This document shows positions 1 to 64,000 of a stretch of 64,000 bases of DNA, one piece after another. The stretch is taken from the NCBI RefSeq assembly GCF_003697845.1, contig NZ_RDQE01000012.1, positions 1 to 64,000 on the forward strand. Direction: 5' to 3'. Every line of letters begins with the position of its first letter. Within the stretch, counting starts at the first letter, position 1. This DNA comes from Halobellus captivus (GTDB lineage Archaea > Halobacteriota > Halobacteria > Halobacteriales > Haloferacaceae). Made by a program: the position numbers and the translations under genes. Under the pieces are notes generated by a model that was given only the letters and a program-made list of their open reading frames with translations, had not been told where the DNA came from and ran no database searches.

Positions 1-1
1 G

Positions 2-64
2 TTCCGTGAGATCATCCTCTCGTTCGCACTCAACAACCTCAAGAAACTCGTCAAAACACTATGA
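2..64 (+). pseudogene. C-terminal end of a transposase, cut by window start
   Basis: An open frame enters from the left edge and stops at 62-64. The 20 visible residues include FREIILSFALNNLKKL, which resembles the extreme C-terminus of IS4/IS5-type haloarchaeal transposases. The truncated TnpB begins only about 35 bases later, so this may be an element that inserted into and truncated the tnpB gene. Too little is visible to name the family or to say whether the element is intact. Confidence 0.35.
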
Positions 65-98
65 TCCCGCTCATGTACCTCATTTTCAATAGAGCAAT

Positions 99-512
99 GT
101 GATCGTGTTCGAGGAGTTGACCGATATTCGAGAGCGGCTTCCACACGCGAAGTGGCACCATCTCTGGGCGTTCCGACGCCTATTCGAGTACGTCTCCTAC
201 AAGGCCCCGGAACGCGGTGTTTCGGTGAAACAGGTCGAGCCGAACCACACGTCCCAACGCTGTTCTCGGACGGATTGCGGATTCACGCACGACGACAACC
301 GGGATGGAGAACAGTTTGAATGCCAGAAGTGTGGATACGAAGTGAACGCGGATTACAACGCGGCGAAGAACATCGGGACGCGGTACGCTCGAAAGCGGAT
401 ACACAGACTCCGTTCCTCGCCCACGTCGGGGAGTGGAGACGCACCAGTAGACGTGCGTTTGAATGGTGGGACGGTGAACGGCGAGAGTTACCAGCCTATT
501 GCTGGCGACTGA
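99..512 (+). pseudogene. tnpB: TnpB (IS200/IS605 family RNA-guided nuclease), N-terminally truncated
   Basis: TnpB is the RuvC-like nuclease carried by IS605-type elements. This frame keeps only the C-terminal third. The RuvC-II glutamate lies in VIVFEEL at the very start. A zinc finger follows (CSRTDC about residues 55-60, CQKC about 75-78), and the RuvC-III aspartate lies in [11 protein letters not shown] (about 82-92). The N-terminal domains and the first RuvC aspartate are absent. An in-frame TAG sits at 90-92, immediately upstream, and a transposase end lies just before that. Full-length haloarchaeal TnpB is about 400 residues against 137 here, so this copy should be catalytically dead. 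The fragment is inserted in a PIN toxin gene that lies on the opposite strand. Confidence 0.9.
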
Positions 513-588
513 TCGCTGGGAGTCCACATCAAAGCACCTCCCCCACGGACCGAGGTGCGTAGCGCCGAGGGAGTAGGATGGGGTAGTT
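513..588 (+). mobile_element. Right end of the IS605-type element, possible 3' part of the omega RNA
   Basis: Between the tnpB stop and the broken toxin gene lies a short GC-rich segment with complementary stretches (CTCCCCCACGG and a later CCGAGGGAGTAGG) that could fold as a hairpin. In this family the right end is structured and also forms the 3' part of the guide RNA, with the guide taken from the flanking host sequence. Here that flank is the PIN toxin gene beginning near 586. The exact boundary is inferred from where the toxin reading frame loses sense. Confidence 0.5.
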
Positions 589-639
589 TACTGCGTCCGT
601 ATCAACGATAACTGGATGGCGCACGGCATCATCCACCAT
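586..639 (-). pseudogene. PIN-domain toxin, only the first 18 codons left
   Basis: On the minus strand an ATG at 639 lies 3 bases before the stop codon (642-644) of the upstream antitoxin gene, an arrangement typical of a TA operon. The frame reads MVDDAVRHPVIVDTDAVN. The hydrophobic run followed by DTD is the usual start of a PIN nuclease, the first Asp being a catalytic acid. The frame then runs into the TnpB element and has no further PIN sequence. The rest of the toxin is not seen anywhere in the window. Confidence 0.7.
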
Positions 640-641
640 CT

Positions 642-950
642 TCAGTTCTGGAACACGCCACTCGTATCAAGCTCCGCAGCCTCCGCAAAGGCCTCCCGCT
701 CCCGCTCAATTTCTTCCAAGGCATCCCCAAGAAGGATCTCCGCAACTTCCTCAGAAAGCTCTCCCTGCTTGTATCGCTGGTGGAGCGTGATCTTCTCCTC
801 GTCCGAGAGGACTTCGCGGAGTTTCTCTTGAAGCCCCTGTCGAGCAAGCTCACTGACGTTGATCCCACCGAGACGCATCTGATCGACGACTTGTGTCGCC
901 TCCTTCTCAGTCTCCCCCCGGAACTGGATCTTGTCGTTGTTCGTGGCCAT
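642..950 (-). CDS. Antitoxin-like protein of a broken PIN module
   Basis: A 102-residue acidic, mainly helical protein. I chose the ATG at 950 (MATNNDKIQF) because the residues an upstream start would add have no protein-like character. Residues 8-45 (QFRGETEKEA, then VVDQMRLGGINVSELARQGL) look like a ribbon-helix-helix DNA-binding segment. The rest is a charged helix (about 50-102) that would wrap the toxin. The gene stops 2 bases before the start of a PIN toxin remnant, which gives it the antitoxin role. With the toxin destroyed it is probably on the way to decay, although its own frame is intact. A 14-bp palindrome lies about 100 bp upstream. Confidence 0.65.
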   Translation of the reverse strand: MATNNDKIQFRGETEKEATQVVDQMRLGGINVSELARQGLQEKLREVLSDEEKITLHQRYKQGELSEEVAEILLGDALEEIEREREAFAEAAELDTSGVFQN

Positions 951-1049
951 CTTACCCTGTTTTCTCTCTCCATCGTAATAGACGTTGTGACGCGTCATCC
1001 GTGTCAGTACAACGTCTCGTATCAGGAGTCGAAATACCGTTTCGGAGGT

Positions 1050-1063
1050 GTTCCTGCAGGAAC
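1050..1063. promoter_or_regulatory. Perfect 14-bp palindrome upstream of the antitoxin gene
   Basis: GTTCCTGCAGGAAC is a perfect inverted repeat about 100 bp upstream of the antitoxin start at 950 and just after the end of the MntA-like gene. It could be an operator or part of a terminator. Nothing else supports a function. Confidence 0.25.
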
Positions 1064-1124
1064 CCCTGCCCGAACGACTCACGGTGACGACGACTGCCTG
1101 AACATCGCGTCAAACCTTTCCCTC

Positions 1125-1568
1125 TCATCCGATCGCTCCCTTTGCGAGCCGATCGATGAACTCCCGGCGGTCCCGTTCCCGATCGGCGGCGGTCTCCTCG
1201 TCCTCGGCGGCTATCCGCTCGCGGGAGGCGTCGATCGCTCCGTCGTCACCGACCAGTCGAATTCCACCTTCGAGGGCGGCACGTGCGATCGGAAGCGGAA
1301 GGTCGTCGATATCGCTCACGTCGACGAAGCCGTCGGCGTAGCCCTGGAGGTCCGCGTCGATCCGGTTCCGTCGCCGGAATCGTTCCTTCGGTGACGGCCG
1401 GTCGGGGAATCGGAGCGCGACGTCGACGTCGGACGACTCGTGGGTGTTCCCCCGGACTCGGGAGCCGAACAGGATCGCGAAGCGAACGTCCGTCGCCGCG
1501 AGATATCGGCGAATCGCCGCCACGTCCACGCCCTCGATGGCCGATTCGCCGTCGTTCGGTTCCACCAT
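1125..1568 (-). CDS. mntA: MntA-type nucleotidyltransferase antitoxin, orphan
   Basis: A minimal nucleotidyltransferase of 147 residues. Residues about 33-51 carry the family signature: GSR in FAILFGSRVRG followed by DVD in SSDVDVALRF, which supply the metal-binding acids. Proteins of this type (MntA) neutralise a HEPN-family HepT toxin by adding AMP to it. The C-terminal 40 residues are an acidic helix. No HEPN gene is present on either side: downstream is the antitoxin gene ending the PIN module, and upstream is 230 bp of empty sequence before a divergent-looking HTH gene. A truncated HepT relic exists near 20.6 kb, but nothing shows that the two were ever a pair. Confidence 0.8.
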   Translation of the reverse strand: MVEPNDGESAIEGVDVAAIRRYLAATDVRFAILFGSRVRGNTHESSDVDVALRFPDRPSPKERFRRRNRIDADLQGYADGFVDVSDIDDLPLPIARAALEGGIRLVGDDGAIDASRERIAAEDEETAADRERDRREFIDRLAKGAIG

Positions 1569-1800
1569 GGTGTGTGCTACGTGCCGGGCGAGGAAACCGT
1601 TCGGTGGAGATGGCGGTCGATTTTCTGGAATCGACTCGTGGCCAGTTTGGGTGACTGCTCAACGGACGGATATACCATCGATCGGATCGTCGTCGGCGAG
1701 CGCGAGCACCGGAGACGGGGAGAGGGACACACCTCGTTTCGTCCGTCCTGGGGGCGATTCGGGGAGTGGTGCATCCGTGAGTTCTCTTTTCCAGGGTGGC

Positions 1801-2196
1801 TCAGGCGTTCGCCTTCCGCTCCTGACCCGACCCCGCCGTGAGCGGGATGTCGGCGTCGATCTCGTCGTACCACACGACCGGGCGCTTCGCCCGGCCGTTC
1901 GCTTCGAGTTCGACGAGACCGTAGTCGGCGAGCTCGTTCACGTTGTCGAGGACCTCCGGCGGGTTTCGGTCGACGAGGCGCGCGAGCTCGCGGATACTCT
2001 CGGGTTCGTGTTCGACGATCGCCTCCAGGAGCTCGAGGTTGGTCGAGCGGAAGACGCGGCCGAACGTTTCGAGGTCCTCGATCGAGAGCGTCGGCTCGCT
2101 CGGTTCGACGTCCTCGCCGGCGTCGATCGCTTCGAGACGCTCTTCGAGGTCGCTACGATCGGCGGATTCGATCCGGACGTGGAGTGTTCGGGTCAT
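1801..2196 (-). CDS. Winged-helix antitoxin of the HVO_A0114 type (TumE partner)
   Basis: A 131-residue protein. The start at 2196 (MTRTLHVRIE) is preferred over an upstream ATG that would add 37 low-quality residues. After an N-terminal beta stretch, residues about 60-110 form a winged helix: SIRELARLVDRNPPEVLDNVNELADYGLVEL, ending in GRAKRPVVWY, a hallmark of haloarchaeal HVO_A0114-like DNA-binding proteins. It lies 50 bp downstream of a TumE-family toxin gene in the same direction, so it is most likely the antitoxin and autorepressor of that module. Confidence 0.75.
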   Translation of the reverse strand: MTRTLHVRIESADRSDLEERLEAIDAGEDVEPSEPTLSIEDLETFGRVFRSTNLELLEAIVEHEPESIRELARLVDRNPPEVLDNVNELADYGLVELEANGRAKRPVVWYDEIDADIPLTAGSGQERKANA

Positions 2197-2246
2197 GAGT
2201 GGGGTGTGGGTGCTCGGTCGGGAGTAGTCGGAGGGCTGTACGTCGG

Positions 2247-2561
2247 TCACCGTGTTCGAGCGGACTCCCAGTCGTCGCGCTTCTCCTCCGGGAGCGCTGC
2301 CCGCCAAGCGCGGAAGACCTCCGCAAGACCGGGGTAGTCGATCTCGACGGTCTCGCCCCCGAGGTGAAGTTCGTGGACGCCGTGGTGGTTGTCGAACCTG
2401 ATGATCGGATCGTCCGCGCCGGCTTCGCCGTAGTGGTACGCGTACTTGATCCCGTCCTCGAATCGCTCCGACGTCGGGACCGAGAGCACACGTACCCGAG
2501 CAACGGTGCCATCGGCGTACGCTTCGATCTCGTCTTCGAGCACGGTGACGTCATCGTCCAT
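2247..2561 (-). CDS. TumE-family toxin (DUF6516)
   Basis: A 104-residue protein recognisable as the small toxin family annotated TumE. It has a beta-rich N-terminus with EIEAYADGTVARVRVL, a central IKYAYHYGEAGADDPIIRFDNHHGVHELH (residues about 38-66; His and Asp residues of this part are typical of the family), and a C-terminal FRAWRAALPEE helix. The cellular target of TumE toxins is not well defined. It is the first gene of a two-gene unit with the HTH gene downstream. The intergenic sequence upstream (2562-2615) contains TAGGGTTAATACT, a plausible archaeal promoter element. Confidence 0.75.
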   Translation of the reverse strand: MDDDVTVLEDEIEAYADGTVARVRVLSVPTSERFEDGIKYAYHYGEAGADDPIIRFDNHHGVHELHLGGETVEIDYPGLAEVFRAWRAALPEEKRDDWESARTR

Positions 2562-2617
2562 CCACGGGAGTACTGACCCATCCCACTCGGATAAGCGTTA
2601 GGGTTAATACTAACAGT

Positions 2618-2835
2618 GGTGGTGAAGCGGTCGTTCGGGACCAGCTCGTGCCGGAACTGGAGATCGAATACGAGTCGGCGTGGACGGTGGACGGCACACG
2701 CACACGTCGGTGGCGAAGGCACGGGAGACGATCGGATACGAGCCCTCGCGGACGATCACCGAGGGTGTCGGCGAGTTCATCGAGTGGTACGAGCAGAATC
2801 GGGAATGGTACGAGCCGCTCGTCAGGTCGTCGTGA
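2618..2835 (+). pseudogene. Decayed 3' end of an NAD-dependent sugar epimerase, copy 1
   Basis: Two overlapping frames together read as the C-terminus of a UDP-sugar epimerase. The first (2618-2690) gives EAVVRDQLVPELEIEY. The second, reached by one frameshift near 2690, gives SVAKARETIGYEPSRTITEG, then EFIEWYEQNREWYEPLVRSS and a TGA at 2833. The KARExIGYEP and WY...WYEPLV signatures are typical of UDP-glucuronate-4-epimerase-like proteins. All upstream catalytic parts are missing. Neither intact epimerase of this window ends like this, so the source gene lies elsewhere. Confidence 0.75.
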
Positions 2836-2911
2836 CGTAGGATCGGGAAACGTCGCTTACGGTGTGGCGAGAGCGTCGTCGTACGGGAGAGATGGCAACA
2901 GTTCCGCGGAG

Positions 2912-3433
2912 TCATCCGTCCTTCTCGATGGTCCCGAACAGAGCGTTTCGGTCCTCCTCGGAGAACCGATAGCCGTCCTCTTCTCGTAATTCCGTAACGA
3001 GCGTCGACAGCTCTTCGGTCGTGGCGATCGCGTCGCAGTGGATCGCCGCCTGAAGCAACAGTACGAGATCCCAGACCTCGACACCGAGTTGCTGTCCACG
3101 AGTTCCGACGTGGGCGTCATCAGTCACGAGTCGAGCGTCGCGTTGGGACGCGATCGCGAGGCATCGCGCATCGGTCGAGGAGAGTGCGTGATCGCCGATA
3201 TCGTCCGCCAGTGCGAGTTCAGCGTCGGTCGGGGTGGCGATCTCGAGCCAGCCGTCGTTGTACGATTTAACCGCGTCGATGCGGGTGACGAACTCGTAGC
3301 CGTCGACTTCGGCACGATCGAGTTCGCCGATAACCGACGGCGGCGTCTCGACGGTCTCGAACACCGACGGCAGCAGTTCCAACCGGTCGATCTTGGCGAG
3401 TGAACTCAGGACGTTGTTGTCGACGAGCGCCAT
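2912..3433 (-). CDS. PIN-domain ribonuclease toxin
   Basis: A 173-residue PIN protein. The acidic residues expected at the active site are visible: Asp5 in ALVDNNVL, Glu37 in VIGELDRAE, Asp87 in SSTDARCLAIA and Asp105 in LVTDDAHVG. The family consists mostly of single-strand RNA cleaving toxins. A 98-residue antitoxin-like gene lies 8 bp upstream in the same direction, so the two form one unit. The C-terminal extension of about 50 residues is longer than in a minimal VapC. Confidence 0.8.
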   Translation of the reverse strand: MALVDNNVLSSLAKIDRLELLPSVFETVETPPSVIGELDRAEVDGYEFVTRIDAVKSYNDGWLEIATPTDAELALADDIGDHALSSTDARCLAIASQRDARLVTDDAHVGTRGQQLGVEVWDLVLLLQAAIHCDAIATTEELSTLVTELREEDGYRFSEEDRNALFGTIEKDG

Positions 3434-3441
3434 CCGTCGCT

Positions 3442-3738
3442 CTATTCAGTAAACGTCTCCAGCTGGCTCTCCCGCTGCGCGTCACGCAGGAAGCCGGCGT
3501 CGCGGTCGATCCCTCGATCCGCGAGTTCGTCCCGAAATACCTCCGCCGAGAGACCGGCCAGTTCGGCCGCCCGGTTGCAGCTCACGGTGCCGGTTCGGTA
3601 CTTCTCGACCGCAAGCGACACGCGAAGCTCCGGACGCCGACGCAACAGCTCACGGACGGCCTCCTCGACCACGGCATCGGCGTCATCGTAGTCGCCGGCG
3701 GCCGCGATGGCATCGAGATCCTCTGCGAGCCCGGACAT
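3442..3738 (-). CDS. Antitoxin of the PIN module
   Basis: A 98-residue, helix-rich acidic protein. Residues about 20-60 (VVEEAVRELLRRRPELRVSL, then KYRTGTVSCNRAAELAGLS) resemble the helix-turn-helix part of UPF0175-like or RHH antitoxins. RAAELAGLSAEVFRDELADRG in particular matches the UPF0175 pattern of ELAGLS followed by F..LL..RG. It directly precedes the PIN gene. TATA-like GAATAAATATGC at 3761-3772 lies about 25 bp upstream of the start, which fits a leaderless transcript. Confidence 0.75.
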   Translation of the reverse strand: MSGLAEDLDAIAAAGDYDDADAVVEEAVRELLRRRPELRVSLAVEKYRTGTVSCNRAAELAGLSAEVFRDELADRGIDRDAGFLRDAQRESQLETFTE

Positions 3739-3810
3739 ACGAGTCCCTACGTCGGACCCGTGAATAAATATGCTGCCCGGTCGGCTCCCCCTCTGCCGGC
3801 CGGTCGACGC

Positions 3811-3857
3811 TCATCCAAGAGACGATCGGGTACGAGCCGTTGGTGCGGTCGTCGTAA
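3811..3857 (+). pseudogene. Decayed 3' end of an NAD-dependent sugar epimerase, copy 2
   Basis: The frame reads ETIGYEPLVRSS and stops at 3855-3857. This equals copy 1 (2618-2835) with everything between its two TACGAGCC octamers deleted, so that GYEP joins directly to the final EPLVRSS. Nothing upstream is recognisable as epimerase. Confidence 0.65.
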
Positions 3858-4001
3858 GAGCCGGGACACACTGGTCAGATACTCTCGAATACCACTAAAC
3901 TGACCGCAGGACATTGGCTGAAGACAGGATTCAATCCCCCGAAATCAACGGATACGTACCCGAACGGGGTTACTAAGTAGCACGGCGTCGAAATAATCGA
4001 C

Positions 4002-4250
4002 ATGAGCGGTATCGACCTCCCGCCGGACGTGCTGGATGCGATCGCGGCACCGCCGGAGGATCGCGAGCCCATCGTCCGGCAGGAGCTCGCGGTGTCGCTG
4101 TACCGGGAGGGATATCTGTCGTTCGGGAAGGCACGAGAATTGGCCGGGCTCTCGAAGGCGAAATTCCATCAGCTACTCGGCGAGCGTGAGGTAGAGCGAC
4201 ACTACACGGAGGCGGACCTCGCACTCGATATCGAGTATGCGCACGAATGA
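4002..4250 (+). CDS. UPF0175 family antitoxin
   Basis: An 82-residue protein with the UPF0175 layout. An N-terminal acidic segment with LPPDVLDAIAAPPEDRE is followed by a helix-turn-helix: ELAVSLYREGYLSFGKARELAGLS, then FHQLLGEREV, ending in HYTEADLALDIEYA. Members of the family pair with DUF3368 or other PIN toxins. Here the ATG of such a toxin overlaps the last codons (ATG at 4247, stop at 4248-4250), but the toxin is truncated after 14 codons. Confidence 0.85.
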   Translation: MSGIDLPPDVLDAIAAPPEDREPIVRQELAVSLYREGYLSFGKARELAGLSKAKFHQLLGEREVERHYTEADLALDIEYAHE

Positions 4251-4288
4251 CGGTCGTCTCGAACACGTCGCCGATCTTGAATCTCGCA
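4247..4288 (+). pseudogene. DUF3368 PIN toxin, first 14 codons only
   Basis: The frame MTVVSNTSPILNLA is almost exactly the canonical start of DUF3368 PIN toxins, with SNTSPIL holding the usual first active-site region. It starts inside the UPF0175 stop codon, the normal coupling for this pair. After LNLA the frame loses similarity, and within a few bases a different frame becomes readable as the end of an aglB-like gene. The junction lies near 4289. Confidence 0.75.
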
Positions 4289-4289
4289 G

Positions 4290-4524
4290 GGCAACGGTGG
4301 CTGAGACGGCTGAGGCGAGCGCGTCGGTGATGGCGACGACGACTGTCGACGTGTTGAAGATGGAAATAACGTACAGCCGGACGGTCACCGCTGACGGATC
4401 GGGGAACTACTCGGTTCGTGTTCTGTATCCCCAGACGTACGAGATTAGTGATGAGGAAGTGACGGTGAACGAGGAGGACATGAGATTCGGAAACGAGGCT
4501 GAGATATTGAGGTATTACCGTTGA
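4290..4524 (+). pseudogene. 3' relic of an AglB-like oligosaccharyltransferase
   Basis: The frame ending at 4524 contains ITYSRTVTADGSGNYSVRV, then P.TYEISDEEVTVNEEDMR. It aligns with the last 60 residues of the AglB-like protein encoded at 33404-35839 (FTYSRYVEP, GTYSVRV, P.TYDL, TVTVSEADVR). Only the soluble C-terminal beta domain is left and no start codon of its own is supported. It lies next to the surface glycan genes, so it probably marks the broken edge of an imported or rearranged glycosylation locus. Confidence 0.75.
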
Positions 4525-4556
4525 GTTGAATTATCCTGACTCTCAATGGGACATGG

Positions 4557-5555
4557 ATGGTGGATTCAGAACGACCCTTAATCTCCGTCGTTGTCGGTGC
4601 TTACAACGAAGAAGACTCATTAGCCGACACGATTCAGAGCCTCCTTGGTCAATCGTTCAGTGATTACGAGATCATTATTGTTGACGATGGCTCAACAGAT
4701 AAGACAGCAGAAATTGCTAAGTCTTTTGAAGACACTCGTGTCCGACTTGTAGCTATAGACGAGAATATAGGGCTTCCTAAGGCATTGAATCGTGGAATTC
4801 AAGAGTCAGAGGGGGAGTACATTGCCAGAGCTGATGCGGATGAGTACTCTGATCCCTTTCGACTTCAGAAACAGCGATCGGTTTTTGAGGCAAATTCTGG
4901 CGTCCAAGCAGTTGGGTGTTGGTATGCGACAATCGGGCCAGATAACGAGAGGGTTGCGACGGTACAGGTGTCACAAAATCGTGACTTCGGAGTGAATGAT
5001 TTACTGAACAATGGACCTGGCATCGCTCATGGCTCTGTGATGATGCAGAAAGAAGCTATAAAGAGAGTAGGTGGATATCGTGAGGAATTTACCTTGGCTC
5101 AGGACTATGATTTATGGTTTCGCATGGCGGACGAGTTCGGTGAAGGCTGGCTTGACGTGGTGCCTGAAGTTCTCTACGAACGTCGCGTTGAAGCGCATCA
5201 ATTAGAGAAACGAGAACTGCAACGGCTGTTTGCCGAAACTGCGAGGAAATGCGCCAAACGACGACAGCGAGGAGAAGACGACACAGGGTTGCTCAAAGAG
5301 CTCTCCGACAGGGCTCAAGAAGTCGAGAGTCGCAATTTCAACTCTCGGGTGGCGACAGGAATGTATCACTACCTACAAGGGAATCACTTGTTGGAGCAGG
5401 GAAATCATACAGCTTCGCGCCATCGAGCGTTGAAAGCTATCTGGTTCGCTCCGACGAAACCCCGTCCATGGTATCTTTTACTCTTATCATCGCTACCAAG
5501 CGAATGGAGAGAAGCAGCGCAAAATTGGTCTCAAACCGTCTTCAGGGCGCGCTAG
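4557..5555 (+). CDS. Family 2 glycosyltransferase
   Basis: A 332-residue GT-A fold enzyme. Residues about 9-45 hold ISVVVGAYNEE and IIIVDDGSTDKT, the nucleotide-binding part. EYIARADADEYSDPFR (about 88-103) supplies the DxD metal site, and LAQDYDLWFRM (about 180) the catalytic-base region. The C-terminal 90 residues are helical and specific to this protein. It probably adds one sugar to a lipid-linked glycan at the cytoplasmic face. Base composition is clearly more AT-rich than the chromosome outside the island. Its 3' end overlaps the convergent methyltransferase gene by 14 bp. Confidence 0.9.
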   Translation: MVDSERPLISVVVGAYNEEDSLADTIQSLLGQSFSDYEIIIVDDGSTDKTAEIAKSFEDTRVRLVAIDENIGLPKALNRGIQESEGEYIARADADEYSDPFRLQKQRSVFEANSGVQAVGCWYATIGPDNERVATVQVSQNRDFGVNDLLNNGPGIAHGSVMMQKEAIKRVGGYREEFTLAQDYDLWFRMADEFGEGWLDVVPEVLYERRVEAHQLEKRELQRLFAETARKCAKRRQRGEDDTGLLKELSDRAQEVESRNFNSRVATGMYHYLQGNHLLEQGNHTASRHRALKAIWFAPTKPRPWYLLLLSSLPSEWREAAQNWSQTVFRAR

Positions 5556-6291
5556 AGCCACCGTTGGCTCCGGCTTCAAACACCATGATATTATCTACCG
5601 GCCACGTTTTCTCTGGAATTCGGGTATCTAACCTGGCAATGAGCGACTCAGATTCCTCCGGTAGGTAGTTTGCGTCTCTCTGTTCAAACTTCTCCACCCA
5701 GTACTTTCTCTCCTGCAAATTGATGTGGTGTGTCCCGTACTGGCCAGGTGGGGCAGCAGTGAATATGATTCTACCGCCATACTTGCTCCCAGAAATAATT
5801 GTACTAACTAGATTATCAGCGTAGATTGGATGAATGTGCTCTGCGACTTCGATACAGGTCACCACATCGTAACTCCCATCAATCGAAATTTCCTCTCGAA
5901 GATCGCCCTGACGCACAGAATCAACTAGCGCGTTCTCGACTGCCTTTGATGCACCCTCAATCCCGAAGACATTGATACTTGGTTGATTATCTTCGAACTT
6001 CTTGAGATAATGTCCGATTGCACAACCGATGTCAGCTACACTCTCAGGGTCGTACCTTCGAATCATCTCTGTGGTAAACTCTTCGGCAACTGTGTCGTGC
6101 GGTGGTTTCCTACGTTGAACGAAGTACTCCTCGGAGTATATTGAGTTAAGATTATTCAATTTAAAACGATCCAAAAATCGCAACATAGGGAGACGGAGAT
6201 AGAAACGAATCCAGCGTTGAGTAAAATACGCCTTCTTAGCAACCGGCTTAATAGAGTCAGGGAGAGTACTGTAAATCGATCTCAGTCTCAC
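5542..6291 (-). CDS. SAM-dependent methyltransferase
   Basis: A 249-residue class I methyltransferase. Motif I is VADIGCAIGHYLKKF (about residues 85-99), with a less usual Ala where the second Gly is common. The acidic end of strand 2 is FGIEGASKAVE, motif IV is YDVVTCIEVAEHI, and GGRIIFTAAPPGQ follows. The IEVAEHI motif and the genomic setting suggest methylation of a sugar in the surface glycan. It is the last gene of a three-gene minus-strand unit (AP-superfamily enzyme, flippase, methyltransferase); the gap to the flippase is 57 bp. Confidence 0.85.
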   Translation of the reverse strand: MRLRSIYSTLPDSIKPVAKKAYFTQRWIRFYLRLPMLRFLDRFKLNNLNSIYSEEYFVQRRKPPHDTVAEEFTTEMIRRYDPESVADIGCAIGHYLKKFEDNQPSINVFGIEGASKAVENALVDSVRQGDLREEISIDGSYDVVTCIEVAEHIHPIYADNLVSTIISGSKYGGRIIFTAAPPGQYGTHHINLQERKYWVEKFEQRDANYLPEESESLIARLDTRIPEKTWPVDNIMVFEAGANGGSSAP

Positions 6292-6348
6292 AGTAATCAG
6301 TAGGATTAATGCGAATATAATGGTTCCGTTTTGGCGAGTCGTAATAAA

Positions 6349-7815
6349 TCAGGATCGAGTCCCTCTTATTGTCTTGGATGCTTTTGACACCGCTTGGTTG
6401 ACTTCATCGGTTCTGAGAAGGTACAATACGAGCGTATAAGTCAAAATAGCCATAGGAATCGCAGAAGCTAGAAAGAGAAGTCCTCCAAAGAACTGAGTCA
6501 GAGAACTAACAAGAATCCATATAGCTCCTGATGCTCCCACGACTTTCGTACATAATTTGAGTTGATATTCAAATTTCATTATATTTCTACTATAGTTCGC
6601 AATCACACCGGTATATACTATATATGATATAAATGTCGCGATTGCAGCTCCTTGTATCTCCAATTCTGGTATTAGCATGAAATTCAGAATAATATTCACT
6701 AGTGCAGAAAATAGAAGAGCGGTCATCAGAAGTCTTGTTTTTTCTTCTAATTGAATGGGGTACGTGAGAATCTGACCAAGCCCATAAAAAAGAGACCCGA
6801 GGACGATCCAGGGAATAATCACTATAGTGTCATAGTACTCCTGCTCAACATATATTTGAACGAGGTCAGGGCCTATCGCTATCAAACCAACTGCTGCTGG
6901 GACACATAAGAGAATAAATAATCGAATCACCGTCTCGAAGCTCTTCGCCGCCTCTTTCCGACCCTTCGTTTCGAATACGCTCACCACTCTCGGATAAGTG
7001 GCCAATGAGATGAGTGAAAACGTCATAAAAACAACTCTATAGAAAATCTTGTATCCAGCAGCGTAGGTTCCCACTGCTGCAGCCCCTGAAATAACAAACA
7101 ATAAATAGTTGTCCGCGAGCTCGAGAACTCTCCCGCCGATCTGAGCACCAATGAATGGCAATCCGAAACTAGCAGACTGTTTCACCGTGCTAATGTCGAA
7201 GACGAACGACTTGTATAGGCCCTTGTTGTAGAGAATCAGCAATTCAACAATGCTAATCAAGCCAGAACCGATTACTAATCCTAATAGTCCCCCTAGCACA
7301 CCTAACGGGGTATAGATTATCACAGCAGCTGCAATACACAATTGAGCGATGGAGTTCGCACACACAAGCACCGTATATCGTCCAGCTCGATTTTCCGCTC
7401 TGCGAAGCGTGCTGACCAGCGAAAATGTACCCCGTGTTAGGACAAGGATGAGACCAGTTATACTGAATAGCACCCACTTAATTTCAATAGATTGTATAAT
7501 AAAAAATGTTGCTGACACCACAAGCAGTCCTATACCTAAAATGAGGAAGTAAGTGTTCAGAAGAGAAGATACCAACAATGAACTCTCTCCAGTCTGGTGG
7601 TATTTCTCGAAGTATCGTAACAGTGGTTGGCGCAACCATGATAAGACGAGGACTAAGCTGAATGAAACGCCAGTTAGTACTACAGTATACTCGCCATATT
7701 GATCATTTACGAGCAGTCTCGTCAAGACAACAACTGACAGAAAATTAATCAGAGCGGGAACAATTTTGGCGGGCGTGTACCTCAAGACGTCCGAACTGAG
7801 TCCACGATCAAGCAT
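6349..7815 (-). CDS. Oligosaccharide flippase (polysaccharide transporter family)
   Basis: A 488-residue integral membrane protein with about 12-14 hydrophobic segments spread evenly along its length. It starts with LRYTPAKIVPALINFLSVVV, typical of Wzx/MurJ-like exporters of the MOP superfamily, and has family-like segments LPFIGAQIGGRVLELADNYL and QIYVEQEYYDT. It would move lipid-linked oligosaccharide across the membrane. It starts 3 bases after the stop of the upstream AP-superfamily gene, which implies co-transcription. AT-rich codon use matches the rest of the left half of the island. Confidence 0.9.
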   Translation of the reverse strand: MLDRGLSSDVLRYTPAKIVPALINFLSVVVLTRLLVNDQYGEYTVVLTGVSFSLVLVLSWLRQPLLRYFEKYHQTGESSLLVSSLLNTYFLILGIGLLVVSATFFIIQSIEIKWVLFSITGLILVLTRGTFSLVSTLRRAENRAGRYTVLVCANSIAQLCIAAAVIIYTPLGVLGGLLGLVIGSGLISIVELLILYNKGLYKSFVFDISTVKQSASFGLPFIGAQIGGRVLELADNYLLFVISGAAAVGTYAAGYKIFYRVVFMTFSLISLATYPRVVSVFETKGRKEAAKSFETVIRLFILLCVPAAVGLIAIGPDLVQIYVEQEYYDTIVIIPWIVLGSLFYGLGQILTYPIQLEEKTRLLMTALLFSALVNIILNFMLIPELEIQGAAIATFISYIVYTGVIANYSRNIMKFEYQLKLCTKVVGASGAIWILVSSLTQFFGGLLFLASAIPMAILTYTLVLYLLRTDEVNQAVSKASKTIRGTRS

Positions 7816-7818
7816 TAT

Positions 7819-9327
7819 TTAAATATAGCCTAGGTCGCGAAGCGTATCTCTCACCGAATCTTCATATTCTGAGTTGATACCAACAGTTCCAAACGGTTCT
7901 ACAATCTCAAATAGCTTCGATTCTAAGTCTTCTTGATCTTGCAATTCATCCCCGTGTAATGGTATCTCACCGTTGATATCCACTTCCGACATTCTCTCTC
8001 TCCCATCTGAATGTATCGTCAATTTCCGGGCAGAAGAATCATATATCGTCTTTATCTCGAAATCGAGCTCTGAGTAATCTTGTTCTGGGTATTTTTCCAT
8101 AACTCGCTGAATACCGTCGAATGGAGAACCAAGATATTCAGCGACAGCGTAGTCACGTCCTTGCTCGTCTCTCGTTCGGGGCAGAGGTTGCGAATCTAAA
8201 CCAACCTCATCAGATTCGGAAACTCCGAGATTACATACCTGGTCAATGGTGGTGAACAGATCCACGGTCTGCACCAATTCTGAGATACGTTCTCCGCCTG
8301 TATCGCCAGGATAGGAGACTATAAGAGGTACTCGAAGGACTGCATCATTCAGTGAAAGTGAATGCCCCATGCGACCGAAATCACCGATATTCTCGCCGTG
8401 GTCTCCAACAATCACTACCAACGTATCTTTGAGGACTCCGCTCTCATTAAGTGATTTGACAATTTCTGAAATAGCTTGATCAGTTTGGCGCACAGCACCA
8501 TCGTAAAACGATTGAAGTAGCGCGAAGTCTTCATCATCCATATCGACGGCATTTGCATAATTATATAGTCGCGGATCCTGATTCACATCCGAGTACCCCG
8601 AGGTGCTGTGGTTAGGAGGTGCGACTTGTCTCAAAAATCCCTGATCCGGGATATATTTCAAGTGTGTTTCCATCAGGTTAATATATGTAAAGAAGGGTTC
8701 ATCGCTACCAAATACGATAGAATCAAAACTGTTGACGATCGAATTCGTACCTTTCGGCTCTCTTCGGCGATGACCAACGATAGACGTTCCGAGCAGTTTT
8801 GTTGCGAATTTATATGCCAAGTTAGACGCATCCTTGATATCCTTTTCCTCCCACAAGAATCCCGCTAAGTCCTCTACGAACGTTCTTGAAAATCCGTTTG
8901 ACGAAAATGACGACTTGATTTGAGAGTAGTCTGTATCGTTCGGAAACAACCGAGTTGGTATTTCAGTATAGTCAAACCCCGCATTCAGTCCATTTTCCAG
9001 TGTAAGTAGCTGATTCGCAGTCAGACAGTGCGTGGAATAACCCTTCTTGTTAAAGATCTTCGGAAGTGTAGGGATATGATTTGAGATAGAGGGATTACTT
9101 CGGGTTGCCCCATGTTTGCTCGTATAGAGTCCAGTGAACATTGATGCATGTGAGGGAACTGTCCAAGGTGAAGTGGATATCGTGTTCTCGTATACGTGAG
9201 ACTGCTCGGCGAATTCTTCTAAAAATGGGGTCGTATCTCGATCGTAGCCGTATAAAGAGAAGTTTCTGGCCCTGGCAGCATCTGAAACGATGAAAACGAT
9301 ATTAGGATTTACCTCAGTCGTCGTCAT
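7819..9327 (-). CDS. Sulfatase-fold (alkaline phosphatase superfamily) enzyme with Thr at the nucleophile position
   Basis: A 502-residue soluble protein with the AP-superfamily metal sites: Asp16 in VFIVSDAARARN, and GDHGEN with Asp309 and His310. The nucleophile segment is SPWTVPSHASMFTG (residues 53-66). Aligned with sulfatases (CxPSRxxxxTG), the Cys/Ser that becomes formylglycine is Thr56 and the following Arg is His60. Thr nucleophiles are known in phospho- and phosphonotransfer members, so a phosphotransferase or phosphodiesterase acting on the glycan is at least as likely as a sulfatase. It is the first gene of the unit with flippase and methyltransferase. It ends in LRDLGYI, like its paralogue at 13342-14799. 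Confidence 0.85.
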   Translation of the reverse strand: MTTTEVNPNIVFIVSDAARARNFSLYGYDRDTTPFLEEFAEQSHVYENTISTSPWTVPSHASMFTGLYTSKHGATRSNPSISNHIPTLPKIFNKKGYSTHCLTANQLLTLENGLNAGFDYTEIPTRLFPNDTDYSQIKSSFSSNGFSRTFVEDLAGFLWEEKDIKDASNLAYKFATKLLGTSIVGHRRREPKGTNSIVNSFDSIVFGSDEPFFTYINLMETHLKYIPDQGFLRQVAPPNHSTSGYSDVNQDPRLYNYANAVDMDDEDFALLQSFYDGAVRQTDQAISEIVKSLNESGVLKDTLVVIVGDHGENIGDFGRMGHSLSLNDAVLRVPLIVSYPGDTGGERISELVQTVDLFTTIDQVCNLGVSESDEVGLDSQPLPRTRDEQGRDYAVAEYLGSPFDGIQRVMEKYPEQDYSELDFEIKTIYDSSARKLTIHSDGRERMSEVDINGEIPLHGDELQDQEDLESKLFEIVEPFGTVGINSEYEDSVRDTLRDLGYI

Positions 9328-9463
9328 TACATAGATGGGAATCTTTATAACTACTAAAGCATATTGATATCACTAGCTTTGTGAGGTACTAATACTTGGT
9401 AGTCGAGTATATTCAACTGAGACGCAAGGTTGATTATAACGCTAGATTAAGAGGTTTATATTC

Positions 9464-10681
9464 GTGATGAGAGAATATAACAGTCCCGATGTATTTGAAA
9501 AGATAATTAACGGACTTCTTGTACTCTATGTCGTTACATCTCCGCTATACTTTCTTCGCTTAGGGACAAACATCGTTCCTACTGACTTTATTGGAGGAGT
9601 TCTAATCATACTCTGGGTAATACAAAGATCATACAAAAATGATAGAATTCTAATTCATTCTATTTATATTATCCCAGGTCTTCTGTCTGTGATTTCTATA
9701 GCCTCTACAATTTACGCCCCGTATGAACTTGAAGCATTTCCTTCTGGAGTCCTATTGCTGAATTTATGCATGATATCTATTATTATATACAATCGTATAA
9801 TCAAATATTTTCGATACGAAAAAAAAATTATCCAATTAATTATTTTATGGATGATAGGTGCGGTTACTGCAACTATTACTATATTTATTAATGAGATCAT
9901 AAATGTTGGAATGAGGGCAATAGCCCCGTCATATTCATATAGCCATAGGACACAACTTCCTTATCTGCTTGTCGTTACTGCTATTATATCAATTTATCTA
10001 TACAGATACTACGACGTAAGAAATCGGATTTTCGGCAAAATTAGTTCTATTTGTACATACCAATTTTCTATCTTTATATTATTCATTTCAATATCACGTG
10101 GACCTTGGATAGCTCTTACAGGTGTTTTACTCCCATCTTTCCTATTTTATAAGAACATCCGGAAAGATATAATTAAACTAAATATACCTAGTCTAGTTTT
10201 CAGTATAATAGTAGCGATATTCTTTGGACAACTTCAGCGGGTACTTGAGAGAGTAGCATCAATAGTTCAGCCAAACAATACAGAAACTTCTGCTAGATTG
10301 GAGATATATAATGAAGCACTAGATGTAGTATCTTCAAAACCAATGACCGGGATCGGTTGGAATAATTATTCTGTCATATACGATATCGCTGGGAGTGCAC
10401 ATTCCACTTACTTAACTATTAGCTCCGAGTTAGGAATACCTGCTCTCCTATTGTATATTCTTATTCCAATCGTTCTATCACGGGATTGGATGCGGATTGT
10501 ATCATCGGAGAAGCTTAGCTCAACCAATAAGCTTCTATACTTGGCACCCCTGGCAGGGGTACTAGGGCTCCTTGTAGGCCAAGTATTTTCCACGGCCATA
10601 CTATGGTTTCGTGCGTATTGGGTCCTTCTTAGTATTAGTGTCGCCACAATCACGATAGGTTCACATTCTAGTATTCGATAG
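9464..10681 (+). CDS. O-antigen ligase/polymerase-like membrane protein
   Basis: A 405-residue polytopic membrane protein with about 10-11 hydrophobic segments. The family loop is recognisable: KPMTGIGWNNYS followed by AHSTYLTISSELGIPALLL (about residues 288-330), the pattern seen in O-antigen ligases and Wzy-like polymerases. It would join or extend glycan repeat units at the outer face of the membrane. It is the most AT-rich gene in the window by eye, with many ATA and AAT codons, which fits horizontal origin. It is divergent from the AP-superfamily gene across a 136-bp AT-rich promoter region. Confidence 0.8.
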   Translation: MMREYNSPDVFEKIINGLLVLYVVTSPLYFLRLGTNIVPTDFIGGVLIILWVIQRSYKNDRILIHSIYIIPGLLSVISIASTIYAPYELEAFPSGVLLLNLCMISIIIYNRIIKYFRYEKKIIQLIILWMIGAVTATITIFINEIINVGMRAIAPSYSYSHRTQLPYLLVVTAIISIYLYRYYDVRNRIFGKISSICTYQFSIFILFISISRGPWIALTGVLLPSFLFYKNIRKDIIKLNIPSLVFSIIVAIFFGQLQRVLERVASIVQPNNTETSARLEIYNEALDVVSSKPMTGIGWNNYSVIYDIAGSAHSTYLTISSELGIPALLLYILIPIVLSRDWMRIVSSEKLSSTNKLLYLAPLAGVLGLLVGQVFSTAILWFRAYWVLLSISVATITIGSHSSIR

Positions 10682-10699
10682 TATTCTGATGAGTTGACC

Positions 10700-11090
10700 A
10701 CTCTTCGGAGATTGTTGGTCGAGTAGAGCTGTCGCTATGAAAGCGTAGCAGGCAAGGGTGACGCGGCAGTATCATCCGAATTCCAATATTCTCATTTAAA
10801 TTGCTTAGCTCAGAGGTGAGTGTCGCGAACCTGCTCCAGCAGGTTCGCTGGCACGATGACCTCTGCTGCCCGCACTACCGGTCTAAGGCAGTGATCGAAC
10901 ACAGCAGCTACGGGAGTATCAGAGGTATCTCTGTAAGACATTCTTGGGTAGAGGATTGTTGGTCAATTCTCAGCAGGAGCTGGAAAGCAGGCAAGGGTGA
11001 CGCAGTGGCGTCACCCGATGAACAGTGTTCCCTATCAAGATGTTCGTGTCGGAGCGTCGCGCCGCAGATCTGCTGACACAGATTCGCTGG
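10700..11090 (+). mobile_element. Two nested relics of an IS1595-type transposase 5' end
   Basis: The stretch around 10801-10930 reads VANLLQQVRWHDDLCCPHYR, then VIEHSSYGSIRG, matching the N-terminal zinc-binding part of IS1595-type haloarchaeal transposases (usual pattern LLxQxRWRDG, CPxC, IxxGSY). A second start follows at about 11040-11095, MFVSERRAADLLTQIRWCDG. The non-coding leader in front of each also repeats: GCAGGCAAGGGTGACGC occurs near 10750 and near 10990. Both copies break off soon after the start and carry frameshifts. They are dead fragments. Confidence 0.7.
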
Positions 11091-11094
11091 TGTG

Positions 11095-11400
11095 ACGGCA
11101 TAGCGAAGATGGTACTCGTCGCTGTCCCGGTTAAGCACACCGACGAGTCGGAACGCTCGGGTCGTGCTGACGCTCGACTCTCGCTTACGGTCGAATGAGA
11201 GGGTGATTTAGACATCGATTTCCTGTCGCTACAGGTCGTCAAGGACGTCCTACAGCGACTCACCTTCGAGTGAAATACTGCTTCCTCGCCACGTGCAAAG
11301 CTCTTCGACGATCTCGAAGTTCGCGTCATGCTTAACATGTGAGACGAACCAGCCGTCGTTCTGGTCAATACGGTCGAACGGCGGTGTTCAGATAAGCCTG
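11095..11400 (-). mobile_element. Internal relic of an IS4-type (ISH3/ISH51-like) transposase
   Basis: Read on the minus strand from about 11390, the sequence gives FDRIDQNDGWFVSHVKHDAN, then FEIVEELCTWRG, then LSFDRKRESSVSTTRAFRLV, then GVLNRDSDEYHL. This is the central catalytic part of haloarchaeal IS4-type transposases. Several in-frame stops interrupt it (for example after EGES and before RQEIDV). It abuts the IS1595-type relics of the opposite strand, so at least two elements entered here and decayed. From 11400 to 11680 no gene is recognisable. Confidence 0.7.
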
Positions 11401-11681
11401 AGAGTAATATTCGCCAGGAGAACGCCTCTCACGACAGAACCCAGCCGAGAGCAACGATCTGGTGAGGAGAAGTGAAACTGATCGTGGCCGAATCAGCGTT
11501 CGGAATATTCAGCTCGCTCACCTATCAAACGGAGCAATTCACGGACCTCCACAACGATATTACTACAAGTTTTATCTGATCACTACCTACTGAAGAGCAA
11601 CAATTCTTTATACTTGAGTGTGTTGTCACGCATAGACCGCTACCGGTGAACTGATTAGGCCGGCCATACCTCAATTGACTA

Positions 11682-12776
11682 ATGATACGTGTGGCCGCTC
11701 TACTCGGAGTTCTCCGTCATACGACTATCGCGTACGAGATATCCGAGCATATCGGTCAATTCCCTAATATCGAAATGACTGTTATCAGTTATAACGACTC
11801 TTTGATCGATGACTTGGAGATCGAGATCGACACCGATGTTGTGACTGTCAAAACTCTTAATGCCTCTAACCGACTTGACCTGAGAGCTATCTCAGAGTTA
11901 CATGATCTTCTCCGAAATGAGTCCTTCGACCTGCTTCACACCCATCATAACTTTGTGGGATCGCTCGGCTGTATGGTTGCTCCTTCCGATCTGCCGATCA
12001 TCGATACAGAACACGCCAATCACAAGGATCACTATTCAGTCGCACAGAATCTTGTTAATTCTGTAACTCTTGGGCGTGCAAACCGAGTTGTCGCTAACTC
12101 GCAAGCGACACTTGATTCGTTGTATCCACACGAACGGGTACTTGTTCCTTCAAATCAAAGATGTGTGATATACAATGGAGTTGATGTAGATTGGATCGAT
12201 ACCTCCACTAAAGATAAAACATGGAGGACTGATTCCCCACGGGTCACGACAGTTGGGCGATTGATCCCTGTGAAAAACCAAGAGACTCTCATCAATAGCT
12301 TCTCAGCTGTTCTTGACAAGGTACCTGACGCAGAGCTTGTCATTGTTGGTAGTGGACCCAGACAGTCAGCACTTGAAAAGATAGCCGAATCCAACGGAAT
12401 TCAGGATAGTATTACGCTAACGGGCGGAGTGTCCCGAGAAGAAGTATATAATATACTTTATTATTCAGATGTGTTCGCTCTTTCATCGTACTCTGAGGGA
12501 TTCTGTGTCGCATTGCTGGAGGCTATGGCAAGTGGTTGTCCACCTGTCGTCAGTAATATCCCAGTGCTACATGAGGTCGCTGGCGATACGGCTGTGTTCG
12601 TCGATCCTGAGGATACTGAAGGATTCTCAGCCGAAATCACGAGACTACTTGATGATGAAGATCGATATCAGAGATACTCTATAGAGACAAGAGAACGCGC
12701 ACGAACGGTCTTTTCAATAAAGCGAACAGCTGAGGAGTATCTCGATCTCTATCAAGAAGTCGCAGAAGGATCATGA
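11682..12776 (+). CDS. Family 4 glycosyltransferase (GT-B)
   Basis: A 364-residue GT-B enzyme. The N-terminal acceptor domain includes FDLLHTHHNFVGS (about residues 85-97). The C-terminal donor domain includes VTTVGRLIPVKNQETLI, LVIVGSGPR and the E(x)7E motif in SEGFCVALLEAMASGCPPV (about 275-293). Such enzymes transfer a nucleotide-sugar residue with retention. It stands alone, between IS relics upstream and 565 bp of empty AT-rich sequence downstream, so its operon context may have been lost. Composition is moderately AT-rich. Confidence 0.9.
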   Translation: MIRVAALLGVLRHTTIAYEISEHIGQFPNIEMTVISYNDSLIDDLEIEIDTDVVTVKTLNASNRLDLRAISELHDLLRNESFDLLHTHHNFVGSLGCMVAPSDLPIIDTEHANHKDHYSVAQNLVNSVTLGRANRVVANSQATLDSLYPHERVLVPSNQRCVIYNGVDVDWIDTSTKDKTWRTDSPRVTTVGRLIPVKNQETLINSFSAVLDKVPDAELVIVGSGPRQSALEKIAESNGIQDSITLTGGVSREEVYNILYYSDVFALSSYSEGFCVALLEAMASGCPPVVSNIPVLHEVAGDTAVFVDPEDTEGFSAEITRLLDDEDRYQRYSIETRERARTVFSIKRTAEEYLDLYQEVAEGS

Positions 12777-13341
12777 ATGAATCAAACAAATATATCCATA
12801 AATTGAGGAATATTTCGAATGTCCAGTCAATTCACTACTTGAGACAAAATATTCTCCGTAGATCCATTATCGATAATACGAATTAGATGAATAATTATAG
12901 TGGTGTCGATACTGTATTTAGATCAAAAATTGAAAGTATACATATTAAATTAACATTAAATGTAATATTTGGAGCGTTCGTAAATGCTTGAATTCGGTCA
13001 CTCCGGCTCGGTTTCTAGGATCACAATCCTTGACAATTCGTCACTCACAGCCTTAATCGAACGTGGAATGGAGTTGGAAGGATCACGTTTCAATGTACAG
13101 ATCTAAGACTCCACACCCTTTCCTCTATCTCTACGGTCAGCCAGTCTCAGAATAAATCAATAGAGAAATGTAGTTTAAGAGATTCAAACTAGATAAAATC
13201 GGCAGAAAATCTAAGAGAACCGCGATCTAGATGCTCGTAGAAGAGAAATGATAATAGATAGAAGAAAAAATACAATTACCCGAAAAATAATATAATGTAT
13301 GGAAATTCGATGAAAACAAGGCAGAAACGATCTCCCAATCT
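12777..13341. other. Gene-free AT-rich stretch
   Basis: No convincing gene. On the minus strand 12998-13106 gives a 35-codon open stretch ending VSDELSRIVILETEPE that looks protein-like but has no start and no recognised family; it may be a relic. The last 150 bases are very AT-rich and should contain the promoter of the gene starting at 13342. Confidence 0.5.
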
Positions 13342-14799
13342 ATGACCAACATCGCCCTCATCGTAATGGATACCGCCCGGTACGATTCGATACTGGATAC
13401 CCGGGCAAAGCTATCGACCTTCGAGACCCTCCGAGAGGAAGGCACGACATACACCTCCGCGTTCGCGAGTGCCCCGTGGACGCTCCCCTCACACGGAGGG
13501 CTCTTCTCCGGGCGGTACTCGTCGAGACACGGCGCGAGTGCGGCCGCGAAACGCTTCCCGGAGAGCGTTCCCACCGTCGTCGAATCGTTCGCGAACGCCT
13601 CCTACGAGACGGTCGCCGTCTCGAACAACACCTGGATCAGTGACGAGTTCGGGTTCGCCCGTGGGTTCGACACTTTCCGGAAGAACTGGCAGTACATCCA
13701 GTCTGACGTCGACCTCGGGAAGATCGCCCGAGAGGAGGAGGGATTCGACAAGATACGCGGCGTCGCGAGACAGCTGTTCGACGGGAACCCGATCGTCAAC
13801 GCCGCGAACGCGGTATACGGACAGTTCGTCAGGAAGCGGGCCGACGACGACGGCGCGAAGGGGACGAATCGATGGGTGGCCGATTGGCTCGACGACCGCG
13901 ACGACTCGAACCCGTTCTTCCTGTTCATCAACTACCTCGAACCACATCTCGAATATCGCCCACCCGAGGAGTACACGGAGGAGTACCTCCCCGAGGGTGT
14001 GAGCTACGCGGAGGCGATGGAAGTCAATCAGGACGCCTGGACGTACATCGCGAACGACGTCGAGATGACCGAACAGGACTTCGAGATCCTCGAAGGGCTC
14101 TACCACGCGGAGATCGCCTACCTCGACGAGCGCATCGGCGAGCTCCGCCGACTACTGGAGGAGGCGAACGAGTGGGAAGACACCGTCTTCGTCGTCACGG
14201 GCGACCACGGCGAGAACATCGGCGATCACGACCTCATGGACCACCAGTACAGCCTCCACGACACGCTGATCCACGTGCCGCTCGTGATCCACGGGGACGC
14301 GTTCACGGGCGGGGAGACGGTCGACGACCTCGTCCAGTTGACCGACCTCGCGCCGACCCTGCTCGATGCGGCCGGAATCGAGAACGACGAATTCGAAGAA
14401 CAGTCACAGGGCCGGTCGTTCCATCCGGATTCCGAAACCGAACCACGGGAGTACGCCTTCGCCGAATATCTGGCTCCACAACCCTCGATGGAGGCACTCG
14501 AAAAGCGCGTCGGCGATCTACCCGAGGAAGTGTACGAGTACGACCGATCGCTCCGAGCGATCCAGAGCGAGGACTGGAAGTTGATCCGGGGCTCGGATGG
14601 GTCGACCGAACTCTACCACGTTGCCGAGGATCCCGACGAACTGAGGAACCTCACTGCGGATCGTCCTGAGAAAGTCTCCGAACTCGAATCTGAACTCGAC
14701 ACGTGGCTCGACTCGTTCGACCACGCCGACGTAACGGGTGACGTCGACATGAGCGACGAAACCAAAGACCGGCTGGAAGATCTCGGCTACCTTCAGTAG
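13342..14799 (+). CDS. Sulfatase-fold (AP superfamily) enzyme with Thr at the nucleophile position
   Basis: A 485-residue paralogue of the protein encoded at 7819-9327. Metal ligands are visible as Asp10 in IVMDTARYDS and Asp288/His289 in GDHGENIGDHDLM. The nucleophile segment APWTLPSHGGLFSG puts Thr47 where sulfatases have the modified Cys and His51 in place of Arg. The late part ELYHVAEDPDELRNL (about 425-440) is the usual sulfatase C-terminal strand, and the protein ends LEDLGYLQ. The gene is GC-rich, unlike its paralogue, so the two probably arrived separately. Sulfate or phosphate chemistry on the surface glycan is inferred from context only. Confidence 0.85.
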   Translation: MTNIALIVMDTARYDSILDTRAKLSTFETLREEGTTYTSAFASAPWTLPSHGGLFSGRYSSRHGASAAAKRFPESVPTVVESFANASYETVAVSNNTWISDEFGFARGFDTFRKNWQYIQSDVDLGKIAREEEGFDKIRGVARQLFDGNPIVNAANAVYGQFVRKRADDDGAKGTNRWVADWLDDRDDSNPFFLFINYLEPHLEYRPPEEYTEEYLPEGVSYAEAMEVNQDAWTYIANDVEMTEQDFEILEGLYHAEIAYLDERIGELRRLLEEANEWEDTVFVVTGDHGENIGDHDLMDHQYSLHDTLIHVPLVIHGDAFTGGETVDDLVQLTDLAPTLLDAAGIENDEFEEQSQGRSFHPDSETEPREYAFAEYLAPQPSMEALEKRVGDLPEEVYEYDRSLRAIQSEDWKLIRGSDGSTELYHVAEDPDELRNLTADRPEKVSELESELDTWLDSFDHADVTGDVDMSDETKDRLEDLGYLQ

Positions 14800-14899
14800 G
14801 CGATCGACTCCAGACAAGCGGTTATATTACACGTTAGTAAATTCCACAGAACTCAATAAATAACCTATCATAATTATGTTTTAAAGTTCTATTTTGTTT

Positions 14900-16012
14900 C
14901 TAACAGAGTTCAAGGAGTTCTCTTGAAGTCTCTTCTACTGTCTCAGACCACGAAAATTCAGCTTCAACGGTTTTTCGCCCATTCCGTCCATACTCCTCGC
15001 GTGTCTTGTCATTATTGAGGAGACATTTAACCGCGGTACACATACCTTCCGTATCACCCCACTCTACGGTTGCTCCGGCTCCCGAAACGACATTGACGAT
15101 TTGATCCAGATCCGTACACACTACTGGAGTTCCGGATGCCATCGCCTCCATGACGACGCGCGGGAATCCCTCTGCCCTGCTCGGCAGTAGCAACACGTCC
15201 GCCGTCCGGAATATCTTCGGCATATCGTCGTAGTCAACTAGGCCCAGGAACTCCACGGTCGATTCCAGCCCCCGGGCCGCCACGTCCGCTTCGAGCTCCT
15301 CACGAAGCGGTCCGGATCCAACCATGTACAACCGGACGTTGGGATGATCCGCCTGCAGGCGTTCGATCGCATCGATCGCGTGGTGTGGTCCCTTACCCTC
15401 GACGAGCCGTCCAACGAACAACACGCTCGGTACGTCATCGTCGATCAGTTCGCTTGTGAGTCCGTCAGGATGGAACTTCTCTGCGTCCACTCCATTGGTG
15501 ATCACTTCAATGTCGGTCGTAACGCCGATCTCTCTAGTCGCCTCCCGCTCCGCATCCGTGTAACAAAAGACGACATCCGCGCTGTTGAGCGTCCATCGTC
15601 CGATCGTTTTCAGATAGTACGAGAACAACCGATCCGGAGCTGACTGCGAATACAGGGAGTGGTTCGTGATCGCGAGCGGTATATCACCCAACCATCGCTT
15701 CAGCGCCGCGAGGTTCGTGCTAAAGTAGAAGTGGGAGTGGGCGTGGATCACGTCGAACTCTTTCGCTCCGAGGATCCGGCGGGCCGCCGTGACCGAGATC
15801 TCGTTTTTTAAAAGGTTCACCGTCGTGGGACAGTAGACGATCTCGTATCCATGGCGAGTTTCCCGTCGGACTCGATCGACGTCATCCGTCACCTTTAGAA
15901 CGGTCACATCGTGACCCATCGCCGCCTGATCACGACTCATTGCGTGGACGTGGTATTCACCGCCACCGATCTCGTCCGGGTACAACCAGTGGCTCACACG
16001 AAGGATCCGCAT
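14900..16012 (-). CDS. Family 4 glycosyltransferase
   Basis: A 370-residue GT-B enzyme. Start MRILRVSHWLYPDEIGGGEYH, acceptor-domain signature FDVIHAHSHFYFSTNLAAL (about 85-103), donor-domain signature SVLFVGRLVEGKG, and the E(x)7E motif in RAEGFPRVVMEAMASGTPVV (about 280-300). It is the last gene of a minus-strand unit with the polysaccharide deacetylase and formyltransferase genes. A paralogue truncated after about 150 codons lies upstream of that unit at 17755-18294, so this glycosyltransferase was once duplicated. Confidence 0.9.
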   Translation of the reverse strand: MRILRVSHWLYPDEIGGGEYHVHAMSRDQAAMGHDVTVLKVTDDVDRVRRETRHGYEIVYCPTTVNLLKNEISVTAARRILGAKEFDVIHAHSHFYFSTNLAALKRWLGDIPLAITNHSLYSQSAPDRLFSYYLKTIGRWTLNSADVVFCYTDAEREATREIGVTTDIEVITNGVDAEKFHPDGLTSELIDDDVPSVLFVGRLVEGKGPHHAIDAIERLQADHPNVRLYMVGSGPLREELEADVAARGLESTVEFLGLVDYDDMPKIFRTADVLLLPSRAEGFPRVVMEAMASGTPVVCTDLDQIVNVVSGAGATVEWGDTEGMCTAVKCLLNNDKTREEYGRNGRKTVEAEFSWSETVEETSRELLELC

Positions 16013-16068
16013 CTATCGGGTCACCTCGGGAGCATCCGTCCAGAACCTGTCGATACGTCGCTTCCAGG

Positions 16069-16881
16069 TCATACACTCTCACCGATCGGCTCCCAATCAA
16101 ACGCGGAGAGGAGACGCTCGAATTTACGCTCCGTTCGTTCGATATTCGTGTAATGTCGGGCACGATACTGCCACTTAACGTCATCGACCCGCGGCTGATC
16201 TGGGTCGAGTTCCCACGGATGGAGATAGAACACGCAGTCACGCTGCGTTGCGATCCGCTCCAATCCACGTCGATAAACTGAGTAGGGAATAACTCTGAAA
16301 TATCCCCCACCCGCCCACGGGATCCGCGTGACTTTGGCATCAATGAGTGGAAGTTGTACCTCGGTGAACCCGTCACGGATCTCCGTGAACGTCTCCGCGG
16401 AGTCAACACTCAATCCGCCGTACCGATCATGAACCGGTGCGGCAAAGAGACTCGAATCGTATTCGAATCCGAGATCGTCAAGCACGTCGATCGCCCAGTC
16501 GGTGATCGAGAAGCTTGGTGCGCGATAGCCGCGAACCCGCTGGCCCGTGATCGTCTCAAGCAGGTCTACCGATCGAGCGATGTCCGCACGAACGTCTTCC
16601 GGCTCCTGTTCGTAGAGGAGCCTATGATTGTATCCGTGGCTAGCGATCTCGTGCCCCCGGTCCGCGATCTCTGCGACGAGTTCAGGAGCTCGGTCGGCGA
16701 CGTGACCTAACACGAAGAAGGTCGCTTTCGTGTCGTGTTCGTCAAGCAGGTCAAGAATCCGGTTTGTACCGTGTTGGACGCGAAGTTCGTACTCGTCCCA
16801 CTGATCTCGATCAAGGCCATTCCAGAGGTTGTGCGAGTGAAACCAGTCTTCGACGTCGATAGAGAGATACATGTCGCTCAT
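16069..16881 (-). CDS. Polysaccharide deacetylase (NodB fold with DUF3473-like end)
   Basis: A 270-residue carbohydrate esterase 4 type protein. The catalytic Asp pair lies in YLSIDVEDWFHSH (residues 5-17), and the zinc site HxxxH in HEIASHGYNHR (His86 region). RGYRAPSFSITDWAIDVLDDLGF and the late IPWAGGGYFR and FYLHPWELDP motifs are typical of the exosortase-associated branch with a DUF3473-like tail. It would remove an N-acetyl group from an amino sugar. Its start overlaps the stop of the upstream formyltransferase by 4 bases (ATGA), so the two are translationally coupled. Confidence 0.9.
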   Translation of the reverse strand: MSDMYLSIDVEDWFHSHNLWNGLDRDQWDEYELRVQHGTNRILDLLDEHDTKATFFVLGHVADRAPELVAEIADRGHEIASHGYNHRLLYEQEPEDVRADIARSVDLLETITGQRVRGYRAPSFSITDWAIDVLDDLGFEYDSSLFAAPVHDRYGGLSVDSAETFTEIRDGFTEVQLPLIDAKVTRIPWAGGGYFRVIPYSVYRRGLERIATQRDCVFYLHPWELDPDQPRVDDVKWQYRARHYTNIERTERKFERLLSAFDWEPIGESV

Positions 16882-17645
16882 ACGAGCTGGTTTCCCCGCC
16901 TCTGGAACTCCCTTCGATCGCTCTTCGTCGGAAAAGAGAAGTACGAGCCCTCGCCAGTCATCTCCGTAGTCGCTTCCGTTCCCGCCGCGATCTCGTTGAT
17001 CGCCTCCGCAACAAGTCGACCGCCCTCCCGTTTCCCTCTCAGTATTGCGTCGTCAAGAGTCGTGTTCGTGTCTATCGGAAAGGTTCGCTGTTTCATGATC
17101 TGACCCCTATCGATTTCTGGAACCATCGTGTGTACCGTGGTCCCGATCTGATCTTCACCGTGATACAGGGCCCAAAACGTCGGGAGCATTCCCCGGTATT
17201 TCGGCAACTCCGCCGTGTGGACATTTAGACAGTACTGGTTCGGTACGTCGAGTAATTTTTCATCGAATATCTGTGATGCCGAGACCGACAATAGGACGTC
17301 GATATCAGTAGCATCTACCCATTGGATATAGGTATCCTCATTGATACCATCACGTTTCTCGACGGTTATTTCGTGCTTCTGAGCCACTGAATCGACAGAA
17401 TATGTACCGATACCGATCCTATCGGATATCTTTCTACTTGTATACGCGACTGATCGACGAAGGAAGTGTATTGGTCCATAGAAATCGAGCATACGTTTGG
17501 CGAATACAGGTAACGTTTCATCAAGAAGGTCAAGGATCGTTATACGTTCGACGACTACATCATCTAGTCTTGGAAGAAATTCTTGAAAGAAGGTGGGCAT
17601 ATAAAACGGGTCATCCTGTGTGACGATCGCGATTCGGAGCGTCAT
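16878..17645 (-). CDS. Formyltransferase family protein
   Basis: A 255-residue relative of methionyl-tRNA formyltransferase and of the sugar N-formyltransferases. The catalytic triad region is visible: Asn in NQYCLNVHTAELPKYRGM (residues about 140-157) with His148, and Asp in VPEIDRGQIM. Substrate binding is likely to N-10-formyl-THF. Coupled to a deacetylase and a glycosyltransferase, it most simply formylates an amino sugar set free by deacetylation. N-terminal MTLRIAIVTQDDPFYMPTFF carries the Rossmann strand. It is the first gene of the three-gene unit. Confidence 0.85.
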   Translation of the reverse strand: MTLRIAIVTQDDPFYMPTFFQEFLPRLDDVVVERITILDLLDETLPVFAKRMLDFYGPIHFLRRSVAYTSRKISDRIGIGTYSVDSVAQKHEITVEKRDGINEDTYIQWVDATDIDVLLSVSASQIFDEKLLDVPNQYCLNVHTAELPKYRGMLPTFWALYHGEDQIGTTVHTMVPEIDRGQIMKQRTFPIDTNTTLDDAILRGKREGGRLVAEAINEIAAGTEATTEMTGEGSYFSFPTKSDRREFQRRGNQLV

Positions 17646-17754
17646 CTACGACCTTCGAAAATTGAATCCAGAGATCGGTTCAGCCGACTCTGTGCTACGC
17701 GAGAGGTTCGCATCCGCCCTATAGTTCAAGAGGACTAGTTAAGTGAATTCGGAT

Positions 17755-18294
17755 CTAAACGGGCTGAGACGAAATCTGACTGGAGTTTGGTACACGTTCC
17801 AGAGGAGAGGATACCTGCTCTGTGTCTACCTCCGTGTAACAGAACACCACGTCCGCCTGGTCGAACGTCCACCGCCCGAGCGTCTTCAGGTACCACCGAA
17901 AGACGCGTTCGGGTGCCGACTGCGAGTAGAGCCCGTGGTTCGTGATCGCCAGCGGGACGTCCCCGAGCCGCGCTTTCAGCGCCGCCATGTTCGTCGCGAA
18001 GTACAGGTGTGAGTGCGCGTGGATCACGTCGAAGTCGTCCGAATCGGCGTGCCAGAGGTATCGCGCCACCGCCGGCGAGACGTCGTTGCCGATCACGGAG
18101 ATCCCGGGATCGACCCGGAGCACGGTGTACCCGTGCGTCTCCTCGACCCGCGGCAGCGACTCGTCGACTCGCGTCGTCAGTACCGTCACGTCGTGGCCCA
18201 TCGCCGCCTGGTCGCGGCTCATCGCGTGGACGTGGTACTGCCCCCCGCCCTTCGTGTCCGGATACAGGTGCTGGGCCACCCGGAGGATTCGCAT
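17755..18294 (-). pseudogene. Family 4 glycosyltransferase, N-terminal half only
   Basis: Starting at 18294 (MRILRVAQHLYPDTKGGGQY) the frame follows the acceptor domain of the glycosyltransferase encoded at 14900-16012 closely, including FDVIHAHSHLYFATNMAALK and TNHGLYSQSAPERVF. Similarity stops at VVFCYTE (about residue 158). The next 20 residues are unrelated and end at a stop. The entire donor-binding domain is missing, so the product cannot be an active transferase. Confidence 0.85.
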
Positions 18295-18499
18295 TCGACC
18301 TCGAGTTGGACACCGCAATACACAAGCGTGCCGATTCGCCGACGATCGGCCCACAGTTCCACGTCAACCACGACACCGAGTATACACAGATTCTGTATGA
18401 TGTGGCGTGGCAACGCGAAAGAACAGCTCCATCCGCGACGACCGAGAGGGATGGATTCAGGAGAAGGTCAAACCCCGAGGCACTCGGTCTGCCTACCTG

Positions 18500-18810
18500 T
18501 CGGTCGTCGTGCGCGGTGTGTCACACGGTTTGCGGGTTCCTCACCCGACTCGCTCGCGATGAGTTCGACGTCGAGGTGGATCCGTTCGTAGGGGAGGTAC
18601 GGTCGCTTTGATCGACCGCCCCCGACCGTCCTCGACGACGAACACGAGCCCGTAGTCCGCGAGGAGCGTGACGTCGTCGTGGACCGTCCGGTACTCACGG
18701 TCGAGCGCGTCGGTCGTGATCGTCACTACGGACGACGATGCCCTCCGCACGGACGTCGTCGGCAAGCGACGAACGCGGAACGCCATCGGTACGACGAGTC
18801 GGCGGGTCAT
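18500..18810 (-). pseudogene. Frameshifted winged-helix regulator of the HVO_A0114 type
   Basis: Two overlapping minus-strand frames give a broken haloarchaeal DNA-binding protein. The first has DREYRTVHDDVTLLADYGLV and FVVEDGRGRSIKATVP, the second continues with LPYERIHLDVELIA and ends soon after. The HTH core (L..EY..VH.DV..L...GLV) and the PY.RI..DVE strand match HVO_A0114-like proteins. The frame changes near 18605. The protein is also short at the N-terminus. Confidence 0.65.
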
Positions 18811-18975
18811 CCGCTCCTCGTCATCAGTGCCGACGAAACACCGTCCACCTGAGCTAAGAACGGGCGTTCAGAAGCTCTGCGCTTGACAGGGGGCGGCCCC
18901 GTCTCCCCACCCGACCATGTCGAGTGTTCCGGCGACGATATCGCACCCACTTCCGATGACACGGGATCGATGGCA

Positions 18976-18993
18976 CACACCCCGTACCGAGTG
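18976..18993 (+). repeat. Origin recognition box 1
   Basis: CACACCCCGTACCGAGTG. The identical 18-mer occurs in inverted orientation at 20574-20591 on the far side of orc1. The next repeat begins exactly 69 bp to the right. Confidence 0.85.
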
Positions 18994-19044
18994 AAGACGG
19001 GGTCGATCGAGGCTCGATGGGACCGATCCGTCGACGCCGACACC

Positions 19045-19062
19045 CACACCCGATACCGAGTG
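19045..19062 (+). repeat. Origin recognition box 2
   Basis: CACACCCGATACCGAGTG, differing from box 1 at two positions and in the same orientation. It starts 69 bp after box 1 and 69 bp before box 3. Confidence 0.85.
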
Positions 19063-19113
19063 AAATCAGTCCCCGATATGAACGGTCCGTCCGTGACTGG
19101 CCGTGGATACTAT

Positions 19114-19133
19114 CACTCGGTTTTGAGTGTGTG
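19114..19133 (-). repeat. Degenerate inverted origin box 3
   Basis: CACTCGGTTTTGAGTGTGTG keeps both ends of the box (CACTCGG and GTGTG) but has lost the centre. It is in inverted orientation relative to boxes 1 and 2, starts 69 bp after box 2, and borders the AT-rich stretch. Confidence 0.55.
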
Positions 19134-19203
19134 ATACGTCATAATACTATATTTAATAAATATTAGAAAGGTCCTATTAGGCTTCTAAACCGGTTACAAT
19201 AGA
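19134..19203. other. AT-rich stretch in the origin, candidate unwinding element
   Basis: About 70 bp with runs such as CATAATACTATATTTAATAA, bordered by box 3 on the left and box 4 on the right, directly upstream of orc1. This is where a duplex unwinding element is expected in archaeal origins. Confidence 0.65.
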
Positions 19204-19206
19204 ACT

Positions 19207-19220
19207 CACTCGGTACGAGG
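19207..19220 (-). repeat. Inverted origin box 4, next to the orc1 promoter
   Basis: CACTCGGTACGAGG is the conserved half of the box in inverted orientation. It lies 6 bp upstream of the TATA-like element of orc1, so binding of the initiator could also control its own transcription. Confidence 0.7.
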
Positions 19221-19225
19221 TCGAT

Positions 19226-19236
19226 GGATATATACC
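19226..19236 (+). promoter_or_regulatory. TATA-like element of orc1
   Basis: GGATATATACC lies about 27 bp upstream of the ATG at 19258, placing the expected transcript start at or just before the start codon (leaderless mRNA, common in haloarchaea). Confidence 0.6.
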
Positions 19237-19257
19237 GGATACCGTTGACACACTACT

Positions 19258-20454
19258 ATGACGGAACGCGGCGATATCTTCGAAACGGGGGAGATATTCA
19301 GGGAGCGAGAGCTGGTTCGCGTCGGCCACGTCCCCGATCTCGATCGTGTCGTCGGCCGCGACGAGGAGATAGAGTCGATGGGGAGCGCGCTCGCTCCCGC
19401 GATACGGGGCGGTCCGCCCGAGACGACGATCGTCTATGGAAAGACCGGGACCGGAAAGTCACTCGTTACGAGGTGTGTCACCAGGGAGGCAACACGTCGC
19501 GCGGCGGCGGACGGGAACACGTTCGCATACGCCTATATCGACTGCTCGGACTACGGAACCGAAGCGCAGGCGAGTCGGCAGATGGCGCGTGAGCTTCACG
19601 AGCGGCTCGGCGACGCCGTCGACGATCGCTCGATCCCCCGGCGCGGTATCGGGGCCGCGGACTACCGCGACATCACTTGGGAACTGCTCACGGAGGGCGA
19701 CGTCGACGCGTTTGTCGTTGTCCTCGACGAAATCGACAAACTCGACGGCGACGCGCTCCTACGGAGCCTCTCGCGCGCACGGGAGAGCGGGAAGGCGGAC
19801 ACGTTCGTCGGGGCGATCTGTATCAGCAACAAGATCGAGTACCGCGAACGACTCGGCGAACGCGTCGATTCCTCGCTCCAAGACAACGAACTCGTCTTCG
19901 ACCCCTACGACGCCACACAGATCGAGGCGATCCTCTCCCGTCGCCGGGACGCATTCGCGGAGGGCGTCCTCGACGACGGTGTCATCCCGAAGACCGCAGC
20001 GCTCGCCGCCCGCGAACACGGCGACGCCCGAAAGGCGATCGATATGCTGTACGAAGCGGGGCGACTGGCCGAACAGGAACGGGCCGATCACGTCACGGAA
20101 GCACACGTCGATGAGGCCGTCGATCGTGCGGAAATAAACCGGTTCCAGAAGCTCGTGAGCGGACAGACGCCGCACGTGAAACACATCCTCCGGGCGCTCG
20201 CACTCCTCACCGAACGGGCCGATACACGGACGTTTCGCACCGCGGAAGTGTATGACGCGTATCGGAAGGTCGCCGAGCAGGCCGGTACGACGCCGCTGAG
20301 CTACGACCGTGTCCAGCGCCTCCTCAAAGAGCAGGCGTTTCTCGGCGTCACGGAGAGCAAACACACGGGCGGTGGCCACGGCGAGGGGAGCTATCGAGTC
20401 CACCGCCTGCTTCGATCACCGGAGATCGTTACGAGAGGACTCGATGACCAGTAG
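19258..20454 (+). CDS. orc1: Orc1/Cdc6 replication initiator
   Basis: A 398-residue AAA+ initiator. Walker A is GKTGTGKS (61-68), Walker B LDEID (156-160), and sensor-1 lies in GAICISNKIEYRERL. A C-terminal winged helix (about 300-395) would bind the origin boxes. The start at 19258 fits the TATA-like element. The gene is bracketed on both sides by origin recognition boxes, the normal sign that the encoded paralogue serves the adjacent origin. Haloarchaea carry several orc1/cdc6 paralogues; which one this is cannot be told from the sequence alone. Confidence 0.95.
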   Translation: MTERGDIFETGEIFRERELVRVGHVPDLDRVVGRDEEIESMGSALAPAIRGGPPETTIVYGKTGTGKSLVTRCVTREATRRAAADGNTFAYAYIDCSDYGTEAQASRQMARELHERLGDAVDDRSIPRRGIGAADYRDITWELLTEGDVDAFVVVLDEIDKLDGDALLRSLSRARESGKADTFVGAICISNKIEYRERLGERVDSSLQDNELVFDPYDATQIEAILSRRRDAFAEGVLDDGVIPKTAALAAREHGDARKAIDMLYEAGRLAEQERADHVTEAHVDEAVDRAEINRFQKLVSGQTPHVKHILRALALLTERADTRTFRTAEVYDAYRKVAEQAGTTPLSYDRVQRLLKEQAFLGVTESKHTGGGHGEGSYRVHRLLRSPEIVTRGLDDQ

Positions 20455-20504
20455 CCGGTGACGAGTAACTGGTAACCTACCACCAGGTCCGATCAGCTGG
20501 TACT

Positions 20505-20524
20505 CACTCGGTACGAGGGGTGTC
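20505..20524 (-). repeat. Inverted origin box 5, downstream of orc1
   Basis: CACTCGGTACGAGGGGTGTC, inverted relative to boxes 1-2. It starts 50 bp after the orc1 stop codon and 69 bp before box 6. Confidence 0.8.
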
Positions 20525-20573
20525 TCTACTTGACCGTCGCTCCAATTCGACTCGACCGTACCAGACGAGTGTA

Positions 20574-20591
20574 CACTCGGTACGGGGTGTG
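20574..20591 (-). repeat. Inverted origin box 6
   Basis: CACTCGGTACGGGGTGTG is the exact reverse complement of box 1, 69 bp after box 5. Boxes 5 and 6 mirror boxes 1 and 2 across orc1. Confidence 0.85.
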
Positions 20592-20611
20592 TCCCGATCT
20601 CAGAGAGGATC

Positions 20612-20903
20612 GATCAATAGTGGCAAAAAGGAGACGATCGACCGAATCGTCGACGAACTCGAGTTCGTGACGGAAGCGACGAGGGTACTCGCTCGAAAGC
20701 GGTCACTCGAACGCGAGGAGTATCTCGCCGATCGGGAACAACAGGCGATCGTCGAACGAGAGTTCCAAGTTGCCATCGAAGCCTGTATCGACATCGCCGA
20801 ACTGCTCATTCGTGATTCGACGGAAGAGATGTCTCCCACCAACGCCGAAAAGTTCGATCGTCTCGAACGACTGGACGGGCTCTCCGAGGAGACGACGGCT
20901 TGA
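20612..20903 (+). pseudogene. HepT-type HEPN toxin, C-terminally truncated
   Basis: The frame reads ETIDRIVDELEFVTEATRVL, then EYLADREQQAIVEREFQVAI, then EACIDIAELLIRDSTEEMSP, a clear match to haloarchaeal HepT toxins. It ends at LDGLSEETTA, before the second half of the fold, which should contain the catalytic R(x)4-6H motif. No start codon is visible near the true N-terminus; the only in-frame start (GTG at 20520) would translate origin boxes. No MntA partner is adjacent. The remnant therefore cannot be an active nuclease. Confidence 0.75.
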
Positions 20904-21217
20904 TCGGCACCGCGGGCGACGACCACCTGGAGACGACTTGCCCTACGTTCCCGAAGACGAGCACCATCGACGATCTGCTATCCGAGGCGACTCCGATAAA
21001 GAGTGTGTGGGTCGCGCCGGCGACACCACGAGGACGTCGACGACGAGCCCGGGACGATGGACCGCTCCGTACGTGAAGACACGAGGGGAGTCGAACGGGT
21101 AGCCGACGGCGGGACGGTCGGTCGCTCCTCGCACGTACTCGCCGTCCACCGGCGTTACGAGGACGACCGCGTTCCGCCACCCGAAACGCCTTGTGATCCC
21201 CGCTCGACTCCACCGTC
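20904..21217. other. No gene recognised
   Basis: GC-rich sequence between the HepT remnant and the FAD oxidoreductase. Short open frames exist on both strands but none has protein-like composition or a start context, and nothing resembles another origin box. Confidence 0.5.
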
Positions 21218-22363
21218 ATGTACGACGCGGTCGTGGTCGGCGGGGGCATCGTCGGCTCCTCGGTCGGGTACCACCTCGCCCGTGCGGGCGTCGAAACGCT
21301 GCTCGTGGACCGCCGGGACGCGGGCCGGGCGACGACCGCCGGCGCGGGCATCGTCTCGCCGGGGACGAGCAGCCGCACCGCGGACGACGACTGGTTCGCG
21401 TTCGCGACCGACGCCGTCGACTACTACCCCGAACTCGTCGACCGACTCGAGGCCGACGGCGTCGACGACACCAGCTACGCCCGGGTGGGCCTGATCGCCG
21501 CCGCGGTCGACGACGACGAGCTCGCCCCCTACGAGGACGCGACCGCCCGGATCGAGGCACGTCGCGACCACCTCCCGAACGTCGAGGCGATCGAGCCGAG
21601 CGCCGCGACCGACCGCGTTCCCGCGCTCGCGGAGCCGCAGCGCGCCTTCCACGTCCCCGACGCCGCACGCGTGAACGGGCAGGTCTTCGCGGGCGCGCTC
21701 CGGGAGGCGGGACGGACACACGGCCTCGAGACGGCGGCGGGAGACGTGACCGGGATCCGGACCGACGACGACCACGGGACCGGAAACGACCGCGTGACCG
21801 GCGTGCGGACCGCCGACGGCGGCCGGATCGACGCGGACCGGGTCGTGGTCGCCGGCGGGGCGTGGTCGCCCGCGTTCGGCGACGACCTCGCGATCGATAT
21901 CCCCGTCGAGCCGAAGCGCGGACAGATCGTCCACCTCGACCTGCCGGAGGCGGACACGGGGTCGTGGCCGGTGCTGAAGGGGTTTCACCACCACTACGTC
22001 GTCCCGTGGCCCGACGGCCGCCTCGTCGCGGGCGCGACCCGCGAGGCCGGGAGCGGCTTCGACCCGCGGGTCACGGCCGGCGGGCTCCGCGAGGTGCTCG
22101 GCGAGGCGCTCCGGCTCGCGCCCGGGCTCGCGGACGCGACCGTGATCGAACACCGGGTCGGGCTCCGGCCCGCCTGTGTCGACGGGGTTCCGGTGCTCGG
22201 CGCGCCCCCCGACGTCGAGGGCGCGTACCTCGCGACCGGCCACGGCGCGACCGGGCTCACCCTCGGCCCCTACAGCGGGAAGCTCGTCGCCGACCACGTC
22301 ACCGAAGGGAAGCCGATCCCCGATCCCGTCTCAGTGACGCGGTTCGGGGACGACTCCCGGTAG
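21218..22363 (+). CDS. FAD-dependent oxidoreductase (DAO family)
   Basis: A 381-residue flavoprotein of the D-amino acid dehydrogenase/glycine oxidase/sarcosine oxidase group. The FAD-binding GxGxxG motif is at the very start (DAVVVGGGIVGSSVGYHLA, residues 3-21). DRRDAGRATTAGAGIVSPG and the late HRVGLRPACVDGVPVLG (about 325-341) and GATGLTLGPYSGKLVADH motifs are those of the DAO fold. Substrate is not predictable. The gene stands alone downstream of the origin. Confidence 0.9.
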   Translation: MYDAVVVGGGIVGSSVGYHLARAGVETLLVDRRDAGRATTAGAGIVSPGTSSRTADDDWFAFATDAVDYYPELVDRLEADGVDDTSYARVGLIAAAVDDDELAPYEDATARIEARRDHLPNVEAIEPSAATDRVPALAEPQRAFHVPDAARVNGQVFAGALREAGRTHGLETAAGDVTGIRTDDDHGTGNDRVTGVRTADGGRIDADRVVVAGGAWSPAFGDDLAIDIPVEPKRGQIVHLDLPEADTGSWPVLKGFHHHYVVPWPDGRLVAGATREAGSGFDPRVTAGGLREVLGEALRLAPGLADATVIEHRVGLRPACVDGVPVLGAPPDVEGAYLATGHGATGLTLGPYSGKLVADHVTEGKPIPDPVSVTRFGDDSR

Positions 22364-22450
22364 TCGGATCGCCGGGAGCGGTCGCACGTGTGGCGTTTCC
22401 GTATGGGGTGCGCCACAAGGGTTATTTGCTCGCGGCGGGTTGGATCTCAT

Positions 22451-22807
22451 ATGAGCAGGGACGAACGCGAGGACTCCGGTCGGTACGCCGAGAGGGTCAC
22501 GCTCGATGCCGTGCTCGGGGTCTTCGGAACGGTGGAGGGGCCCGTCGTCACCTCGGGCGACGTCGCCGAGGCGCTCGACTGTTCCCGGGAGACCGCGCGT
22601 CGGAAGCTTCACACGCTCGAGGCTCGAGGACGGATCGCTGGTCGAGAGACGGCCGGGCGGATCGTCTGGTGGATCGTCGACGACCGAGCGCCCGCACGTG
22701 GGATCGATCCGGACGATCCGTTCTGGGAGTTCGACCCCGGCGCGTCGGGAGAGTCGGACGTCTCCGAGCGCGTCGATGACGTGCTATACGGCGAGGAATC
22801 GGCATGA
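22451..22807 (+). CDS. Winged-helix antitoxin of a PIN module
   Basis: A 118-residue protein with start MSRDEREDSG at 22451, chosen because upstream codons are not protein-like. Residues about 15-75 form a winged helix: VTLDAVLGVFGTVEGPVVTS, then DVAEALDCSRETARRKLHTL. WWIVDD closes the wing. The C-terminal tail is acidic with FWEFDPG. Its stop overlaps the start of the PIN gene by 4 bases (ATGA), so it is the probable antitoxin and autoregulator. Confidence 0.8.
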   Translation: MSRDEREDSGRYAERVTLDAVLGVFGTVEGPVVTSGDVAEALDCSRETARRKLHTLEARGRIAGRETAGRIVWWIVDDRAPARGIDPDDPFWEFDPGASGESDVSERVDDVLYGEESA

Positions 22808-23256
22808 ATGAGACGGGCGCGATCCCCGTGTTCGTCGATACCGGCGCGTTCTACGCACGAGCAGATGCGGACGACGAACATCACGCGGATGCGCTCCGGC
22901 TCTTCAGTGGCGTTCGATCCGGCGAGATCCCCTACCGACCGATATACACGTCGCAAGCCGTGCTCGCCGAGTTCGCGACCTTGGCACTCTACAAACTGGG
23001 CCACGACACCGCCACTCGGGCACTGGCCGCCATCCGAGACTCGAACAGCGTGAACGTGATCCCGGTCGGCGAACACGCGTTCGAAACTGCGGCAGCGCGG
23101 TTTGCAGACTACGACGACCAAGAGATCTCGTTCGTGGACCACACGACCGGCGTCCTTGCCGACGAGCGTGACGTCGAACACGTCTTCGCCTTCGATTCCG
23201 ATTTCCGGACGCTCGGGTTCTCTCTCGTTCCTGCCGACGTGAACGTTCCCGAATAG
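22804..23256 (+). CDS. PIN-domain toxin (VapC-like)
   Basis: A 150-residue PIN nuclease. Acidic active-site residues are visible: Asp12 in PVFVDTGAFYARAD, Glu59 in QAVLAEFATL, Asp106 near EISFVDHTTGV and Asp125/Asp127 in HVFAFDSDFRTLGF. Cleavage of RNA is the usual activity. It is translationally coupled to the winged-helix gene upstream and appears intact. Confidence 0.85.
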   Translation: MNETGAIPVFVDTGAFYARADADDEHHADALRLFSGVRSGEIPYRPIYTSQAVLAEFATLALYKLGHDTATRALAAIRDSNSVNVIPVGEHAFETAAARFADYDDQEISFVDHTTGVLADERDVEHVFAFDSDFRTLGFSLVPADVNVPE

Positions 23257-23306
23257 CGACGGGACGAACCGAAGCGCTAAACCGGCGTCTCCGAGGAACG
23301 TCCCCC

Positions 23307-24239
23307 ATGCAGAACCAGCGCGTCCTCGTCACGGGCGGCGCGGGCTTCATCGGCTCGAACCTCGCGAACCGCCTCGCGAGCGACAACGACGTGATCGCCG
23401 TCGACGACACCTATCTCGGGACCGCCGAGAACCTCGACGAGGACGTGGAGTTCGTCGAGGCGGACGTCCTCGACGACGACTATCCCGTCGACGTCGACGT
23501 CGTCTTCCACCTCGCGGCGCTCTCCTCGCGGAACATGCACGAGAACGACCCCCAGCGCGGCTGTCGCGTCAACGTCGAGGGCTTCGTCAACACGGTCGAG
23601 CGCGCCCGCAGGGAGGGATGCGAGACCATCGTCTACGCCTCCACCTCCTCCATCTACGGCAGCCGCACCGAGCCGTCTCCCGTCGACATGGACGTGGAAG
23701 CCCACACCGCCTACGAGGCCTCCAAGCTCGCCCGCGAGCGCTACGCCGAGTACTACGCCAACCACCACGACGTGAACGCCGCCGGCCTGCGCTTCTTCTC
23801 CGTCTACCAGGGCTTCGGCGGCAACGAGGGCCACAAGGGCGAGTACGCCAACACGGTCGCGCAGTTCGCCGACGCCATCGCCTCGGGAGAAGCGCCCGAA
23901 CTCTTCGGCGACGGCACCCAGACGCGGGACTTCACCCACGTGAGCGACGTCGCGCGCGCCTGCGAGCTCGCCGCCGACAACGAACTGACGGGCGTCTACA
24001 ACGTCGGCACCCAGGAAGCCTACTCGTTCAACGAGATGGTCGAGCTGATCAACGACGCGCTCGGCACCGACATCGACCCCGAATACATCGAGTGTCCCTT
24101 CGACGGCTACGTCCACGACACCATGGCCGACTACTCGACGTTCCACGACGCCACGGGCTGGGAACCGCGGATAGACTTCGAAGAGGGCGTCGAACGCGTC
24201 TGTGGGCCCTACCTCGAGGACACGGTGGGGACGAACTAG
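23307..24239 (+). CDS. NAD-dependent sugar epimerase/dehydratase
   Basis: A 310-residue extended short-chain dehydrogenase. The NAD-binding motif is TGGAGFIGSNL (residues 9-19). The catalytic Ser/Thr and YxxxK are in YASTSSIYG and AYEASKLARERYAEYY (about 108-150). LFGDGTQTRDFTHVSDVA (about 205-222) is the usual substrate-side signature. It may form UDP-galactose, UDP-galacturonate or a related nucleotide sugar; the exact reaction is not predictable. Composition is typical GC-rich chromosome. Confidence 0.9.
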   Translation: MQNQRVLVTGGAGFIGSNLANRLASDNDVIAVDDTYLGTAENLDEDVEFVEADVLDDDYPVDVDVVFHLAALSSRNMHENDPQRGCRVNVEGFVNTVERARREGCETIVYASTSSIYGSRTEPSPVDMDVEAHTAYEASKLARERYAEYYANHHDVNAAGLRFFSVYQGFGGNEGHKGEYANTVAQFADAIASGEAPELFGDGTQTRDFTHVSDVARACELAADNELTGVYNVGTQEAYSFNEMVELINDALGTDIDPEYIECPFDGYVHDTMADYSTFHDATGWEPRIDFEEGVERVCGPYLEDTVGTN

Positions 24240-24323
24240 CGGGACGTGACCGACGCGGAGAACATGATCGTTCCAGAAACGATCAGATCTGCCACACATC
24301 GTTGAGTTCGAGATCCGGCTGAC

Positions 24324-25010
24324 TCACGACCGATCCGTAGCATCGGAAGCGTCTTCGAGGGTCGGCAGCGAACCGTGCCGTTCGCGTCGAGCGAGATCGC
24401 GAACGAACAGTCGGATCTGTGTGACGAGGTCCTCACGATCCGTGTACGAGTACACCCGTGCGTCCCAACGATCCTGGACGGCCGCGATCATGGCGCTTCG
24501 CACACCTGATTCGTGGATGAACAGAACTCGCTCGTGCCGATCGGACACGGATCGGGAGTCGATGGATTCGGCGCGTTCGCGGTAGAACGCCTCGAGGACG
24601 GATCCAGTTTCGATTCCAACGCCGAGGTTATCGCCGATTTTCGGGACGAGATATATCACCGCGTTGCTCGCGAAAGCGAACTCGATGCTCTGGGTTCCTG
24701 CATCCATCTCATCGAGTGGGACGTCGACATCGACCGCGAGAAATGCGTTCACGCCCGGGTCGGTTCGGAGCCGATCGCGAACGAACAACAGCAAGTCGAA
24801 GACGGCCTCCTGCTTTTCGAGGTCGGTTTCGGAGTCGACGAGCGTTCCGAAATCGATCGACTCAGGGATCCGATCGAGATCGAGGGCGTCATCCGCATCG
24901 GTCGTCTCGAGGACCGAATCGAGGTCGAACGCCTTGTACGGTCCCATCAAATAGACCAGAAATCGGGAGTGGGCGAGCTCTCCGAGGGAATCAACGATCC
25001 GGTTGCGCAT
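24324..25010 (-). CDS. Uncharacterised haloarchaeal protein (DUF7509-like)
   Basis: A 228-residue soluble protein. It contains FLVYLMGPYKAFDLDSVL (about 18-35), then FDLLLFVRDRLR, FLAVDVDVPLDEMDAGTQS (about 88-106), AVIYLVPKIGDNLGVGIETG (about 117-136) and RVLFIHESGVRSAMIAA. The alternation of strands with MGPY, D-rich turns and G...G.E suggests a nucleotide- or nucleoside-binding alpha/beta fold, somewhat like nucleoside deoxyribosyltransferases, but I cannot assign an activity. It is divergent from an ArsR-like regulator across 95 bp of AT-rich DNA, an arrangement that suggests joint control. Confidence 0.6.
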   Translation of the reverse strand: MRNRIVDSLGELAHSRFLVYLMGPYKAFDLDSVLETTDADDALDLDRIPESIDFGTLVDSETDLEKQEAVFDLLLFVRDRLRTDPGVNAFLAVDVDVPLDEMDAGTQSIEFAFASNAVIYLVPKIGDNLGVGIETGSVLEAFYRERAESIDSRSVSDRHERVLFIHESGVRSAMIAAVQDRWDARVYSYTDREDLVTQIRLFVRDLARRERHGSLPTLEDASDATDRS

Positions 25011-25105
25011 AGCGGGTATTGATACGTATTCGATATAAAAACCACCAATATCAGTATCTATTGAGTCAGCGAAGGCTTATGCCGTGAGGCGTGTCACTTC
25101 GAGAT

Positions 25106-25498
25106 ATGGCCGAGACAGGGAGAACGGAACGTGGTTCGGGTGGGCGGTCCGCACTCCTCCCGGAGCACAGTTTGCTCTCGCTCGAGGAATACCTCGCGAT
25201 GCAGCGGGCGATCGGCAACGAGACCCGGTTCCGGATCCTCGACCTGCTCGTTGAAGAGGGCGCACAGGGAGCGGCGGAACTCCGAGCCACACTCGACATC
25301 GAGTCGAACACCCTTCACTATCACCTCGACGAACTCGTCGACGTCGGACTCGTGGAAAACCGCAAACGAACGGAACCGTCGAGCAATGGGCTCTACTCCT
25401 ACTACCGGGCGACCTCACTTGGTGAGGGGATCCTCGAACACGGCGTTCGCGAACTGATGCGCGAGGAGTGGGAGCTCCTCGAGGACTACGGCGGGTGA
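25106..25498 (+). CDS. ArsR-like winged-helix transcriptional regulator
   Basis: A 130-residue protein. I prefer the ATG at 25106 (MAETGRTERG). The winged helix spans about residues 28-105: LSLEEYLAMQRAIGNETRFR, ILDLLVEEGAQGAAELRATL, LHYHLDELVDVGLVENRK, then the wing YSYYRATSLG. AIGNETRFRIL and LHYHL are typical of haloarchaeal ArsR/HTH-20 regulators. The shared 95-bp region with the divergent gene contains ATTCGATATAAAAACC, a likely promoter. Confidence 0.85.
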   Translation: MAETGRTERGSGGRSALLPEHSLLSLEEYLAMQRAIGNETRFRILDLLVEEGAQGAAELRATLDIESNTLHYHLDELVDVGLVENRKRTEPSSNGLYSYYRATSLGEGILEHGVRELMREEWELLEDYGG

Positions 25499-25523
25499 GA
25501 CCGGTCTTCCTCTTACTGTCGTC

Positions 25524-27146
25524 TCACTCCTCGACTTTCCCGTCGCGCCGATCACGCTCTCGTGCTTCCGGGTCCCGCTCGGCGGGATCGCCGTGGCCGC
25601 CGCCGCCGGGCGTCCGGATCGAGACGGTCGACCCGCTAGCGACGTCGACGGACGTCTTCGCGGGCACCGGCTCGCCGTCGACGAGGTTCTGGCCGGTCGC
25701 GCCATCCCCGCCACCGTCGAGTCCGGCGGGAGCCGTCCGCCGCCGATCGGTCAGCAGCGACACGGTGGCGTCGGTCTCGACGGTGACGGTCCGTTCGATC
25801 CCCAGCCCGCCGCGGAACCGACCGTCGCCGCCGGTCGAGGGACGCAGCGCGTAGCGTTCGACGCGGAGCGGATACTCGAGTTCCATCGCCTCGGCGGGCG
25901 TGTTGAGCGTGTTCGTCATCCCGACCTGGACGCCGTCCATGCCGTCCTTCCCGGGGCGAGCGCCGAACCCGCCGCCGATCGTCTCGTAGTAGGTGAACTC
26001 GCCCGAACGGTCGCCGATGATGAGGTTGTTCATCGTTCCCTGCCCGCCGGCGGGGACGACGTCGGGGATCGCGGGCGCGAGCGCCGCGAGCGTGACGTCG
26101 GTGACGCGCTGGCTCGTCTCGACGTTGCCGCCGACGACCGCCGCGGGCGGGTTCGGATCGAGAAGCGACCCGTTCGGGGCAGACACCGACACCGGCTCGT
26201 AACAGCCGTGGTTCGGCGGGATCTCCGGGTCGGTGATCGCGCGGACGACGAAGTAGACCGCGCTCTTCGCGACCGACAGCGGCGCGTTCAGGTTGCCCGC
26301 CACCTGCTCGGCGGTGCCGGCGAAGTCGACGGCGAGGGAGGGCCCGTCGATCGTGACGGCGGCCTCGATCGGCACGTCCTCGTCGGTCACGCCGTCGCCC
26401 TCGAGGACGTCCCGCGCCCGGTAGGTGCCGTCCGGGAGCGCGGCGAGCTCGGTCTCCACGCGCTCGCGGGAGTACTCGATGACGGCGTCGAACGCCGAGA
26501 TCAGGGTCGGTCCGTGCTCGTCGAGCAGCTCGCCGATCCGCTCCTCGGCTCGCGCGTTCGCGGCGCGTTGCGCTCTGAGGTCGGCCTCGCGCTCGTCCGG
26601 CGTCCGGACGTTGGCCCGGATCAGCTCGTGGACCGCCTCGTTCGGCTCGCCGCCGTCGACGAGCCGGACCGCGGGCAGCCGGAGCCCCTCCTCGTAGATC
26701 TCGCGGGCCCCGGGCGGCATGCTCCCCGGCGTGCTGCCGCCCACGTCGGCGTGGTGCGCGCGCGAGACCGCGAAGCCGAGCACCTCGCCCGCGGGCGCGA
26801 TCGTCGACACCAGGGTGACGTCCGGCAGGTGCGTCCCGCCCGCGAACGGGTCGTTGACGACGAACACGTCGCCGGGCTTCGGGTCCTTCTCGAGGACCGT
26901 CTCGACCGCGTCGGGCATCGCGCCGAGGTGGACCGGGATGTGTTCGGCCTGTGCGACCATCCGTCCCGACGCGTCGAAGAGCGCGGTCGAGCAGTCCTGT
27001 CGCTCCTTGATGTTCGGCGAGTACGCCCCGCGGATCAGTACGTGACCCATCTCGGCGGCGACGCTCTCGAGCTGGTTCCGGAGGATCTCCAGCGTTACGG
27101 GGTCCATCCCGTCGCGGTCGTCGTTCGTCGTCGACTCGTCGCTCAT
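25524..27146 (-). CDS. hyuB: Hydantoinase B/oxoprolinase family subunit
   Basis: A 540-residue HyuB-type protein with start MSDESTTNDD at 27146 (the ATG overlaps the hyuA stop by 4 bases). Typical motifs are DPVTLEILRNQLESVAAEMG (N-terminus), RGAYSPNIKERQDCSTALFD, FVVNDPFAGGTHLPDV (about 95-110) and, near the end, GGDGRFRGGLGIERTVTVE and RTPGGGGHGDP. Together with HyuA it forms an ATP-dependent 5-oxoprolinase or N-methylhydantoinase; substrate not predictable. Confidence 0.9.
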   Translation of the reverse strand: MSDESTTNDDRDGMDPVTLEILRNQLESVAAEMGHVLIRGAYSPNIKERQDCSTALFDASGRMVAQAEHIPVHLGAMPDAVETVLEKDPKPGDVFVVNDPFAGGTHLPDVTLVSTIAPAGEVLGFAVSRAHHADVGGSTPGSMPPGAREIYEEGLRLPAVRLVDGGEPNEAVHELIRANVRTPDEREADLRAQRAANARAEERIGELLDEHGPTLISAFDAVIEYSRERVETELAALPDGTYRARDVLEGDGVTDEDVPIEAAVTIDGPSLAVDFAGTAEQVAGNLNAPLSVAKSAVYFVVRAITDPEIPPNHGCYEPVSVSAPNGSLLDPNPPAAVVGGNVETSQRVTDVTLAALAPAIPDVVPAGGQGTMNNLIIGDRSGEFTYYETIGGGFGARPGKDGMDGVQVGMTNTLNTPAEAMELEYPLRVERYALRPSTGGDGRFRGGLGIERTVTVETDATVSLLTDRRRTAPAGLDGGGDGATGQNLVDGEPVPAKTSVDVASGSTVSIRTPGGGGHGDPAERDPEARERDRRDGKVEE

Positions 27147-29248
27147 TCGTCGCTCACCTCCGCCACCAGCGCGCCGTCCGCACGCACCCGCACGTCCCAC
27201 CCCGGCGGGACCACGGCCGTGCTCTCGTCGCCCTCGACGACCGCCGGCCCCGCGATCGCCTCGCCCGCCGACAGCCGAGTGCGGTCGTAGACGGCCGTTT
27301 CGCGGACGGCGTCGGCGGTCGCTCCGTCGGTCGCCGCATCGCCTCCCGCCACACTACCGCCCGCCCCACCGTCCCCCGAGGGCGTCCCGAAGGCCGCCTC
27401 GCGGGTTCCCTTCCGAGCGTCGCCGCCGGCGTCGTACTCGAACGCCGGCGCGCTCCGGGAGACGGTGGCCGTCGCACGACAGTTCACGAGCGCGACCGGC
27501 TCGTCCGCGCGGTAGCCGTAGGTGGCGTCGTGGGCGGCGGCGAACGCCTCGGCGGCCGCCGCGGGATCGAAGGGACGTTCGACGTCGACGGTGAGCTCGA
27601 AGCTCTGCCCGGCGTACCGGAGGTCCGCGGCGAAACGGACGGTCGCCGCGTCGCGGTCGCTCACCTCCGAGAGCAGCTCCTCCGCCAGCGCCGCGTACAC
27701 CGAATCGACGTCGTCGGAGTCGACCGCCGAGAGCGGGCGCTGGTACGTCCGGACCGCGTCGCGCTTCTCGTCGGCCGCGAGCAGGCCGTACGCCGAGAGG
27801 ACGCCGGACGCCCGCGGGATGGTCACGCGGGAGACGTCGAGCCCGTCCGCGATCGCGATCGCGTGCATCGGGCCCGCGCCGCCGAACGCGACGAGGCCGA
27901 ACCGCCGCGGGTCGTACCCCCGCTCGACGGTCACCGACCGGATCGCGCGGGTCATGTTCGCGTTCGCGACGCGGTGGACGCCCCGGGCGGCCGCGAGCGG
28001 GCCGTCCATGCCCGCCTCCGCGGCCAGCTCCGCGAGCGCGTCGTGAGCGGCGTCCGGGTCGAGCGACAGCTCGCCGCCGAGGCTGGTGCTCGCGCCGACG
28101 TAGCCCAACACGAGGTTCGCGTCCGTCACGGTCGGCTCCGTGCCGCCCTTCCCGTAACAGGCGGGTCCCGGGTCGGCTCCGGCCGAGCGCGGCCCGATCC
28201 GGAGCGCGCCGCCGGCGTCGATCCAGGCGATCGACCCGCCGCCCGCGCCGACCGTCTCGACGTCGACCATCGGCGTCCGGATCGGCCGGCCGTCGATCGC
28301 CCCCTCCGTCGTCCGCGCGGCCGCGCCGTCGCGGACGAGGCTCACGTCGCTCGAGGTCCCGCCCATGTCGAAGGTGACGAGTCCGGCCTCCTCGTCCGCG
28401 TCGTCGTCCGCTAGGTCCGTCGTGTTATCACTCGCGGCCGCCATCGCGCTCGCGCCCACGACGCCCGCGGCGGGCCCCGACAGGACCGTCGTCACGGCGT
28501 TTCGCCTGACGGTGTCGGCGTCGGTGATCCCGCCGTTCGCCTGCATGATCCGCGGCTGGGGGACCCCGCGGTCGCGCGCGCGTTCCGTGAGCCGGCCCAC
28601 GTAGCGGTCGATCGCCGGGCGCACGTAGGCGTCGACGACCGTCGTCGACGTCCGCTCGTACTCGCGGAACTCGGCGAGGACCTCGTGGGAGGCCGACACC
28701 GGCACGTCGAGCTCCTCGCGGAGCACCTCCGCGACGCGCGCCTCGTTCTCGGGATGTGCGTACGCGTGGAGCAGCGAGACGGCGACGGACTCGACGTCGG
28801 CCTCCCGGAGCGCCGCGGCGACCCTTCGCGCGTCCGCGTCGTCGACGGGGCGTTCGATCCCCTCGACGGTCGCCCGCTCGTCCACCTCGAAGCGGCGGCG
28901 TCCCGGGACCAGCGGCGCGGGCTTCTCGGCGTCGAGGTCGTACAGCGACGGCCGGTCCTGCCGGCCGATCTCCAGGACGTCCCGGAACCCCTCGGTCGCC
29001 ACGAGGCCGGTCCGCGCGCCGTCCTCCTCGAGGAGGGCGTTGACCGAGACGGTCATCGCGTGGGAGAACTCCTCGAGGCTCTCGGGGTCGATCCCGGCCT
29101 CAGCACAGGCCTTCTCGATCCCGGCCATCACCCCCTCGCTCTGGTCGTCGGTGCTCGGGACCTTCGCGGTCACCAGCTCGCCGTCGAGCGCCAACGCCAC
29201 GTCGGTGAACGTGCCGCCGACGTCGACGCCGATCCGTCGCGTCCCCAT
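27143..29248 (-). CDS. hyuA: Hydantoinase A/oxoprolinase family subunit
   Basis: A 701-residue HyuA-type ATPase subunit of the ASKHA fold. RRIGVDVGGTFTDVALAL (residues 4-21) is the first phosphate loop, HAMTVSVNALLEEDGARTGL follows, LVTFDMGGTSSDVSLV (about 290-305) is the second phosphate loop, and GGGSIAWID and RFGLVAFGGAGPMHA are further signatures. It is the first gene of a two-gene operon with hyuB. Confidence 0.92.
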   Translation of the reverse strand: MGTRRIGVDVGGTFTDVALALDGELVTAKVPSTDDQSEGVMAGIEKACAEAGIDPESLEEFSHAMTVSVNALLEEDGARTGLVATEGFRDVLEIGRQDRPSLYDLDAEKPAPLVPGRRRFEVDERATVEGIERPVDDADARRVAAALREADVESVAVSLLHAYAHPENEARVAEVLREELDVPVSASHEVLAEFREYERTSTTVVDAYVRPAIDRYVGRLTERARDRGVPQPRIMQANGGITDADTVRRNAVTTVLSGPAAGVVGASAMAAASDNTTDLADDDADEEAGLVTFDMGGTSSDVSLVRDGAAARTTEGAIDGRPIRTPMVDVETVGAGGGSIAWIDAGGALRIGPRSAGADPGPACYGKGGTEPTVTDANLVLGYVGASTSLGGELSLDPDAAHDALAELAAEAGMDGPLAAARGVHRVANANMTRAIRSVTVERGYDPRRFGLVAFGGAGPMHAIAIADGLDVSRVTIPRASGVLSAYGLLAADEKRDAVRTYQRPLSAVDSDDVDSVYAALAEELLSEVSDRDAATVRFAADLRYAGQSFELTVDVERPFDPAAAAEAFAAAHDATYGYRADEPVALVNCRATATVSRSAPAFEYDAGGDARKGTREAAFGTPSGDGGAGGSVAGGDAATDGATADAVRETAVYDRTRLSAGEAIAGPAVVEGDESTAVVPPGWDVRVRADGALVAEVSDE

Positions 29249-29403
29249 CTATACCACCCCGGCACCGCGGGCGACCGTCGCCCCCGGGCTCTCAACCGTG
29301 CATCGTGTGCGTTCCATGGTCGATCGCTTCGAGATCTACGGGTAGGTTTCACCAGCGGGTGGAAAACCCTGTCGAGCGTCGCGCCTGCCGGCCTCAGTGC
29401 GTT

Positions 29404-29420
29404 CATGTTTTCGAAACATG
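29404..29420. promoter_or_regulatory. 17-bp palindrome between hyuA and the divergent epimerase
   Basis: CATGTTTTCGAAACATG has two perfect 7-bp arms around TCG. It lies 156 bp upstream of hyuA and 82 bp upstream of the epimerase gene, so it could be an operator for either. No regulator gene is adjacent. Confidence 0.4.
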
Positions 29421-29501
29421 GACTGGTTCCGGTCGAATCACGACAGCCACGAACCAATACACAAAGTTAACGTGCCGCTACCCCGGATACTACTCCAATA
29501 G

Positions 29502-30476
29502 ATGTCAGTTCTGATCACCGGCGGGGCGGGATTCATCGGCTCGCATCTCATTGATCACCTCCTCGCCGAGACCGACGACCGGGTCGTCGTTCTCGATGAC
29601 TTCTCGACCGGCAACGCGGCGAACCTCGCCCACCTCGATACCGATCGAGTCGAGACGGTCGACGGTGACGTCCGGGACGGCTCCCTCGTCACGGACCTCG
29701 TCGCGGACTCCGACGCCGTCTACCACCTCGCGGCCGCGGTCGGCGTGAAGACGATCGTCGAGAACCCGTTGGACTCGATCCGGACGAACCTCAAGGGAAC
29801 GGAAAACGTCCTCGAGGCGGCGGCGGCGGACGCCACCCCGACGTTCATCGCCTCCTCATCGGAGGTGTACGGCAAGTCCGAGTCCGTTCCCTTCGCGGAG
29901 GACGACGATCGAGTGTACGGTCCGACGACCTCCCCACGGTGGGGGTACGCGACCGCCAAGGCCGCCGACGAGTTCCTCGCGTTGGGCCATCACTCGGAAC
30001 ACGATCTCCCCGTCGTCGTCGGGCGCTACTTCAACATCGTCGGTCCGCGACAGACGGGGCAGTACGGGATGGTGATCCCCACGTTCGTCGAGCAGGCGCT
30101 CGCCGGGGACGACCTCACGGTATACGGTGATGGAACCCAGACCCGAAGCTTCACGCACGTCGCCGAGGCCGTCTCGATCACGCACGAACTACTGACGACG
30201 CCCGAGGCCCACGGCCGGGTGTTCAACGTCGGGACGCCGGATCCGACCTCGATCAACGACCTCGCGACCAGAGTGATCGAACTCACGGATTCGGATTCCG
30301 GGATCACTCACGTCCCCTTCGCGGAGGCGTACAGCGAGGACTTCGAGGAACCCGACGAACGGGAACCCGACGTCTCGAAACTTCGGGACGTTCTGGGACG
30401 AACACCCACGGTCGAGCTCGACCGGATCCTGCACGACGTGATCGACGAACGAACGGACGAGGTGCCCGCACGATGA
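29502..30476 (+). CDS. NAD-dependent sugar epimerase
   Basis: A 324-residue extended short-chain dehydrogenase. NAD site ITGGAGFIGSHLIDHLL (residues 5-21), acidic ribose-binding residue in VVVLDDFSTGN, and catalytic FIASSSEVYGKSE with YATAKAADEFLAL (about 115-165, YxxxK). RYFNIVGPRQTGQYGMVIP and YGDGTQTRSFTHVAEAV are typical of UDP-sugar epimerases. The next gene, a nucleotide-sugar dehydrogenase, overlaps its stop by 4 bases, so the pair should make an oxidised UDP-sugar for glycan synthesis. Confidence 0.9.
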   Translation: MSVLITGGAGFIGSHLIDHLLAETDDRVVVLDDFSTGNAANLAHLDTDRVETVDGDVRDGSLVTDLVADSDAVYHLAAAVGVKTIVENPLDSIRTNLKGTENVLEAAAADATPTFIASSSEVYGKSESVPFAEDDDRVYGPTTSPRWGYATAKAADEFLALGHHSEHDLPVVVGRYFNIVGPRQTGQYGMVIPTFVEQALAGDDLTVYGDGTQTRSFTHVAEAVSITHELLTTPEAHGRVFNVGTPDPTSINDLATRVIELTDSDSGITHVPFAEAYSEDFEEPDEREPDVSKLRDVLGRTPTVELDRILHDVIDERTDEVPAR

Positions 30477-31798
30477 CTGGCGTCGAAAGAGGTCTCGCGA
30501 CCCGTGACGCGAGGATCGGCGTGATCGGCCTCGGATACGTCGGCCTCCCGTTGAGTCTCGCCTTCGTCGATGCAGGCTTCGAGGTTCGAGGCTTCGACAT
30601 CGACGAGGAGCGTGTCGGACGCCTCCGGAACGGGGATAGCTACGTCGACGACGTGAGCGACGCCGAACTCACGGCGGGACTCGACGAGGGGTTCATCCCG
30701 GAGGCGACTTCGTCCGTCGTCGCCGACTGTGACGCGTACGTCATCGCGGTTCCCACCGGCGTCGCCGACGGGGAACCGGCGATGGGCGCCGTCAGGGCCG
30801 CCGCGAGAACGATCGCCGAGCAGGCGGGCGAGCGCGAGACGCTCGTCATCGTCTCCAGTACGGTCTACCCGGGAGCCACGAGCGAGGTGGTCGCCCCGAT
30901 CGTCTCCGCGGATCGTCCCGCCGGATCGACCCTGTTCGCGATGGTTCCCGAGCGACTCAATCCCGGCGGTGGTCACGAGATCGCGGAGATCCCGCTCGTC
31001 GTCGGCGCGGACGATCCGACCGCACGGGACGCGGCAGCGGCGCTCTTCGAATCGATCACCGAGACGGTCCCGGTGGATGCGACCGAGACGGCCGAACTCT
31101 CGAAGACTCTCGAGAACACCTACCGGATGGTGAACATCGCGCTCGTCAATCAGCTCGTCGCACTCGCCGAACGGCTCGACGCCGACGTGTGGGAGGCGAT
31201 CGACGCCGCCGGGACCAAGCCGTTCGGCTTCCAGGCGTTCGAACCCGGCCCCGGCGTCGGCGGCCACTGTATCCCGATCGACCCACAGTTCCTGACGTGG
31301 CGGGCGAACGAGACCGGCACGGAACTCCCGTTCATCGAACACGCACACGAGGTGAACGAAGGGATGCCCGGTCGGGTCGTCGAGGGGGTGACCACCGCGC
31401 TCGAAGCCCGTGGCGTTCCCCTCGAGGACGCCTCGGTGCTCGCGTTCGGCGCGGCGTACAAGCCGAACGTCGGCGATCCGCGACACTCACCCGCGATCGA
31501 CGTGTTCGAGGAGCTCCGTCGCCACGCCGACGTGACGCTCGTCGATCCGCACGTCGACCCCGAGGAGCTGTGGGTTCCAGTCACGGAATCAGTGAGCGAC
31601 GCAACGATAGAGGCGGCCGACGCGGCCGTCCTCCTCGTGGACCACGACGCGTTCGATCTGGTCCGACTGGGCGAGCACGCCTCGTTCGTGTACGACGCGA
31701 AGAACGCGATGCCGGATGACACGTCCGCGACCGTGGTGACGCTGGGGGAGACGACGGCGCGCGTCGATACGGTGGTTGAAGAGCCACCGACGCGCTGA
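30473..31798 (+). CDS. Nucleotide-sugar dehydrogenase (UDP-glucose/UDP-ManNAc type)
   Basis: A 441-residue two-domain dehydrogenase. The NAD site is IGVIGLGYVGLPLSLAF (residues 16-32). AVPTGV, SSTVYPGATSEVV and PERLNPGGG follow. The catalytic Cys is in GPGVGGHCIPIDPQF (about residues 260-274), and SVLAFGAAYKPNVGDPRHSP (about 322-341) is the C-terminal domain signature. It oxidises the C6 alcohol of a UDP-sugar to the uronate in two NAD-dependent steps. It is coupled to the epimerase upstream. Confidence 0.9.
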   Translation: MTGVERGLATRDARIGVIGLGYVGLPLSLAFVDAGFEVRGFDIDEERVGRLRNGDSYVDDVSDAELTAGLDEGFIPEATSSVVADCDAYVIAVPTGVADGEPAMGAVRAAARTIAEQAGERETLVIVSSTVYPGATSEVVAPIVSADRPAGSTLFAMVPERLNPGGGHEIAEIPLVVGADDPTARDAAAALFESITETVPVDATETAELSKTLENTYRMVNIALVNQLVALAERLDADVWEAIDAAGTKPFGFQAFEPGPGVGGHCIPIDPQFLTWRANETGTELPFIEHAHEVNEGMPGRVVEGVTTALEARGVPLEDASVLAFGAAYKPNVGDPRHSPAIDVFEELRRHADVTLVDPHVDPEELWVPVTESVSDATIEAADAAVLLVDHDAFDLVRLGEHASFVYDAKNAMPDDTSATVVTLGETTARVDTVVEEPPTR

Positions 31799-31882
31799 CC
31801 GAATCGTACGGCGGCGAGGATATCCGTGAGACACGAGAGTTTCGAAGGAACTACCAACGAGTAGGTCAGCCCGCTGGAAATG

Positions 31883-33319
31883 TCACACTTCGTGGTCGTC
31901 TTCTCCGAGTGACGCCACGTCGCGGGCAACCTGCCAGAGTTGGCGTAACACGATCTTCACGTCGAACGTGAACGATTGTCTACGGATGTACTCGACGTCG
32001 TAGTCGATCTTCAGCGACGGTTCCTGACTCGTCGCATCGTGGATCTGAGCGAGCCCTGTGAGACCGGGTTTCACGAACCACCGGCGCTTCCAGGTTGCCG
32101 CTTCGTTCTCGAAATCGTCCTCGAGGTCAGTCTGGGCGGGTCGCGGACCGACGACACTCATGTCCCCGACGAGGATCGACCACAGTTGCGGGATCTCATC
32201 GAGATGGGTCATCCGGAGGAAGTCACCGAGCCGGGTGCGTCGGCCATCGTCGAACACGGTTCCGACTTCTCCTTCAGGTTCCGGCTTCAGCGTCCGGAAC
32301 TTGTAAACCGTGAACGTATCTCCAAATCGGTATGTTCGGTTCTGAGAGAACAGGATCGGTCCGTTTCCTTCGAGTTTGATCGCAAGCGAGATCAGGAGGA
32401 TAACAGGAGCGAGGACGAGCAGCGCAGTCCCGGCGAACGAGACGTCGAACAGTCGTTTGATTACTCGATCTTGCGGATCCCAGGGGTCGAGGTCGATGTC
32501 GACGATCGGTCCATCACCGCTCGTGGGATCGACGAGGAGGCTGTCGACGTGGTCGACGTGTGCTTTCGCATCGATCCCGTGTTCGTGACAGGAATGTAAT
32601 GCACCGAAGAATTCGGCGCGATCCGCCGTTTCGAACGCGAGGATCGCTGAATCGACGTTGTACTCGCGGACGGCATCCTCGAACCGGGAAAGCCCACCGA
32701 CGTACCCGTGTTCGAAGACAGTCCGGCCGCCGTCAGTAACTGTGGCCGGTTCACGGTCAGTAGGATCGTCACCCGACCGGTAGGGAGTCGGAGGAGCGAC
32801 GTAACCGAGCATTGGCCCGTCGTACACGTCGGCGACGTGCTCGATGTTGGCGGGATCGTCGCCGATGACGAGTGATCGCTCCCCGTCCATGGATGGGGCC
32901 CGAGAGATCGCCACGAACAGTGCGGGAAGCGTGATCGACAGGAGGACTGTGGTGAGGATCACCGTTTGGCGCGGGAGGCGATGTGACCACTTGAAGTAGC
33001 CGAGCGTCGCCATCGCACAGACTGCGAAGACGACCCGTTTCTCGACGGAAAACACCACGTCGAGCACGCGTCGTGGCTCCGGTCGGAAAAGCGGGACGAA
33101 CGAGGCCAACACGATCGCCGTGGAGATGAAAACGGCCCACCGGAGTCCATTCCCCGTCAACACGATCGGATCGAGCCTGTTGACGATCGGAACGTGCGTC
33201 GTGAGGATCGCCTGAAGTAGGGGAAGGTTCGCGACGTACACGGAGAGCGTCGCGAGCGCCGCGACCCCGACGACGCCCGTGAGTCGATACCGCCAACCCG
33301 TGAGCATTACGCGAAACAC
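31883..33319 (-). CDS. Polyprenyl glycosylphosphotransferase (bacterial sugar transferase family)
   Basis: A 478-residue membrane enzyme. The N-terminal half has 4-5 hydrophobic segments and a degenerate nucleotide-binding domain ([20 protein letters not shown]). The catalytic C-terminal domain begins at [20 protein letters not shown] and continues with [53 protein letters not shown] and [11 protein letters not shown]. It would start a lipid-linked glycan by moving a sugar-phosphate onto a polyprenyl phosphate. An alternative ATG four codons downstream is equally possible. It is convergent with the UDP-sugar dehydrogenase gene. Confidence 0.9.
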
Positions 33320-33403
33320 GTCGGTCAGCGTATATAAATCACGCGTCTCTATCCGTTCAAAAGGATCTACCGAACGGCGAGCAAGAGGTTTCAGGAACTC
33401 TTT

Positions 33404-35839
33404 TCAAGAGTTCTCTGTGCCGACGGAGACGGTCCGACCCTCGCGCACGTCCGCCTCGCTGACGGTGACCGTACCCTGATCGCCGAGGTCGTAGGTTCCC
33501 GGATGCGCGACCCGCACCGAGTACGTCCCGGTATCGGTGGGTTCGACGTACCGGCTGTAGGTGAACGACGCACCGGGGACCGACACGTCGGTCGACGCGT
33601 TGAATCGCTCGTCGACCGGCCCGGTTCCGTTGATCGTCGCCCCGGGAACCGGCTTGAAGACGAGATAGCCGCCGTCCGACGACGCGAATCGCAGGCGGTA
33701 GTGGCCGACGCCGTCGGCGCTGGCCGTCGCGCTTCCGTACTCCTCGACGAGGCGGATATAGCCGTCCTCGGGACCGGTTCCCTCGGGAACGTCCTCGAGT
33801 TCCTCGAACACGAGGTAGCCGATCCCCGAGTTGAAGCGATCGTACTCGGCATCGGGAGTCGACGACCCGTACAGCGCTTCGATGTCGTCTTGAACGCTTG
33901 TTCGATACGAATCGCTCTCGCCGAAGACGTGGTAGTTGTAGAACCGCTGTTCGCCCCACTGGCTCGCGACGAACTCGTCGGGCTCGTTCGTCGCCGCGTC
34001 CTCGGTCATCCAGCCGACTGCTTCGACCTGCTCGTCGGTCTGGGCGACCGTGTCCATCGCCGCCGGCCCCAACAGGATCCCGAGGCTCGCGACGAGGAGC
34101 AACATGCCCGCGACGTAGGCGGTCTCCGACGACGGTCGGAAAGCATCCGGAGGTAATCGGTAGCGGGACCCTCCCTCGATCGGAGAGACGGGTGCTGCCA
34201 GATCGATCCACGACAGGAGCCACAGCGCCCCGACCGCGACGAACACCGCGGTAAAGGGCGATAACTCGCCGGCAAACCTGATCTCGAAGAGCGTCACGCC
34301 GAGGAGCGGCCACGCGAACCCGGAGAGGACGAGCCACCGCGGCTCATGTGTCCGTACGCATTGCCAACTGATCCATCCGAGCGCCGGCAGCGCGAGCACG
34401 AGGAACCAGCCAAACATCTCGAGGCTCCCGAACACCACGCCGTAGTCGGCCGACAGGAGCGATCGGCTCTCGGCGATCCCGCCTCGCGCCCCGCCGACGA
34501 TCGTTCCAAACCGGTCGACGAGCCGCCCGAGGACCGCCGGTGTCACCACCCTTGCGCCGACGAACAACCCAGCCCCCCCGACGGCGACACCACCGAGATA
34601 CGCCCGGAGAGACGTGACGCCGAGGAAACGATAGGCTTCGCCGATCGCGGCGACGAGGAGAGCTCCTGTGGCCACCAACAGGGGACTGTACGCGACCGCC
34701 GGATCCAGCCAGCCGTACGACGAATGGATCGCGTGGGTGATCGCACCTCCGAGCGTCAGCCCGCCGACGAGCGGAAGGGCAACTCCCACCGGCGAGTGAC
34801 CGGCCCGCAGATCCGATCCGGACCGGAGGACGGCGTACGTCGCCACCCCGCTCAACAGGAGCGGCGAGCCGTCCCACGAGAGCATCGAGGCAGCGACGAC
34901 GACACCGAACCCTGAAGCGACGACCCACGTCCACGGACTCAGGAGGTGTCCTCGCACCGGGTTCTCGGATACTGAGTCGTCCGCCCGCCAGCGTTCTACG
35001 TCGCGTGCGAGCCACACCAGCGCTGCGGCCATCGCCGTGACCCAGAGGTAATCGAACGGGTGGTGATCGAAGAACCCGATTCCCGAATAGAGGGCGTGTG
35101 CGGGCGTCGCCGCGAGCGCGAGCACCGACAGGACGGCGACGCGCTCGTCGTTCGAGACGACGAGTCCGATCCACGCAACGAGCACGCCGACGCCAACCGC
35201 GGCCGCGACCGGCAGCCACGCGATCGCGGCACCGGATTGCTCGGCCGTCGGTTCCAAGAGTCGCGTCGCCCAGTAGCCGAGCGTATAGACGAGCGGATCG
35301 CCGGTCACCCGGCCACCCAACACGTCCGCGATCGCCTGAAGATCGAACGGAGACGGGTCGGCGGCGAGCAGTCGGTCGACGTGATGTCGATAGTGGTACG
35401 GATCGTTGCCGGGAAGCGCCACCATCCTCTCACGGAACACGGACCGATAGGTGACGAGCCGGAACGCCACCAACACGGCAAGCGACGCGAGCAGCGACGC
35501 TCCGAACGTCGACCGAAACGGGTTCACTCGATCCGTGAACTTCGACCGGAAGGACGATCCGATCGCGGACCCCTCCCCGTTCTCTCCGCCCGACGCGTAC
35601 GCTTCCCCGTCGATCGCGGCCCGGACCGCCCCCCGGTCCGCGACGCGGTAGTCGCCCCCGTCGTCCGCGCGCTCGACGATCCCCCGCGAGACCAGCTCGC
35701 CGAAGGTGCCGGAGTCGACGTCGACGTCGTCGAACGCCCACGCCCCCGACTCGTCCGCCGCGAGGACCGCTTCGAGCGCCTCCTCGATCGCCGGTCGCTC
35801 CGCGAGGAGCTCCCGCGTCGCCGCGTGCGGGTCCGCCAT
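33404..35839 (-). CDS. AglB/STT3-type oligosaccharyltransferase homologue without a visible WWDxG motif
   Basis: An 811-residue protein. Residues 1-90 form a small winged-helix-like acidic domain, followed by about 12-13 membrane segments (about 108-590) and a soluble beta-rich end. STT3 features present are Asp146 in LPGNDPYHYRHHVDRLL and Asp258-His-His in IGFFDHHPFDYLW, the two metal/acceptor sites. The expected WWDYG motif after the membrane part is absent; the corresponding region reads EFVASQWGEQRFYNYH. This fits a divergent haloarchaeal subgroup, so transfer to protein is likely but not certain. The last 60 residues match the relic at 4290-4524. The S-layer glycoprotein gene lies 2 kb away. 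Confidence 0.8.
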   Translation of the reverse strand: MADPHAATRELLAERPAIEEALEAVLAADESGAWAFDDVDVDSGTFGELVSRGIVERADDGGDYRVADRGAVRAAIDGEAYASGGENGEGSAIGSSFRSKFTDRVNPFRSTFGASLLASLAVLVAFRLVTYRSVFRERMVALPGNDPYHYRHHVDRLLAADPSPFDLQAIADVLGGRVTGDPLVYTLGYWATRLLEPTAEQSGAAIAWLPVAAAVGVGVLVAWIGLVVSNDERVAVLSVLALAATPAHALYSGIGFFDHHPFDYLWVTAMAAALVWLARDVERWRADDSVSENPVRGHLLSPWTWVVASGFGVVVAASMLSWDGSPLLLSGVATYAVLRSGSDLRAGHSPVGVALPLVGGLTLGGAITHAIHSSYGWLDPAVAYSPLLVATGALLVAAIGEAYRFLGVTSLRAYLGGVAVGGAGLFVGARVVTPAVLGRLVDRFGTIVGGARGGIAESRSLLSADYGVVFGSLEMFGWFLVLALPALGWISWQCVRTHEPRWLVLSGFAWPLLGVTLFEIRFAGELSPFTAVFVAVGALWLLSWIDLAAPVSPIEGGSRYRLPPDAFRPSSETAYVAGMLLLVASLGILLGPAAMDTVAQTDEQVEAVGWMTEDAATNEPDEFVASQWGEQRFYNYHVFGESDSYRTSVQDDIEALYGSSTPDAEYDRFNSGIGYLVFEELEDVPEGTGPEDGYIRLVEEYGSATASADGVGHYRLRFASSDGGYLVFKPVPGATINGTGPVDERFNASTDVSVPGASFTYSRYVEPTDTGTYSVRVAHPGTYDLGDQGTVTVSEADVREGRTVSVGTENS

Positions 35840-35988
35840 TACCCGTCCGTGTGCGGGCGACCGGGTAAAAGCCTCCGTTGTCGTCGGGTCGGTCGTCCGT
35901 TCGTCGGCCTCGTCGGCGTGCGCCCTCTCCTCGCCCGCCCCGAGCCGGGATCGGGCGTTTTACTCCGACGCGTCGTCACCGGGAGTCC

Positions 35989-36435
35989 ATGGATCGGATC
36001 CGGCTACCGTTGATCCCGCGGGGCGTCCGCTGGGCCGCAGTCGCGCTCGTCGCGCTCGTCATCCTGTCGTACTCGATCGTGCCCGCACCCGGAAGCGGGA
36101 CGTTCCGCACCGGCCCCTTCGGGCTGCTCGGCTACTCCACCTGGCTCCACCTGCTCGCGTACGGCGGGCTCGCCGCGACGCTCGCGTACACCCTCCACGA
36201 CACCCCGCGGCCGGACTGGCAGGTCCTCGCGCTCGTCTTCCTCGCCGTCGCCGCCTACGGGGCCGGGATCGAGCTGCTCCAGTCGACGCTCACCGCCCGC
36301 ACCGCCGCCTACGACGACGTCCTCACCAACGCCACCGGCGCGGGCCTCGCCGTCGTCGGCTGGCGACTGGTCACGCGCTACGTGCGCTTCTATCGCGCCC
36401 GGCGAGTGGCGGACCTTCGGGTTCCGGTGGAGTAG
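35989..36435 (+). CDS. VanZ-like membrane protein
   Basis: A 148-residue protein with four hydrophobic segments. I take the ATG at 35989 (MDRIRLPLIPRG). The VanZ pattern is visible: LVILSYSIVPAPGSGT, WLHLLAYGGLAATLAYTL (His52 region), YGAGIELLQSTLTARTAAYD (Glu-Gln motif, about 95-115) followed by DVLTNATGAGLAV. The biochemical role of VanZ-like proteins is poorly known. Single gene. Confidence 0.8.
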   Translation: MDRIRLPLIPRGVRWAAVALVALVILSYSIVPAPGSGTFRTGPFGLLGYSTWLHLLAYGGLAATLAYTLHDTPRPDWQVLALVFLAVAAYGAGIELLQSTLTARTAAYDDVLTNATGAGLAVVGWRLVTRYVRFYRARRVADLRVPVE

Positions 36436-36447
36436 GGAGATCGGTCG

Positions 36448-37008
36448 TCAATCCTCGAAATACTGCTGCCGAAGTCGATCGACGTACTGCGCGTCCCAGC
36501 CCTTGGTTTCGACGTAGTAGGTGAGCGTGGCCGCGACGTATTCCGCGGGGAGGGCCTCTCGGGTCGCGAACGTACAGAGGACGTGTGGCGTCGTGAACAG
36601 GACGTTCCGATCGTCGAGCGCGAGAGTGATAAGGAGGTAGTTGGTCGTATTGAACTCGTCAGTGATGAATAGGTCTGCCTCCAACTCGTTGGCCAGCCGG
36701 ATACAGTCGGATTCCCCGCGATCGAGGCCGTAATCGAGCGGATCGCCAGTGTAATCCTCGACGTCGTGCGTCGTCAGATGGTGTGCCGCCTGGAACACGA
36801 GGTCGGCGGCCACGGAAAGCAGATCGCCGCTCCCCGTCGCGTCGGTGAGCTCTCCGAGGACGCTTTCGGGGACGTGAACGTCATACGCCGAGAGGAGGGC
36901 TTTGAAGGGATCCGCGCCGGAGGGGGCCTTCGGACGACCGTCAACGACGGGGAGCGCCAGGTTCAACAGAACGTTGGTGTCAACGACGGCAACGGCTTTC
37001 TCCGACAT
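36448..37008 (-). CDS. PIN-domain toxin
   Basis: A 186-residue PIN protein. Active-site acids: Asp10 in AVAVVDTNVLLNLAL, Glu55 in VPESVLGELTDA, Asp101 in RGESDCIRLANEL, and Asp113/Asp117 in LFITDEFNTTNYLL. The C-terminal 50 residues (PHVLCTFATREALPAEYVAA) extend beyond a minimal VapC. It starts 2 bases after the stop of the antitoxin gene upstream and looks intact. Confidence 0.85.
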   Translation of the reverse strand: MSEKAVAVVDTNVLLNLALPVVDGRPKAPSGADPFKALLSAYDVHVPESVLGELTDATGSGDLLSVAADLVFQAAHHLTTHDVEDYTGDPLDYGLDRGESDCIRLANELEADLFITDEFNTTNYLLITLALDDRNVLFTTPHVLCTFATREALPAEYVAATLTYYVETKGWDAQYVDRLRQQYFED

Positions 37009-37010
37009 CC

Positions 37011-37406
37011 TCAGGCGTGTGACTCGTCATCCGACGGTTCGGACGGTGGAGGGCCCGTCCATTCCGGGACGTCGCCATCGTAGAAGACATCGTCGCTCGG
37101 GAGGTCGTCCTCGAGTTGGGGCATAGGAGGTGTCCGATCGATCGATTCCCGCAGGAGTTTCATTCGGAGGGCTTCCTCACGGCCGAGGACCGTTTCGACG
37201 GTGTCGTACTCGACACGACCGTCGTAGTAGGCGTCGCCGAGACGCCGCCGGAACTCCTCGTCGTTCGCGAGCTCCTTGAGTTCGTCCTCAAGGGCATCGA
37301 TGAGGAGACGCGTCCGTGAAACGTCGAGGACCTCCACGACGCTATCGGCCCGTTCGATGAGGGACTTCGGGGCGTTGAAATCGACGCGGGTTTTCTCTTC
37401 GGCCAT
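37011..37406 (-). CDS. Ribbon-helix-helix antitoxin of the PIN module
   Basis: A 131-residue protein with start MAEEKTRVDFNAPKSL at 37406. Residues 6-45 form a ribbon-helix-helix: TRVDFNAPKSLIERADSVVE, then VLDVSRTRLLIDALEDEL. The rest is a charged helix and an acidic, proline-rich tail (MPQLEDDLPSDDVFYDGDVP), likely the toxin-covering part. A perfect 7-3-7 palindrome lies 8 bp upstream of the start, the probable autoregulatory operator. Confidence 0.8.
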   Translation of the reverse strand: MAEEKTRVDFNAPKSLIERADSVVEVLDVSRTRLLIDALEDELKELANDEEFRRRLGDAYYDGRVEYDTVETVLGREEALRMKLLRESIDRTPPMPQLEDDLPSDDVFYDGDVPEWTGPPPSEPSDDESHA

Positions 37407-37413
37407 CGATCGA

Positions 37414-37430
37414 TGTGTAGATCCTACACA
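37414..37430. promoter_or_regulatory. Palindromic operator of the PIN module
   Basis: TGTGTAGATCCTACACA consists of two perfect 7-bp arms around ATC. It lies 8-24 bp upstream of the antitoxin start and overlaps the region where the promoter is expected (ACATACATAGG follows on the plus strand), consistent with repression by the ribbon-helix-helix antitoxin. Confidence 0.6.
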
Positions 37431-37575
37431 TACATAGGTTCGTCGCCGCTGCTCTCTCGTCACGAGGAGGAGTTCCGTTCCGACCGAAGCCGCCGCTGGC
37501 CGACGTAGCGCGATAAAGAAATCCCGCGAGGATGACCGGCGCGGGGCCGGTGGTTAGTTCGACGGAGTAGCTGCC

Positions 37576-40359
37576 TTAGTCGCGACGGCGCGTCGCGAGC
37601 AGGGCAGCGGCGATGAGCGCCACGAGGGCGACGAGCGCGCCGAAGCCGGGCGTGCTGTCGTCCGTCGAGTCGTCATCGGTGGAGTCGTCCGTGGAGTCGT
37701 CCGAGGAGTCGTCAGTACTGTCGTCCGTGGAGTCATCGGTGGAATCGTCCGTGGAGTCGTCAGTACTGTCGTCCGTGGAGTCGTCGGTGGAGTCGTCCTC
37801 GCTGTCATCGTCGTCGCCACCGTCGTCGGGGGCTTCGACGGTCAGCGTGGCCGTCTGGCTGTCGTCGTCGGTGAAGACACCGTGCTCGTAGTCACCGGGG
37901 TCGAGACTCGACGTGTCGACATCGGTGTACTCGACCGTGGTGTCCTCGCCACCTTCCAGTTCGATGTCCTGGTCGGCGATGACATCACCGTCGATCTGGA
38001 ATTCGACGGTCTGGGTCGCGGTTTCATCGCCCGTGTTCTCGATCGTCGCGGAGACGTCGATGGCGTCACCCTGTGTGACGCTACCGGGCGCGCTGAGGTC
38101 GGAGACCGCGAAGTTCGCGGGAGCCTCCTCCTCAACGAGCACCATGTCGGAGCTAGCGATGGAGCTTCCGGCAACACGGAAGTTTATCGTTCCCTCGTCA
38201 CCGACCGAGCCGGCACTGAGGTCGAGTTCGGCTTCGAACGTGCCGTCTTCACTGACATTGAACTCATCAGCCGTCTCGACGAACGAGGGTGAGACACCCT
38301 GTGCAGACCGGACGCGAACGCTCACGTCCGAGCCGGGCGCAACGTTGGTCTCACCGGAGACCGTCGCACCCTCTTGTGCGACGATCTGGACTTCGTCGTC
38401 CTCGTTCTGGTTGTCGAACGTGGCGTCGCGATCTTCGAGCGTGAACTCGGCAGACTCGCTCTGGACGTTCTCATCGCCAGCCTGGAAGTAGGGGAAGGCG
38501 TCTTCGACCTCACCGAATTCGAAGCGCTCGTCCTCATCCGTGTCGTACTCAAGTTCGGCGGTGAAGTCGTCACCGTCCTCGACGGAGCGGTCGAACGTGT
38601 CACCGGAACTCGTGTCGGCGATGATGTACATCTCACCGTTCTCGTTGTCGACGAGAACGAAGATGTCATCGTCACCAACGTCGCCACCGGCGAAGTCGAG
38701 TGCCACCGGGTCCTGGTTGCCGGTCGCGTCGGTCGACTCGACTTCGAGTGTCACGCCGTCCATGCCGTTGAGGTCGGCGATCGTCTGAGCGCTGAAGCCG
38801 TCGTTAAGATCATCGAAGCCGTTGTCAGACTGATTGACCATCTGGCCGTAGATGCCGCTGGCTTCAACCTGAACGATGAGCTGATCGTCGATGGCGATGT
38901 CCGACCGCTGGGTCACCGTTTCGAGGACCTCGTCGAGCTCGTCGTTCTCGTCAGCGTTGTTGCCCGGAGCAGTCCACGTCTGGATGTTGTCGATGCCGGG
39001 CTCAGTCAGATCGACCGTCGCGAGACCGATCTCGTCGTCCAGCTCGGACTCATCATCGTCGTTCACGACGAACTCGTTGTTCCCGTTCGCGGCGATATCG
39101 TAGTCAGTCGGCTGAAGCGGACGCGTGAGCTGTTCGTCAACGAGGTCGGCTTCAGCGTTGTCGATCAAGTCGAGCGCTTCGAGGTAGTCCTCGAAGTTAC
39201 CGTTACCGTCACCGTTGAGATCGTTACCATCCTCGTCAACGTAGGATGCGTCTTCTTCGAAGTCGCCGCCGTGGATCTCACTTCCGATGATGTCCTCTTC
39301 ACTGTCGTAGACATCCTCGAAGTCAGCATCCTCATTCCCGAGGGTACGGGTGTTGGCCTGGAAGGTTACTTCATCGTCGTCGTCGTCGTCCTCAAGATAG
39401 AGGACGTCGATGAACCCGGCATCCTCACTACCGAACTGAACCCAGGTGTTGTCGGTATCGTCGAGTTCGACGGTCACGTTAACAACGTCGCCTGCGGTCT
39501 GTGTGTAGACGCTCTGGCTGAAGGCCGCGGAGCGGTCACGCTCGGTAACCGTAATGTTCGCGGTGTCTTCGGCTTCCGTGTCGGTGACCTCGAAGGTGAA
39601 CTCGTAGTCACCGGCGTCGATGTCCGAGAAGTTAGCCTCGAACTCGTCGTCCTGGAAGTTAACGAGGACAACCTTCTCGTCAGCGTCCTCCTCCTCGGGG
39701 TCGTAGACAGCCACGTTGAAGTTACCAGAGTTGCGACCGTCAGTCAGATCATCCGAAGTCACCGGATCATCTGCAGCATCGCTGTAGCTGTTGTCCTGAT
39801 TAGTGTTGAGGATGTTGTACAGTTCCTCGTCGTCGAGGTCACCATCAGCACTCACGTTGAGGCTGTATTCGCCACGGTTCGAGGAGATATCAAGGTCGGT
39901 CAGGGCGTTCTGCCCTTCGTCAGTGACCTCGTCGTCGTCGAACTCAGTACTGAGGTCTTGGACACGAACCTCGAAGGTTTGGTCCAGACTAGGCGTCCGA
40001 CTTAATTCCTCTCCGGAGACGAAGTAGTCGTCTGCTTGGAGATCGTCAGTATCGTAGGTGATCTCCCCGTCATCGCCTGGGTTAGCATCTTCGACGAACT
40101 GACTGTTAGTGACCTCGCCATCTTCGGTTTCAGTCACTCGGCGAATCTGGTAGTCGCCATCTGCGTCGTTAAGATCGACTGTCGATACATCTTGACCCTG
40201 ATACGGGCTGGCAGGATCATAACTGATGTCTGCATGTGAATTCGCCGCTGCCGCAGCGGGAGCCGCTGCGAAACCGGCAGCAACCATGGATAGTACCATG
40301 ACTGCCGTGAAGAAGACCGCATTGGCCTTCTTCCGTGTTGAGTTATTGTCGTTTGTCAT
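37576..40359 (-). CDS. S-layer glycoprotein with PGF-CTERM anchor
   Basis: A 927-residue, extremely acidic surface protein. The start MTNDNNSTRKKANAVFFTAV at 40359 is preferred over an ATG 9 codons upstream. A signal peptide ends near AAAPAAAAANSHA. The body has repeated beta-rich segments with several NxS/T sequons (for example NFSDID, NVTVEL, NVSADG). Near the C-terminus a low-complexity stretch repeats DDST about ten times, the usual O-glycosylated spacer. It is followed by TPGFGALVALVALIAAALLA and TRRRD, the signal cut by archaeosortase A. The artA gene is in this window at 62214. The architecture is that of haloarchaeal S-layer glycoproteins of the HVO_2072 type. Confidence 0.93.
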   Translation of the reverse strand: MTNDNNSTRKKANAVFFTAVMVLSMVAAGFAAAPAAAAANSHADISYDPASPYQGQDVSTVDLNDADGDYQIRRVTETEDGEVTNSQFVEDANPGDDGEITYDTDDLQADDYFVSGEELSRTPSLDQTFEVRVQDLSTEFDDDEVTDEGQNALTDLDISSNRGEYSLNVSADGDLDDEELYNILNTNQDNSYSDAADDPVTSDDLTDGRNSGNFNVAVYDPEEEDADEKVVLVNFQDDEFEANFSDIDAGDYEFTFEVTDTEAEDTANITVTERDRSAAFSQSVYTQTAGDVVNVTVELDDTDNTWVQFGSEDAGFIDVLYLEDDDDDDEVTFQANTRTLGNEDADFEDVYDSEEDIIGSEIHGGDFEEDASYVDEDGNDLNGDGNGNFEDYLEALDLIDNAEADLVDEQLTRPLQPTDYDIAANGNNEFVVNDDDESELDDEIGLATVDLTEPGIDNIQTWTAPGNNADENDELDEVLETVTQRSDIAIDDQLIVQVEASGIYGQMVNQSDNGFDDLNDGFSAQTIADLNGMDGVTLEVESTDATGNQDPVALDFAGGDVGDDDIFVLVDNENGEMYIIADTSSGDTFDRSVEDGDDFTAELEYDTDEDERFEFGEVEDAFPYFQAGDENVQSESAEFTLEDRDATFDNQNEDDEVQIVAQEGATVSGETNVAPGSDVSVRVRSAQGVSPSFVETADEFNVSEDGTFEAELDLSAGSVGDEGTINFRVAGSSIASSDMVLVEEEAPANFAVSDLSAPGSVTQGDAIDVSATIENTGDETATQTVEFQIDGDVIADQDIELEGGEDTTVEYTDVDTSSLDPGDYEHGVFTDDDSQTATLTVEAPDDGGDDDDSEDDSTDDSTDDSTDDSTDDSTDDSTDDSTDDSSDDSTDDSTDDDSTDDSTPGFGALVALVALIAAALLATRRRD
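37665..37805 (-). repeat. Coding repeat for the DDST spacer of the S-layer protein
   Basis: Tandem 12-bp variants encode D-D-S-T about ten times just before the anchor. Larger 60-bp blocks containing GTCAGTACTGTCGTCCGTGG recur, which indicates slippage or unequal crossing-over within the gene. Confidence 0.8.
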
Positions 40360-40524
40360 AGTTTGTTTCGTTCGTTCGCATCGCATCAGCGGCTTTCTCT
40401 TGACCTTCGAGACACGCCCGATCGTCGTCGCCTACCATGTCTCGTCGTACGGCCGGACTCGGTCGGAGGTTACTCGTCCACTGACGCATTTGGGTAGGGG
40501 TTGCAACCGTGTGTTCAAGCGTTC

Positions 40525-40535
40525 GGTATATATGC
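40525..40535 (-). promoter_or_regulatory. TATA-like element of the S-layer gene
   Basis: On the minus strand the sequence reads GCATATATACC. The expected transcript start lies about 25 bp downstream (near 40500), leaving a leader of about 140 nt in front of the ATG at 40359. A long leader is unusual in haloarchaea but has precedent for abundant S-layer mRNAs. Confidence 0.45.
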
Positions 40536-40621
40536 TTTGTGTGATTTCCTCGAATCGTGTGAACACGCCACAAGCGAGTCTGACCCGCGTCAGACGCTCG
40601 TTTTCGGTTCTGAGAACGTCC

Positions 40622-40726
40622 CGCTCGGTCGAGGCGGAGCGAGTCGTCGTCGCAACGCCTCGCGTGCGCGAAGGTGGCCTCGACGAAGGCGTTCATCGAG
40701 CGCTGGCGTACTACGACATCGAGTGA
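40622..40726 (+). pseudogene. Possible relic of a DUF433-type antitoxin
   Basis: The plus frame ends EGVHRALAYYDIE with a stop at 40724-40726. V.RALAYY is the usual C-terminal signature of DUF433 antitoxins. The preceding VVVATPRVREGG could be the start of the same family with the middle missing. The 36-bp sequence in this relic recurs at 41790 and 43916. The assignment is weak. Confidence 0.35.
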
Positions 40727-40762
40727 AGCGGGACCGAATCGTCGACAGTCCGTTCTCGCTGC

Positions 40763-41122
40763 TCAATCCTCGTCGGGTGGCTGCTTCCCGTGGGTATCGA
40801 GATAGGCCCTCACGAATCGCTCCCAGTTGTGCAGTAGATACTCGTCCGCTTCCCAGACGTTCGAGAGTTGGACGTCAAAGTCCTTCCTCTCACTGTCCCG
40901 TTCTCGATAGTACCGATCGACGTGAATATTCCCTTCCTCGTGCGTACTGTCATCGACTTTCGCCACCTCAACGACGGTTCCATCCGACGACTCGAAGAAC
41001 AGGACGACGGCAAAGGAGTCGACGTGATTGATATCCGGGTCTGCCCGTACACCGATCTGAGAGACGACTCCTCGTAGCCTTCCTGCCTCATACAGGTAGT
41101 CAAAGTCATATCCTTCAGTCAT
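40763..41122 (-). CDS. Small uncharacterised protein, possible TumE-like toxin
   Basis: A 119-residue acidic protein: GVVSQIGVRADPDINHVDSF, AVVLFFESSDGTVVEVAKVD, EGNIHVDRYYRERDSERKDF, and DEYLLHNWERFVRAYLDTHG. The strand-rich first half, the central H.DRYYRE and the C-terminal N-W-x-R-F helix recall small haloarchaeal TumE/DUF7718-like proteins that are usually partnered with an HTH gene. Such an HTH gene (41284-41649) is divergent across 161 bp. I cannot assign a function. Confidence 0.6.
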   Translation of the reverse strand: MTEGYDFDYLYEAGRLRGVVSQIGVRADPDINHVDSFAVVLFFESSDGTVVEVAKVDDSTHEEGNIHVDRYYRERDSERKDFDVQLSNVWEADEYLLHNWERFVRAYLDTHGKQPPDED

Positions 41123-41283
41123 GATGTGATATCAAACGCTAGAGAACGGTCCTTGCTCGACTTCACAGATCACTCGAATTTGAATATATTGATCTCGATC
41201 GTGAGGTCTATTTTGCACGGGTAACGATACGATCGAGTACCTTTAAGCCGTTGAGGTTCATACACAACGTATGGGTGGAACTG

Positions 41284-41649
41284 ATGTCTGATGCGAGTTC
41301 GGGGAGCCATCCCGGGAACACGTCCTCCGACACCGCTGATCGTGACTCACTCCGAGCGAAGATGGCACGTTCCCTCGCCCGGGGCGGGATGGACGGCGTC
41401 CAGGTCATTAGCTGGGAGAGTGCGAATACGGTCCTCACGCCGAAACGACGTGAGATCGTCGAGACGCTCCGGCAGGGGGACGTCGAGTCGGTTCGAGGCC
41501 TCGCGCGGAAGCTCGATCGAGATAAGGGCCAAGTCAGCCGAGACCTGGCGGACCTCGCCGAGATCGGTGTCGTCCGATACGAGAAGAACGGGAACGCGAA
41601 ACGACCGACCCTCACGCAAGACCACGTCGTCGTCGAACCCATCGTGTGA
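41284..41649 (+). CDS. HVO_A0114-type helix-turn-helix protein
   Basis: A 121-residue DNA-binding protein. I use the ATG at 41284 (MSDASSGSHP). The winged helix is in LTPKRREIVETLRQGDVESV, GLARKLDRDKGQVSRDLADL, and EIGVVRYEKNGNAKRPTLTQ (about 55-110), ending DHVVVEPIV. It is the likely regulator or antitoxin for the divergent 119-residue gene. AT-rich ATTTGAATATATTGATC and CCTTTAAGCC between them are candidate promoters. A partial copy of its central region recurs at 42964-43072. Confidence 0.75.
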   Translation: MSDASSGSHPGNTSSDTADRDSLRAKMARSLARGGMDGVQVISWESANTVLTPKRREIVETLRQGDVESVRGLARKLDRDKGQVSRDLADLAEIGVVRYEKNGNAKRPTLTQDHVVVEPIV

Positions 41650-41938
41650 GAGCCCCGAGACCCGTTTCCGGTCTAAACCACCACTGTTCAGTTACGACCC
41701 TGTGAGCCGCCGAAATTCGCCGACGCGATCCGGAGTCTAGAGCTTCTCGTCGCTTTCGGCCGATCGGTACCGCTCGGTCGAGTCCCCGGGAGTCGTCGTC
41801 GAACGCCTCGCGTGCGCGAAGATGGAAGTATGGAGGGAAGGAAAGGAAGGAAAACGAACGTCGGATCGAGTCGGACCCGACTGGGAACGAACGAGTTCTC
41901 TCGCTCTCGTGTCGTCCGGAACACTCGGGAGGCATCGT
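41650..41938. other. No intact gene; contains one copy of a 36-bp repeat
   Basis: No convincing gene on either strand. The block at 41790-41825 (with GAACGCCTCGCGTGCGCGAA) is shared with 40641-40676 and, slightly diverged, with 43916-43950. A nearby TTTCGGCCGATCGGTACCGC resembles 44887-44906. Confidence 0.5.
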
Positions 41939-42382
41939 CTATTCACTGGAAGAATATGCTGGGATCTTCGTTTCGAACAACCGCTGAAGCGCGGTCCACA
42001 GGATCTCCGTCGGAACGGATTTTGTGAAGCCTGCGCGTAAACGATCCGCTTCCCCTGTTTTTCGATGTTCGTACTGGAAGTGTACCGAACCGAGATCTGG
42101 ATGATCCTCGTCGCGATGCCACCCACAATTGAAGCCCGTGTTGGGGTCAGCGTAGTGTATTCGATAGTATTCCGTACCCCGTCGAAACCGCCACTCCACT
42201 TCGAGTATTGGGGAGTCCGGACCGGTCGGTGGGTCGATTCGATCGGGAGCGACGTTCGCCCGAACGAACTCCTTCGAGATACTGTCCGGCTCGAACCCGA
42301 CGGTCGTGATCTTGGGATGTCGATTCAACACGTCACGAAGCCCGTTGTAGACGGAGGGGTCGATCGTTCCTGGCAACCCCAT
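41939..42382 (-). CDS. TumE-like small protein, probable toxin of an HTH module
   Basis: A 147-residue protein; the start at 42382 (MGLPGTIDPS) lies 2 bases after the stop of the HTH gene upstream. The core ILEVEWRFRRGTEYYRIHYA, then NCGWHRDEDHPDLGSVHFQY (residues about 75-115) with several His, Arg and Asp residues, resembles TumE/DUF6516 toxins. The C-terminal helix is SVPTEILWTALQRLFETKIP. The toxin role is inferred from this likeness and the tight pairing with an HTH gene. Confidence 0.65.
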   Translation of the reverse strand: MGLPGTIDPSVYNGLRDVLNRHPKITTVGFEPDSISKEFVRANVAPDRIDPPTGPDSPILEVEWRFRRGTEYYRIHYADPNTGFNCGWHRDEDHPDLGSVHFQYEHRKTGEADRLRAGFTKSVPTEILWTALQRLFETKIPAYSSSE

Positions 42383-42384
42383 CG

Positions 42385-42909
42385 TTAGACCGGGATCGCG
42401 TCTCGATCGGTCGCCCAATCGTACTGCTTTAGCGCCGCCTTCACGACCGGCAGCCGGTCGGCGAGATGTTCCCACTCGCTGGCGATCTCACGACGAGCGT
42501 CGGCTTCATCGGGATCGTTGACGTCGGCGATGCTCGCGAGGAGTTCGCTTGGCGACTCGACGCCGTACTCCGCTTCCCACTCCGCGATCCGTGCCTGTAT
42601 CGACTCCAGCGTGTCAGCAAGTTCCTCCCGGTCGTGCTCGCGTTGGAGGGTCGCGACTTCGTGATAGGTCGCCATCAATTGATCGACACAGTAGAGCGTC
42701 TGCCCGCCACGTTCAATCTTCTGTAACACGTTGTCCTCGACCAGTTGATCGAGGTACTTCCGGGCCGTCTTCGTGGTGGTTTCCGTCTCCTCAGCCACCC
42801 ACGATGCCGTTCTGGGCGTCCGAAGCGTTCGTGCGGCGGCACGAACCCGCTCACCCCGCGTCATCGACGGTACGTTCGGATCGTCGTCGTCATCGATCTC
42901 GTCGGACAT
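42385..42909 (-). CDS. HTH regulator/antitoxin (DUF7342-like)
   Basis: A 174-residue protein with start MSDEIDDDDDPNVPS at 42909. The winged helix is in RGERVRAAARTLRTPRTASW, VAEETETTTKTARKYLDQLV, NVLQKIERGGQTLYCVD (about 15-75), followed by a coiled coil (TYHEVATLQREHDREELADT, IQARIAEWEAEYGVESPSEL) and an acidic C-terminal part. A TATA-like AGAATATATATCC lies at 42930-42942, about 25 bp upstream of the start. Two-gene unit with the TumE-like gene. Confidence 0.75.
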   Translation of the reverse strand: MSDEIDDDDDPNVPSMTRGERVRAAARTLRTPRTASWVAEETETTTKTARKYLDQLVEDNVLQKIERGGQTLYCVDQLMATYHEVATLQREHDREELADTLESIQARIAEWEAEYGVESPSELLASIADVNDPDEADARREIASEWEHLADRLPVVKAALKQYDWATDRDAIPV

Positions 42910-42963
42910 GGACGCTACTACGTCCTGATAGAATATATATCCGAGGAATTGTAGATATATTAT

Positions 42964-43072
42964 CTGGGAGAGTGCGAATACGGTCCTCACGCCGAAGCGA
43001 TGTGAGCTCGTAGAGACGCTCCGGCAACGGGACGTCGAGTCGGTTCGAGGCCTCACACGGAAGCTCGGGTAA
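42964..43072 (+). pseudogene. Partial copy of the HTH gene at 41284-41649
   Basis: From TGGGAGAGTGCGAATACGGT onward about 105 bp repeat the central part of the HTH gene with few differences. The frame gives WESANTVLTPKRCELVETLR, then RDVESVRGLTRKLG and a stop. It lacks both ends and a start codon. It sits directly behind the promoter of the divergent HTH/TumE-like unit. Confidence 0.8.
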
Positions 43073-43236
43073 TCCCTATGAGTGATCTCCGAGGAGCAAC
43101 ACGTGGATGCGAACCGCCCTATGACGCCCCGGTGAATTACGGAGATTCAAGAAGCCTCGAGTTCCCGTAATGCCCTGACGTTCGCCGGAGAACACTTGAA
43201 CCAGCACGCCGAGAGGTACGTAAAGAGGTTCGAAAC

Positions 43237-43395
43237 ATGGCACGGGATCGGAAACCGATGACCGAGGCAGAACTCGAAGCGTTCGACGACGCGATGGACG
43301 AACAGGCCGAGGCGGTCCGCGAAGCGCTCGCGGAGGACCTCGGCGGGGATCCGGACGACTACCGGAAGCGTCCGATAGCCGACGGCGGCGACTGA
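43237..43395 (+). CDS. 52-residue acidic mini-protein, possible antitoxin, copy 1
   Basis: MARDRKPMTEAELEAFDDAM followed by an acidic helix, DLGGDPDDYRKRP and a short glycine-rich end. The all-helical, acidic makeup recalls orphan VapB/RelB-like antitoxins but I do not recognise a family. The gene has a near-identical second copy at 44673-44819. The conserved coding frame of both copies suggests that it is or was expressed. Confidence 0.55.
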   Translation: MARDRKPMTEAELEAFDDAMDEQAEAVREALAEDLGGDPDDYRKRPIADGGD

Positions 43396-43435
43396 TCGCT
43401 GACGCTCAATACGAGAGAATACGGCAGAGATCCGG

Positions 43436-43807
43436 TCATGATTCGTTCTCCACGCTCGGATGCGACTCGCCAGGGGCGTGTTCGTGCCACGACTCCCCGT
43501 CCTCCTCGCCGAGTCGATCGTTGAACAGGGTAGTCGCCCGCTCGTAGCCGCTGTAGCCGTCGAGTCGATCGGTGTCGTCGGTCACGGCCCAGTACGTCGC
43601 CTTGTGTTCGACGAGGTCGCGGTCCTTCAACCGCGAGAGTGCGGTGCTGACCGCGCCCTCGTCGATACCGATCCGGGAGGCGATCTCGCGCGCCTTGAAC
43701 GCGCGGTCCTCGTGAGCGGCGAGAAACCCGAGGACCCGATCCGGGACGGACAGTTCCTCGAGCTCGTCCTCGCTCGTGTTCTCGAACGTCTCTCGATCGA
43801 TCGACAT
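43436..43807 (-). CDS. MarR-type winged-helix protein, probable orphan antitoxin
   Basis: A 123-residue protein. Residues about 20-75 hold SVPDRVLGFLAAHEDRAFKA, REIASRIGIDEGAVSTALSR, LKDRDLVEHKATYWAVTDD, a winged helix common in haloarchaea. Relatives usually precede a PemK/MazF-type toxin gene. Here the downstream neighbour on this strand is missing: only 40 bp follow before the convergent 52-residue gene. Confidence 0.7.
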   Translation of the reverse strand: MSIDRETFENTSEDELEELSVPDRVLGFLAAHEDRAFKAREIASRIGIDEGAVSTALSRLKDRDLVEHKATYWAVTDDTDRLDGYSGYERATTLFNDRLGEEDGESWHEHAPGESHPSVENES

Positions 43808-43915
43808 CGTTGACTGACCGTACGTCGGCTACAGTGAAAAGTGATAGGACTGAAAGCTACGAAAGTTTTGAAGGTGCTGATACTTGAGACCCTCTCGCCG
43901 CAGTGGATCCCGGGG

Positions 43916-43950
43916 AGTCGTCGTCGAACGCCTCGTGTGCGCGAAGGTGA
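43916..43950 (+). repeat. Third copy of the 36-bp repeat
   Basis: Contains GTCGTCGTCGAACGCCTCG, matching the blocks at 40641-40676 and 41790-41825 with one or two differences. It lies in the 210-bp non-coding gap before the relBE-like pair. Confidence 0.7.
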
Positions 43951-44018
43951 GAGGCGAACGTCACTACCTACCGGTGAGAAACTGTTAAGACTGTTAGTCC
44001 TGTACGTCCGGATAACCG

Positions 44019-44213
44019 ATGTCGGCAGACAAACGCATCCCGGTGACGGAGGAAACGAGACGAGAGCTCCACGAGCTCAAAGAGCCCGGTCAGACGTACG
44101 ACGAACTCCTCCAGGAGCTCGCACGGCAGCGACGCCGACGGGACCTGGAGCGGCGCTTTCGAGAGTTGGAAGACGCGGACGGTGACGAGTTGACGTCCCT
44201 TTCGGATGTCTGA
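44019..44213 (+). CDS. RelB-like antitoxin
   Basis: A 64-residue protein: ADKRIPVTEETRRELHELKE, PGQTYDELLQELARQRRRRD and an acidic tail. The pattern of a short strand followed by two helices is that of small haloarchaeal ribbon-helix-helix antitoxins (DUF7557-like). The RelE-like gene overlaps its last 8 bases. Confidence 0.8.
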   Translation: MSADKRIPVTEETRRELHELKEPGQTYDELLQELARQRRRRDLERRFRELEDADGDELTSLSDV

Positions 44214-44499
44214 GTACGAGGTTCTACTGGGTGAACAGGCTCGAGAATTCCTCGTCGTCGCCGACGAGAAGACCGAGCGGATCTGTACGGAGAAACTGGG
44301 CTACTTGGCGGAGAACCCCTATCCGGGACGCGGCCGTGGAGACAAGGAGAAGCTCCCCATCGACGGTCGTCGTGACCGATACCGGATACACGTCTCTCGG
44401 ACCTACACGGCTATCTACACGGTCCTGGAAGACGAAAGCGAAGTGCGCGTACTGGAGATCGTCCCCATCGACGAAGCACACAAGCGCTACGGATTCTGA
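44206..44499 (+). CDS. RelE/ParE-family toxin
   Basis: A 97-residue toxin of the RelE fold: YEVLLGEQAREFLVVADEKT, YLAENPYPGRGRGDKEKLPI, GRRDRYRIHVSRTYTAIYTV and LEIVPIDEAHKRYGF. R-x-R-Y-R-I and the C-terminal EAHKRYGF (with Lys/Arg/Tyr) are the residues usually used for mRNA cleavage in RelE. It forms an intact pair with the overlapping antitoxin gene. Confidence 0.88.
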   Translation: MSEYEVLLGEQAREFLVVADEKTERICTEKLGYLAENPYPGRGRGDKEKLPIDGRRDRYRIHVSRTYTAIYTVLEDESEVRVLEIVPIDEAHKRYGF

Positions 44500-44672
44500 A
44501 CCCCGTCGGACGTTTACGTTCGATACTGTACCCGGTCGGATCGGGCGGTGACGCGCGGGATCATCGAAACGGGGGTGGTTCGACCACGACATGCTGGCTG
44601 TGGAGCCCGTACTCTGTGCCCCCGAGGGAGATCGAGCCGCCGCGTCGAGCGATCCATCAGGAGATTCGAAAC

Positions 44673-44819
44673 ATGGCACGGGATCGGAAACCGATGACCG
44701 AGGCAGAACTCGAAGCGTTCGAGGACGCGATGGACGAAGGGGCCGAGGCGGTCCGCGAAGCGCTCGCGGAGGACCTCGGCGGGGATCCGGACGACTACTC
44801 GTCCTCGAGCCGGTCGTAG
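44673..44819 (+). CDS. Second copy of the 52-residue mini-protein, different C-terminus
   Basis: The first 42 codons are nearly identical to the gene at 43237-43395. At DPDDY the sequence switches to SSSSRS and stops. The switch lies exactly where the 3' end of a convergent 56-codon gene (44795-44965) begins, so this is probably a duplicated fragment that landed on another gene's 3' end. The shared block also includes the CGAAAC just before the ATG. Confidence 0.5.
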   Translation: MARDRKPMTEAELEAFEDAMDEGAEAVREALAEDLGGDPDDYSSSSRS

Positions 44820-44965
44820 ATCTCGGCGTTGCGCCGTCCGTCGAGCGCTCCCGTCTCCGGGGCGATCTCGCGGCGCTCCTCGTCGATTTCGGCCGACCGG
44901 TACCGCTCGTAGGGGCGGCGAAGCTCGTCGTCGACCGGCTTCGAGGAGTCGGTGCTTGATACCAT
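44795..44965 (-). CDS. 56-residue charged protein of unknown function
   Basis: ATG at 44965, stop at 44795-44797. The product is helical and charged: KPVDDELRRPYERYRSAEID, EERREIAPETGALDGRRNAE, IYDRLEDE. I do not recognise it. The tail of a minus-strand frame at 41743-41790 (STERYRSAESDEKL) resembles its ERYRSAEIDEE part, so it may belong to a small family with relics nearby. Its 3' end overlaps the duplicated mini-gene on the other strand by 25 bp. Confidence 0.5.
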   Translation of the reverse strand: MVSSTDSSKPVDDELRRPYERYRSAEIDEERREIAPETGALDGRRNAEIYDRLEDE

Positions 44966-45051
44966 CGCCGTGGTCGATCCTTTCGTCGTGGCCGGTTAGG
45001 AATTCCGCCGGGAACGACGGTGAAACGCGAGCGGGACGGCGAACCGTTCGT

Positions 45052-45543
45052 TCACGATCCGTCGCCGACCGGCCCGTCCGTGTCGGAATCCGCGGCGCTG
45101 CCGTTCAGCGCCGGCGACGCCGAGAGCAACTCGGTCGCGTCCGCACGCGAGGGCCCGTCGCACGCGAACGTCAACTCCTCGTGGGCGATCGCCCGGTCCC
45201 ACTCGGCGTAGTCCGTCTCGGCGCGCTCGGCCGCGACGCCCGCGTCCGGCCACAGGACCACGTGGACGAGGGCGCTCTCCCCGTCGGGGGCGACGTACTC
45301 CGCGCCGGTCCCCTCCTCGGCAGCCGTCCCGTCGATCGCCAGCGCGGTCGGCCGGCTCCGCTCCCAGCCGTCGCCGGGTTCCGGGAGGGCCCGAACGGTT
45401 CGGAGGTCCGGATCGACGACCGGCGCGCTCGACCCGGACCCGTCCTCGCCGCCCGCGAGCGACTCCGCGACCACCCGCGCGCTGGCCGCCATCGCGCCGC
45501 CGACCGCGAGCACGCCGGCCGCCAGGACCCCTCGTCGGTTCAC
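45052..45543 (-). CDS. Secreted acidic protein with Tat-like signal
   Basis: A 163-residue protein with a GTG start at 45543. NRRGVLAAGVLAVGGAMAAS at the N-terminus is a twin-arginine-type signal without lipobox Cys. The mature part (DLRTVRALPEPGDGWERSRP, GAEYVAPDGESALVHVVLWP) is a small domain of unknown function. It precedes, on the same strand, nothing recognisable; the lipoprotein gene upstream (45627-46319) is only 83 bp away, so both may be co-transcribed. Confidence 0.65.
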   Translation of the reverse strand: MNRRGVLAAGVLAVGGAMAASARVVAESLAGGEDGSGSSAPVVDPDLRTVRALPEPGDGWERSRPTALAIDGTAAEEGTGAEYVAPDGESALVHVVLWPDAGVAAERAETDYAEWDRAIAHEELTFACDGPSRADATELLSASPALNGSAADSDTDGPVGDGS

Positions 45544-45626
45544 GTTACGTCCCTCCGGAACTCGACGGGCAAAAGGCCGTCGGGCAGGGAGGGTGTGGCC
45601 TTCGACCGTCCGCTCGCCCGGCCGTC

Positions 45627-46319
45627 TCAGTGCTCGACCGCTTCCATCAGCGATCCCAGCGTCTCCCCCTCCTCGACCGCCTCCGGATGGACGCCCACGA
45701 GCGCGAGCACGTCGTCGCCGTCCTCGACGGTCGCGACGTGGACGAGCGCCGGGACGGTTCCCTCGCCGTCGACGGGCGCGTCCCGGGGAACGTCGAACTC
45801 GATCTCGGTCGCGAACGTGGTCACCGTCGTCTCGGTCCCGAGGACCGTCCGCGTCTGTGTGCCGACCTCCTCGAGGTCGTCGACGTTCCCTCCTTCCACG
45901 CCGCCGGCCTCGCCGTCGCCGCCGTCGCCGCCACCGCCGCCACCGCCGAGGCCCCCCTCGAGCAGTCGCCGGAGCAGCTCGGCGTCGTCCGCGCGCACCA
46001 GCGGGTTGACGGACTGGCCCGCCACGGTCGGGTTCGGCGTGCTCGCGACCAGAAGCGACGACGCGCGCTCGGGGTTCTCGTAGCTCGCGACCCACGTCGT
46101 CGCCGACACCTCCCGCTCGATCCCGGCGACCTCGAGCGTCTGCTCGATCTCGAACGACTCCGGCTCCTCGCCCTCGTAGCCGGCCTCGGAGAGCGCCGCG
46201 TCCGGCACCCGCGCCGGCTCCGCGTCGAACTCGAAGCTCCCGTCGTCGCCCCCGAGACAGCCGGCGGCGGCGACCGCCCCCGACGCCGCGAGCGCCCCCA
46301 GCAGTCGTCTTCGGTACAT
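45627..46319 (-). CDS. Secreted lipoprotein (DUF6517-like)
   Basis: A 230-residue protein. Start MYRRRLLGALAASGAVAAAG at 46319 leads to the lipobox AAGC, with RR in the Tat position and Cys21 as lipid anchor. The mature part has strand-rich FEIEQTLEVAGIEREVSATT, TTWVASYENPERASSLLVAS and a polyglycine linker (GGLGGGGGGGDGGDGE, about residues 135-150). Such proteins recur in haloarchaea as DUF6517; function unknown. Confidence 0.8.
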   Translation of the reverse strand: MYRRRLLGALAASGAVAAAGCLGGDDGSFEFDAEPARVPDAALSEAGYEGEEPESFEIEQTLEVAGIEREVSATTWVASYENPERASSLLVASTPNPTVAGQSVNPLVRADDAELLRRLLEGGLGGGGGGGDGGDGEAGGVEGGNVDDLEEVGTQTRTVLGTETTVTTFATEIEFDVPRDAPVDGEGTVPALVHVATVEDGDDVLALVGVHPEAVEEGETLGSLMEAVEH

Positions 46320-46499
46320 ACCCGGGATACGCCGCGAGCCACCTTTAAATATGTCGGCGTGTGGCGGGCGAGATCGAGGAGGAGAGGAACCCTCCGGAAG
46401 GCGGAGCGTCCGCCCCGTCGCCGCCGAGTTCCCGACCGTCCGAGCGGATCCGTCCCGAAGGCACAAAGTTCACGTCACCCCGCCCGCGATGTGAGCCAA

Positions 46500-47267
46500 A
46501 TGGAACGACGAGGACAGATCGGCCTGCTGGAGGCGCTTCTCTTGGACGTCGTCCGGCTCCACGAGACCTGGATGGAGATCGTCTTCCCCAGACAGCTCGA
46601 TCCCAGCACGGTGCTCGGCAAGTGGAAGCCGGAGACCGCCCCCCAGACGGTCGGCTACTACCTCTGGGCGGTCCTCGGGGCCCCGCTCGTCGCGGTCGCG
46701 TACCCCCTGCTCCTCGTCGGGTTCGCCACCCGGTTTTACGCCGCGAAGCTCGACTCCGCGGTGACCCGGTTCGGTATCGCGGGCGCGGTGCTCGTCGCGA
46801 CCGTCGTCTGGGGCGCGCTCACCCTCGTCACCTACCTCCAACTGGCCACCGCGGACGTGATCGCGGTCGGCGCGGCCAGCGTCGTCGCGATCGTCTCCGC
46901 CGCGCTCGCCGCCGGCTTCTCGAAGGTCGGCGGCCGCTTCGTCAGCGTCCTGTTGGCGTATCCCTTCGCGATGACCGCGCTCTTCTTGCCGCCCGTCGTG
47001 GCCGCGCTCGTCACGCCGAGCCTCGAGGCGGTCATCCTCCCGCCGAGCTACGACCTCGCCGCCTGGATCCTCGACACGTTCCTCGCGGTCGGCGACGTCA
47101 ACGACACGCTCCGGAACGCCTTCGACCTCGAGACCTTCGGCGAGCAGTGGGGGCTCCCGGGACTGGGCTACGTCCTCATGTGGATCGGCATCTCCGTCCC
47201 GCTCGGCTGGTTCCTCGGCGCGCTCGTCGCGCTCGCGAACCTCGTCCGTCCGAAACCCGAAGAGTAA
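46500..47267 (+). CDS. Polytopic membrane protein of unknown function
   Basis: A 255-residue protein; start MERRGQIGLLEALLLDVVRL at 46500. About five hydrophobic segments: YLWAVLGAPLVAVAYPLLLV, FGIAGAVLVATVVWGALTLV, VIAVGAASVVAIVSAALAAG, LLAYPFAMTALFLPPVVAAL and YVLMWIGISVPLGWFLGALV. The N-terminal 55 residues are soluble with several Trp. No family recognised. Single gene. Confidence 0.7.
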   Translation: MERRGQIGLLEALLLDVVRLHETWMEIVFPRQLDPSTVLGKWKPETAPQTVGYYLWAVLGAPLVAVAYPLLLVGFATRFYAAKLDSAVTRFGIAGAVLVATVVWGALTLVTYLQLATADVIAVGAASVVAIVSAALAAGFSKVGGRFVSVLLAYPFAMTALFLPPVVAALVTPSLEAVILPPSYDLAAWILDTFLAVGDVNDTLRNAFDLETFGEQWGLPGLGYVLMWIGISVPLGWFLGALVALANLVRPKPEE

Positions 47268-47784
47268 CCGCCCACCTTTTTCTCGTCGGGTTCCCTCGCT
47301 CACTGCGCTCGCTTCGGGAACCACTCCTCGAAAAACCTGGAGGGAAAAAGCCGACGGCGAGGCGACAGCCGAGCCGTCGGTGAACCGCTCGCTTCGCTCG
47401 CGGATGCTCACTACAGACGAAGGAACGAACGATCTGTGGTGCGGTGGCGCGCCTGCGAGCGCCCGGAGGACGCGAGCAGCCCGCGAGGGACGCGGCGAGT
47501 GGTGCGAGGTGCGAGCGAAGCGAGCACCTCGACGAGCGAGCCGCGAGGCTGGGGAGGCGTGAGGTGCGGGGCGGTGCGGTTCGGGTGGGATTCAAAGGGG
47601 CAGTCGCGAGGACGAAGACGCGTGACGTAAGGACCGCAGGAGCGAACGTAGTGAGCGACGAGAACCGCAGCGAGCGCATCGAGTCCTCGCGGCTGGGGCT
47701 TTGGAGGTGCCCACCACCTAACCAACGATCCCGTTCCGATCGACCCGATCTCTCTCGAAACGATCGTTCTACAACCACTTTTCA
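47268..47784. repeat. Non-coding block rich in inverted repeats, probable dispersed element
   Basis: About 500 bp with no convincing gene, full of short complementary motifs: GGTTCCC at 47290 and GGGAACC at 47313, many alternations of GAGCGAAGCGAGC type, and near-repeats CGAGGCTGGGGAGG (47546) and CGCGGCTGGGGCTTTGGAGG (47688). Sequences of this kind (GTGGGATTCAAAGGGGCAG, ending CTGGGGCTTTGGAGGTGCCC) are, from my general familiarity, scattered through Halorubrum genomes. Apparent open frames on both strands have arginine/serine-rich compositions typical of non-coding GC-rich DNA. Confidence 0.55.
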
Positions 47785-47879
47785 GTGATCGGCTGTTTCG
47801 TGCCGTATCACACACAGAGATCGGACCTCACTGGAACCACGTCCCCCTCGTTAGCCATCGATCCGCACGCCATCGCTTC

Positions 47880-48443
47880 TCACTTTTCAGTATCGTACCG
47901 CTCCCGCGCCGTCTCGAATGCCGACTCCGCGCGCTCTCTCGTCCGCCGACCCTCCCGCTCGGCGATCGCCTCGGGATCCGGGCTCGCGTCGTCGTCGATC
48001 CGCGCGATGGAGCCGTGGACCTTCGCGTGACACCAGCGGCACAGCGCGACCGTGATCTCGTGGGGTCCGGCGTCGGGGCGGTCGTCAGTCCCCGAGACTC
48101 CCCCGTCGTCCGTCCCGTTCTCCCGTCCCGCGTACGAGAGGTGGTGCTCCTCCACGAGCGGCCGGGCGTCCTCGTGGGCCACTCGGACTTCCTCGAGCCC
48201 GCAGCGCGCACACTCGCGGCCGTCGGTCGTCGATCGGTAGTGCGGGCACGCCCGCCACTCGCCGTCGGGACCGACGTGACAGGCGTACCCGTCACGGCGT
48301 CGCTCGGCGGCGAACGCGGGGTCGTCGCCGGCTCGCGTCAACGCGAACCGACACCGCCCGTCGTCGGTGAGGTGATCACACACGCCCGCGACCGCGTACG
48401 GATCGTCGACGCCGACGGGGGATCCGTCCGGCGTCCGTTCCAT
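47880..48443 (-). CDS. Zinc-binding HNH-like protein (DUF7097-like)
   Basis: A 187-residue protein with start MERTPDGSPVGVDDPYAVAG at 48443. It has many Cys/His pairs: GVCDHLTDDGRCRF (about 20-33), ACHVGPDGEWRACPHYRS, ECARCGLEEVR (about 76-86), then EEHHLSYAGREN and ITVALCRWCHAKVHGSIAR (about 130-148). The late HH...C..CH..VH order is that of HNH endonucleases. DNA cleavage is not shown; a zinc-binding housekeeping role is equally possible. It is divergent from the AOR gene. Confidence 0.75.
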   Translation of the reverse strand: MERTPDGSPVGVDDPYAVAGVCDHLTDDGRCRFALTRAGDDPAFAAERRRDGYACHVGPDGEWRACPHYRSTTDGRECARCGLEEVRVAHEDARPLVEEHHLSYAGRENGTDDGGVSGTDDRPDAGPHEITVALCRWCHAKVHGSIARIDDDASPDPEAIAEREGRRTRERAESAFETARERYDTEK

Positions 48444-48589
48444 GCCCGTGGATGTGCGCGAGACTACTTCAAGTCGACGCGGACGGAGGACGCGGACGAG
48501 GATCGTCGGAACCGCCGCGCTCGCGGCGAGTACCGGAAAATCTGTACGGTTCCCGAGACTCCCTAACCCGTCGAGTGGTACACGTCCGC

Positions 48590-50263
48590 ATGAACCACGC
48601 GAAAGGCGACCTCCTGACCGTCGACGTCGGCGCCCGCGAGGCGGAGACGACGGATATCGACGAGGTGCTGGCCGCGTTCGTCGGCGGCCGCGGGGCGGCG
48701 ACGAAGCTCGCACACGACCGGATCCCGTTCGACGCGGACCCGTTCGGCCCCGAGAACCGCGTCTACCTCTCGTCGGGTCCGCTCCAGCACTCGCGGATGA
48801 GCTTCACCGGGCGGATGAACATGACCGGCCTCTCGCCGCTCACGGATGGACTATGCTCGACGAACGCCGGCGGCTACCTCTCGCGGAACTTCGTCGACAC
48901 CGGACACGGCGTCGTCGAGGTCACGGGCGCGAGCGACGAACTCCTCGCGGTCCACGTCCGTGACGGCGGCGTCGAGTTCGAGGAGGTCCCCGAACTCGCC
49001 GGCGCGGAGGTGCCGGAGGTGACCGAGGCGATGCGCGAACGGCACGGGCTCGAGAGCGAGCACCTCGCGACCGTGGGTCCGGCGGGGGAGAACCGCGTCC
49101 GGTTCGCCTGCGTGATGACCTCGGACAGCCGGGCGTTCGGTCGCGGCGGGATGGGGGCCGTCCTCGGCGCGAAGAACGTGAAGTGTCTCACCTTCGAGGG
49201 CGACTCGCCCGCCCGCGTCGACCTCCCCGAGGAGATCCAGTCGGAGATCCACGGCGAGGCGGCGACGGCGGACGACATCATGAAACGACAGGGAACGACC
49301 AACGGGACCGAGTTCATCAACGACGAGTTCGGGCTGCCGACCCGGTACTTCTCGGAGATGAGCTTCGAGGGCGTCGAGGGGATCGGCGGCGACGCCGTCG
49401 AGGAGAAGAAGTACGAGAAGGCGGCGTGTTCGATGTGCGCGTTCGCGTGCAAGCTCCCCACTCGCGACGAGGAGCGCGGCGTCGAGACGGAGGGACCGGA
49501 GTTCGAGACGGTGATGGCGTTCGGCAGCAACGCCGGCGTCGACGACGTCGTCGACGTGATGATCTCGAACGACCGCTGTGACGACCTCGGGATGGACACC
49601 ATCTCCGCCGGCGACACCGTGGCCGCGTACCTCGCGAGCGAGGACGAGTTCGGCAACGCGGAGCTGGTCCACGAGACGCTCGAGGACGTCGCCCGTCGGG
49701 AGGGGATCGGCGACACGCTCGCCGAGGGCGTCGCCCGTTGTCACGAGGAGCTCGGCGTCGAGAACTGGTCGGTGAAGGGGCTCGAGTTCGCCGCACACGA
49801 CGGCCGGGCGATCCACGGCCAGGGGCTCTCGTACGCGGTGGCGAACCGCGGGGCCGACCACATGTACTCGTCGTTCCTCAGCCTGGAGTACGACGGCGAG
49901 GTCGACCCGGAGGGGTTGGAGGGGAAACCCGAGCTGCTGATCGAGCGGGAGAACCGGCAGGTCGTCCGCGACTCGGGGATCTTCTGTGCGTTCGCGAGCG
50001 GCTACGTCGACGACGAGGCGAGGGCCGAACTCCTGGACGCCGACTTCGCGGACCTCCTCGCGATGGGCGACCGCGTGATCGAACTCGAGCGCCACTTCAA
50101 CAACCGCCGCGGGTTCGACCGCGAGGACGACCGGCTCCCCTACGACCTGCCGGGGTTCGAGGCGGCGCTCGACGAGTACTACGAGCTCCGCGGCTGGAAC
50201 CCGGACGGAACGGTTCCGGCCGGCCACGTCGGCGGAGGAGCCGGCGGCGTCGCCGACGACTGA
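48590..50263 (+). CDS. aor: Aldehyde ferredoxin oxidoreductase family protein
   Basis: A 557-residue tungsto-/molybdopterin enzyme. I use the ATG at 48590 (MNHAKGDLLTVDVGA). N-terminal domain motifs are GGRGAATKLAHDRI and GPLQHSRMSFTGRMNMTGLS with STNAGGYLSRN. The iron-sulfur cluster ligands are Cys280, Cys283 and Cys287 in ACSMCAFACKLP, with the fourth Cys likely in SGIFCAFASGY. It oxidises aldehydes to acids with ferredoxin. A MoaD/SAMP-like gene follows 6 bp later on the other strand, suggesting a cofactor link. Confidence 0.92.
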   Translation: MNHAKGDLLTVDVGAREAETTDIDEVLAAFVGGRGAATKLAHDRIPFDADPFGPENRVYLSSGPLQHSRMSFTGRMNMTGLSPLTDGLCSTNAGGYLSRNFVDTGHGVVEVTGASDELLAVHVRDGGVEFEEVPELAGAEVPEVTEAMRERHGLESEHLATVGPAGENRVRFACVMTSDSRAFGRGGMGAVLGAKNVKCLTFEGDSPARVDLPEEIQSEIHGEAATADDIMKRQGTTNGTEFINDEFGLPTRYFSEMSFEGVEGIGGDAVEEKKYEKAACSMCAFACKLPTRDEERGVETEGPEFETVMAFGSNAGVDDVVDVMISNDRCDDLGMDTISAGDTVAAYLASEDEFGNAELVHETLEDVARREGIGDTLAEGVARCHEELGVENWSVKGLEFAAHDGRAIHGQGLSYAVANRGADHMYSSFLSLEYDGEVDPEGLEGKPELLIERENRQVVRDSGIFCAFASGYVDDEARAELLDADFADLLAMGDRVIELERHFNNRRGFDREDDRLPYDLPGFEAALDEYYELRGWNPDGTVPAGHVGGGAGGVADD

Positions 50264-50269
50264 CGGAAT

Positions 50270-50578
50270 TCAGTCCGACGGGAACGCTCGGTCGACGCCG
50301 CACCCGCCGTGGATAGGCGGGGCTGCGCGCACCTCGTCGCCCGCCGACAGCGTCGTCTCGAGCCCGTCGAGCCGCGAGACGCTGACGCCATCGACGGTGA
50401 GGCTGACGGCGTCGCCGAGGTCCCCGTCGGCGTAGAGGAGGTTCGCCAGATCGGGATGTTCCTCAACCAGTCCCGCCAGGAGGTCCTCGACGGTCGCGTC
50501 CGGCGGAAGCTCCCGCTCGACCGTCTTCGCCCCGACGACGTCCCGTACGGGACCGTACGCTCGAAAGACGACCTGCAT
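50270..50578 (-). CDS. MoaD/ThiS-type ubiquitin-like protein with a tail after its GG
   Basis: A 102-residue beta-grasp protein: QVVFRAYGPVRDVVGAKTVE, LPPDATVEDLLAGLVEEHPD, VSLTVDGVSVSRLDGLETTL, SAGDEVRAAPPIHGG. MoaD and SAMP proteins must end in Gly-Gly to be adenylated and to carry sulfur or be joined to lysines. Here ten residues (CGVDRAFPSD) follow the GG. The codon after GG is TGC, one base away from the stop TGA. Convergent with the AOR gene, which needs a pterin cofactor made with a MoaD. It may be inactive unless the tail is removed. Confidence 0.8.
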   Translation of the reverse strand: MQVVFRAYGPVRDVVGAKTVERELPPDATVEDLLAGLVEEHPDLANLLYADGDLGDAVSLTVDGVSVSRLDGLETTLSAGDEVRAAPPIHGGCGVDRAFPSD

Positions 50579-50744
50579 GCGTACGGGTATCGGACGACCG
50601 CGAATAAGCGTTGGCGGTTCCGGGGATCGTTGTTGGGGGTTTCGAGGATCGTCGAGCGGTTTCGAGGACCGACACGGGGACGAAAGTCACCACGATGCCG
50701 GGTGGGAGCCGGCTCCCCCCGGCGTGCGTTCGGAGGCCGGACCG

Positions 50745-51452
50745 TCATCTAGCATCGGTCGCAGCCTCCCGAACGATCTCGAGTACGATTCCGAGACCGA
50801 GCGTGCCGACGAACAGGAGGACGGTGCTCCCGACGACGACCGCTTCCGCGATCCGCGGGACGTGATCGACGATCGACACGAACGTCCGCACGTCGAGTGC
50901 GACCACCACGGCCGCACCCGCTCCGTTGAACGCCATATCGAGGACCGTGTCACGGAGGCCGTAGTACTCGAGCACCGGCGGTCTGTCGACGTGCTCGCCG
51001 AGTTCGCGGGCGGCGAGTTCCACGAACTCCCAGAACACGCCGACCCCGAGCGTGAACAGTACGGTGAAGACGGCCGCGTCGAGGTCGGTGACCTGCGCTC
51101 CGAACGCGTACCGGCTCTGGAGGCTTGCGTAGACGAGTGCCGCGATGAGGGCGGCGGAGACGGTGTGTGTCAGGTGGTCCCACCACCCGACGGTGTCGTA
51201 CCACCCCAACATTCCCAGCATGTGAAGGAACCCTGCGACCACGATCCACACCGAGAGCTCGGGGGGGAACGTCACGTTCGCCCCGGTTTCGAGCGCGATG
51301 GCGACCTCGGCGAGCGTCGGCGTCACGGCCGCGACCAGGGATGCGATCCCGTTCACGACCGCCCGGAGGTCCCGGGACGACGTCCCGACCAGGAGCGTTC
51401 CGAGGATCCCCGCGAGGAACACGAAGTACACGGCCTGTAACACGTCCGTCAT
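50745..51452 (-). CDS. Polytopic membrane protein (DUF2238/YjdF-like)
   Basis: A 235-residue protein with about six hydrophobic segments. YDTVGWWDHLTHTVSAALIA (about 95-115) with its Asp, His and Trp residues, then FTLGVGVFWEFVELAARELG, and RDTVLDMAFNGAGAAVVVAL later, are the pattern of the DUF2238 family. Function is unknown. Overlapping transcription with the AP-superfamily gene upstream is possible: their spacing is 33 bp. Confidence 0.7.
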   Translation of the reverse strand: MTDVLQAVYFVFLAGILGTLLVGTSSRDLRAVVNGIASLVAAVTPTLAEVAIALETGANVTFPPELSVWIVVAGFLHMLGMLGWYDTVGWWDHLTHTVSAALIAALVYASLQSRYAFGAQVTDLDAAVFTVLFTLGVGVFWEFVELAARELGEHVDRPPVLEYYGLRDTVLDMAFNGAGAAVVVALDVRTFVSIVDHVPRIAEAVVVGSTVLLFVGTLGLGIVLEIVREAATDAR

Positions 51453-51485
51453 GCGATGGGGACCACGGGCGGCGTCAGCCGACTC

Positions 51486-52832
51486 TCACACCAGGCTCGC
51501 GCCGTCGAAGTCGGTCCGCGCGTACTCCACGTCGAGCAGTTTCAGGAGGGTGGGGGCGACGTCGAGGAGGTCGGCGTCCCCGACGGTCGCGGCCGGGTGG
51601 TCGACGAAGAGCGCGGCGTTCTCGAAGGTGTGCATGCCGGTCCGTGGCCCGTCGGGGTCGAAGACGCGGTCTCGTGGCCGGAACCCGGCCTTCAGGTCGA
51701 ATCCGGGGTTGGGGATCGCCACGAGGTCGGGCGCGATCGCGTCGTGGTCGCCCCGGAAGGCGGTCTCGCGCTCGACGACGCGGTCGACCACGGGCTTGCC
51801 GTTCGGACCCTCCCACGCCTCCAGGTCCGCGACCAGGTCGGCCCGCACGTCGTCGTAGTCGGCCTCGGGAACGACGCCCTCCGGCTCGCGCCCCTCGAGG
51901 TTGAGGTAGAAGCGGCCGGGGACGAGCGAGTACGCGCGGGCGTCGCCGCCGATGTCCGCGAGCGAGTCGTGGTCCTCGTCGTCGTACTCGAGCCATCCCT
52001 CGCGGTCGAGCCACTCGTTGCAGTACACGTCGTGTTCGAGCCGCGTGAACCCGTGCGTCGAGCCGACGACGAGCGTCACGTCGTCGGGGAGCGCCTTCCG
52101 GATCGACCCGATGTGCGAGTCGAGCGCGGCGTAGAATTCGAGGAAGTCCTCGCGGTGTGGCCCCGAATCGAGGTGGTCGCCCCACAGGAAGTGGTTGATC
52201 CGGTCGGGCGAGGTGAACGCGCCGACGAACAGGTCCCAGTCGTCGCGCTCGACGTAGCGCTCGAACAGCGCCGCCCGTCCGTCGAGGACCTCGCGGGCGT
52301 GTTCGACGAACTCGGTCTTGTCCGCCTTGTGGCCGAGCTTCGCGTTGACCGACAGGGTGTAGTCGGCCTCCGCGAGGTACGCCCGGAGCTCCTCGGGATG
52401 TGCGGCCGTGTCGACCTCCGGCGAGAGGTAGCCGGAGAGCATCCGCTGGAGGTTCCGCTGGGGCGGAAACGTGACGGGGACGTTGAGGACGGTCGCGTCG
52501 AGACCCGCCGCGGTGGCCCGGTCCCACACCCGCGTCGCCTGGACGTCCCGGCCCATCGGGACGTAGGTGTCGTAGGAGCCGACCTCGCGGTCCTGGAAGC
52601 CGTACACGCCGGTCTCGCCCGGGTTCACGCCGGTCGTGAGGACGGGCCAGCAGGCGCTCGACTCCGCCGGGACGATGCTGTCTATCGCCCCGCCGTCGCC
52701 CGCCTCGGCGATCGCCGAGAGCGTCGGGAACGTCTCGGGGTCGTTCGCCACGAGGTCGTACGGGAGTCCGTCGATCCCGACGAACGCCACGCGCGGGGTG
52801 TCGTTCCCGCGCAACCGGTCGAAGAGGCCCAT
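51486..52832 (-). CDS. Alkaline-phosphatase-fold phosphodiesterase-like protein with an altered metal site
   Basis: A 448-residue protein. Asp21 in [14 protein letters not shown] is the first metal ligand, and the nucleophile region [20 protein letters not shown] places Ser58 at the nucleophile position. The usual D-H-G-F metal motif reads [14 protein letters not shown], so an expected Asp is Thr while the His is kept. Later [20 protein letters not shown] contains the third site. Members of this group are nucleotide pyrophosphatases, phosphodiesterases or phosphonoacetate hydrolases. With one ligand changed, activity is uncertain. Confidence 0.8.
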
Positions 52833-52960
52833 ACCCCCCCATCAACGGAGAGGAGCAAAAGGGTTGATATCGATCGGGCCGACGGGCGGGCGTTCGTCGA
52901 CCGAGACGGCCGCGTCCGATCCCCGCCACACACAAGTGGCACCGACGAGAACGGGGGATC

Positions 52961-54915
52961 GTGACGGAGCGCCCGGCATCCGTGCTGCTCGCGGACCCCC
53001 ACGACGAGTTCGCCGCGGCGCTCGAGACGACGCTGGCCGACGCGACGGGCGAGTTCGAACTCCGGCACGTCCGCGACCTCCGAACCGCCCGCGACGCGTT
53101 CGATCCGGCCCGCCACGACTGCGTGCTCGTCGAGCGCGACCTCGGCTCGGGGATCGGACTCGACCTTCTCGCGGCCGTCCGCCGGATCGATCCGGGAGTC
53201 CCCGTGTTCGTCGTCACCGCCGACGGCGACGAGGCGTTCGCGGCGTCCGCGGTGGACGCGGGCGCGACCGGCTACGTGCGGAAGGGCGACCCGGACGCGC
53301 TCGCGGACCTCCGCGACCGGATACGGCGGGCGCGTACCGTCCGAGCGGGAGGCGACGACGCCGACCACGCCGCGACGATCGAGCGGCTCCGGGCGTCAGC
53401 CGAGCGTCTGGACACCATCCTCGAGCACACGACGAACCTGGTGTTCATGAAGGACACCGACGACCGCTACCTCCTCGTCAACGACGCGTTCGCGTCGCTG
53501 GTCGGGGTCCCGCGCGAGGAGATCATCGGGGCGACGACCGCCGAGGTCCACGGCGGGGAGTTCGCCGGTCGTTTCCGCGCCAACGACGAGGCGGCCATCG
53601 CGGCCGGCGAGCCGTAGCGGTTCGACGAGCGCTATCCCGGCCCGGACGGCGAGCGTCGGTTCGCCACGGTCCGCGTCCCGCTCTTCGACGAGACCGGCGA
53701 GCCGTACGCGGTCTACGGGATCGCGACCGACATCACCGCGGAGTTGGCGTTCGTGGAGGAGCGCGCCGAACTGCTCGACCGGATGACCGACGCGTTCGTC
53801 GCGCTCGACGCCGACGACCGGATAACCTACCTCAACGCCCGGGCGGCGGGAGTGACGGCCGGCGACCGCGACCGCGACGACCTCGTCGGCGAGCGCGTCT
53901 GGGACGTGTTCCCCGGCGTGATCGACACCGAGTTCCGGACGGCCCTCGAGCGCGCCCGCGAGACCGGCAAGTCGACGACCGCGACGATCCACTACGAGCC
54001 GGCCGACCGCTTCTTCGAGACGCGGGTCTATCCGTTCGACTCGGGCGTCTCCGTCTACTCCCGGGACGTCACGGAGGCGATGCACGAGCGGCGCGAGCTG
54101 GAGCGGCGCGAGTCCGTCATGCACCGGCTCCACGAGGCCATCTCGGAGAGGGACGCCACGTTCGAGCGAAAGGTCGCCTCGCTGCTCGCGCTCGGCAGGG
54201 AGGTACTCGGCGTCGAGTCGGGACTGCTCTCGCGAGTCCAGGGCGACCGCTATCGGACGGTGGTCGTCGACGACGCCACCGGCGAGTTCGCCGAGGGCGA
54301 CGTCGTCTCCCTGTCGTCGACGGTCTGCGAGCGGGTCGTCTCGACGGAGCGGTCCCTCCAGGCGAGTCGGCGCCGGACGACCCCGATCTCGCCGAGCGTG
54401 ACGGGGTCGTCGCGCTCGATCGAATGACGGAGCTCATCGAGGACGCCCTCTCGTTCGCCCGAATGGGCGATCGCGTCGTCGACGTCGAGCGGGTGGACGT
54501 CGCGGCCGTCGCCGAGCGGGCCTGGGGGACCGTCGAGACCGCGGACGCGACCCTGCGGATCGAAGAGGTCGGGGCGATCGACGGCGACGCCTCGCGGCTT
54601 CGGACCCTGTTCGAGAACCTGTTTCGAAATGCCGTCGAGCACGGCGGCGAGGGCGTGACCGTCACGGTGGGTCGCGAGGGAACGACCCTGTTCGTCGCCG
54701 ACGACGGGCCCGGGATCCCCGAGGCGGACCGTGAGACGGTCTTCGAGGTCGGGTTCTCCACCAACCACGATGGCACGGGATTCGGGCTGGGGATCGTCTC
54801 GGAGATCGCGACCGCCCACGGCTGGACCGCGGCCGCGACCGAGGCGGAAGGCGGGGGCGCGCGGATCGAACTCCGCGGCGTCACGGCGGCAGATCCGGCC
54901 GAATCGCCCGAGTGA
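52961..54915 (+). pseudogene. Sensor histidine kinase, broken by a nonsense codon and a deletion
   Basis: GTG start at 52961. Residues 1-125 form a receiver domain ([56 protein letters not shown]). A PAS domain starts at [20 protein letters not shown] and is interrupted by an in-frame TAG at 53615-53617, after which the same frame continues with [15 protein letters not shown], a second PAS and the first half of a GAF domain. Near 54365 the sequence jumps frame straight into the second HisKA helix ([18 protein letters not shown]) and a complete HATPase ([23 protein letters not shown]). The part with the phosphorylated His is missing. Confidence 0.88.
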
Positions 54916-54973
54916 GCGACGACGCGAGTGAGCGACGACGCGAGTAGGCGACGACGCGAGTAGGCGACGATCT
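54910..54973. repeat. Four tandem 16-bp repeats
   Basis: Units GAGTGAGCGACGACGC twice, then GAGTAGGCGACGACGC and a partly changed fourth unit. The repeat begins at the stop codon of the kinase remnant (54913-54915) and fills the gap before the PhzF gene. Slippage origin is likely. Confidence 0.85.
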
Positions 54974-55061
54974 CGAATGAGCGACGGTCCCGATGGAAGC
55001 AGGATCGACGTTGCGACCGCCGACCCCGGGAGCTTTTTCGTGGGGACGACGAGGAGGTGGC

Positions 55062-56039
55062 ATGGAAACGCGACGCACGCTGCTCGTCGACGCCTTCACC
55101 GACGACCCTCTCGCCGGCAACGTCGCCGGCGTGGTGCCCGACGCCGCGGGATTGAGCGACGACCGGATGGGACGGATCGCGTCGGAGCTCGGCGCGTCCG
55201 AGACCGCGTTCCTCACGCCCGCGGACGGGGACGCCGACCGGCGGATCCGGTACTTCACGCCGACCGACGAGGTCGACCTCTGCGGACACGCCACGGTGGC
55301 CTCGTACGCCGCGCTGTTCGCGGACGGAGCGATCGACGCCGGCGAGCACGTCCTCCGCACGAACGTCGGCGACCTGACGGTCACGGTGACCGAGTCGGGC
55401 CGGGTCTGGATGCGACAGGAGTCGCCGACGGTCGGGACGGTCGAGGTCGACGCGGACCGGCTCGGCTCCGCGCTCGGGATCGATCCGGCCGCGCTGCGTG
55501 ACGTGGGCGCGGACCTCCCCGTCGCGGTCGCATCGACCGGCCTCCCGTTCCTCGTGGTGCCCGTAAACTTCCTCGAGCGACTCGGCGAGGCCGACCCGGA
55601 CATGCGCGCGGTCGAGGGGCTGTCCGCCGAGTTCGACGTCGCGGGCGTGTACGCCTTCACCTTCGACGCGCTCGGGGCGGACTCGACGCTCCACGGCCGG
55701 GCGTTCGCGCCCGCCGTCGGCGTCCCCGAGGACCCGGTGACGGGCACCGCGAGCGGCGCGGTCGGCGGATACCTCCGGGCGGTCGAGGCGTTCGACGGCG
55801 ACTTCCCCGAGGAGATCCGGTGCGAGCAGGGCCACTTCCTCGATCGGCCCGGATGCGTGGCGGTCCGAGTCGACGAGGGCGACGGGGGCAGCGGGGACGG
55901 AGAAGGCGAGGATGCGATCGGCGGAAACGGGGAAGACGGCGAGGTGACCGTGACGGTCGGCGGCGACGCGGTCGTCTCGCTCGACGGCGAGATCCGCCTC
56001 CCCGAGGAGGAGGACGGCGACGGTATCATCGAGGCGTGA
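55062..56039 (+). CDS. PhzF-family isomerase/epimerase
   Basis: A 325-residue protein; start METRRTLLVDAFTDDPLAGN at 55062. The diaminopimelate-epimerase-like fold is shown by ELGASETAFLTPADG (catalytic Glu about residue 46), TPTDEVDLCGHATVASYAAL (about 67-86) and, in the second half, EDPVTGTASGAVGGYLRA (about 226-243). Substrate unknown. The last 60 residues contain a glycine/aspartate-rich insertion (GDGGSGDGEGEDAIGGNGED) that looks recently expanded. Confidence 0.88.
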   Translation: METRRTLLVDAFTDDPLAGNVAGVVPDAAGLSDDRMGRIASELGASETAFLTPADGDADRRIRYFTPTDEVDLCGHATVASYAALFADGAIDAGEHVLRTNVGDLTVTVTESGRVWMRQESPTVGTVEVDADRLGSALGIDPAALRDVGADLPVAVASTGLPFLVVPVNFLERLGEADPDMRAVEGLSAEFDVAGVYAFTFDALGADSTLHGRAFAPAVGVPEDPVTGTASGAVGGYLRAVEAFDGDFPEEIRCEQGHFLDRPGCVAVRVDEGDGGSGDGEGEDAIGGNGEDGEVTVTVGGDAVVSLDGEIRLPEEEDGDGIIEA

Positions 56040-56111
56040 CGGGCTCATCGATCGTCACCGGCACGTGGGGATCGACCGAACGCTTACCTCCGCGAGACCC
56101 GTACCGATCGC

Positions 56112-56306
56112 ATGGAGTTCGACCTCCCCCGTGCGGCCGGTATCGTGGCGCTTCTCATCGCCGTCGGAACCGCCGGGCTCGTCGGCGGCGGCATGATGCC
56201 GCTCTCGACGACGCTCATGATGGTCGTCCCCTCGATGGTCGTCTTCGGGGCTATCGTCTTCGTCGTCGGCATGAAACACGGCGAGTTCCGCGCGACGCGG
56301 ACGTAG
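56112..56306 (+). CDS. Small two-helix membrane protein (DUF7333-like)
   Basis: A 64-residue protein with two hydrophobic segments: AAGIVALLIAVGTAGLVGGG and TLMMVVPSMVVFGAIVFVVG, then MKHGEFRATRT on the cytoplasmic side. The layout is common in haloarchaeal genomes; function unknown. It lies alone between phzF and the exchanger gene. Confidence 0.7.
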   Translation: MEFDLPRAAGIVALLIAVGTAGLVGGGMMPLSTTLMMVVPSMVVFGAIVFVVGMKHGEFRATRT

Positions 56307-56374
56307 GACGGCGATACCGCCGCGTCCCCGTCCCGTATCGCGTCGTTTTTGAAAGGACGGCGTGAACCGCGGGC

Positions 56375-57325
56375 ATGGTGCTCGGATCGCCGGTGACCGA
56401 ACTCGGCCTCCTCCTCGCCGGCGTCGGGCTGTTGTACGCCGGCGCGGAGCTGCTCGTCGCGGGCGCTCGCGACCTCGCGCTCGCTATCGGGCTGAAGGCC
56501 TCGACGGTCGGCGTCACCGTCGTCGCGTTCGCGACGACCGCGCCGGAGCTGTTCGTGGCGATCCTCGGCGCGCTCACCGTGTCGACCGACATCGGTTTGG
56601 GCGCGATCGTCGGCTCGAACGTCGCCAACGTCGGGCTCGTGCTCGGGATCGCCGCGCTGATCCGTCCGCTCGAGGTCTCCGGGACGGTGTTCCGCAGGGA
56701 CGTGCCGTTCATGATCCTCGCGGCGCTGCTGCTCGTCGGACTCGGCTGGAACGGGCGGATCGGCCCCCTCGAGGGCGGCGTCCTCCTCGCGGCGCTCGTC
56801 GCGTTCACCGCCGTCGTGCTGCGCGGAGTCCAGCGGACGCAGGCGGGCATCTCCGCCGCGGAACGCGACGGCATGCCGGACGCCGAGGCGAGGGACGTCG
56901 CCGCCGTGATCGGCGGGATCGCCGCGCTCGTCGTCGGCTCCCGCTGGCTGATCGACGGGGGACGGGACCTGCTCGCCGCGGCCGGCTTCTCCGACCTGTT
57001 CATCGGGCTCACCGTGCTCGCGGTCGGCACCTCGTTGCCGGAACTCGCCGCGAGCGTCGTCGCCGCCGTCCGCGGCGAGGCGAGCTTCAGCGTCGGCAAC
57101 GTCGTCGGCTCGAACATCTACAACGTCCTCGCCGTCATCGGGCTGCTCGCGTTCGTCTCCCCGATCGACGTGAGCCCCGGGGTCCGGGCGTTCGAGTTCC
57201 CGACGCTCCTCGCGTTCACCCTGCTCGTCGTCGGGCTCATGTACCGCGGCGACCGGCTCACGCGGGTCGACGGAGCGATACTCGTGGCCGCGTACGTGAG
57301 CTTCGTCTACCTGCTGTTGCCGTGA
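56375..57325 (+). CDS. Calcium/sodium exchanger (CaCA family)
   Basis: A 316-residue membrane protein with ten hydrophobic segments in two inverted repeats. The alpha-repeats are visible: TVVAFATTAPELFVAILGAL with GLGAIVGSNVANVGLVLG (about 48-88), and TVLAVGTSLPELAASVVAAV with VGNVVGSNIYNVLAVIG (about 212-252), with the Glu and Asn residues that bind the cations. The stop codon lies inside the first unit of a 29-bp tandem repeat. Confidence 0.9.
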   Translation: MVLGSPVTELGLLLAGVGLLYAGAELLVAGARDLALAIGLKASTVGVTVVAFATTAPELFVAILGALTVSTDIGLGAIVGSNVANVGLVLGIAALIRPLEVSGTVFRRDVPFMILAALLLVGLGWNGRIGPLEGGVLLAALVAFTAVVLRGVQRTQAGISAAERDGMPDAEARDVAAVIGGIAALVVGSRWLIDGGRDLLAAAGFSDLFIGLTVLAVGTSLPELAASVVAAVRGEASFSVGNVVGSNIYNVLAVIGLLAFVSPIDVSPGVRAFEFPTLLAFTLLVVGLMYRGDRLTRVDGAILVAAYVSFVYLLLP

Positions 57326-57412
57326 CCCCCTTCGTCTACCTGCTGTTGCCGTGACCCCCTTCGTCTACCTGCTGTTGCCGTGACCCCCTTCGCCTACCTG
57401 CTGTTGCCGTGG
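57301..57412. repeat. 29-bp tandem repeat, about 3.9 copies, at the exchanger 3' end
   Basis: Units start at 57301, 57330, 57359 and 57388, each beginning CTTCGTCTACCTGCTGTTGC (the last with one change). The unit encodes the final FVYLLLP of the exchanger plus its TGA, so the end of the gene has been copied three more times downstream without changing the protein. Confidence 0.95.
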
Positions 57413-57546
57413 TCCACCGGCGGCACGGTCATCCGCGGCGTCGCGATCGTCCCCGGCGTTTATCTTCGATCGGGCGTAATCCGGCGGCATGGACTGCCCT
57501 CCACGAACGGCGCGTCGACCGCCGGGCCCATCCGGCCGGAACCGCG

Positions 57547-58128
57547 ATGCGTAGCTCGTTTCTGAAACACGCCGGGATCGGTGCCGCGACGATGCTCGTC
57601 ATGGGACTCGTCCCGTTCGGCGCGGTGTTCGCGCCGCTCGTCGGCGGAGCGATGGCCGGATGGCTCGGCGGAAGGGACGCCACGCACGGCGGGAAACTCG
57701 GCGGGGCGGCGGGTGCGATCGCGTCGCTGGCGGTCGCGGCCGTCGTGTTCCTCGGCGTCCTCCTCTCGGGGTTCGACCTCGGGATCACGCTGGTCCTCCT
57801 CGGGGCCGCGCTGTTCGCCACGGCGCTTCTGGTCGGGTTCGGAGCGCTCGGCGGGGTGCTCGGGTCGGCGATGGCCGCCGATCGGCGGTCGGCGTCGGTC
57901 AGCGACGCCGAACGTGGTGGGGCACGCGAGAGGGATCCGGTCCGGGAGGTCCAGGAGCGATACGCGGCCGGGGAGCTGACGGAATCCGAACTCGAGGACG
58001 AGCTCGACCGGGTGCTCGAGGGCGAGGGCGAGCGCGGGTCCGCCGGTCGAGCCGAACGAACCGGCGGGACGTCGGACGACCGGTCACGGATCGAGCCCGA
58101 TCGAGGGATACGCGAGTCGGAACGGTGA
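57547..58128 (+). CDS. Membrane protein with a C-terminal SHOCT-like motif
   Basis: A 193-residue protein; start MRSSFLKHAGIGAATMLVMG at 57547. Four hydrophobic segments (to about residue 115) resemble haloarchaeal DUF5518 proteins (GAVFAPLVGGAMAGWLGGRD). The tail contains VREVQERYAAGELTESELED followed by ELDRVL (about 137-162), a typical SHOCT motif. Function unknown. A short gap of 45 bp separates it from the dtd2 start. Confidence 0.75.
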   Translation: MRSSFLKHAGIGAATMLVMGLVPFGAVFAPLVGGAMAGWLGGRDATHGGKLGGAAGAIASLAVAAVVFLGVLLSGFDLGITLVLLGAALFATALLVGFGALGGVLGSAMAADRRSASVSDAERGGARERDPVREVQERYAAGELTESELEDELDRVLEGEGERGSAGRAERTGGTSDDRSRIEPDRGIRESER

Positions 58129-58173
58129 TGCCGAATCGATGGCTATTCGACCGACCGAAACCCAGCCGAACAC

Positions 58174-59625
58174 GTGATAGCGATCGTCGTCAGTCGGGCC
58201 GACAGCGCCTCCGAGCACATCGGCGAGCGACTCCTCGATATCGGCGACTGGACGAGCCACGAGGACGAAACCCGCCCCGACGCCGCGGGCGGCGGGACCT
58301 ACTATCGGACCGAGGGGTTCGAGCTCCGCGAGTTCGACGAGCTCCACATCGACCTGTCCGACCCGGCGGCCGCCTTCGGCGGAGGAGGGAGTGGGGACGA
58401 GCAGGACGCCGCGGACGACCCCGCCCTCCTCGTGTTCGTCTCGCGGCACTCCGGGAACACCGGTCCGTTGTTGACCGCCCACGTCACCGGCAACTTCGGG
58501 CCCGCGGAGTACGGCGGGGAGCCGCGGACCCTCGCGCGGGCCGCGCCGGGCGCGGTGAGCCGCGTCGTCGACGCGATGGCGACTCACGCGCCCGAGGGGT
58601 ACGACGTGGGGATCGAGTGCACCCACCACGGTCCGACGGACACCTCGGTTCCCTCGCTGTTCGCCGAGCTCGGCTCCGACGAGCCGCAGTGGCGCGACCC
58701 CGAGGGAGCCCGCGCGGTCGCCAAGGCCGTCCTCGCGCTCGAGGGGACGGGTCCGGATATGCACGGACCCGACGGTCGGAACCGCCACGTCGTCGGCTTC
58801 GGCGGCGGCCACTACGCCCCGCGGTTCACCCGGATCGTCCGCGAGACCGACTGGACCGTCGGCCACGTCGGGGCCGACTGGGCGCTCGCCGATATGGGCT
58901 CGCCGGACGCCAACCGCGACGTGATCGAGGGGGCGTTCGAACGGAGCCGCGCCGACCGCGCCGTGATAGAGGGGGATCGACCCGACCTCGTCGAAACGAT
59001 CCGGGACCTCGGGTACCGGGCCGTGAGCGAGACGTGGGTCCGGGCGGTCGACGACCGTCCGCTCGCGCTGGTCGAACACCTGGAGGCGGCGATCGAGCCC
59101 GTCGACGAGGGGCTCCGGTTCGGGTCGGTTGACGCGCCGATCGCGGAAGCGGGCGGGGGCAACCCGGCCGACCCGGCCGACGCCGCCGATGCCGCCGACC
59201 CCGCCGGCGCGGTGACCGTCCGCGACCTCCCGGACGAGTTGCTCGCGCGGGCACAGGGGATCGACGCCGAGGCCGCGCGCGCGACCGTCGAGTCGAACGC
59301 GGTCGCGTTCGGCACGGAGCAGGCCGGGACGCGTGCGGCCGGGAGCGTCGCGCTCGCGGTCGACGACGCGGCACCGGGATACGCGGACCTCGTCGCCGAC
59401 CTCGCGGCCGTGCTGGAGGCCGGCTACGACGAGGTCGTCGTCGACGACGACGCCGTAGTCGCCCGCGAGACCGCGTTCGACCCGGCGCTTGCGGTCGACC
59501 GGGGAGTACCGGAGGGGCCGGCGTTCGGCCGGCTCGCGTCCGGCGAGTCCGTGGAGGTGGAGGGCGAGACGATCGATCCGGCGGCAGTCTCGACGCGACG
59601 CGAGGAGCGATTTCCCGTCGAGTGA
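58174..59625 (+). CDS. dtd2: D-aminoacyl-tRNA deacylase (Dtd2/GEK1 type)
   Basis: A 483-residue protein with a GTG start at 58174. IAIVVSRADSASEHIGERLL, LVFVSRHSGNTGPLLTAHVT, GNFGPAEYGG, VGIECTHHGPTDTSVPSLFA (about 148-168) and VVGFGGGHYAPRFTRIVRET (about 206-225) are the signatures of archaeal Dtd2, a zinc enzyme that removes D-amino acids from mischarged tRNA. The C-terminal 150 residues, with an Ala/Asp-rich stretch (NPADPADAADAADPAGAV), are an extra domain seen in haloarchaeal members. Confidence 0.9.
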   Translation: MIAIVVSRADSASEHIGERLLDIGDWTSHEDETRPDAAGGGTYYRTEGFELREFDELHIDLSDPAAAFGGGGSGDEQDAADDPALLVFVSRHSGNTGPLLTAHVTGNFGPAEYGGEPRTLARAAPGAVSRVVDAMATHAPEGYDVGIECTHHGPTDTSVPSLFAELGSDEPQWRDPEGARAVAKAVLALEGTGPDMHGPDGRNRHVVGFGGGHYAPRFTRIVRETDWTVGHVGADWALADMGSPDANRDVIEGAFERSRADRAVIEGDRPDLVETIRDLGYRAVSETWVRAVDDRPLALVEHLEAAIEPVDEGLRFGSVDAPIAEAGGGNPADPADAADAADPAGAVTVRDLPDELLARAQGIDAEAARATVESNAVAFGTEQAGTRAAGSVALAVDDAAPGYADLVADLAAVLEAGYDEVVVDDDAVVARETAFDPALAVDRGVPEGPAFGRLASGESVEVEGETIDPAAVSTRREERFPVE

Positions 59626-59720
59626 GTCCGATCGTCGACCCGGCCTGGAGACTGCCGACCGATCGGGAGCCACCACTCCGGCTGAGGCCGTTTCGGCGTC
59701 TGACGCGGGTCGGACGATCG

Positions 59721-59736
59721 GGCAAGAATAAATACG
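59721..59736 (+). promoter_or_regulatory. TATA-like element of ftsZ1
   Basis: AAGAATAAATACG lies about 27 bp upstream of the ATG at 59761, consistent with a leaderless or nearly leaderless transcript. Confidence 0.55.
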
Positions 59737-59760
59737 TCGGGGTCGCAACGACACCACATA

Positions 59761-60915
59761 ATGGACTCCATCGTTGAGGACGCCATCGACGAAGCCGAGG
59801 AATCCCCGGCGGACGGCTCCGGGGGTCCCGGCGACCCCGCGGAGGACGGCCACGCCGACGCGGCGCCACGGACCGGCACGATGACCGACGACGAGCTGGA
59901 GGACGTCCTCCAGGACCTCCAGACCAACATCACCGTCGTGGGCTGCGGCGGCGCCGGCGGCAACACGGTCAACCGGATGACCGAGGAGGGGATCCACGGC
60001 GCGAAGCTCGTCGCGGCCAACACCGACGTGCAACACCTCGTCAACATCGAGGCCGACACCAAGATCCTGATGGGTCAACAGAAGACCCAGGGCCGCGGCG
60101 CGGGCTCGCTCCCGCAGGTGGGCGAGGAGGCCGCCATCGAGTCCCAAGAGGAGATCTCCGACGCCATCGACGGCTCCGACATGGTGTTCGTCACCGCCGG
60201 GCTCGGCGGCGGCACCGGGACCGGCTCCGCGCCGGTCGTCGCGAAGGCCGCCCGCGACTCGGGCGCGCTCACCATCGCCATCGTCACGACCCCGTTCACC
60301 GCGGAGGGCGAGGTCCGCCGGACGAACGCCGAGGCCGGGCTCGAACGCCTCCGCGACGTGAGCGACACCGTGATCGTCGTCCCCAACGATCGCCTGCTCG
60401 ACGCGGTCGGGAAGCTCCCCGTCCGCCAGGCGTTCAAGGTGTCCGACGAGGTGCTGATGCGCTCGGTGAAGGGGATCACGGAGCTGATCACCAAACCCGG
60501 CCTCGTCAACCTCGACTTCGCCGACGTCCGCACCGTGATGGAGAAGGGCGGCGTCGCGATGATCGGGCTCGGCGAGTCCGACTCCGAGTCGAAGGCGCAG
60601 GACTCGGTGAAGTCGGCGCTGCGCTCGCCGCTTCTCGACGTCGACATCTCCGGCGCGAACTCCGCGCTCGTGAACGTCACCGGCGGACAGGACATGTCCA
60701 TCGAGGAGGCCGAGGGGGTCGTCGAGGAGATCTACGACCGGATCGACCCCGACGCCCGGATCATCTGGGGGACCTCCGTCGACGAGGACCTCGAGGGCGA
60801 GATGCGGACGATGATCGTCGTCACGGGCGTCGAGTCGCCACAGATCTACGGCCAGAACGACGAGGAGGCGGGGGCGACGGCGGCCGAGATGGAGGACATC
60901 GACTACGTCGAGTGA
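59761..60915 (+). CDS. ftsZ1: Cell division protein FtsZ1
   Basis: A 384-residue tubulin-fold GTPase. An acidic N-terminal extension of about 50 residues is followed by [17 protein letters not shown] (about 57-73), the signature GGGTGTG at 149-155, [20 protein letters not shown] and the T7 loop [16 protein letters not shown] (about 249-264). The C-terminal [11 protein letters not shown] end is typical of the archaeal FtsZ1 branch, which organises the division ring. It lies upstream of secE-spt5, the order commonly seen in haloarchaea. Confidence 0.95.
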
Positions 60916-60992
60916 CCGGCGGGCCGACCCGGGTCCGCTAGGTCCCCGCGCTGACCCTCGCTCCGTCCATCCGCCGTTCCACGCCCTCCACC

Positions 60993-61367
60993 ATGCCGAC
61001 GTACTCCTCCACCATGCCGGATCCTTCCACCATGCCGGATCCCTCCGCCGGAGACGCCGCCGCCGCTGTCGATAGCGACGGCTCCCCGCCGACCGACGGG
61101 TCGGGAGATCCCTCGCCGATCGACGGGTCCGACGGCCGCGGTCCGCCACCCGTCCACCATCCCGAACCGGAGACGGACCGCGGCCTCCCCGGGTTCGTCG
61201 ACGCGTCCCTGGTCGCGTTCGCCGTCAGTCTCCTCGCGCTCGTCGTCGCCGGCGCGGCGACCGGCGACCCCGTCACCTGGGGGGACGCCCCCGGAACGCT
61301 CTCGAACGCGCTGATGGCGGCGAGCGTCGGCGGCGGGATCCGATGGGTCTCGAACCGCGGCGGATGA
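60993..61367 (+). CDS. Hypothetical protein with one membrane hairpin
   Basis: A 124-residue protein. The first 60 residues are low-complexity (STMPDPSTMPDPSAGDAAAA and further DGS repeats) and encoded by short direct repeats, so the true start could be later. VDASLVAFAVSLLALVVAGA and LSNALMAASVGGGIRW are hydrophobic. Relatives in haloarchaea sit between ftsZ1 and secE. Function unknown. Confidence 0.55.
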   Translation: MPTYSSTMPDPSTMPDPSAGDAAAAVDSDGSPPTDGSGDPSPIDGSDGRGPPPVHHPEPETDRGLPGFVDASLVAFAVSLLALVVAGAATGDPVTWGDAPGTLSNALMAASVGGGIRWVSNRGG

Positions 61368-61453
61368 GGGGAGGGATCGACCGAGGACGACGGCGATGCC
61401 GTCGAACCCGCATCAAAAGGTAAAAACCGTCCCGTCACGAACTCGCTCGTAAC

Positions 61454-61630
61454 ATGGACGTCCCGTACGACCTCAACAGCTATATCCGCGTGTTGAAGCT
61501 GGCGAGCACGCCGAGCACCGACGAGTTCCTCCAGGTGTCGAAGATCGCCGGCGCCGGGATCCTGCTGATCGGGTTCCTCGGCTTCCTGATCTTCGCGATC
61601 ATGAGCCTCCTGCCGGGGGTCGGCGCGTAA
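61454..61630 (+). CDS. secE: SecE/Sec61-gamma preprotein translocase subunit
   Basis: A 58-residue protein with ATG at 61454. A cytoplasmic amphipathic helix ([20 protein letters not shown]) leads into one membrane segment ([20 protein letters not shown]), ending SLLPGVGA. This is the archaeal SecE/Sec61-gamma layout. The stop TAA shares its last base with the ATG of the spt5 gene. TATA-like AAAAGGTAAAAACC lies at 61415-61427. Confidence 0.9.
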
Positions 61631-62082
61631 TGCCGATCTTCTCGGTCAAGACGACCGCCCGCCAGGAGCGGACCGTCGCCGACATGCTCGCCGAAAAGGA
61701 GATGCCGGAGATCCAGGCGGTCATCGCCCCCGACCAGCTCACGAGCTACGTGATGGTCGAGGCGTCGGACGGCAGCGTCTTCGCCCGGATCCTCGACGAG
61801 ATCCCCCACGCCCGCGGCGTCATCCAGGGGGCGGACGGCCCCGCCGAGAGCCCCTTCTCGGAGGTCGAACACTTCCTCTCGCCGACCCCCGACGTCGAGG
61901 GGATCGCCGAGGGCGACATCGTCGAGCTGATCGCCGGCCCCTTCAAGGGCGAGAAGGCCCGCGTCCAGCGCATCGACGAGGGCAAAGACCAGGTGACCGT
62001 CGAGCTGTACGAGGCGACCGTCCCGATCCCGGTCACCGTCCGCGGCGACCAGATCCGCGTGCTGGACAGCGAGGAGCGGTAG
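61630..62082 (+). CDS. spt5: Transcription elongation factor Spt5/NusG
   Basis: A 150-residue protein. The NGN domain includes [20 protein letters not shown], then VIAPDQLTSYVMVEASD and IPHARGVIQG. The KOW domain is GDIVELIAGPFKGEKARVQR (about residues 96-115) followed by TVELYEATVPIPVTVRGDQI. It binds RNA polymerase and raises processivity. Coupled to secE by a one-base overlap (TAATG). Confidence 0.95.
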   Translation: MPIFSVKTTARQERTVADMLAEKEMPEIQAVIAPDQLTSYVMVEASDGSVFARILDEIPHARGVIQGADGPAESPFSEVEHFLSPTPDVEGIAEGDIVELIAGPFKGEKARVQRIDEGKDQVTVELYEATVPIPVTVRGDQIRVLDSEER

Positions 62083-62213
62083 CCCCTCGTCCCGGACGAA
62101 CGGCGCGACGCGCCGTGAGTCGACGGCGAGGAACATAACTCTCGGAGTCGAGTTCCCTCCCGGATCTCCGGCAACGACAAGGGCTTTATTCGACGACCCC
62201 CGACCCTCTCGAC

Positions 62214-63176
62214 ATGTTCGGCCCCGGCGTCCCCGCGATACTGAGCGTCGTCCCCGACACGTTCACGTTCGCGTGGATCGTCGCGGTCCTCTTCGCGGCC
62301 GCCTGGCTGCTCGACGCCCGCGGATACGCCGCGGGGCGCACGCTCGCGGCGAGCACGTGGGGCCTCTTCGGGCTGTTCTGGCTGACGACCGTCCCGTACT
62401 TCGCGTTCGAACACCAGAGCTACGTCGAGTCGATCCTCGCGCTCGTCGGCGTTCCCGCCTGTATCTACGTCGGGTACCTGCTGTACGACGGGCGGGCGTC
62501 GCTCTTCACGCTCACGCGGGCGGTGTCGATCATGCTCTTCATCTACCTCCCGTTCGAGACGATCCCGGCGTTCACGCTGGCCGGCGTGGCGGTGCCGGAA
62601 CCCCGACGCGTCCTCATCGAGATCGTCGCCGACCAGACGGGCATGCTCATCGATCTCCTCGGATACGCGCCCGAGCGGGTGGCGAACTACGAGGGGTACG
62701 ACGCCGCCTTCGCGTGGACGCTCGAGGACGGCCACCGCATGCGGATCAACGTCGTGCTGGCGTGTACGGGACTCGGTAGCATGGCGATCTTCGGCGGGCT
62801 CGTCGCCGCCGTGGACGGCCCGCTCGACCGGAAGCTCCGGGCGCTCGCCGTCTCCATCCCGCTCATCTACGTCCTCAATCTCCTCCGGACCACGTTCATC
62901 ACGGTCGTCGCCGGCAACCAGTACATGCAGTGGCAGCCGGAGCTGGTGTTGGCGATGTTCGGCGCGACGGACCCCTACCGCGTCTCCTTTCTCGTCTCCG
63001 ACCGGATCATCAGCCAGCTGCTCGCGGTCGTCGCGCTGATCGGGATCACGTACCTCGTCGCCAGACAGCTCCCCGAACTCGTCGTCATCCTCGAGGACGT
63101 CCTCTACGTGCTCACCGGCGAGGAACACGACCTCACGGAGGCGCTCGACCTCCCGCGGGAGCCCACCAACCGGTGA
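62214..63176 (+). CDS. artA: Archaeosortase A
   Basis: A 320-residue membrane protein with about eight hydrophobic segments. The catalytic Cys184 is in NVVLACTGLGSMAIFGG, Arg225 in LIYVLNLLRTTFITVVAGNQ, and a His in a following segment is less obvious (the third active-site residue of exosortases; here the region QYMQWQPELVLAMF). The enzyme removes PGF-CTERM segments and attaches the protein to a lipid. The S-layer gene of this window carries such a signal. GGGCTTTATTCG upstream (62181-62192) may be its promoter. Confidence 0.93.
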   Translation: MFGPGVPAILSVVPDTFTFAWIVAVLFAAAWLLDARGYAAGRTLAASTWGLFGLFWLTTVPYFAFEHQSYVESILALVGVPACIYVGYLLYDGRASLFTLTRAVSIMLFIYLPFETIPAFTLAGVAVPEPRRVLIEIVADQTGMLIDLLGYAPERVANYEGYDAAFAWTLEDGHRMRINVVLACTGLGSMAIFGGLVAAVDGPLDRKLRALAVSIPLIYVLNLLRTTFITVVAGNQYMQWQPELVLAMFGATDPYRVSFLVSDRIISQLLAVVALIGITYLVARQLPELVVILEDVLYVLTGEEHDLTEALDLPREPTNR

Positions 63177-63231
63177 CCGGGTGGTGACTCGTGGGACTCG
63201 TCCGATACGGTCGACGGAGGCTTGATCCGCC

Positions 63232-64000
63232 GTGTTGAGCGGCATCGATCCCCTGCTCTACCTGGAGACGAACGTCGCCAAGCTGGTGTTGGCGACGCTC
63301 CTGGGGATGTTCCTCGGGCTCGAGCGCGAGTGGTCACAGAAGTCGGCGGGGATCCGGACGTTCGCGCTCGTCAGCCTCGTCGCCGCGGTGTTCTCCGTGG
63401 CGGACGAGCCGGGGTTGCTCGTCGTCGGCGGCGTCCTGATCGTCGCCAGCGCGGTGCTTCTGGCCGTCCGGAGCTTCGTCGAGGCGGACGTCGAAGGGCT
63501 CTCTCTGACCACGTCCGTCTCGATGCTCGTCGCCTACGGGGTGGGCACCCTCGTCGCGGCGAGCCTCTTTCTCGAGGCGGTCACCGTGGCCGTGCTCTCC
63601 TCGTTCCTGCTCGTGTTGAAACGCGAGCTCCACCAGTTCGCGTGGGGGCTCTCCCGCGAGGAGGTGCGAAGCGCCGTCGAGTTCACCATTCTCGCGTTCG
63701 TCGTCTTCCCGATCTTACCCGCCGAGACGATCGACCCGTGGGGGGCGGTCCAGCCGCGGCTGGTCTGGTCGCTCGTCGTCGCGATAAGCGCGATCGGGTT
63801 CGTCAACTACGTGCTGGTCCGGAAGTACCAGGGCCGCGGGTACGCCGTCACCGGCTTCTTCGGCGGGCTCGTGAACTCCACCGCGGTCGTCGCCGAGATG
63901 GCCAAACGCGCGAGGGGTCGTGAGGACCTCGTCGGCGTCGCCGTCGGGTCGATCCTGCTCGCGAACGCGGCGATGGCGCTGCGGAACGCGGCGCTCGTCG
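63232..64000 (+). CDS. MgtC/SapB-DUF4010 family membrane protein, cut by window end
   Basis: Reading from a GTG at 63232 (or TTG at 63235), the frame gives ETNVAKLVLATLLGMFLGLE, REWSQKSAGIRTFALVSLVA, and many hydrophobic segments, then GFFGGLVNSTAVVAEMAKRA near the edge. LGMFLGLERE.....AGIRTFAL is the MgtC/SapB signature, and the later NSTAVVAEMA part is the DUF4010 domain. Function probably in ion or envelope homeostasis. The C-terminus lies outside the window. Confidence 0.85.
   Translation, partial: MLSGIDPLLYLETNVAKLVLATLLGMFLGLEREWSQKSAGIRTFALVSLVAAVFSVADEPGLLVVGGVLIVASAVLLAVRSFVEADVEGLSLTTSVSMLVAYGVGTLVAASLFLEAVTVAVLSSFLLVLKRELHQFAWGLSREEVRSAVEFTILAFVVFPILPAETIDPWGAVQPRLVWSLVVAISAIGFVNYVLVRKYQGRGYAVTGFFGGLVNSTAVVAEMAKRARGREDLVGVAVGSILLANAAMALRNAALV

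Follow-up and report, generated by a model that had tools for sequence, protein, structure and literature searches.

Sulfatase-fold proteins with Thr/Ser nucleophiles as predicted glycan sulfotransferases of haloarchaea

The window, i.e. the complete 64,000-nucleotide stretch of Halobellus captivus DNA analyzed here (NZ_RDQE01000012.1), encodes a pair of alkaline phosphatase superfamily proteins, P0001 and P0002, that, despite their sulfatase fold, are probably cytosolic glycan sulfotransferases and not sulfatases. Their class is set apart by linked traits: a Thr or Ser nucleophile, a pocket His in place of Lys, and a C-terminal LxxLGY tail. Judged from sequence, sulfotransferase activity is the likely prediction for the window proteins, and the glycan they would modify and the donor they would use are predicted likewise. 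Many haloarchaeal genes carry the name "sulfatase"; should the class add sulfate rather than remove it, that annotation would state the opposite of the function, and a transferase would have arisen from a sulfatase fold. Two matters would then become testable: the route of sulfate activation in haloarchaea that lack the usual pair of ATP sulfurylase and APS kinase, and the identity of the enzymes behind the long-known sulfation of haloarchaeal surface glycans.

Predicted active site and gene context of the window pair

P0001 (7819-9327, minus strand, 502 aa) and P0002 (13342-14799, plus strand, 485 aa) both match PF00884 (E 2.6e-46, 158.7 bits and E 3.7e-34, 118.8 bits, respectively; gathering cut-off 25), and P0001 is of the kind named "sulfatase". 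The preliminary description had placed Thr at the formylglycine position and His at that of the neighboring Arg, and both assignments hold: T56 of P0001 (codon 9160-9162, minus strand; WTVPSH in SPWTVPSHASMFTG) and T47 of P0002 (codon 13480-13482, plus strand; WTLPSH in APWTLPSHGGLFSG), the predicted nucleophiles, share the alignment column of the sulfatase Cys/Ser, and PSH replaces PSR. Sulfatases have a DD/DQ pair at the metal site. The further claim that the remaining metal motifs are intact is correct for the first Asp (D16 in P0001, D10 in P0002) and the DH pair, but not for the second Asp of the DD/DQ pair, which is Ala or Thr, nor for the pocket column, which has His (H322 in P0001, H301 in P0002) as against the Lys of Cys-type homologs. 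In an alignment of 14 sequences, W46, immediately N-terminal to the nucleophile column, H202, D288, H289, G290, H301 and the tail residues L478, L481, G482 and Y483 (all in P0002 numbering) are invariant; the translated tails read LRDLGYI in P0001 (7822-7842, minus strand) and LEDLGYLQ in P0002 (14773-14796, plus strand). AlphaFold runs with 5-row and 4-row alignments reached mean pLDDT values of 48 and 38, too low to place the site.

The Pfam and NCBIfam sulfatase profiles match the pair, indicating a fold common with the formylglycine sulfatases (PF00884; SulfAtlas S1), and one might suppose sulfatases whose maturation accepts Thr. This is hardly credible: the S1 family has a C/S-x-P-x-R motif and a pocket Lys, where the window pair has WTVPSH/WTLPSH and His, and the tail is missing from 10/10 Cys-type homologs. 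Thr as a formylglycine precursor was accordingly rejected, its oxidation product being a ketone and not formylglycine according to the SulfAtlas authors (PMC5066984). Thr at this position is in itself not novel, since the Pfam seed has it in 30 of its 59 sequences by the count of the same authors (PMC5066984).

The pair is embedded in a polysaccharide cassette. A Wzx-like flippase gene (6349-7815, minus strand; PF01943, E 7.1e-16) is separated by three bases from P0001, and a Wzy-like O-antigen ligase/polymerase is encoded at 9464-10681 (plus; PF04932, E 1.2e-19). Glycosyltransferases are represented by one family 2 member (4557-5555, plus; PF00535, E 2.1e-33) and two family 4 members (11682-12776, plus; PF00534, E 3.4e-39, and 14900-16012, minus; PF00534, E 1.8e-36), accompanied by a methyltransferase (5542-6291, minus; PF13489, E 1.4e-9), an XrtA-type polysaccharide deacetylase (16069-16881, minus; TIGR03006, 316.8 bits, cut-off 276.2) and a formyltransferase-fold protein (16878-17645, minus; PF00551, E 5.3e-19). 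Further along lie genes for an NAD-dependent sugar epimerase/dehydratase (29502-30476, plus; PF01370, E 2.9e-56), a member of the UDP-glucose/GDP-mannose dehydrogenase family (30473-31798, plus; PF00984, E 1.7e-30), a bacterial-type initiating sugar-phosphate transferase (31883-33319, minus; PF02397, E 4.5e-53) and a second, divergent STT3/oligosaccharyltransferase-like protein (33404-35839, minus; TIGR04154, E 3.8e-30, below cut-off). A hydrophobicity scan found no membrane segment in P0001 (maximal KD19 1.07) or P0002 (0.85).

Most enzymes of the alkaline phosphatase superfamily fold are hydrolytic, and by sequence the pair comes closest, among solved structures, to sulfatases and phosphonate monoester hydrolases. 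Instead of adding groups, the two proteins might hence be hydrolases of glycan esters, acting in recycling or trimming as a phosphatase, phosphodiesterase or sulfatase-like esterase. We regard this as quite improbable, given their place in an assembly cluster alongside a flippase, a polymerase and glycosyltransferases, the predicted cytosolic location of both proteins and the behavior of the tested tail-bearing relatives Agl30 and Agl31, which add groups (PMC11980604). As sulfotransferases, P0001 and P0002 would work at the inner face of the membrane, decorating the sugars either of a repeat polysaccharide of the Wzx/Wzy type or of its lipid-linked precursor. A metal bound by Asp, Thr and Asp-His would activate the Thr. 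An activated sulfate donor would then yield its sulfuryl group to this residue, which would hand it, via a putative covalent Thr-sulfate, to a sugar hydroxyl.

A Thr/Ser class among the haloarchaeal homologs

Homologs were merged when their last 60 residues were identical, leaving 118 distinct haloarchaeal sequences. Scoring their nucleophile column, as the preliminary description had proposed, gave Thr in 89, Ser in 18, Cys in 10 and a gap in a single truncated row, i.e. 107 Thr/Ser-type and 10 Cys-type members. This large Thr/Ser set bears out the earlier suggestion of a haloarchaeal class that is distinct from formylglycine sulfatases and is called "sulfatase" in databases. In the tree of homologs all Thr/Ser members, and no others, fall into a single 107-leaf clade (support 0.81), which contains both the window pair and the cluster homologs of the Halobacterium salinarum type strain (not NRC-1). 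The LxxLGY tail is present in 101/107 Thr/Ser-type and 0/10 Cys-type members (Fisher p 9e-11, a statistic that ignores relatedness); the home-made profile, built from 12 full-length tail-containing sequences, is mildly biased toward tailed proteins, and ORF choice by a home-made acidity score entails some genes being missed or given a wrong start. The six untailed Thr-type homologs are those of L005 and L009 (own genome), two at locus ends and two on a viral contig. The pocket column of the ten Cys-type homologs has Lys in six and a gap in four. By these residues the haloarchaeal PF00884 proteins divide into two groups, a Thr/Ser-type and a Cys-type.

Relatives of P0002 at E<=1e-50 occur in 285/392 genomes of the order and, with Thr/Ser prevalent in the 118-member set, the motif is thus not a chance effect. 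The neighborhoods of these relatives, which the preliminary description had also suggested examining, sustain the glycan connection in part: all 23 of the closest P0002 neighborhoods fetched have glycan genes, at least two each, as against 1/17 among the farther of the 40. Since these farther neighborhoods mostly lack glycan genes, not all relatives need be glycan enzymes. Among bacterial plasmid relatives (six records with seven homolog ORFs), six read C-x-P-S/A-R and one has no readable motif; the tail occurs in 0/7. One scan of viral contigs recovered three weak loci, and no match was found in phages.

The LxxLGY tail and its probable link to sulfation

Outside the superfamily, the tail was found in two families alone among 1279 ORFs, a CysD-like protein (eight ORFs) and APS kinase (six), in a set enriched for precisely these two, as the tail was first noticed in loci fetched for their genes. 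Both are non-homologous to the PF00884 proteins. A 798-kb sample selected without regard to sulfur or glycan genes has 693 ORFs, of which one carries the tail, and it is a member of the class. The best match of the CysD-like protein is the sulfate adenylyltransferase subunit CysD (E 2.7e-22, below the model cut-off). In the APS kinases encoded beside ATP sulfurylase, the tail sits on an extension of about 30 residues past the domain and reads LGY in 7/10 and MGY or LGH in 2/10. Whole-genome searches with the tail pattern gave 21 matches in three genomes as against 19 for a reversed-pattern control, a count not above chance. More telling is the identity of the carriers, sorted for the forward pattern: of the 17 matches at a true stop, 15 belong to the superfamily (11) or the CysD-like family (four, two of them fragments at contig ends), which leaves two open frames, one of 67 and one of 144 aa.

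The PAPS-dependent sulfotransferases (PF00685/PF13469, with sat-cysC) likewise transfer sulfate, and a minority of haloarchaeal genomes encode them next to glycosyltransferases. They differ in having a fold unrelated to that of the window pair and in lacking the tail (0/6 classical sulfotransferases, five of the six being the queries); none was found in the 40 P0002 neighborhoods, and PF00685 is absent from the Pfam matches of the window pair.

The closest precedent is presented by Agl30 (VNG1056C) and Agl31 (VNG1057C) of H. salinarum, which are likewise sulfatase-like members of the superfamily from a glycan cluster (PMC11980604). Their deletion reduces N-glycan sulfation, and when either is expressed in Haloferax volcanii, the host glycan gains an 80-Da group (PMC11980604). 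Agl31 is soluble (PMC11980604), consistent with the lack of membrane segments in P0001 and P0002. Translation of the gene-specific ends of the reverse cloning primers (PMC11980604, Table 1) gives HLEDLGY for Agl30 and LEELGY for Agl31, i.e. the same tail as in the window pair, and the VNG1063H primer from that table translates to KELGYIE. The words "motif" and "Pfam" do not occur in PMC11980604. The Ser-bearing proteins of the type strain (WSVSSH, GSQSAEW) are probable orthologs of the NRC-1 Agl30 and Agl31, whose tails are known from the primers alone. The target of Agl30/Agl31 is an AglB N-glycan. The window pair differs in its setting among Wzx/Wzy genes.

The tail probably ties the window pair to sulfation, and we propose that it would act as a docking element joining the transferases with donor-making proteins; it also offers a simple sequence handle for locating parts of the pathway. 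It is quite conceivable, short of being our preferred reading, that the tail is an inherited structural end of the fold and that the CysD-like and APS kinase tails are convergent with no shared partner, a view compatible with the other readings. Within the superfamily the tail could indeed be inherited, just two families outside it have one, and Agl30 and Agl31 still functioned with a tag appended behind it (PMC11980604). Set against this are the APS kinase tail, lying on an extension beyond the domain, and the identity of the carriers as sulfate-activation families, with no classical sulfotransferase or other neighbor among them. Because the CysD-like protein is nearly universal (381/392 genomes), it might serve some other function, and its tail could point to something other than sulfation.

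Superfamily phosphotransferases such as EptA and LtaS, which are membrane-anchored and active outside the membrane, combine a Thr nucleophile with D, DH and two His. The D-T-DH-H pattern of the window pair resembles this, and its predicted Thr nucleophile with Asp and Asp-His has counterparts in EptA/MCR, LtaS and NPP enzymes. The pair could be glycan phosphotransferases or phosphodiesterases in which Thr takes up a phosphoryl or phospho-alcohol moiety, supplied by a nucleotide or a lipid, and adds it to a sugar. P0001 also weakly matches EptA/CptA/MCR models (no family cut-off reached; EptA-type NCBIfam models at most 49 bits, cut-off 500), and neither ATP sulfurylase nor full APS kinase gave a match in its genome. 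At the two decimals printed for it, the shift of 80 Da in H. volcanii (PMC11980604) fits sulfate and phosphate alike. We nevertheless consider this unlikely: neither window protein has the hydrophobic segment expected of an anchored enzyme, the tail is common to sulfate-activation proteins, and Agl30/Agl31, with the same tail, modify a glycan whose sulfates were defined by NMR according to the introduction of PMC11980604. The earlier proposal of a glycan phospho- or sulfotransfer role fits the gene cluster and the published Agl30/Agl31, and its sulfo branch is now the likelier of the two because sulfate-activation proteins have the tail as well.

Sulfate donor and origin of the pair

In profile searches, neither the own genome nor that of H. 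salinarum yielded a canonical ATP sulfurylase or a full APS kinase. PF01583 nominally matches 387/392 genomes, nearly all by weak P-loop cross-matches; at E<=1e-30 (hand count) 32 genomes remain, these two not among them, and PF01747 is found in 12/392. A sat gene is present in 2/11 genomes without the CysD-like protein and 10/381 with it (p 0.04, too weak to use). Since the canonical enzymes are missing from both genomes, APS made by the CysD-like protein as the sulfate donor is a bold guess. As a speculative synthesis, most haloarchaea might sulfate their surface glycans without PAPS: the near-universal CysD-like protein would make APS, Thr/Ser enzymes of the sulfatase fold would move the sulfuryl group to sugars via covalent sulfo-Thr or sulfo-Ser, and LxxLGY on the APS maker, on the APS kinase of genomes that have one and on the transferases would dock them into one complex, with P0001 and P0002 as two such transferases for a repeat-unit polysaccharide.

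One gene of the pair is AT-rich and the other GC-rich, as first described (GC 0.445 and 0.615). The accompanying idea of two separate recruitments of similar enzymes to this locus is not supported: a genome of another family (G258, locus L066) encodes the two orthologs (56% and 68% identical) in the same cassette and with the same contrast (GC 0.469 and 0.589). Independent double recruitment was therefore rejected, and the pair and its contrast were inherited together. The AT-rich stretch extends over the genes adjoining the AT-rich member of the pair.

Two sulfatase-like genes in a polysaccharide locus

The haloarchaeal assembly that provides the window comprises 3.59 Mb in 37 contigs, the window being contig C4. 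Both PF00884-matching ORFs of the preliminary description are present as described: P0001 (502 aa; 7819-9327, reverse strand), with the translated motif SPWTVPSHASMFTG, and P0002 (485 aa; 13342-14799, forward strand), with APWTLPSHGGLFSG. Sequence searches return sulfatases and phosphonate monoester hydrolases as the closest solved structures. They are flanked by genes for a Wzx-like flippase, a Wzy-like polymerase, family 2 and family 4 glycosyltransferases and a methyltransferase, while an epimerase, a UDP-sugar dehydrogenase and an initiating sugar-phosphate transferase are encoded farther along the window. Next come genes for a divergent STT3-like protein and for a PGF-CTERM protein resembling an S-layer glycoprotein, a name we infer. 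The region is a repeat-unit polysaccharide locus adjoining a surface-protein gene. The divergent STT3-like gene occurs near a presumed S-layer gene both here (33404-40386) and in Halobacterium salinarum (L032:1447-9624), and its product may act as transferase of a second, repeat-unit N-glycan. The locus also encodes an XrtA-type polysaccharide deacetylase (16069-16881), here in an archaeal host, that scores above its equivalog cut-off.

A genome from another family (G258) encodes orthologs of P0001 and P0002 (56% and 68%) within ~9 kb of each other. The flippase, methyltransferase, glycosyltransferases, epimerase, dehydrogenase and sugar-phosphate transferase likewise have counterparts there. 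The GC contrast between the two genes recurs in these orthologs. This single cassette with the same contrast speaks against the earlier proposal that similar enzymes were recruited twice at this locus.

The Thr/Ser class and its C-terminal tail

According to the SulfAtlas authors, 30 of the 59 Pfam seed sequences have Thr at the nucleophile, and Thr-bearing proteins are not to be assumed functional sulfatases (PMC5066984); a Thr nucleophile alone is already known and carries no novelty. Database names do call such proteins sulfatases, as had been noted: plasmid-borne relatives are labelled "sulfatase" or "sulfatase-like hydrolase/transferase". Among 118 distinct homologs drawn from the loci fetched up to that point, the nucleophile column, i.e. 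the formylglycine position of sulfatases, holds Thr in 89, Ser in 18 and Cys in 10, with one row truncated there. The pocket column (P0002 H301) is His in 104 of the 107 Thr/Ser rows (L050 has P, L156_12979 has S and L082 is cut) and Lys in six of the ten Cys-type rows, the other four being gapped. In a tree of 117 of these rows, rooted on four CSPSR-type sulfatases, all 107 Thr/Ser rows form a single clade of exactly 107 leaves (support 0.81), within which P0001 and its one ortholog group with the P0002 family (0.98).

Of the order's 392 genomes, 285 contain relatives of P0002 (E<=1e-50). Among 40 P0002 neighborhoods, hand-picked for spread from the match list, at least two glycan genes accompany all 23 closest versus just one of the 17 farther ones, and the outer family may therefore serve other targets. 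Thr-type homologs also occur on two IMG/VR contigs filed as viral (L251 and L252; C-termini LKGLGYFD and LGGLGYFG). On plasmid pNG700 of Haloarcula marismortui (L248, 10365-15869), three sulfatase-like genes lie among glycosyltransferases in a space of less than 6 kb, with LGY ends in two products and MGY in one.

Homologs in the Halobellus genome aligning at <=30% identity share similar ends (LRDLGYI, LEDLGYLQ, LADLGYL, LEALGYR). The pattern [LIVMF]..LGY followed by up to four C-terminal residues matches 104 of 1279 picked ORFs; its internal frequency would predict 0.7. The superfamily profile matches 81 of these, and conversely 81 of 93 profile-matching ORFs bear the tail. The remaining 23 comprise seven NPP-like proteins, two short proteins, eight CysD-like proteins and six APS kinases; one NPP-like and one short protein were scanned, and both match PF01663, a superfamily member. 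In a 798-kb sample chosen without regard to such genes (400 kb from H. salinarum and 398 kb from the Halobellus genome), the tail occurs once among 693 ORFs, in a member of the class. Under a looser definition, the tail marks 101 of 107 Thr/Ser-type versus none of ten Cys-type homologs (Fisher p 9e-11, relatedness ignored). It is absent from all glycosyltransferases, flippases and six classical sulfotransferases met among the ORFs of the fetched loci. Among the papers retrieved by searches of the open PMC library, no title or abstract opening describes a haloarchaeal nucleophile class or an LGY tail, or offers a sulfotransferase reading beyond PMC11980604.

Experimental link to glycan sulfation

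That paper concerns two alkaline phosphatase (AP)-superfamily proteins of H. salinarum, the membrane protein Agl30 (VNG1056C) and the soluble Agl31 (VNG1057C), and reports, on the basis of gene deletions and of their expression in Haloferax volcanii, that glycan sulfation needs or results from them (PMC11980604). The words "motif" and "Pfam" are absent from it, and the parts drawn on here make no mention of a tail. The reverse cloning primers for Agl30 and Agl31 listed in its Table 1 encode HLEDLGY and LEELGY right before the tag, so both proteins bear the tail; as they functioned with a tag after it, a free C-terminus is dispensable. A VNG1063H primer in the same table encodes KELGYIE. In the type strain DSM 3754 (not NRC-1), three tail-bearing homologs (motifs WTPASS, WSVSSH and SVGSQSAEW) lie with glycosyltransferases on one 18-kb contig, and the most hydrophobic stretch of one, at residue 24, falls near the transmembrane span reported for Agl30 at 21-39 (PMC11980604). 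In the Halobellus genome, the main aglB is adjoined by a pair of tail-bearing homologs (L019, from contig C2; 1114-10526), whose motifs are IHSVSSH and IHSVASH and which are possible Agl30/Agl31 counterparts.

The best account is that P0001 and P0002 are probably glycan sulfotransferases, a reading we hold with moderate confidence. The main rival is that they act by phosphotransfer: the m/z of 1264.45 printed for the Haloferax glycan with its 80-Da shift fits sulfate (1264.448) and phosphate (1264.453) alike, but an NMR structure of the H. salinarum glycan, cited in PMC11980604, weighs against it.

Sulfate activation and donor

The sulfate donor is the weak point of the sulfotransferase reading. 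Profile searches found canonical ATP sulfurylase in 12 of 392 genomes, the Halobellus genome and H. salinarum not among them; these two likewise yielded no CysD above cut-off, and their best APS kinase matches (E 1.3e-5 and 2.6e-5, respectively) are not full-length. A CysD-like protein is near-universal (381 of 392 genomes at E<=1e-40); its best match is the sulfate adenylyltransferase subunit CysD (E 2.7e-22, below cut-off), with PAPS reductase at 6.2e-6. Since the PAPS enzymes did not turn up in organisms with documented sulfation, our simplest guess, unproven, is APS produced by this protein, although its near-universality makes other roles possible. The Halobellus copies, with the C-terminus RLRDLGYM, are interrupted at contig ends, at the first bases of C19, C32 and C10; the assembly thus seems to break within near-identical copies.

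APS kinase adjoins ATP sulfurylase in ten loci (L147-L156), and its C-terminus, on an extension beyond the kinase domain, is LGY in seven, MGY in one, LGH in one and neither in one. Classical-type sulfotransferases occur in five of these loci (L148, L149, L152, L154 and L155; PF00685 verified for the first two), surrounded by glycosyltransferases in several. A second kind of APS kinase (L162-L164; ~286 aa) lacks the LGY tail and is, by eye, apparently fused to a nucleotidyltransferase-like part; in L164 its neighbors are a Sulfotransfer_3 protein on one side and a YqcI/YcgG protein on the other.

Follow-up and report, generated by a model that had tools for sequence, protein, structure and literature searches.

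The window analysed here (the whole 64,000-nucleotide stretch of DNA) contains an orc1/cdc6 initiator gene set amongst repeated, ORB-like sequence boxes, and so raises the question of whether gene and boxes together form an origin of replication and, if they do, which features of the box arrangement matter to it. The preliminary description of the locus answered with a regular 69-bp period and two mirrored arms; we are led instead to a conserved 93-bp module upstream of the gene, and to a box that lies inside the gene itself.

Gene and boxes of the predicted origin

The Orc1/Cdc6 gene that adjoins the predicted origin is full-length and encodes both an AAA+ and a winged-helix domain (TIGR02928, Cdc6_lid, Cdc6_C); amongst archaeal Orc1/Cdc6 proteins of solved structure the sequence relatives of its product are 2v1u and 2qby, and the sequence itself makes the fold clear. 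The genome holds about a dozen orc homologues. This one is patchily distributed across the genus (Halorubrum relatives), its orthologue sits on the main contig (~3 Mb) in two relatives, and a low-GC stretch adjoins both orc1 in the window and its orthologue in two other genomes; the patchy gene and low-GC neighbour fit the description of haloarchaeal accessory origins located in variable regions (PMC3528665, PMC4441112), and we take the locus to be a predicted accessory orc1/cdc6 ‘replicator–initiator’ pair of a known haloarchaeal kind.

Scanning with CACTCGGTACGGGGTGTG as the reference motif, and counting mismatches for each match, we find five matches at ≤3 mismatches in the window where 0.06 are expected. 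Genome-wide (3.6 Mb), the motif occurs at ≤2 mismatches only five times, all of them at the orc1 locus, and one of the matches with 3 mismatches adjoins a paralogous orc gene. The family-specific ORB consensus reads CACTCG[G/T]T[A/G]YGAGGTGTG; the repeated ORB elements in the intergenic DNA by orc1 carry a G-string, with ends GGGGTGTG / GAGGGGTG that are kept in orthologues, and boxes are also found at the orthologous orc1 genes of many genera, across families. A paralogous orc elsewhere (L002; G000:C22:8334-9476), of 52% identity, has its own box type, CACTCTGGACGAGGGGTG; here box and initiator have diverged together.

Features of the orc1 locus, with positions in the window
Feature	Position	Strand	Evidence or remark
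ORB-like box 1, CACTCGGTACGGGGTGTG	18976..18993	-	0 mismatches
ORB-like box 2, CACTCGGTATCGGGTGTG	19045..19062	-	2 mismatches
Distal + box of 93-bp module, CACTCGGTTTTGAGTGTG	19114..19131	+	4 mismatches; place and orientation kept in 26/27 non-redundant orthologues
AT-rich stretch with TATATTTAAT-type element, candidate duplex unwinding element	19132..19206	.	72% AT
Proximal + box, truncated form CACTCGGTACGAGGTCGA, candidate operator	19207..19224	+	4 mismatches; 93 bp from distal box
TATATA, likely orc1 core promoter, ~26 nt 5' of ATG	19229..19234	+	sequence; promoter role putative
orc1/cdc6 initiator gene, 398 aa	19258..20454	+	TIGR02928 366 bits, Cdc6_lid, Cdc6_C; 2v1u 168.6 bits
Intragenic ORB-like box CACTCGTTACGAGGTGTG, Walker A codons S-L-V-T-R-C-V	19460..19477	+	2 mismatches
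Downstream box 5, CACTCGGTACGAGGGGTG, candidate titration site	20505..20522	+	2 mismatches
Downstream box 6, CACTCGGTACGGGGTGTG, candidate titration site	20574..20591	+	0 mismatches

The preliminary description listed six matches flanking the gene, and their starts are correct; those at 19114 and 19207 are weak, however (4 mismatches each), and the 2-mismatch box at 19460-19477 was overlooked. Its observations that the boxes at 18976 and 20574 are exact reverse complements, and that the AT-rich stretch (19132-19206) is confined to the left arm, both hold. Inverted ORBs are present (minus boxes at 18976 and 19045 against plus boxes at 19114 and 19207), the minus boxes standing 5' of the plus boxes in nearly all orthologues, at varying number and spacing; the AT-rich stretch lies between two plus boxes, yet inside the outer inverted pair 19045(-)/19207(+). 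Directly 3' of the initiator gene there is a cluster of two plus ORBs, at 20505 and 20574; orthologues have between 0 and 5 such downstream boxes, mostly on the plus strand, and several lack this right arm altogether. Taken as a whole, homology and anatomy (the Orc1/Cdc6 gene, the G-rich box ends, the inverted boxes, the AT-rich element and conservation across families) lend good support to the original reading of the locus as a predicted replication origin. In two genomes we followed GC skew and gene orientation for 320-400 kb about the orthologue; they display no turning point and are uninformative.

As to the neighbourhood, a low-GC island (window positions 4000-18000; 41-57% against ~68%) bearing sugar/polysaccharide genes ends beside the origin. 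Near the origin, 17755-18354 (-) is a truncated copy of the glycosyltransferase gene at 14900-16012, which it resembles in its first ~170 residues—a partial duplication remnant. On the other side, a small HepT-like (HEPN) toxin-type ORF (20520-20903, +) lies directly 3' of orc1, its profile match spanning about two-thirds of the family; boxes 5 and 6 fall in its presumed promoter region. Further along, at 22388-23256 (+), an HTH protein overlaps a PIN-domain protein, forming a VapBC-like pair.

Spacing of the boxes and the 93-bp module

The 69-bp intervals of the preliminary description are correct when measured from start to start. From 19045(-) to 19114(+), however, the distance is 66 bp from centre to centre, because the box is asymmetric and these two face opposite ways; the centre-to-centre distances in the window are thus 69, 66 and 69. 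In flank scans of orthologues drawn from within the genus, the family and the order, we observe spacings of 66, 69 and 69 in the sister species (Orc1 96% identical) and of 195, 83 and 67 in the next relative (Orc1 85%); amongst 106 adjacent spacings at 27 non-redundant loci, 69 bp is seen five times, three of these in the window. The 69-bp spacing is therefore not kept in relatives, where spacings scatter widely—the outcome that the preliminary description had itself named as counting against it—and outside the 92-95 bp class we detect no helical phase (27 loci; Rayleigh p 0.06-0.67).

We consequently give virtually no credence to a fixed 69-bp spacing with initiators on opposite helix faces and two mirror arms around orc1. 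Three such distances in the window's strain, two of them retained in the sister species, speak for it; one sister interval is already 66 bp, though, and elsewhere the variable, unphased spacings deprive the ‘opposite faces’ proposal of its basis. Nor do the arms mirror one another, the left reading - - + + and the right, which several orthologues lack, + + with no AT-rich stretch. The spacing model is already refuted as a conserved feature, and the 69-bp period, rejected as a functional rule, is on these comparisons a peculiarity of the window's strain.

The plus boxes at 19114 and 19207 are a different matter: they lie 92-95 bp apart in 25 of the 27 non-redundant orthologues, with a mode of 93 and mostly at exactly 93 or 94. 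Both match the motif weakly, and that at 19207 was left out of the earlier 69-bp period. Between them, a TATATAAA-like element situated ~37 nt from the start of the distal box recurs in orthologues; the proximal box, which is truncated (CACTCGGTnCGAGGTCG), leads straight into a TATA-type element (TTTA/TATA in orthologues), the AT-rich position after it also being conserved. Across diverged orthologues, TATATAAA and the promoter TATA stay in register with the 92-95 bp pair, upstream coordinates in relatives being approximate by a few codons, as orthologue starts were placed by their distance from the Walker motif.

A TATA element ~26 nt before the ATG is as expected for a leaderless haloarchaeal transcript, and we expect the orc1 transcript to be of this type. 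As the proximal box abuts the TATA element, Orc1 bound there should compete with the basal transcription machinery. The invariant module would at the same time delimit the core in which DNA is unwound and helicase loaded, its boxes sharing one orientation, unlike the textbook inverted pair.

A box within the Walker A codons

Some 200 bp into orc1, the box at 19460 encodes residues S-L-V-T-R-C-V of the Walker A motif. We compared 27 orthologues with pairwise identities below 88%. The fourth residue is Thr or Ala in 19 of them, and all but one (18 of 19) have the codons TCA CTC GTT (A/G)CN (A/C)GG TGT; in the other eight it is Ser, and none of these has an intact box. Within the Thr/Ala class, synonymous conservation along the gene peaks at the six codons for SLVTRC (z 5.9), and no position anywhere in the gene attains this value in 500 rounds of codon shuffling within each gene (observed 0.81; permuted gene-wide maximum 0.635). 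Random synonymous recoding of orc1 arrives at ≤2 mismatches in only 4 of 3000 trials.

The intragenic copies also vary as the intergenic boxes do. Their substitutions fall at box positions 9 (A/G), 11 and 12, just where the 143 intergenic boxes differ from one another, and wobble positions 2, 5, 8, 14 and 17, fixed in the intragenic copies, are strongly conserved in the intergenic ones; since the selection of the 143 boxes fixed positions 13-14 and, in part, the first eight, it is chiefly the other positions that lend this comparison its weight. On the protein tree, rows with and without the box are interleaved, the well-supported branches forcing at least five changes under a slightly looser box rule that counts one Ser orthologue as box-bearing. 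A crude repeat search of the other Orc families of these genomes, which have clear boxes of their own, produced no comparable intragenic copy, the few matches being GC-rich coding words of no box character; the idea that Orc genes in general contain such boxes was discarded on these grounds.

We conclude that the DNA sequence of this stretch is under selection beyond its protein, most simply as an Orc1 site, and a box preserved in codons of the ATP-binding loop in many genera suggests that the initiator binds its own gene. It is not essential, because eight Ser orthologues and one Thr orthologue of the 27 are without it. Its absence from the Ser class is best regarded as a correlation, one that would not fully explain loss of the box, since the T that Ser would impose at position 9 is tolerated in some Halorubrum distal boxes. 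On balance we favour a ‘dual-coding’ site, in which P-loop codons of Orc1/Cdc6 serve at the same time as an Orc1-binding box that haloarchaeal families have conserved; the need for binding would constrain the codons, and perhaps also the choice of residue between Thr/Ala and Ser.

The conserved block might alternatively belong to the initiation machinery, as an extra Orc1 site that aids MCM loading or sets fork direction to the right of the unwinding element, and not regulate orc1 expression. It is strongly conserved and shares the orientation of the module's two plus boxes; it lies ~250-270 bp from the proximal box, however, at a spacing not fixed between genera, and Ser-class orthologues are without it even though most have the full upstream module, which makes such a role unlikely in our view. 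That the Walker A codons are conserved for another reason altogether (RNA structure, translation control or DNA-level recombination), with the likeness to a box incidental, we hold to be very improbable: these codons are in principle a possible place for codon constraint, and only a single short block is involved, but that block matches the box, tolerates the same substitutions as intergenic boxes, and is under a constraint that is weaker where the same protein family has Ser and that was not seen in other Orc families.

A wider doubt concerns the locus as a whole, which could be a decayed or dormant origin within a genomic island, its boxes now serving regulation only. The patchy occurrence of orc1 in the genus, the low-GC flank and a GC skew that carries no signal would all agree with this, and there are haloarchaeal precedents for origins that lie dormant with their boxes intact (PMC4595724); yet boxes, module and open frame are strongly conserved across families, which argues for present function, and we think dormancy rather unlikely.

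Proposed mechanism and relation to known systems

Our preferred reading, which we consider likely, is of an accessory origin at which Orc1 additionally occupies the promoter and the start of orc1, as a means of autoregulation or titration; binding, unwinding site and repression or titration are all putative. Orc1 would recognise the family-specific ORB. The origin core would lie 5' of orc1 and comprise the inverted minus boxes followed by the rigid 93-bp module of two plus boxes, with the AT-rich TATATAAA-type element inside the module as the site of unwinding and MCM loading. Orc1 at the proximal box, abutting the TATA element, and at the Walker A box would be bound to its own promoter and early coding region; once enough had been made, orc1 would be shut down or Orc1 soaked up, whether by repression, roadblock or titration. 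The downstream boxes may add titration, as at H. hispanica oriC2D, and with their number ranging from 0 to 5 between orthologues they would be a tunable extra rather than part of the core. Should this be correct, the codons of the initiator's ATPase motif, and perhaps the residue too, are constrained because Orc1 has to bind its own gene. The intragenic box is in any case a concrete candidate for an autoregulation or titration site, and one that silent recoding removes whilst leaving the protein unchanged.

Amongst known systems, one parallel is that of Vibrio cholerae chromosome II, where the operator of the rctB promoter is a truncated initiator site and further sites titrate the initiator (PMC3937223); this bacterial initiator and its sites are unrelated to those of the window, and the comparison is one of analogy only. 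In Sulfolobus oriC1 (ORB3-DUE-ORB2), an AT-rich unwinding element likewise sits between two initiator boxes within ~130 bp, but these are inverted around the element, whereas the bracketing boxes of the window point the same way (PMC12141716).

For the separate control of several archaeal origins, oriC2D is one negative element that has been dissected in haloarchaea (PMC3936714): in Haloarcula hispanica this ORB cluster 3' of cdc6E lowers oriC2 activity, likely by titrating Cdc6E. The window's orc1 is alike in having extra ORBs directly downstream of the initiator gene, with two where oriC2D has 11 (PMC3936714). The initiators themselves probably belong to different Orc families. Paralogues of Halorubrum lacusprofundi, from what we take to be its oriC2-homologue region, are ~34% identical to the window's Orc1.

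The haloarchaeal orc/cdc6-adjacent origins surveyed by Wu et al. 2012 (PMC3528665) similarly have cognate family-specific ORBs with a G-rich end, inverted boxes and an AT-rich element, in patchy, variable regions, and in some of them the gene is flanked by boxes left and right. The survey dealt with intergenic regions only, as did a second (PMC4595724); a box inside the gene, selected in many diverged lineages, is beyond the reach of such searches. The portion of Wu et al. 2012 (PMC3528665) covered here contains no description of an intragenic box or of a conserved 93-bp same-orientation pair, and a search of the main texts of open-access articles brought up no initiator gene with an ORB inside it. 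We view the origin as a new member of a known haloarchaeal kind, with two features that look new, the box inside orc1 and the same-orientation module of 93 bp.
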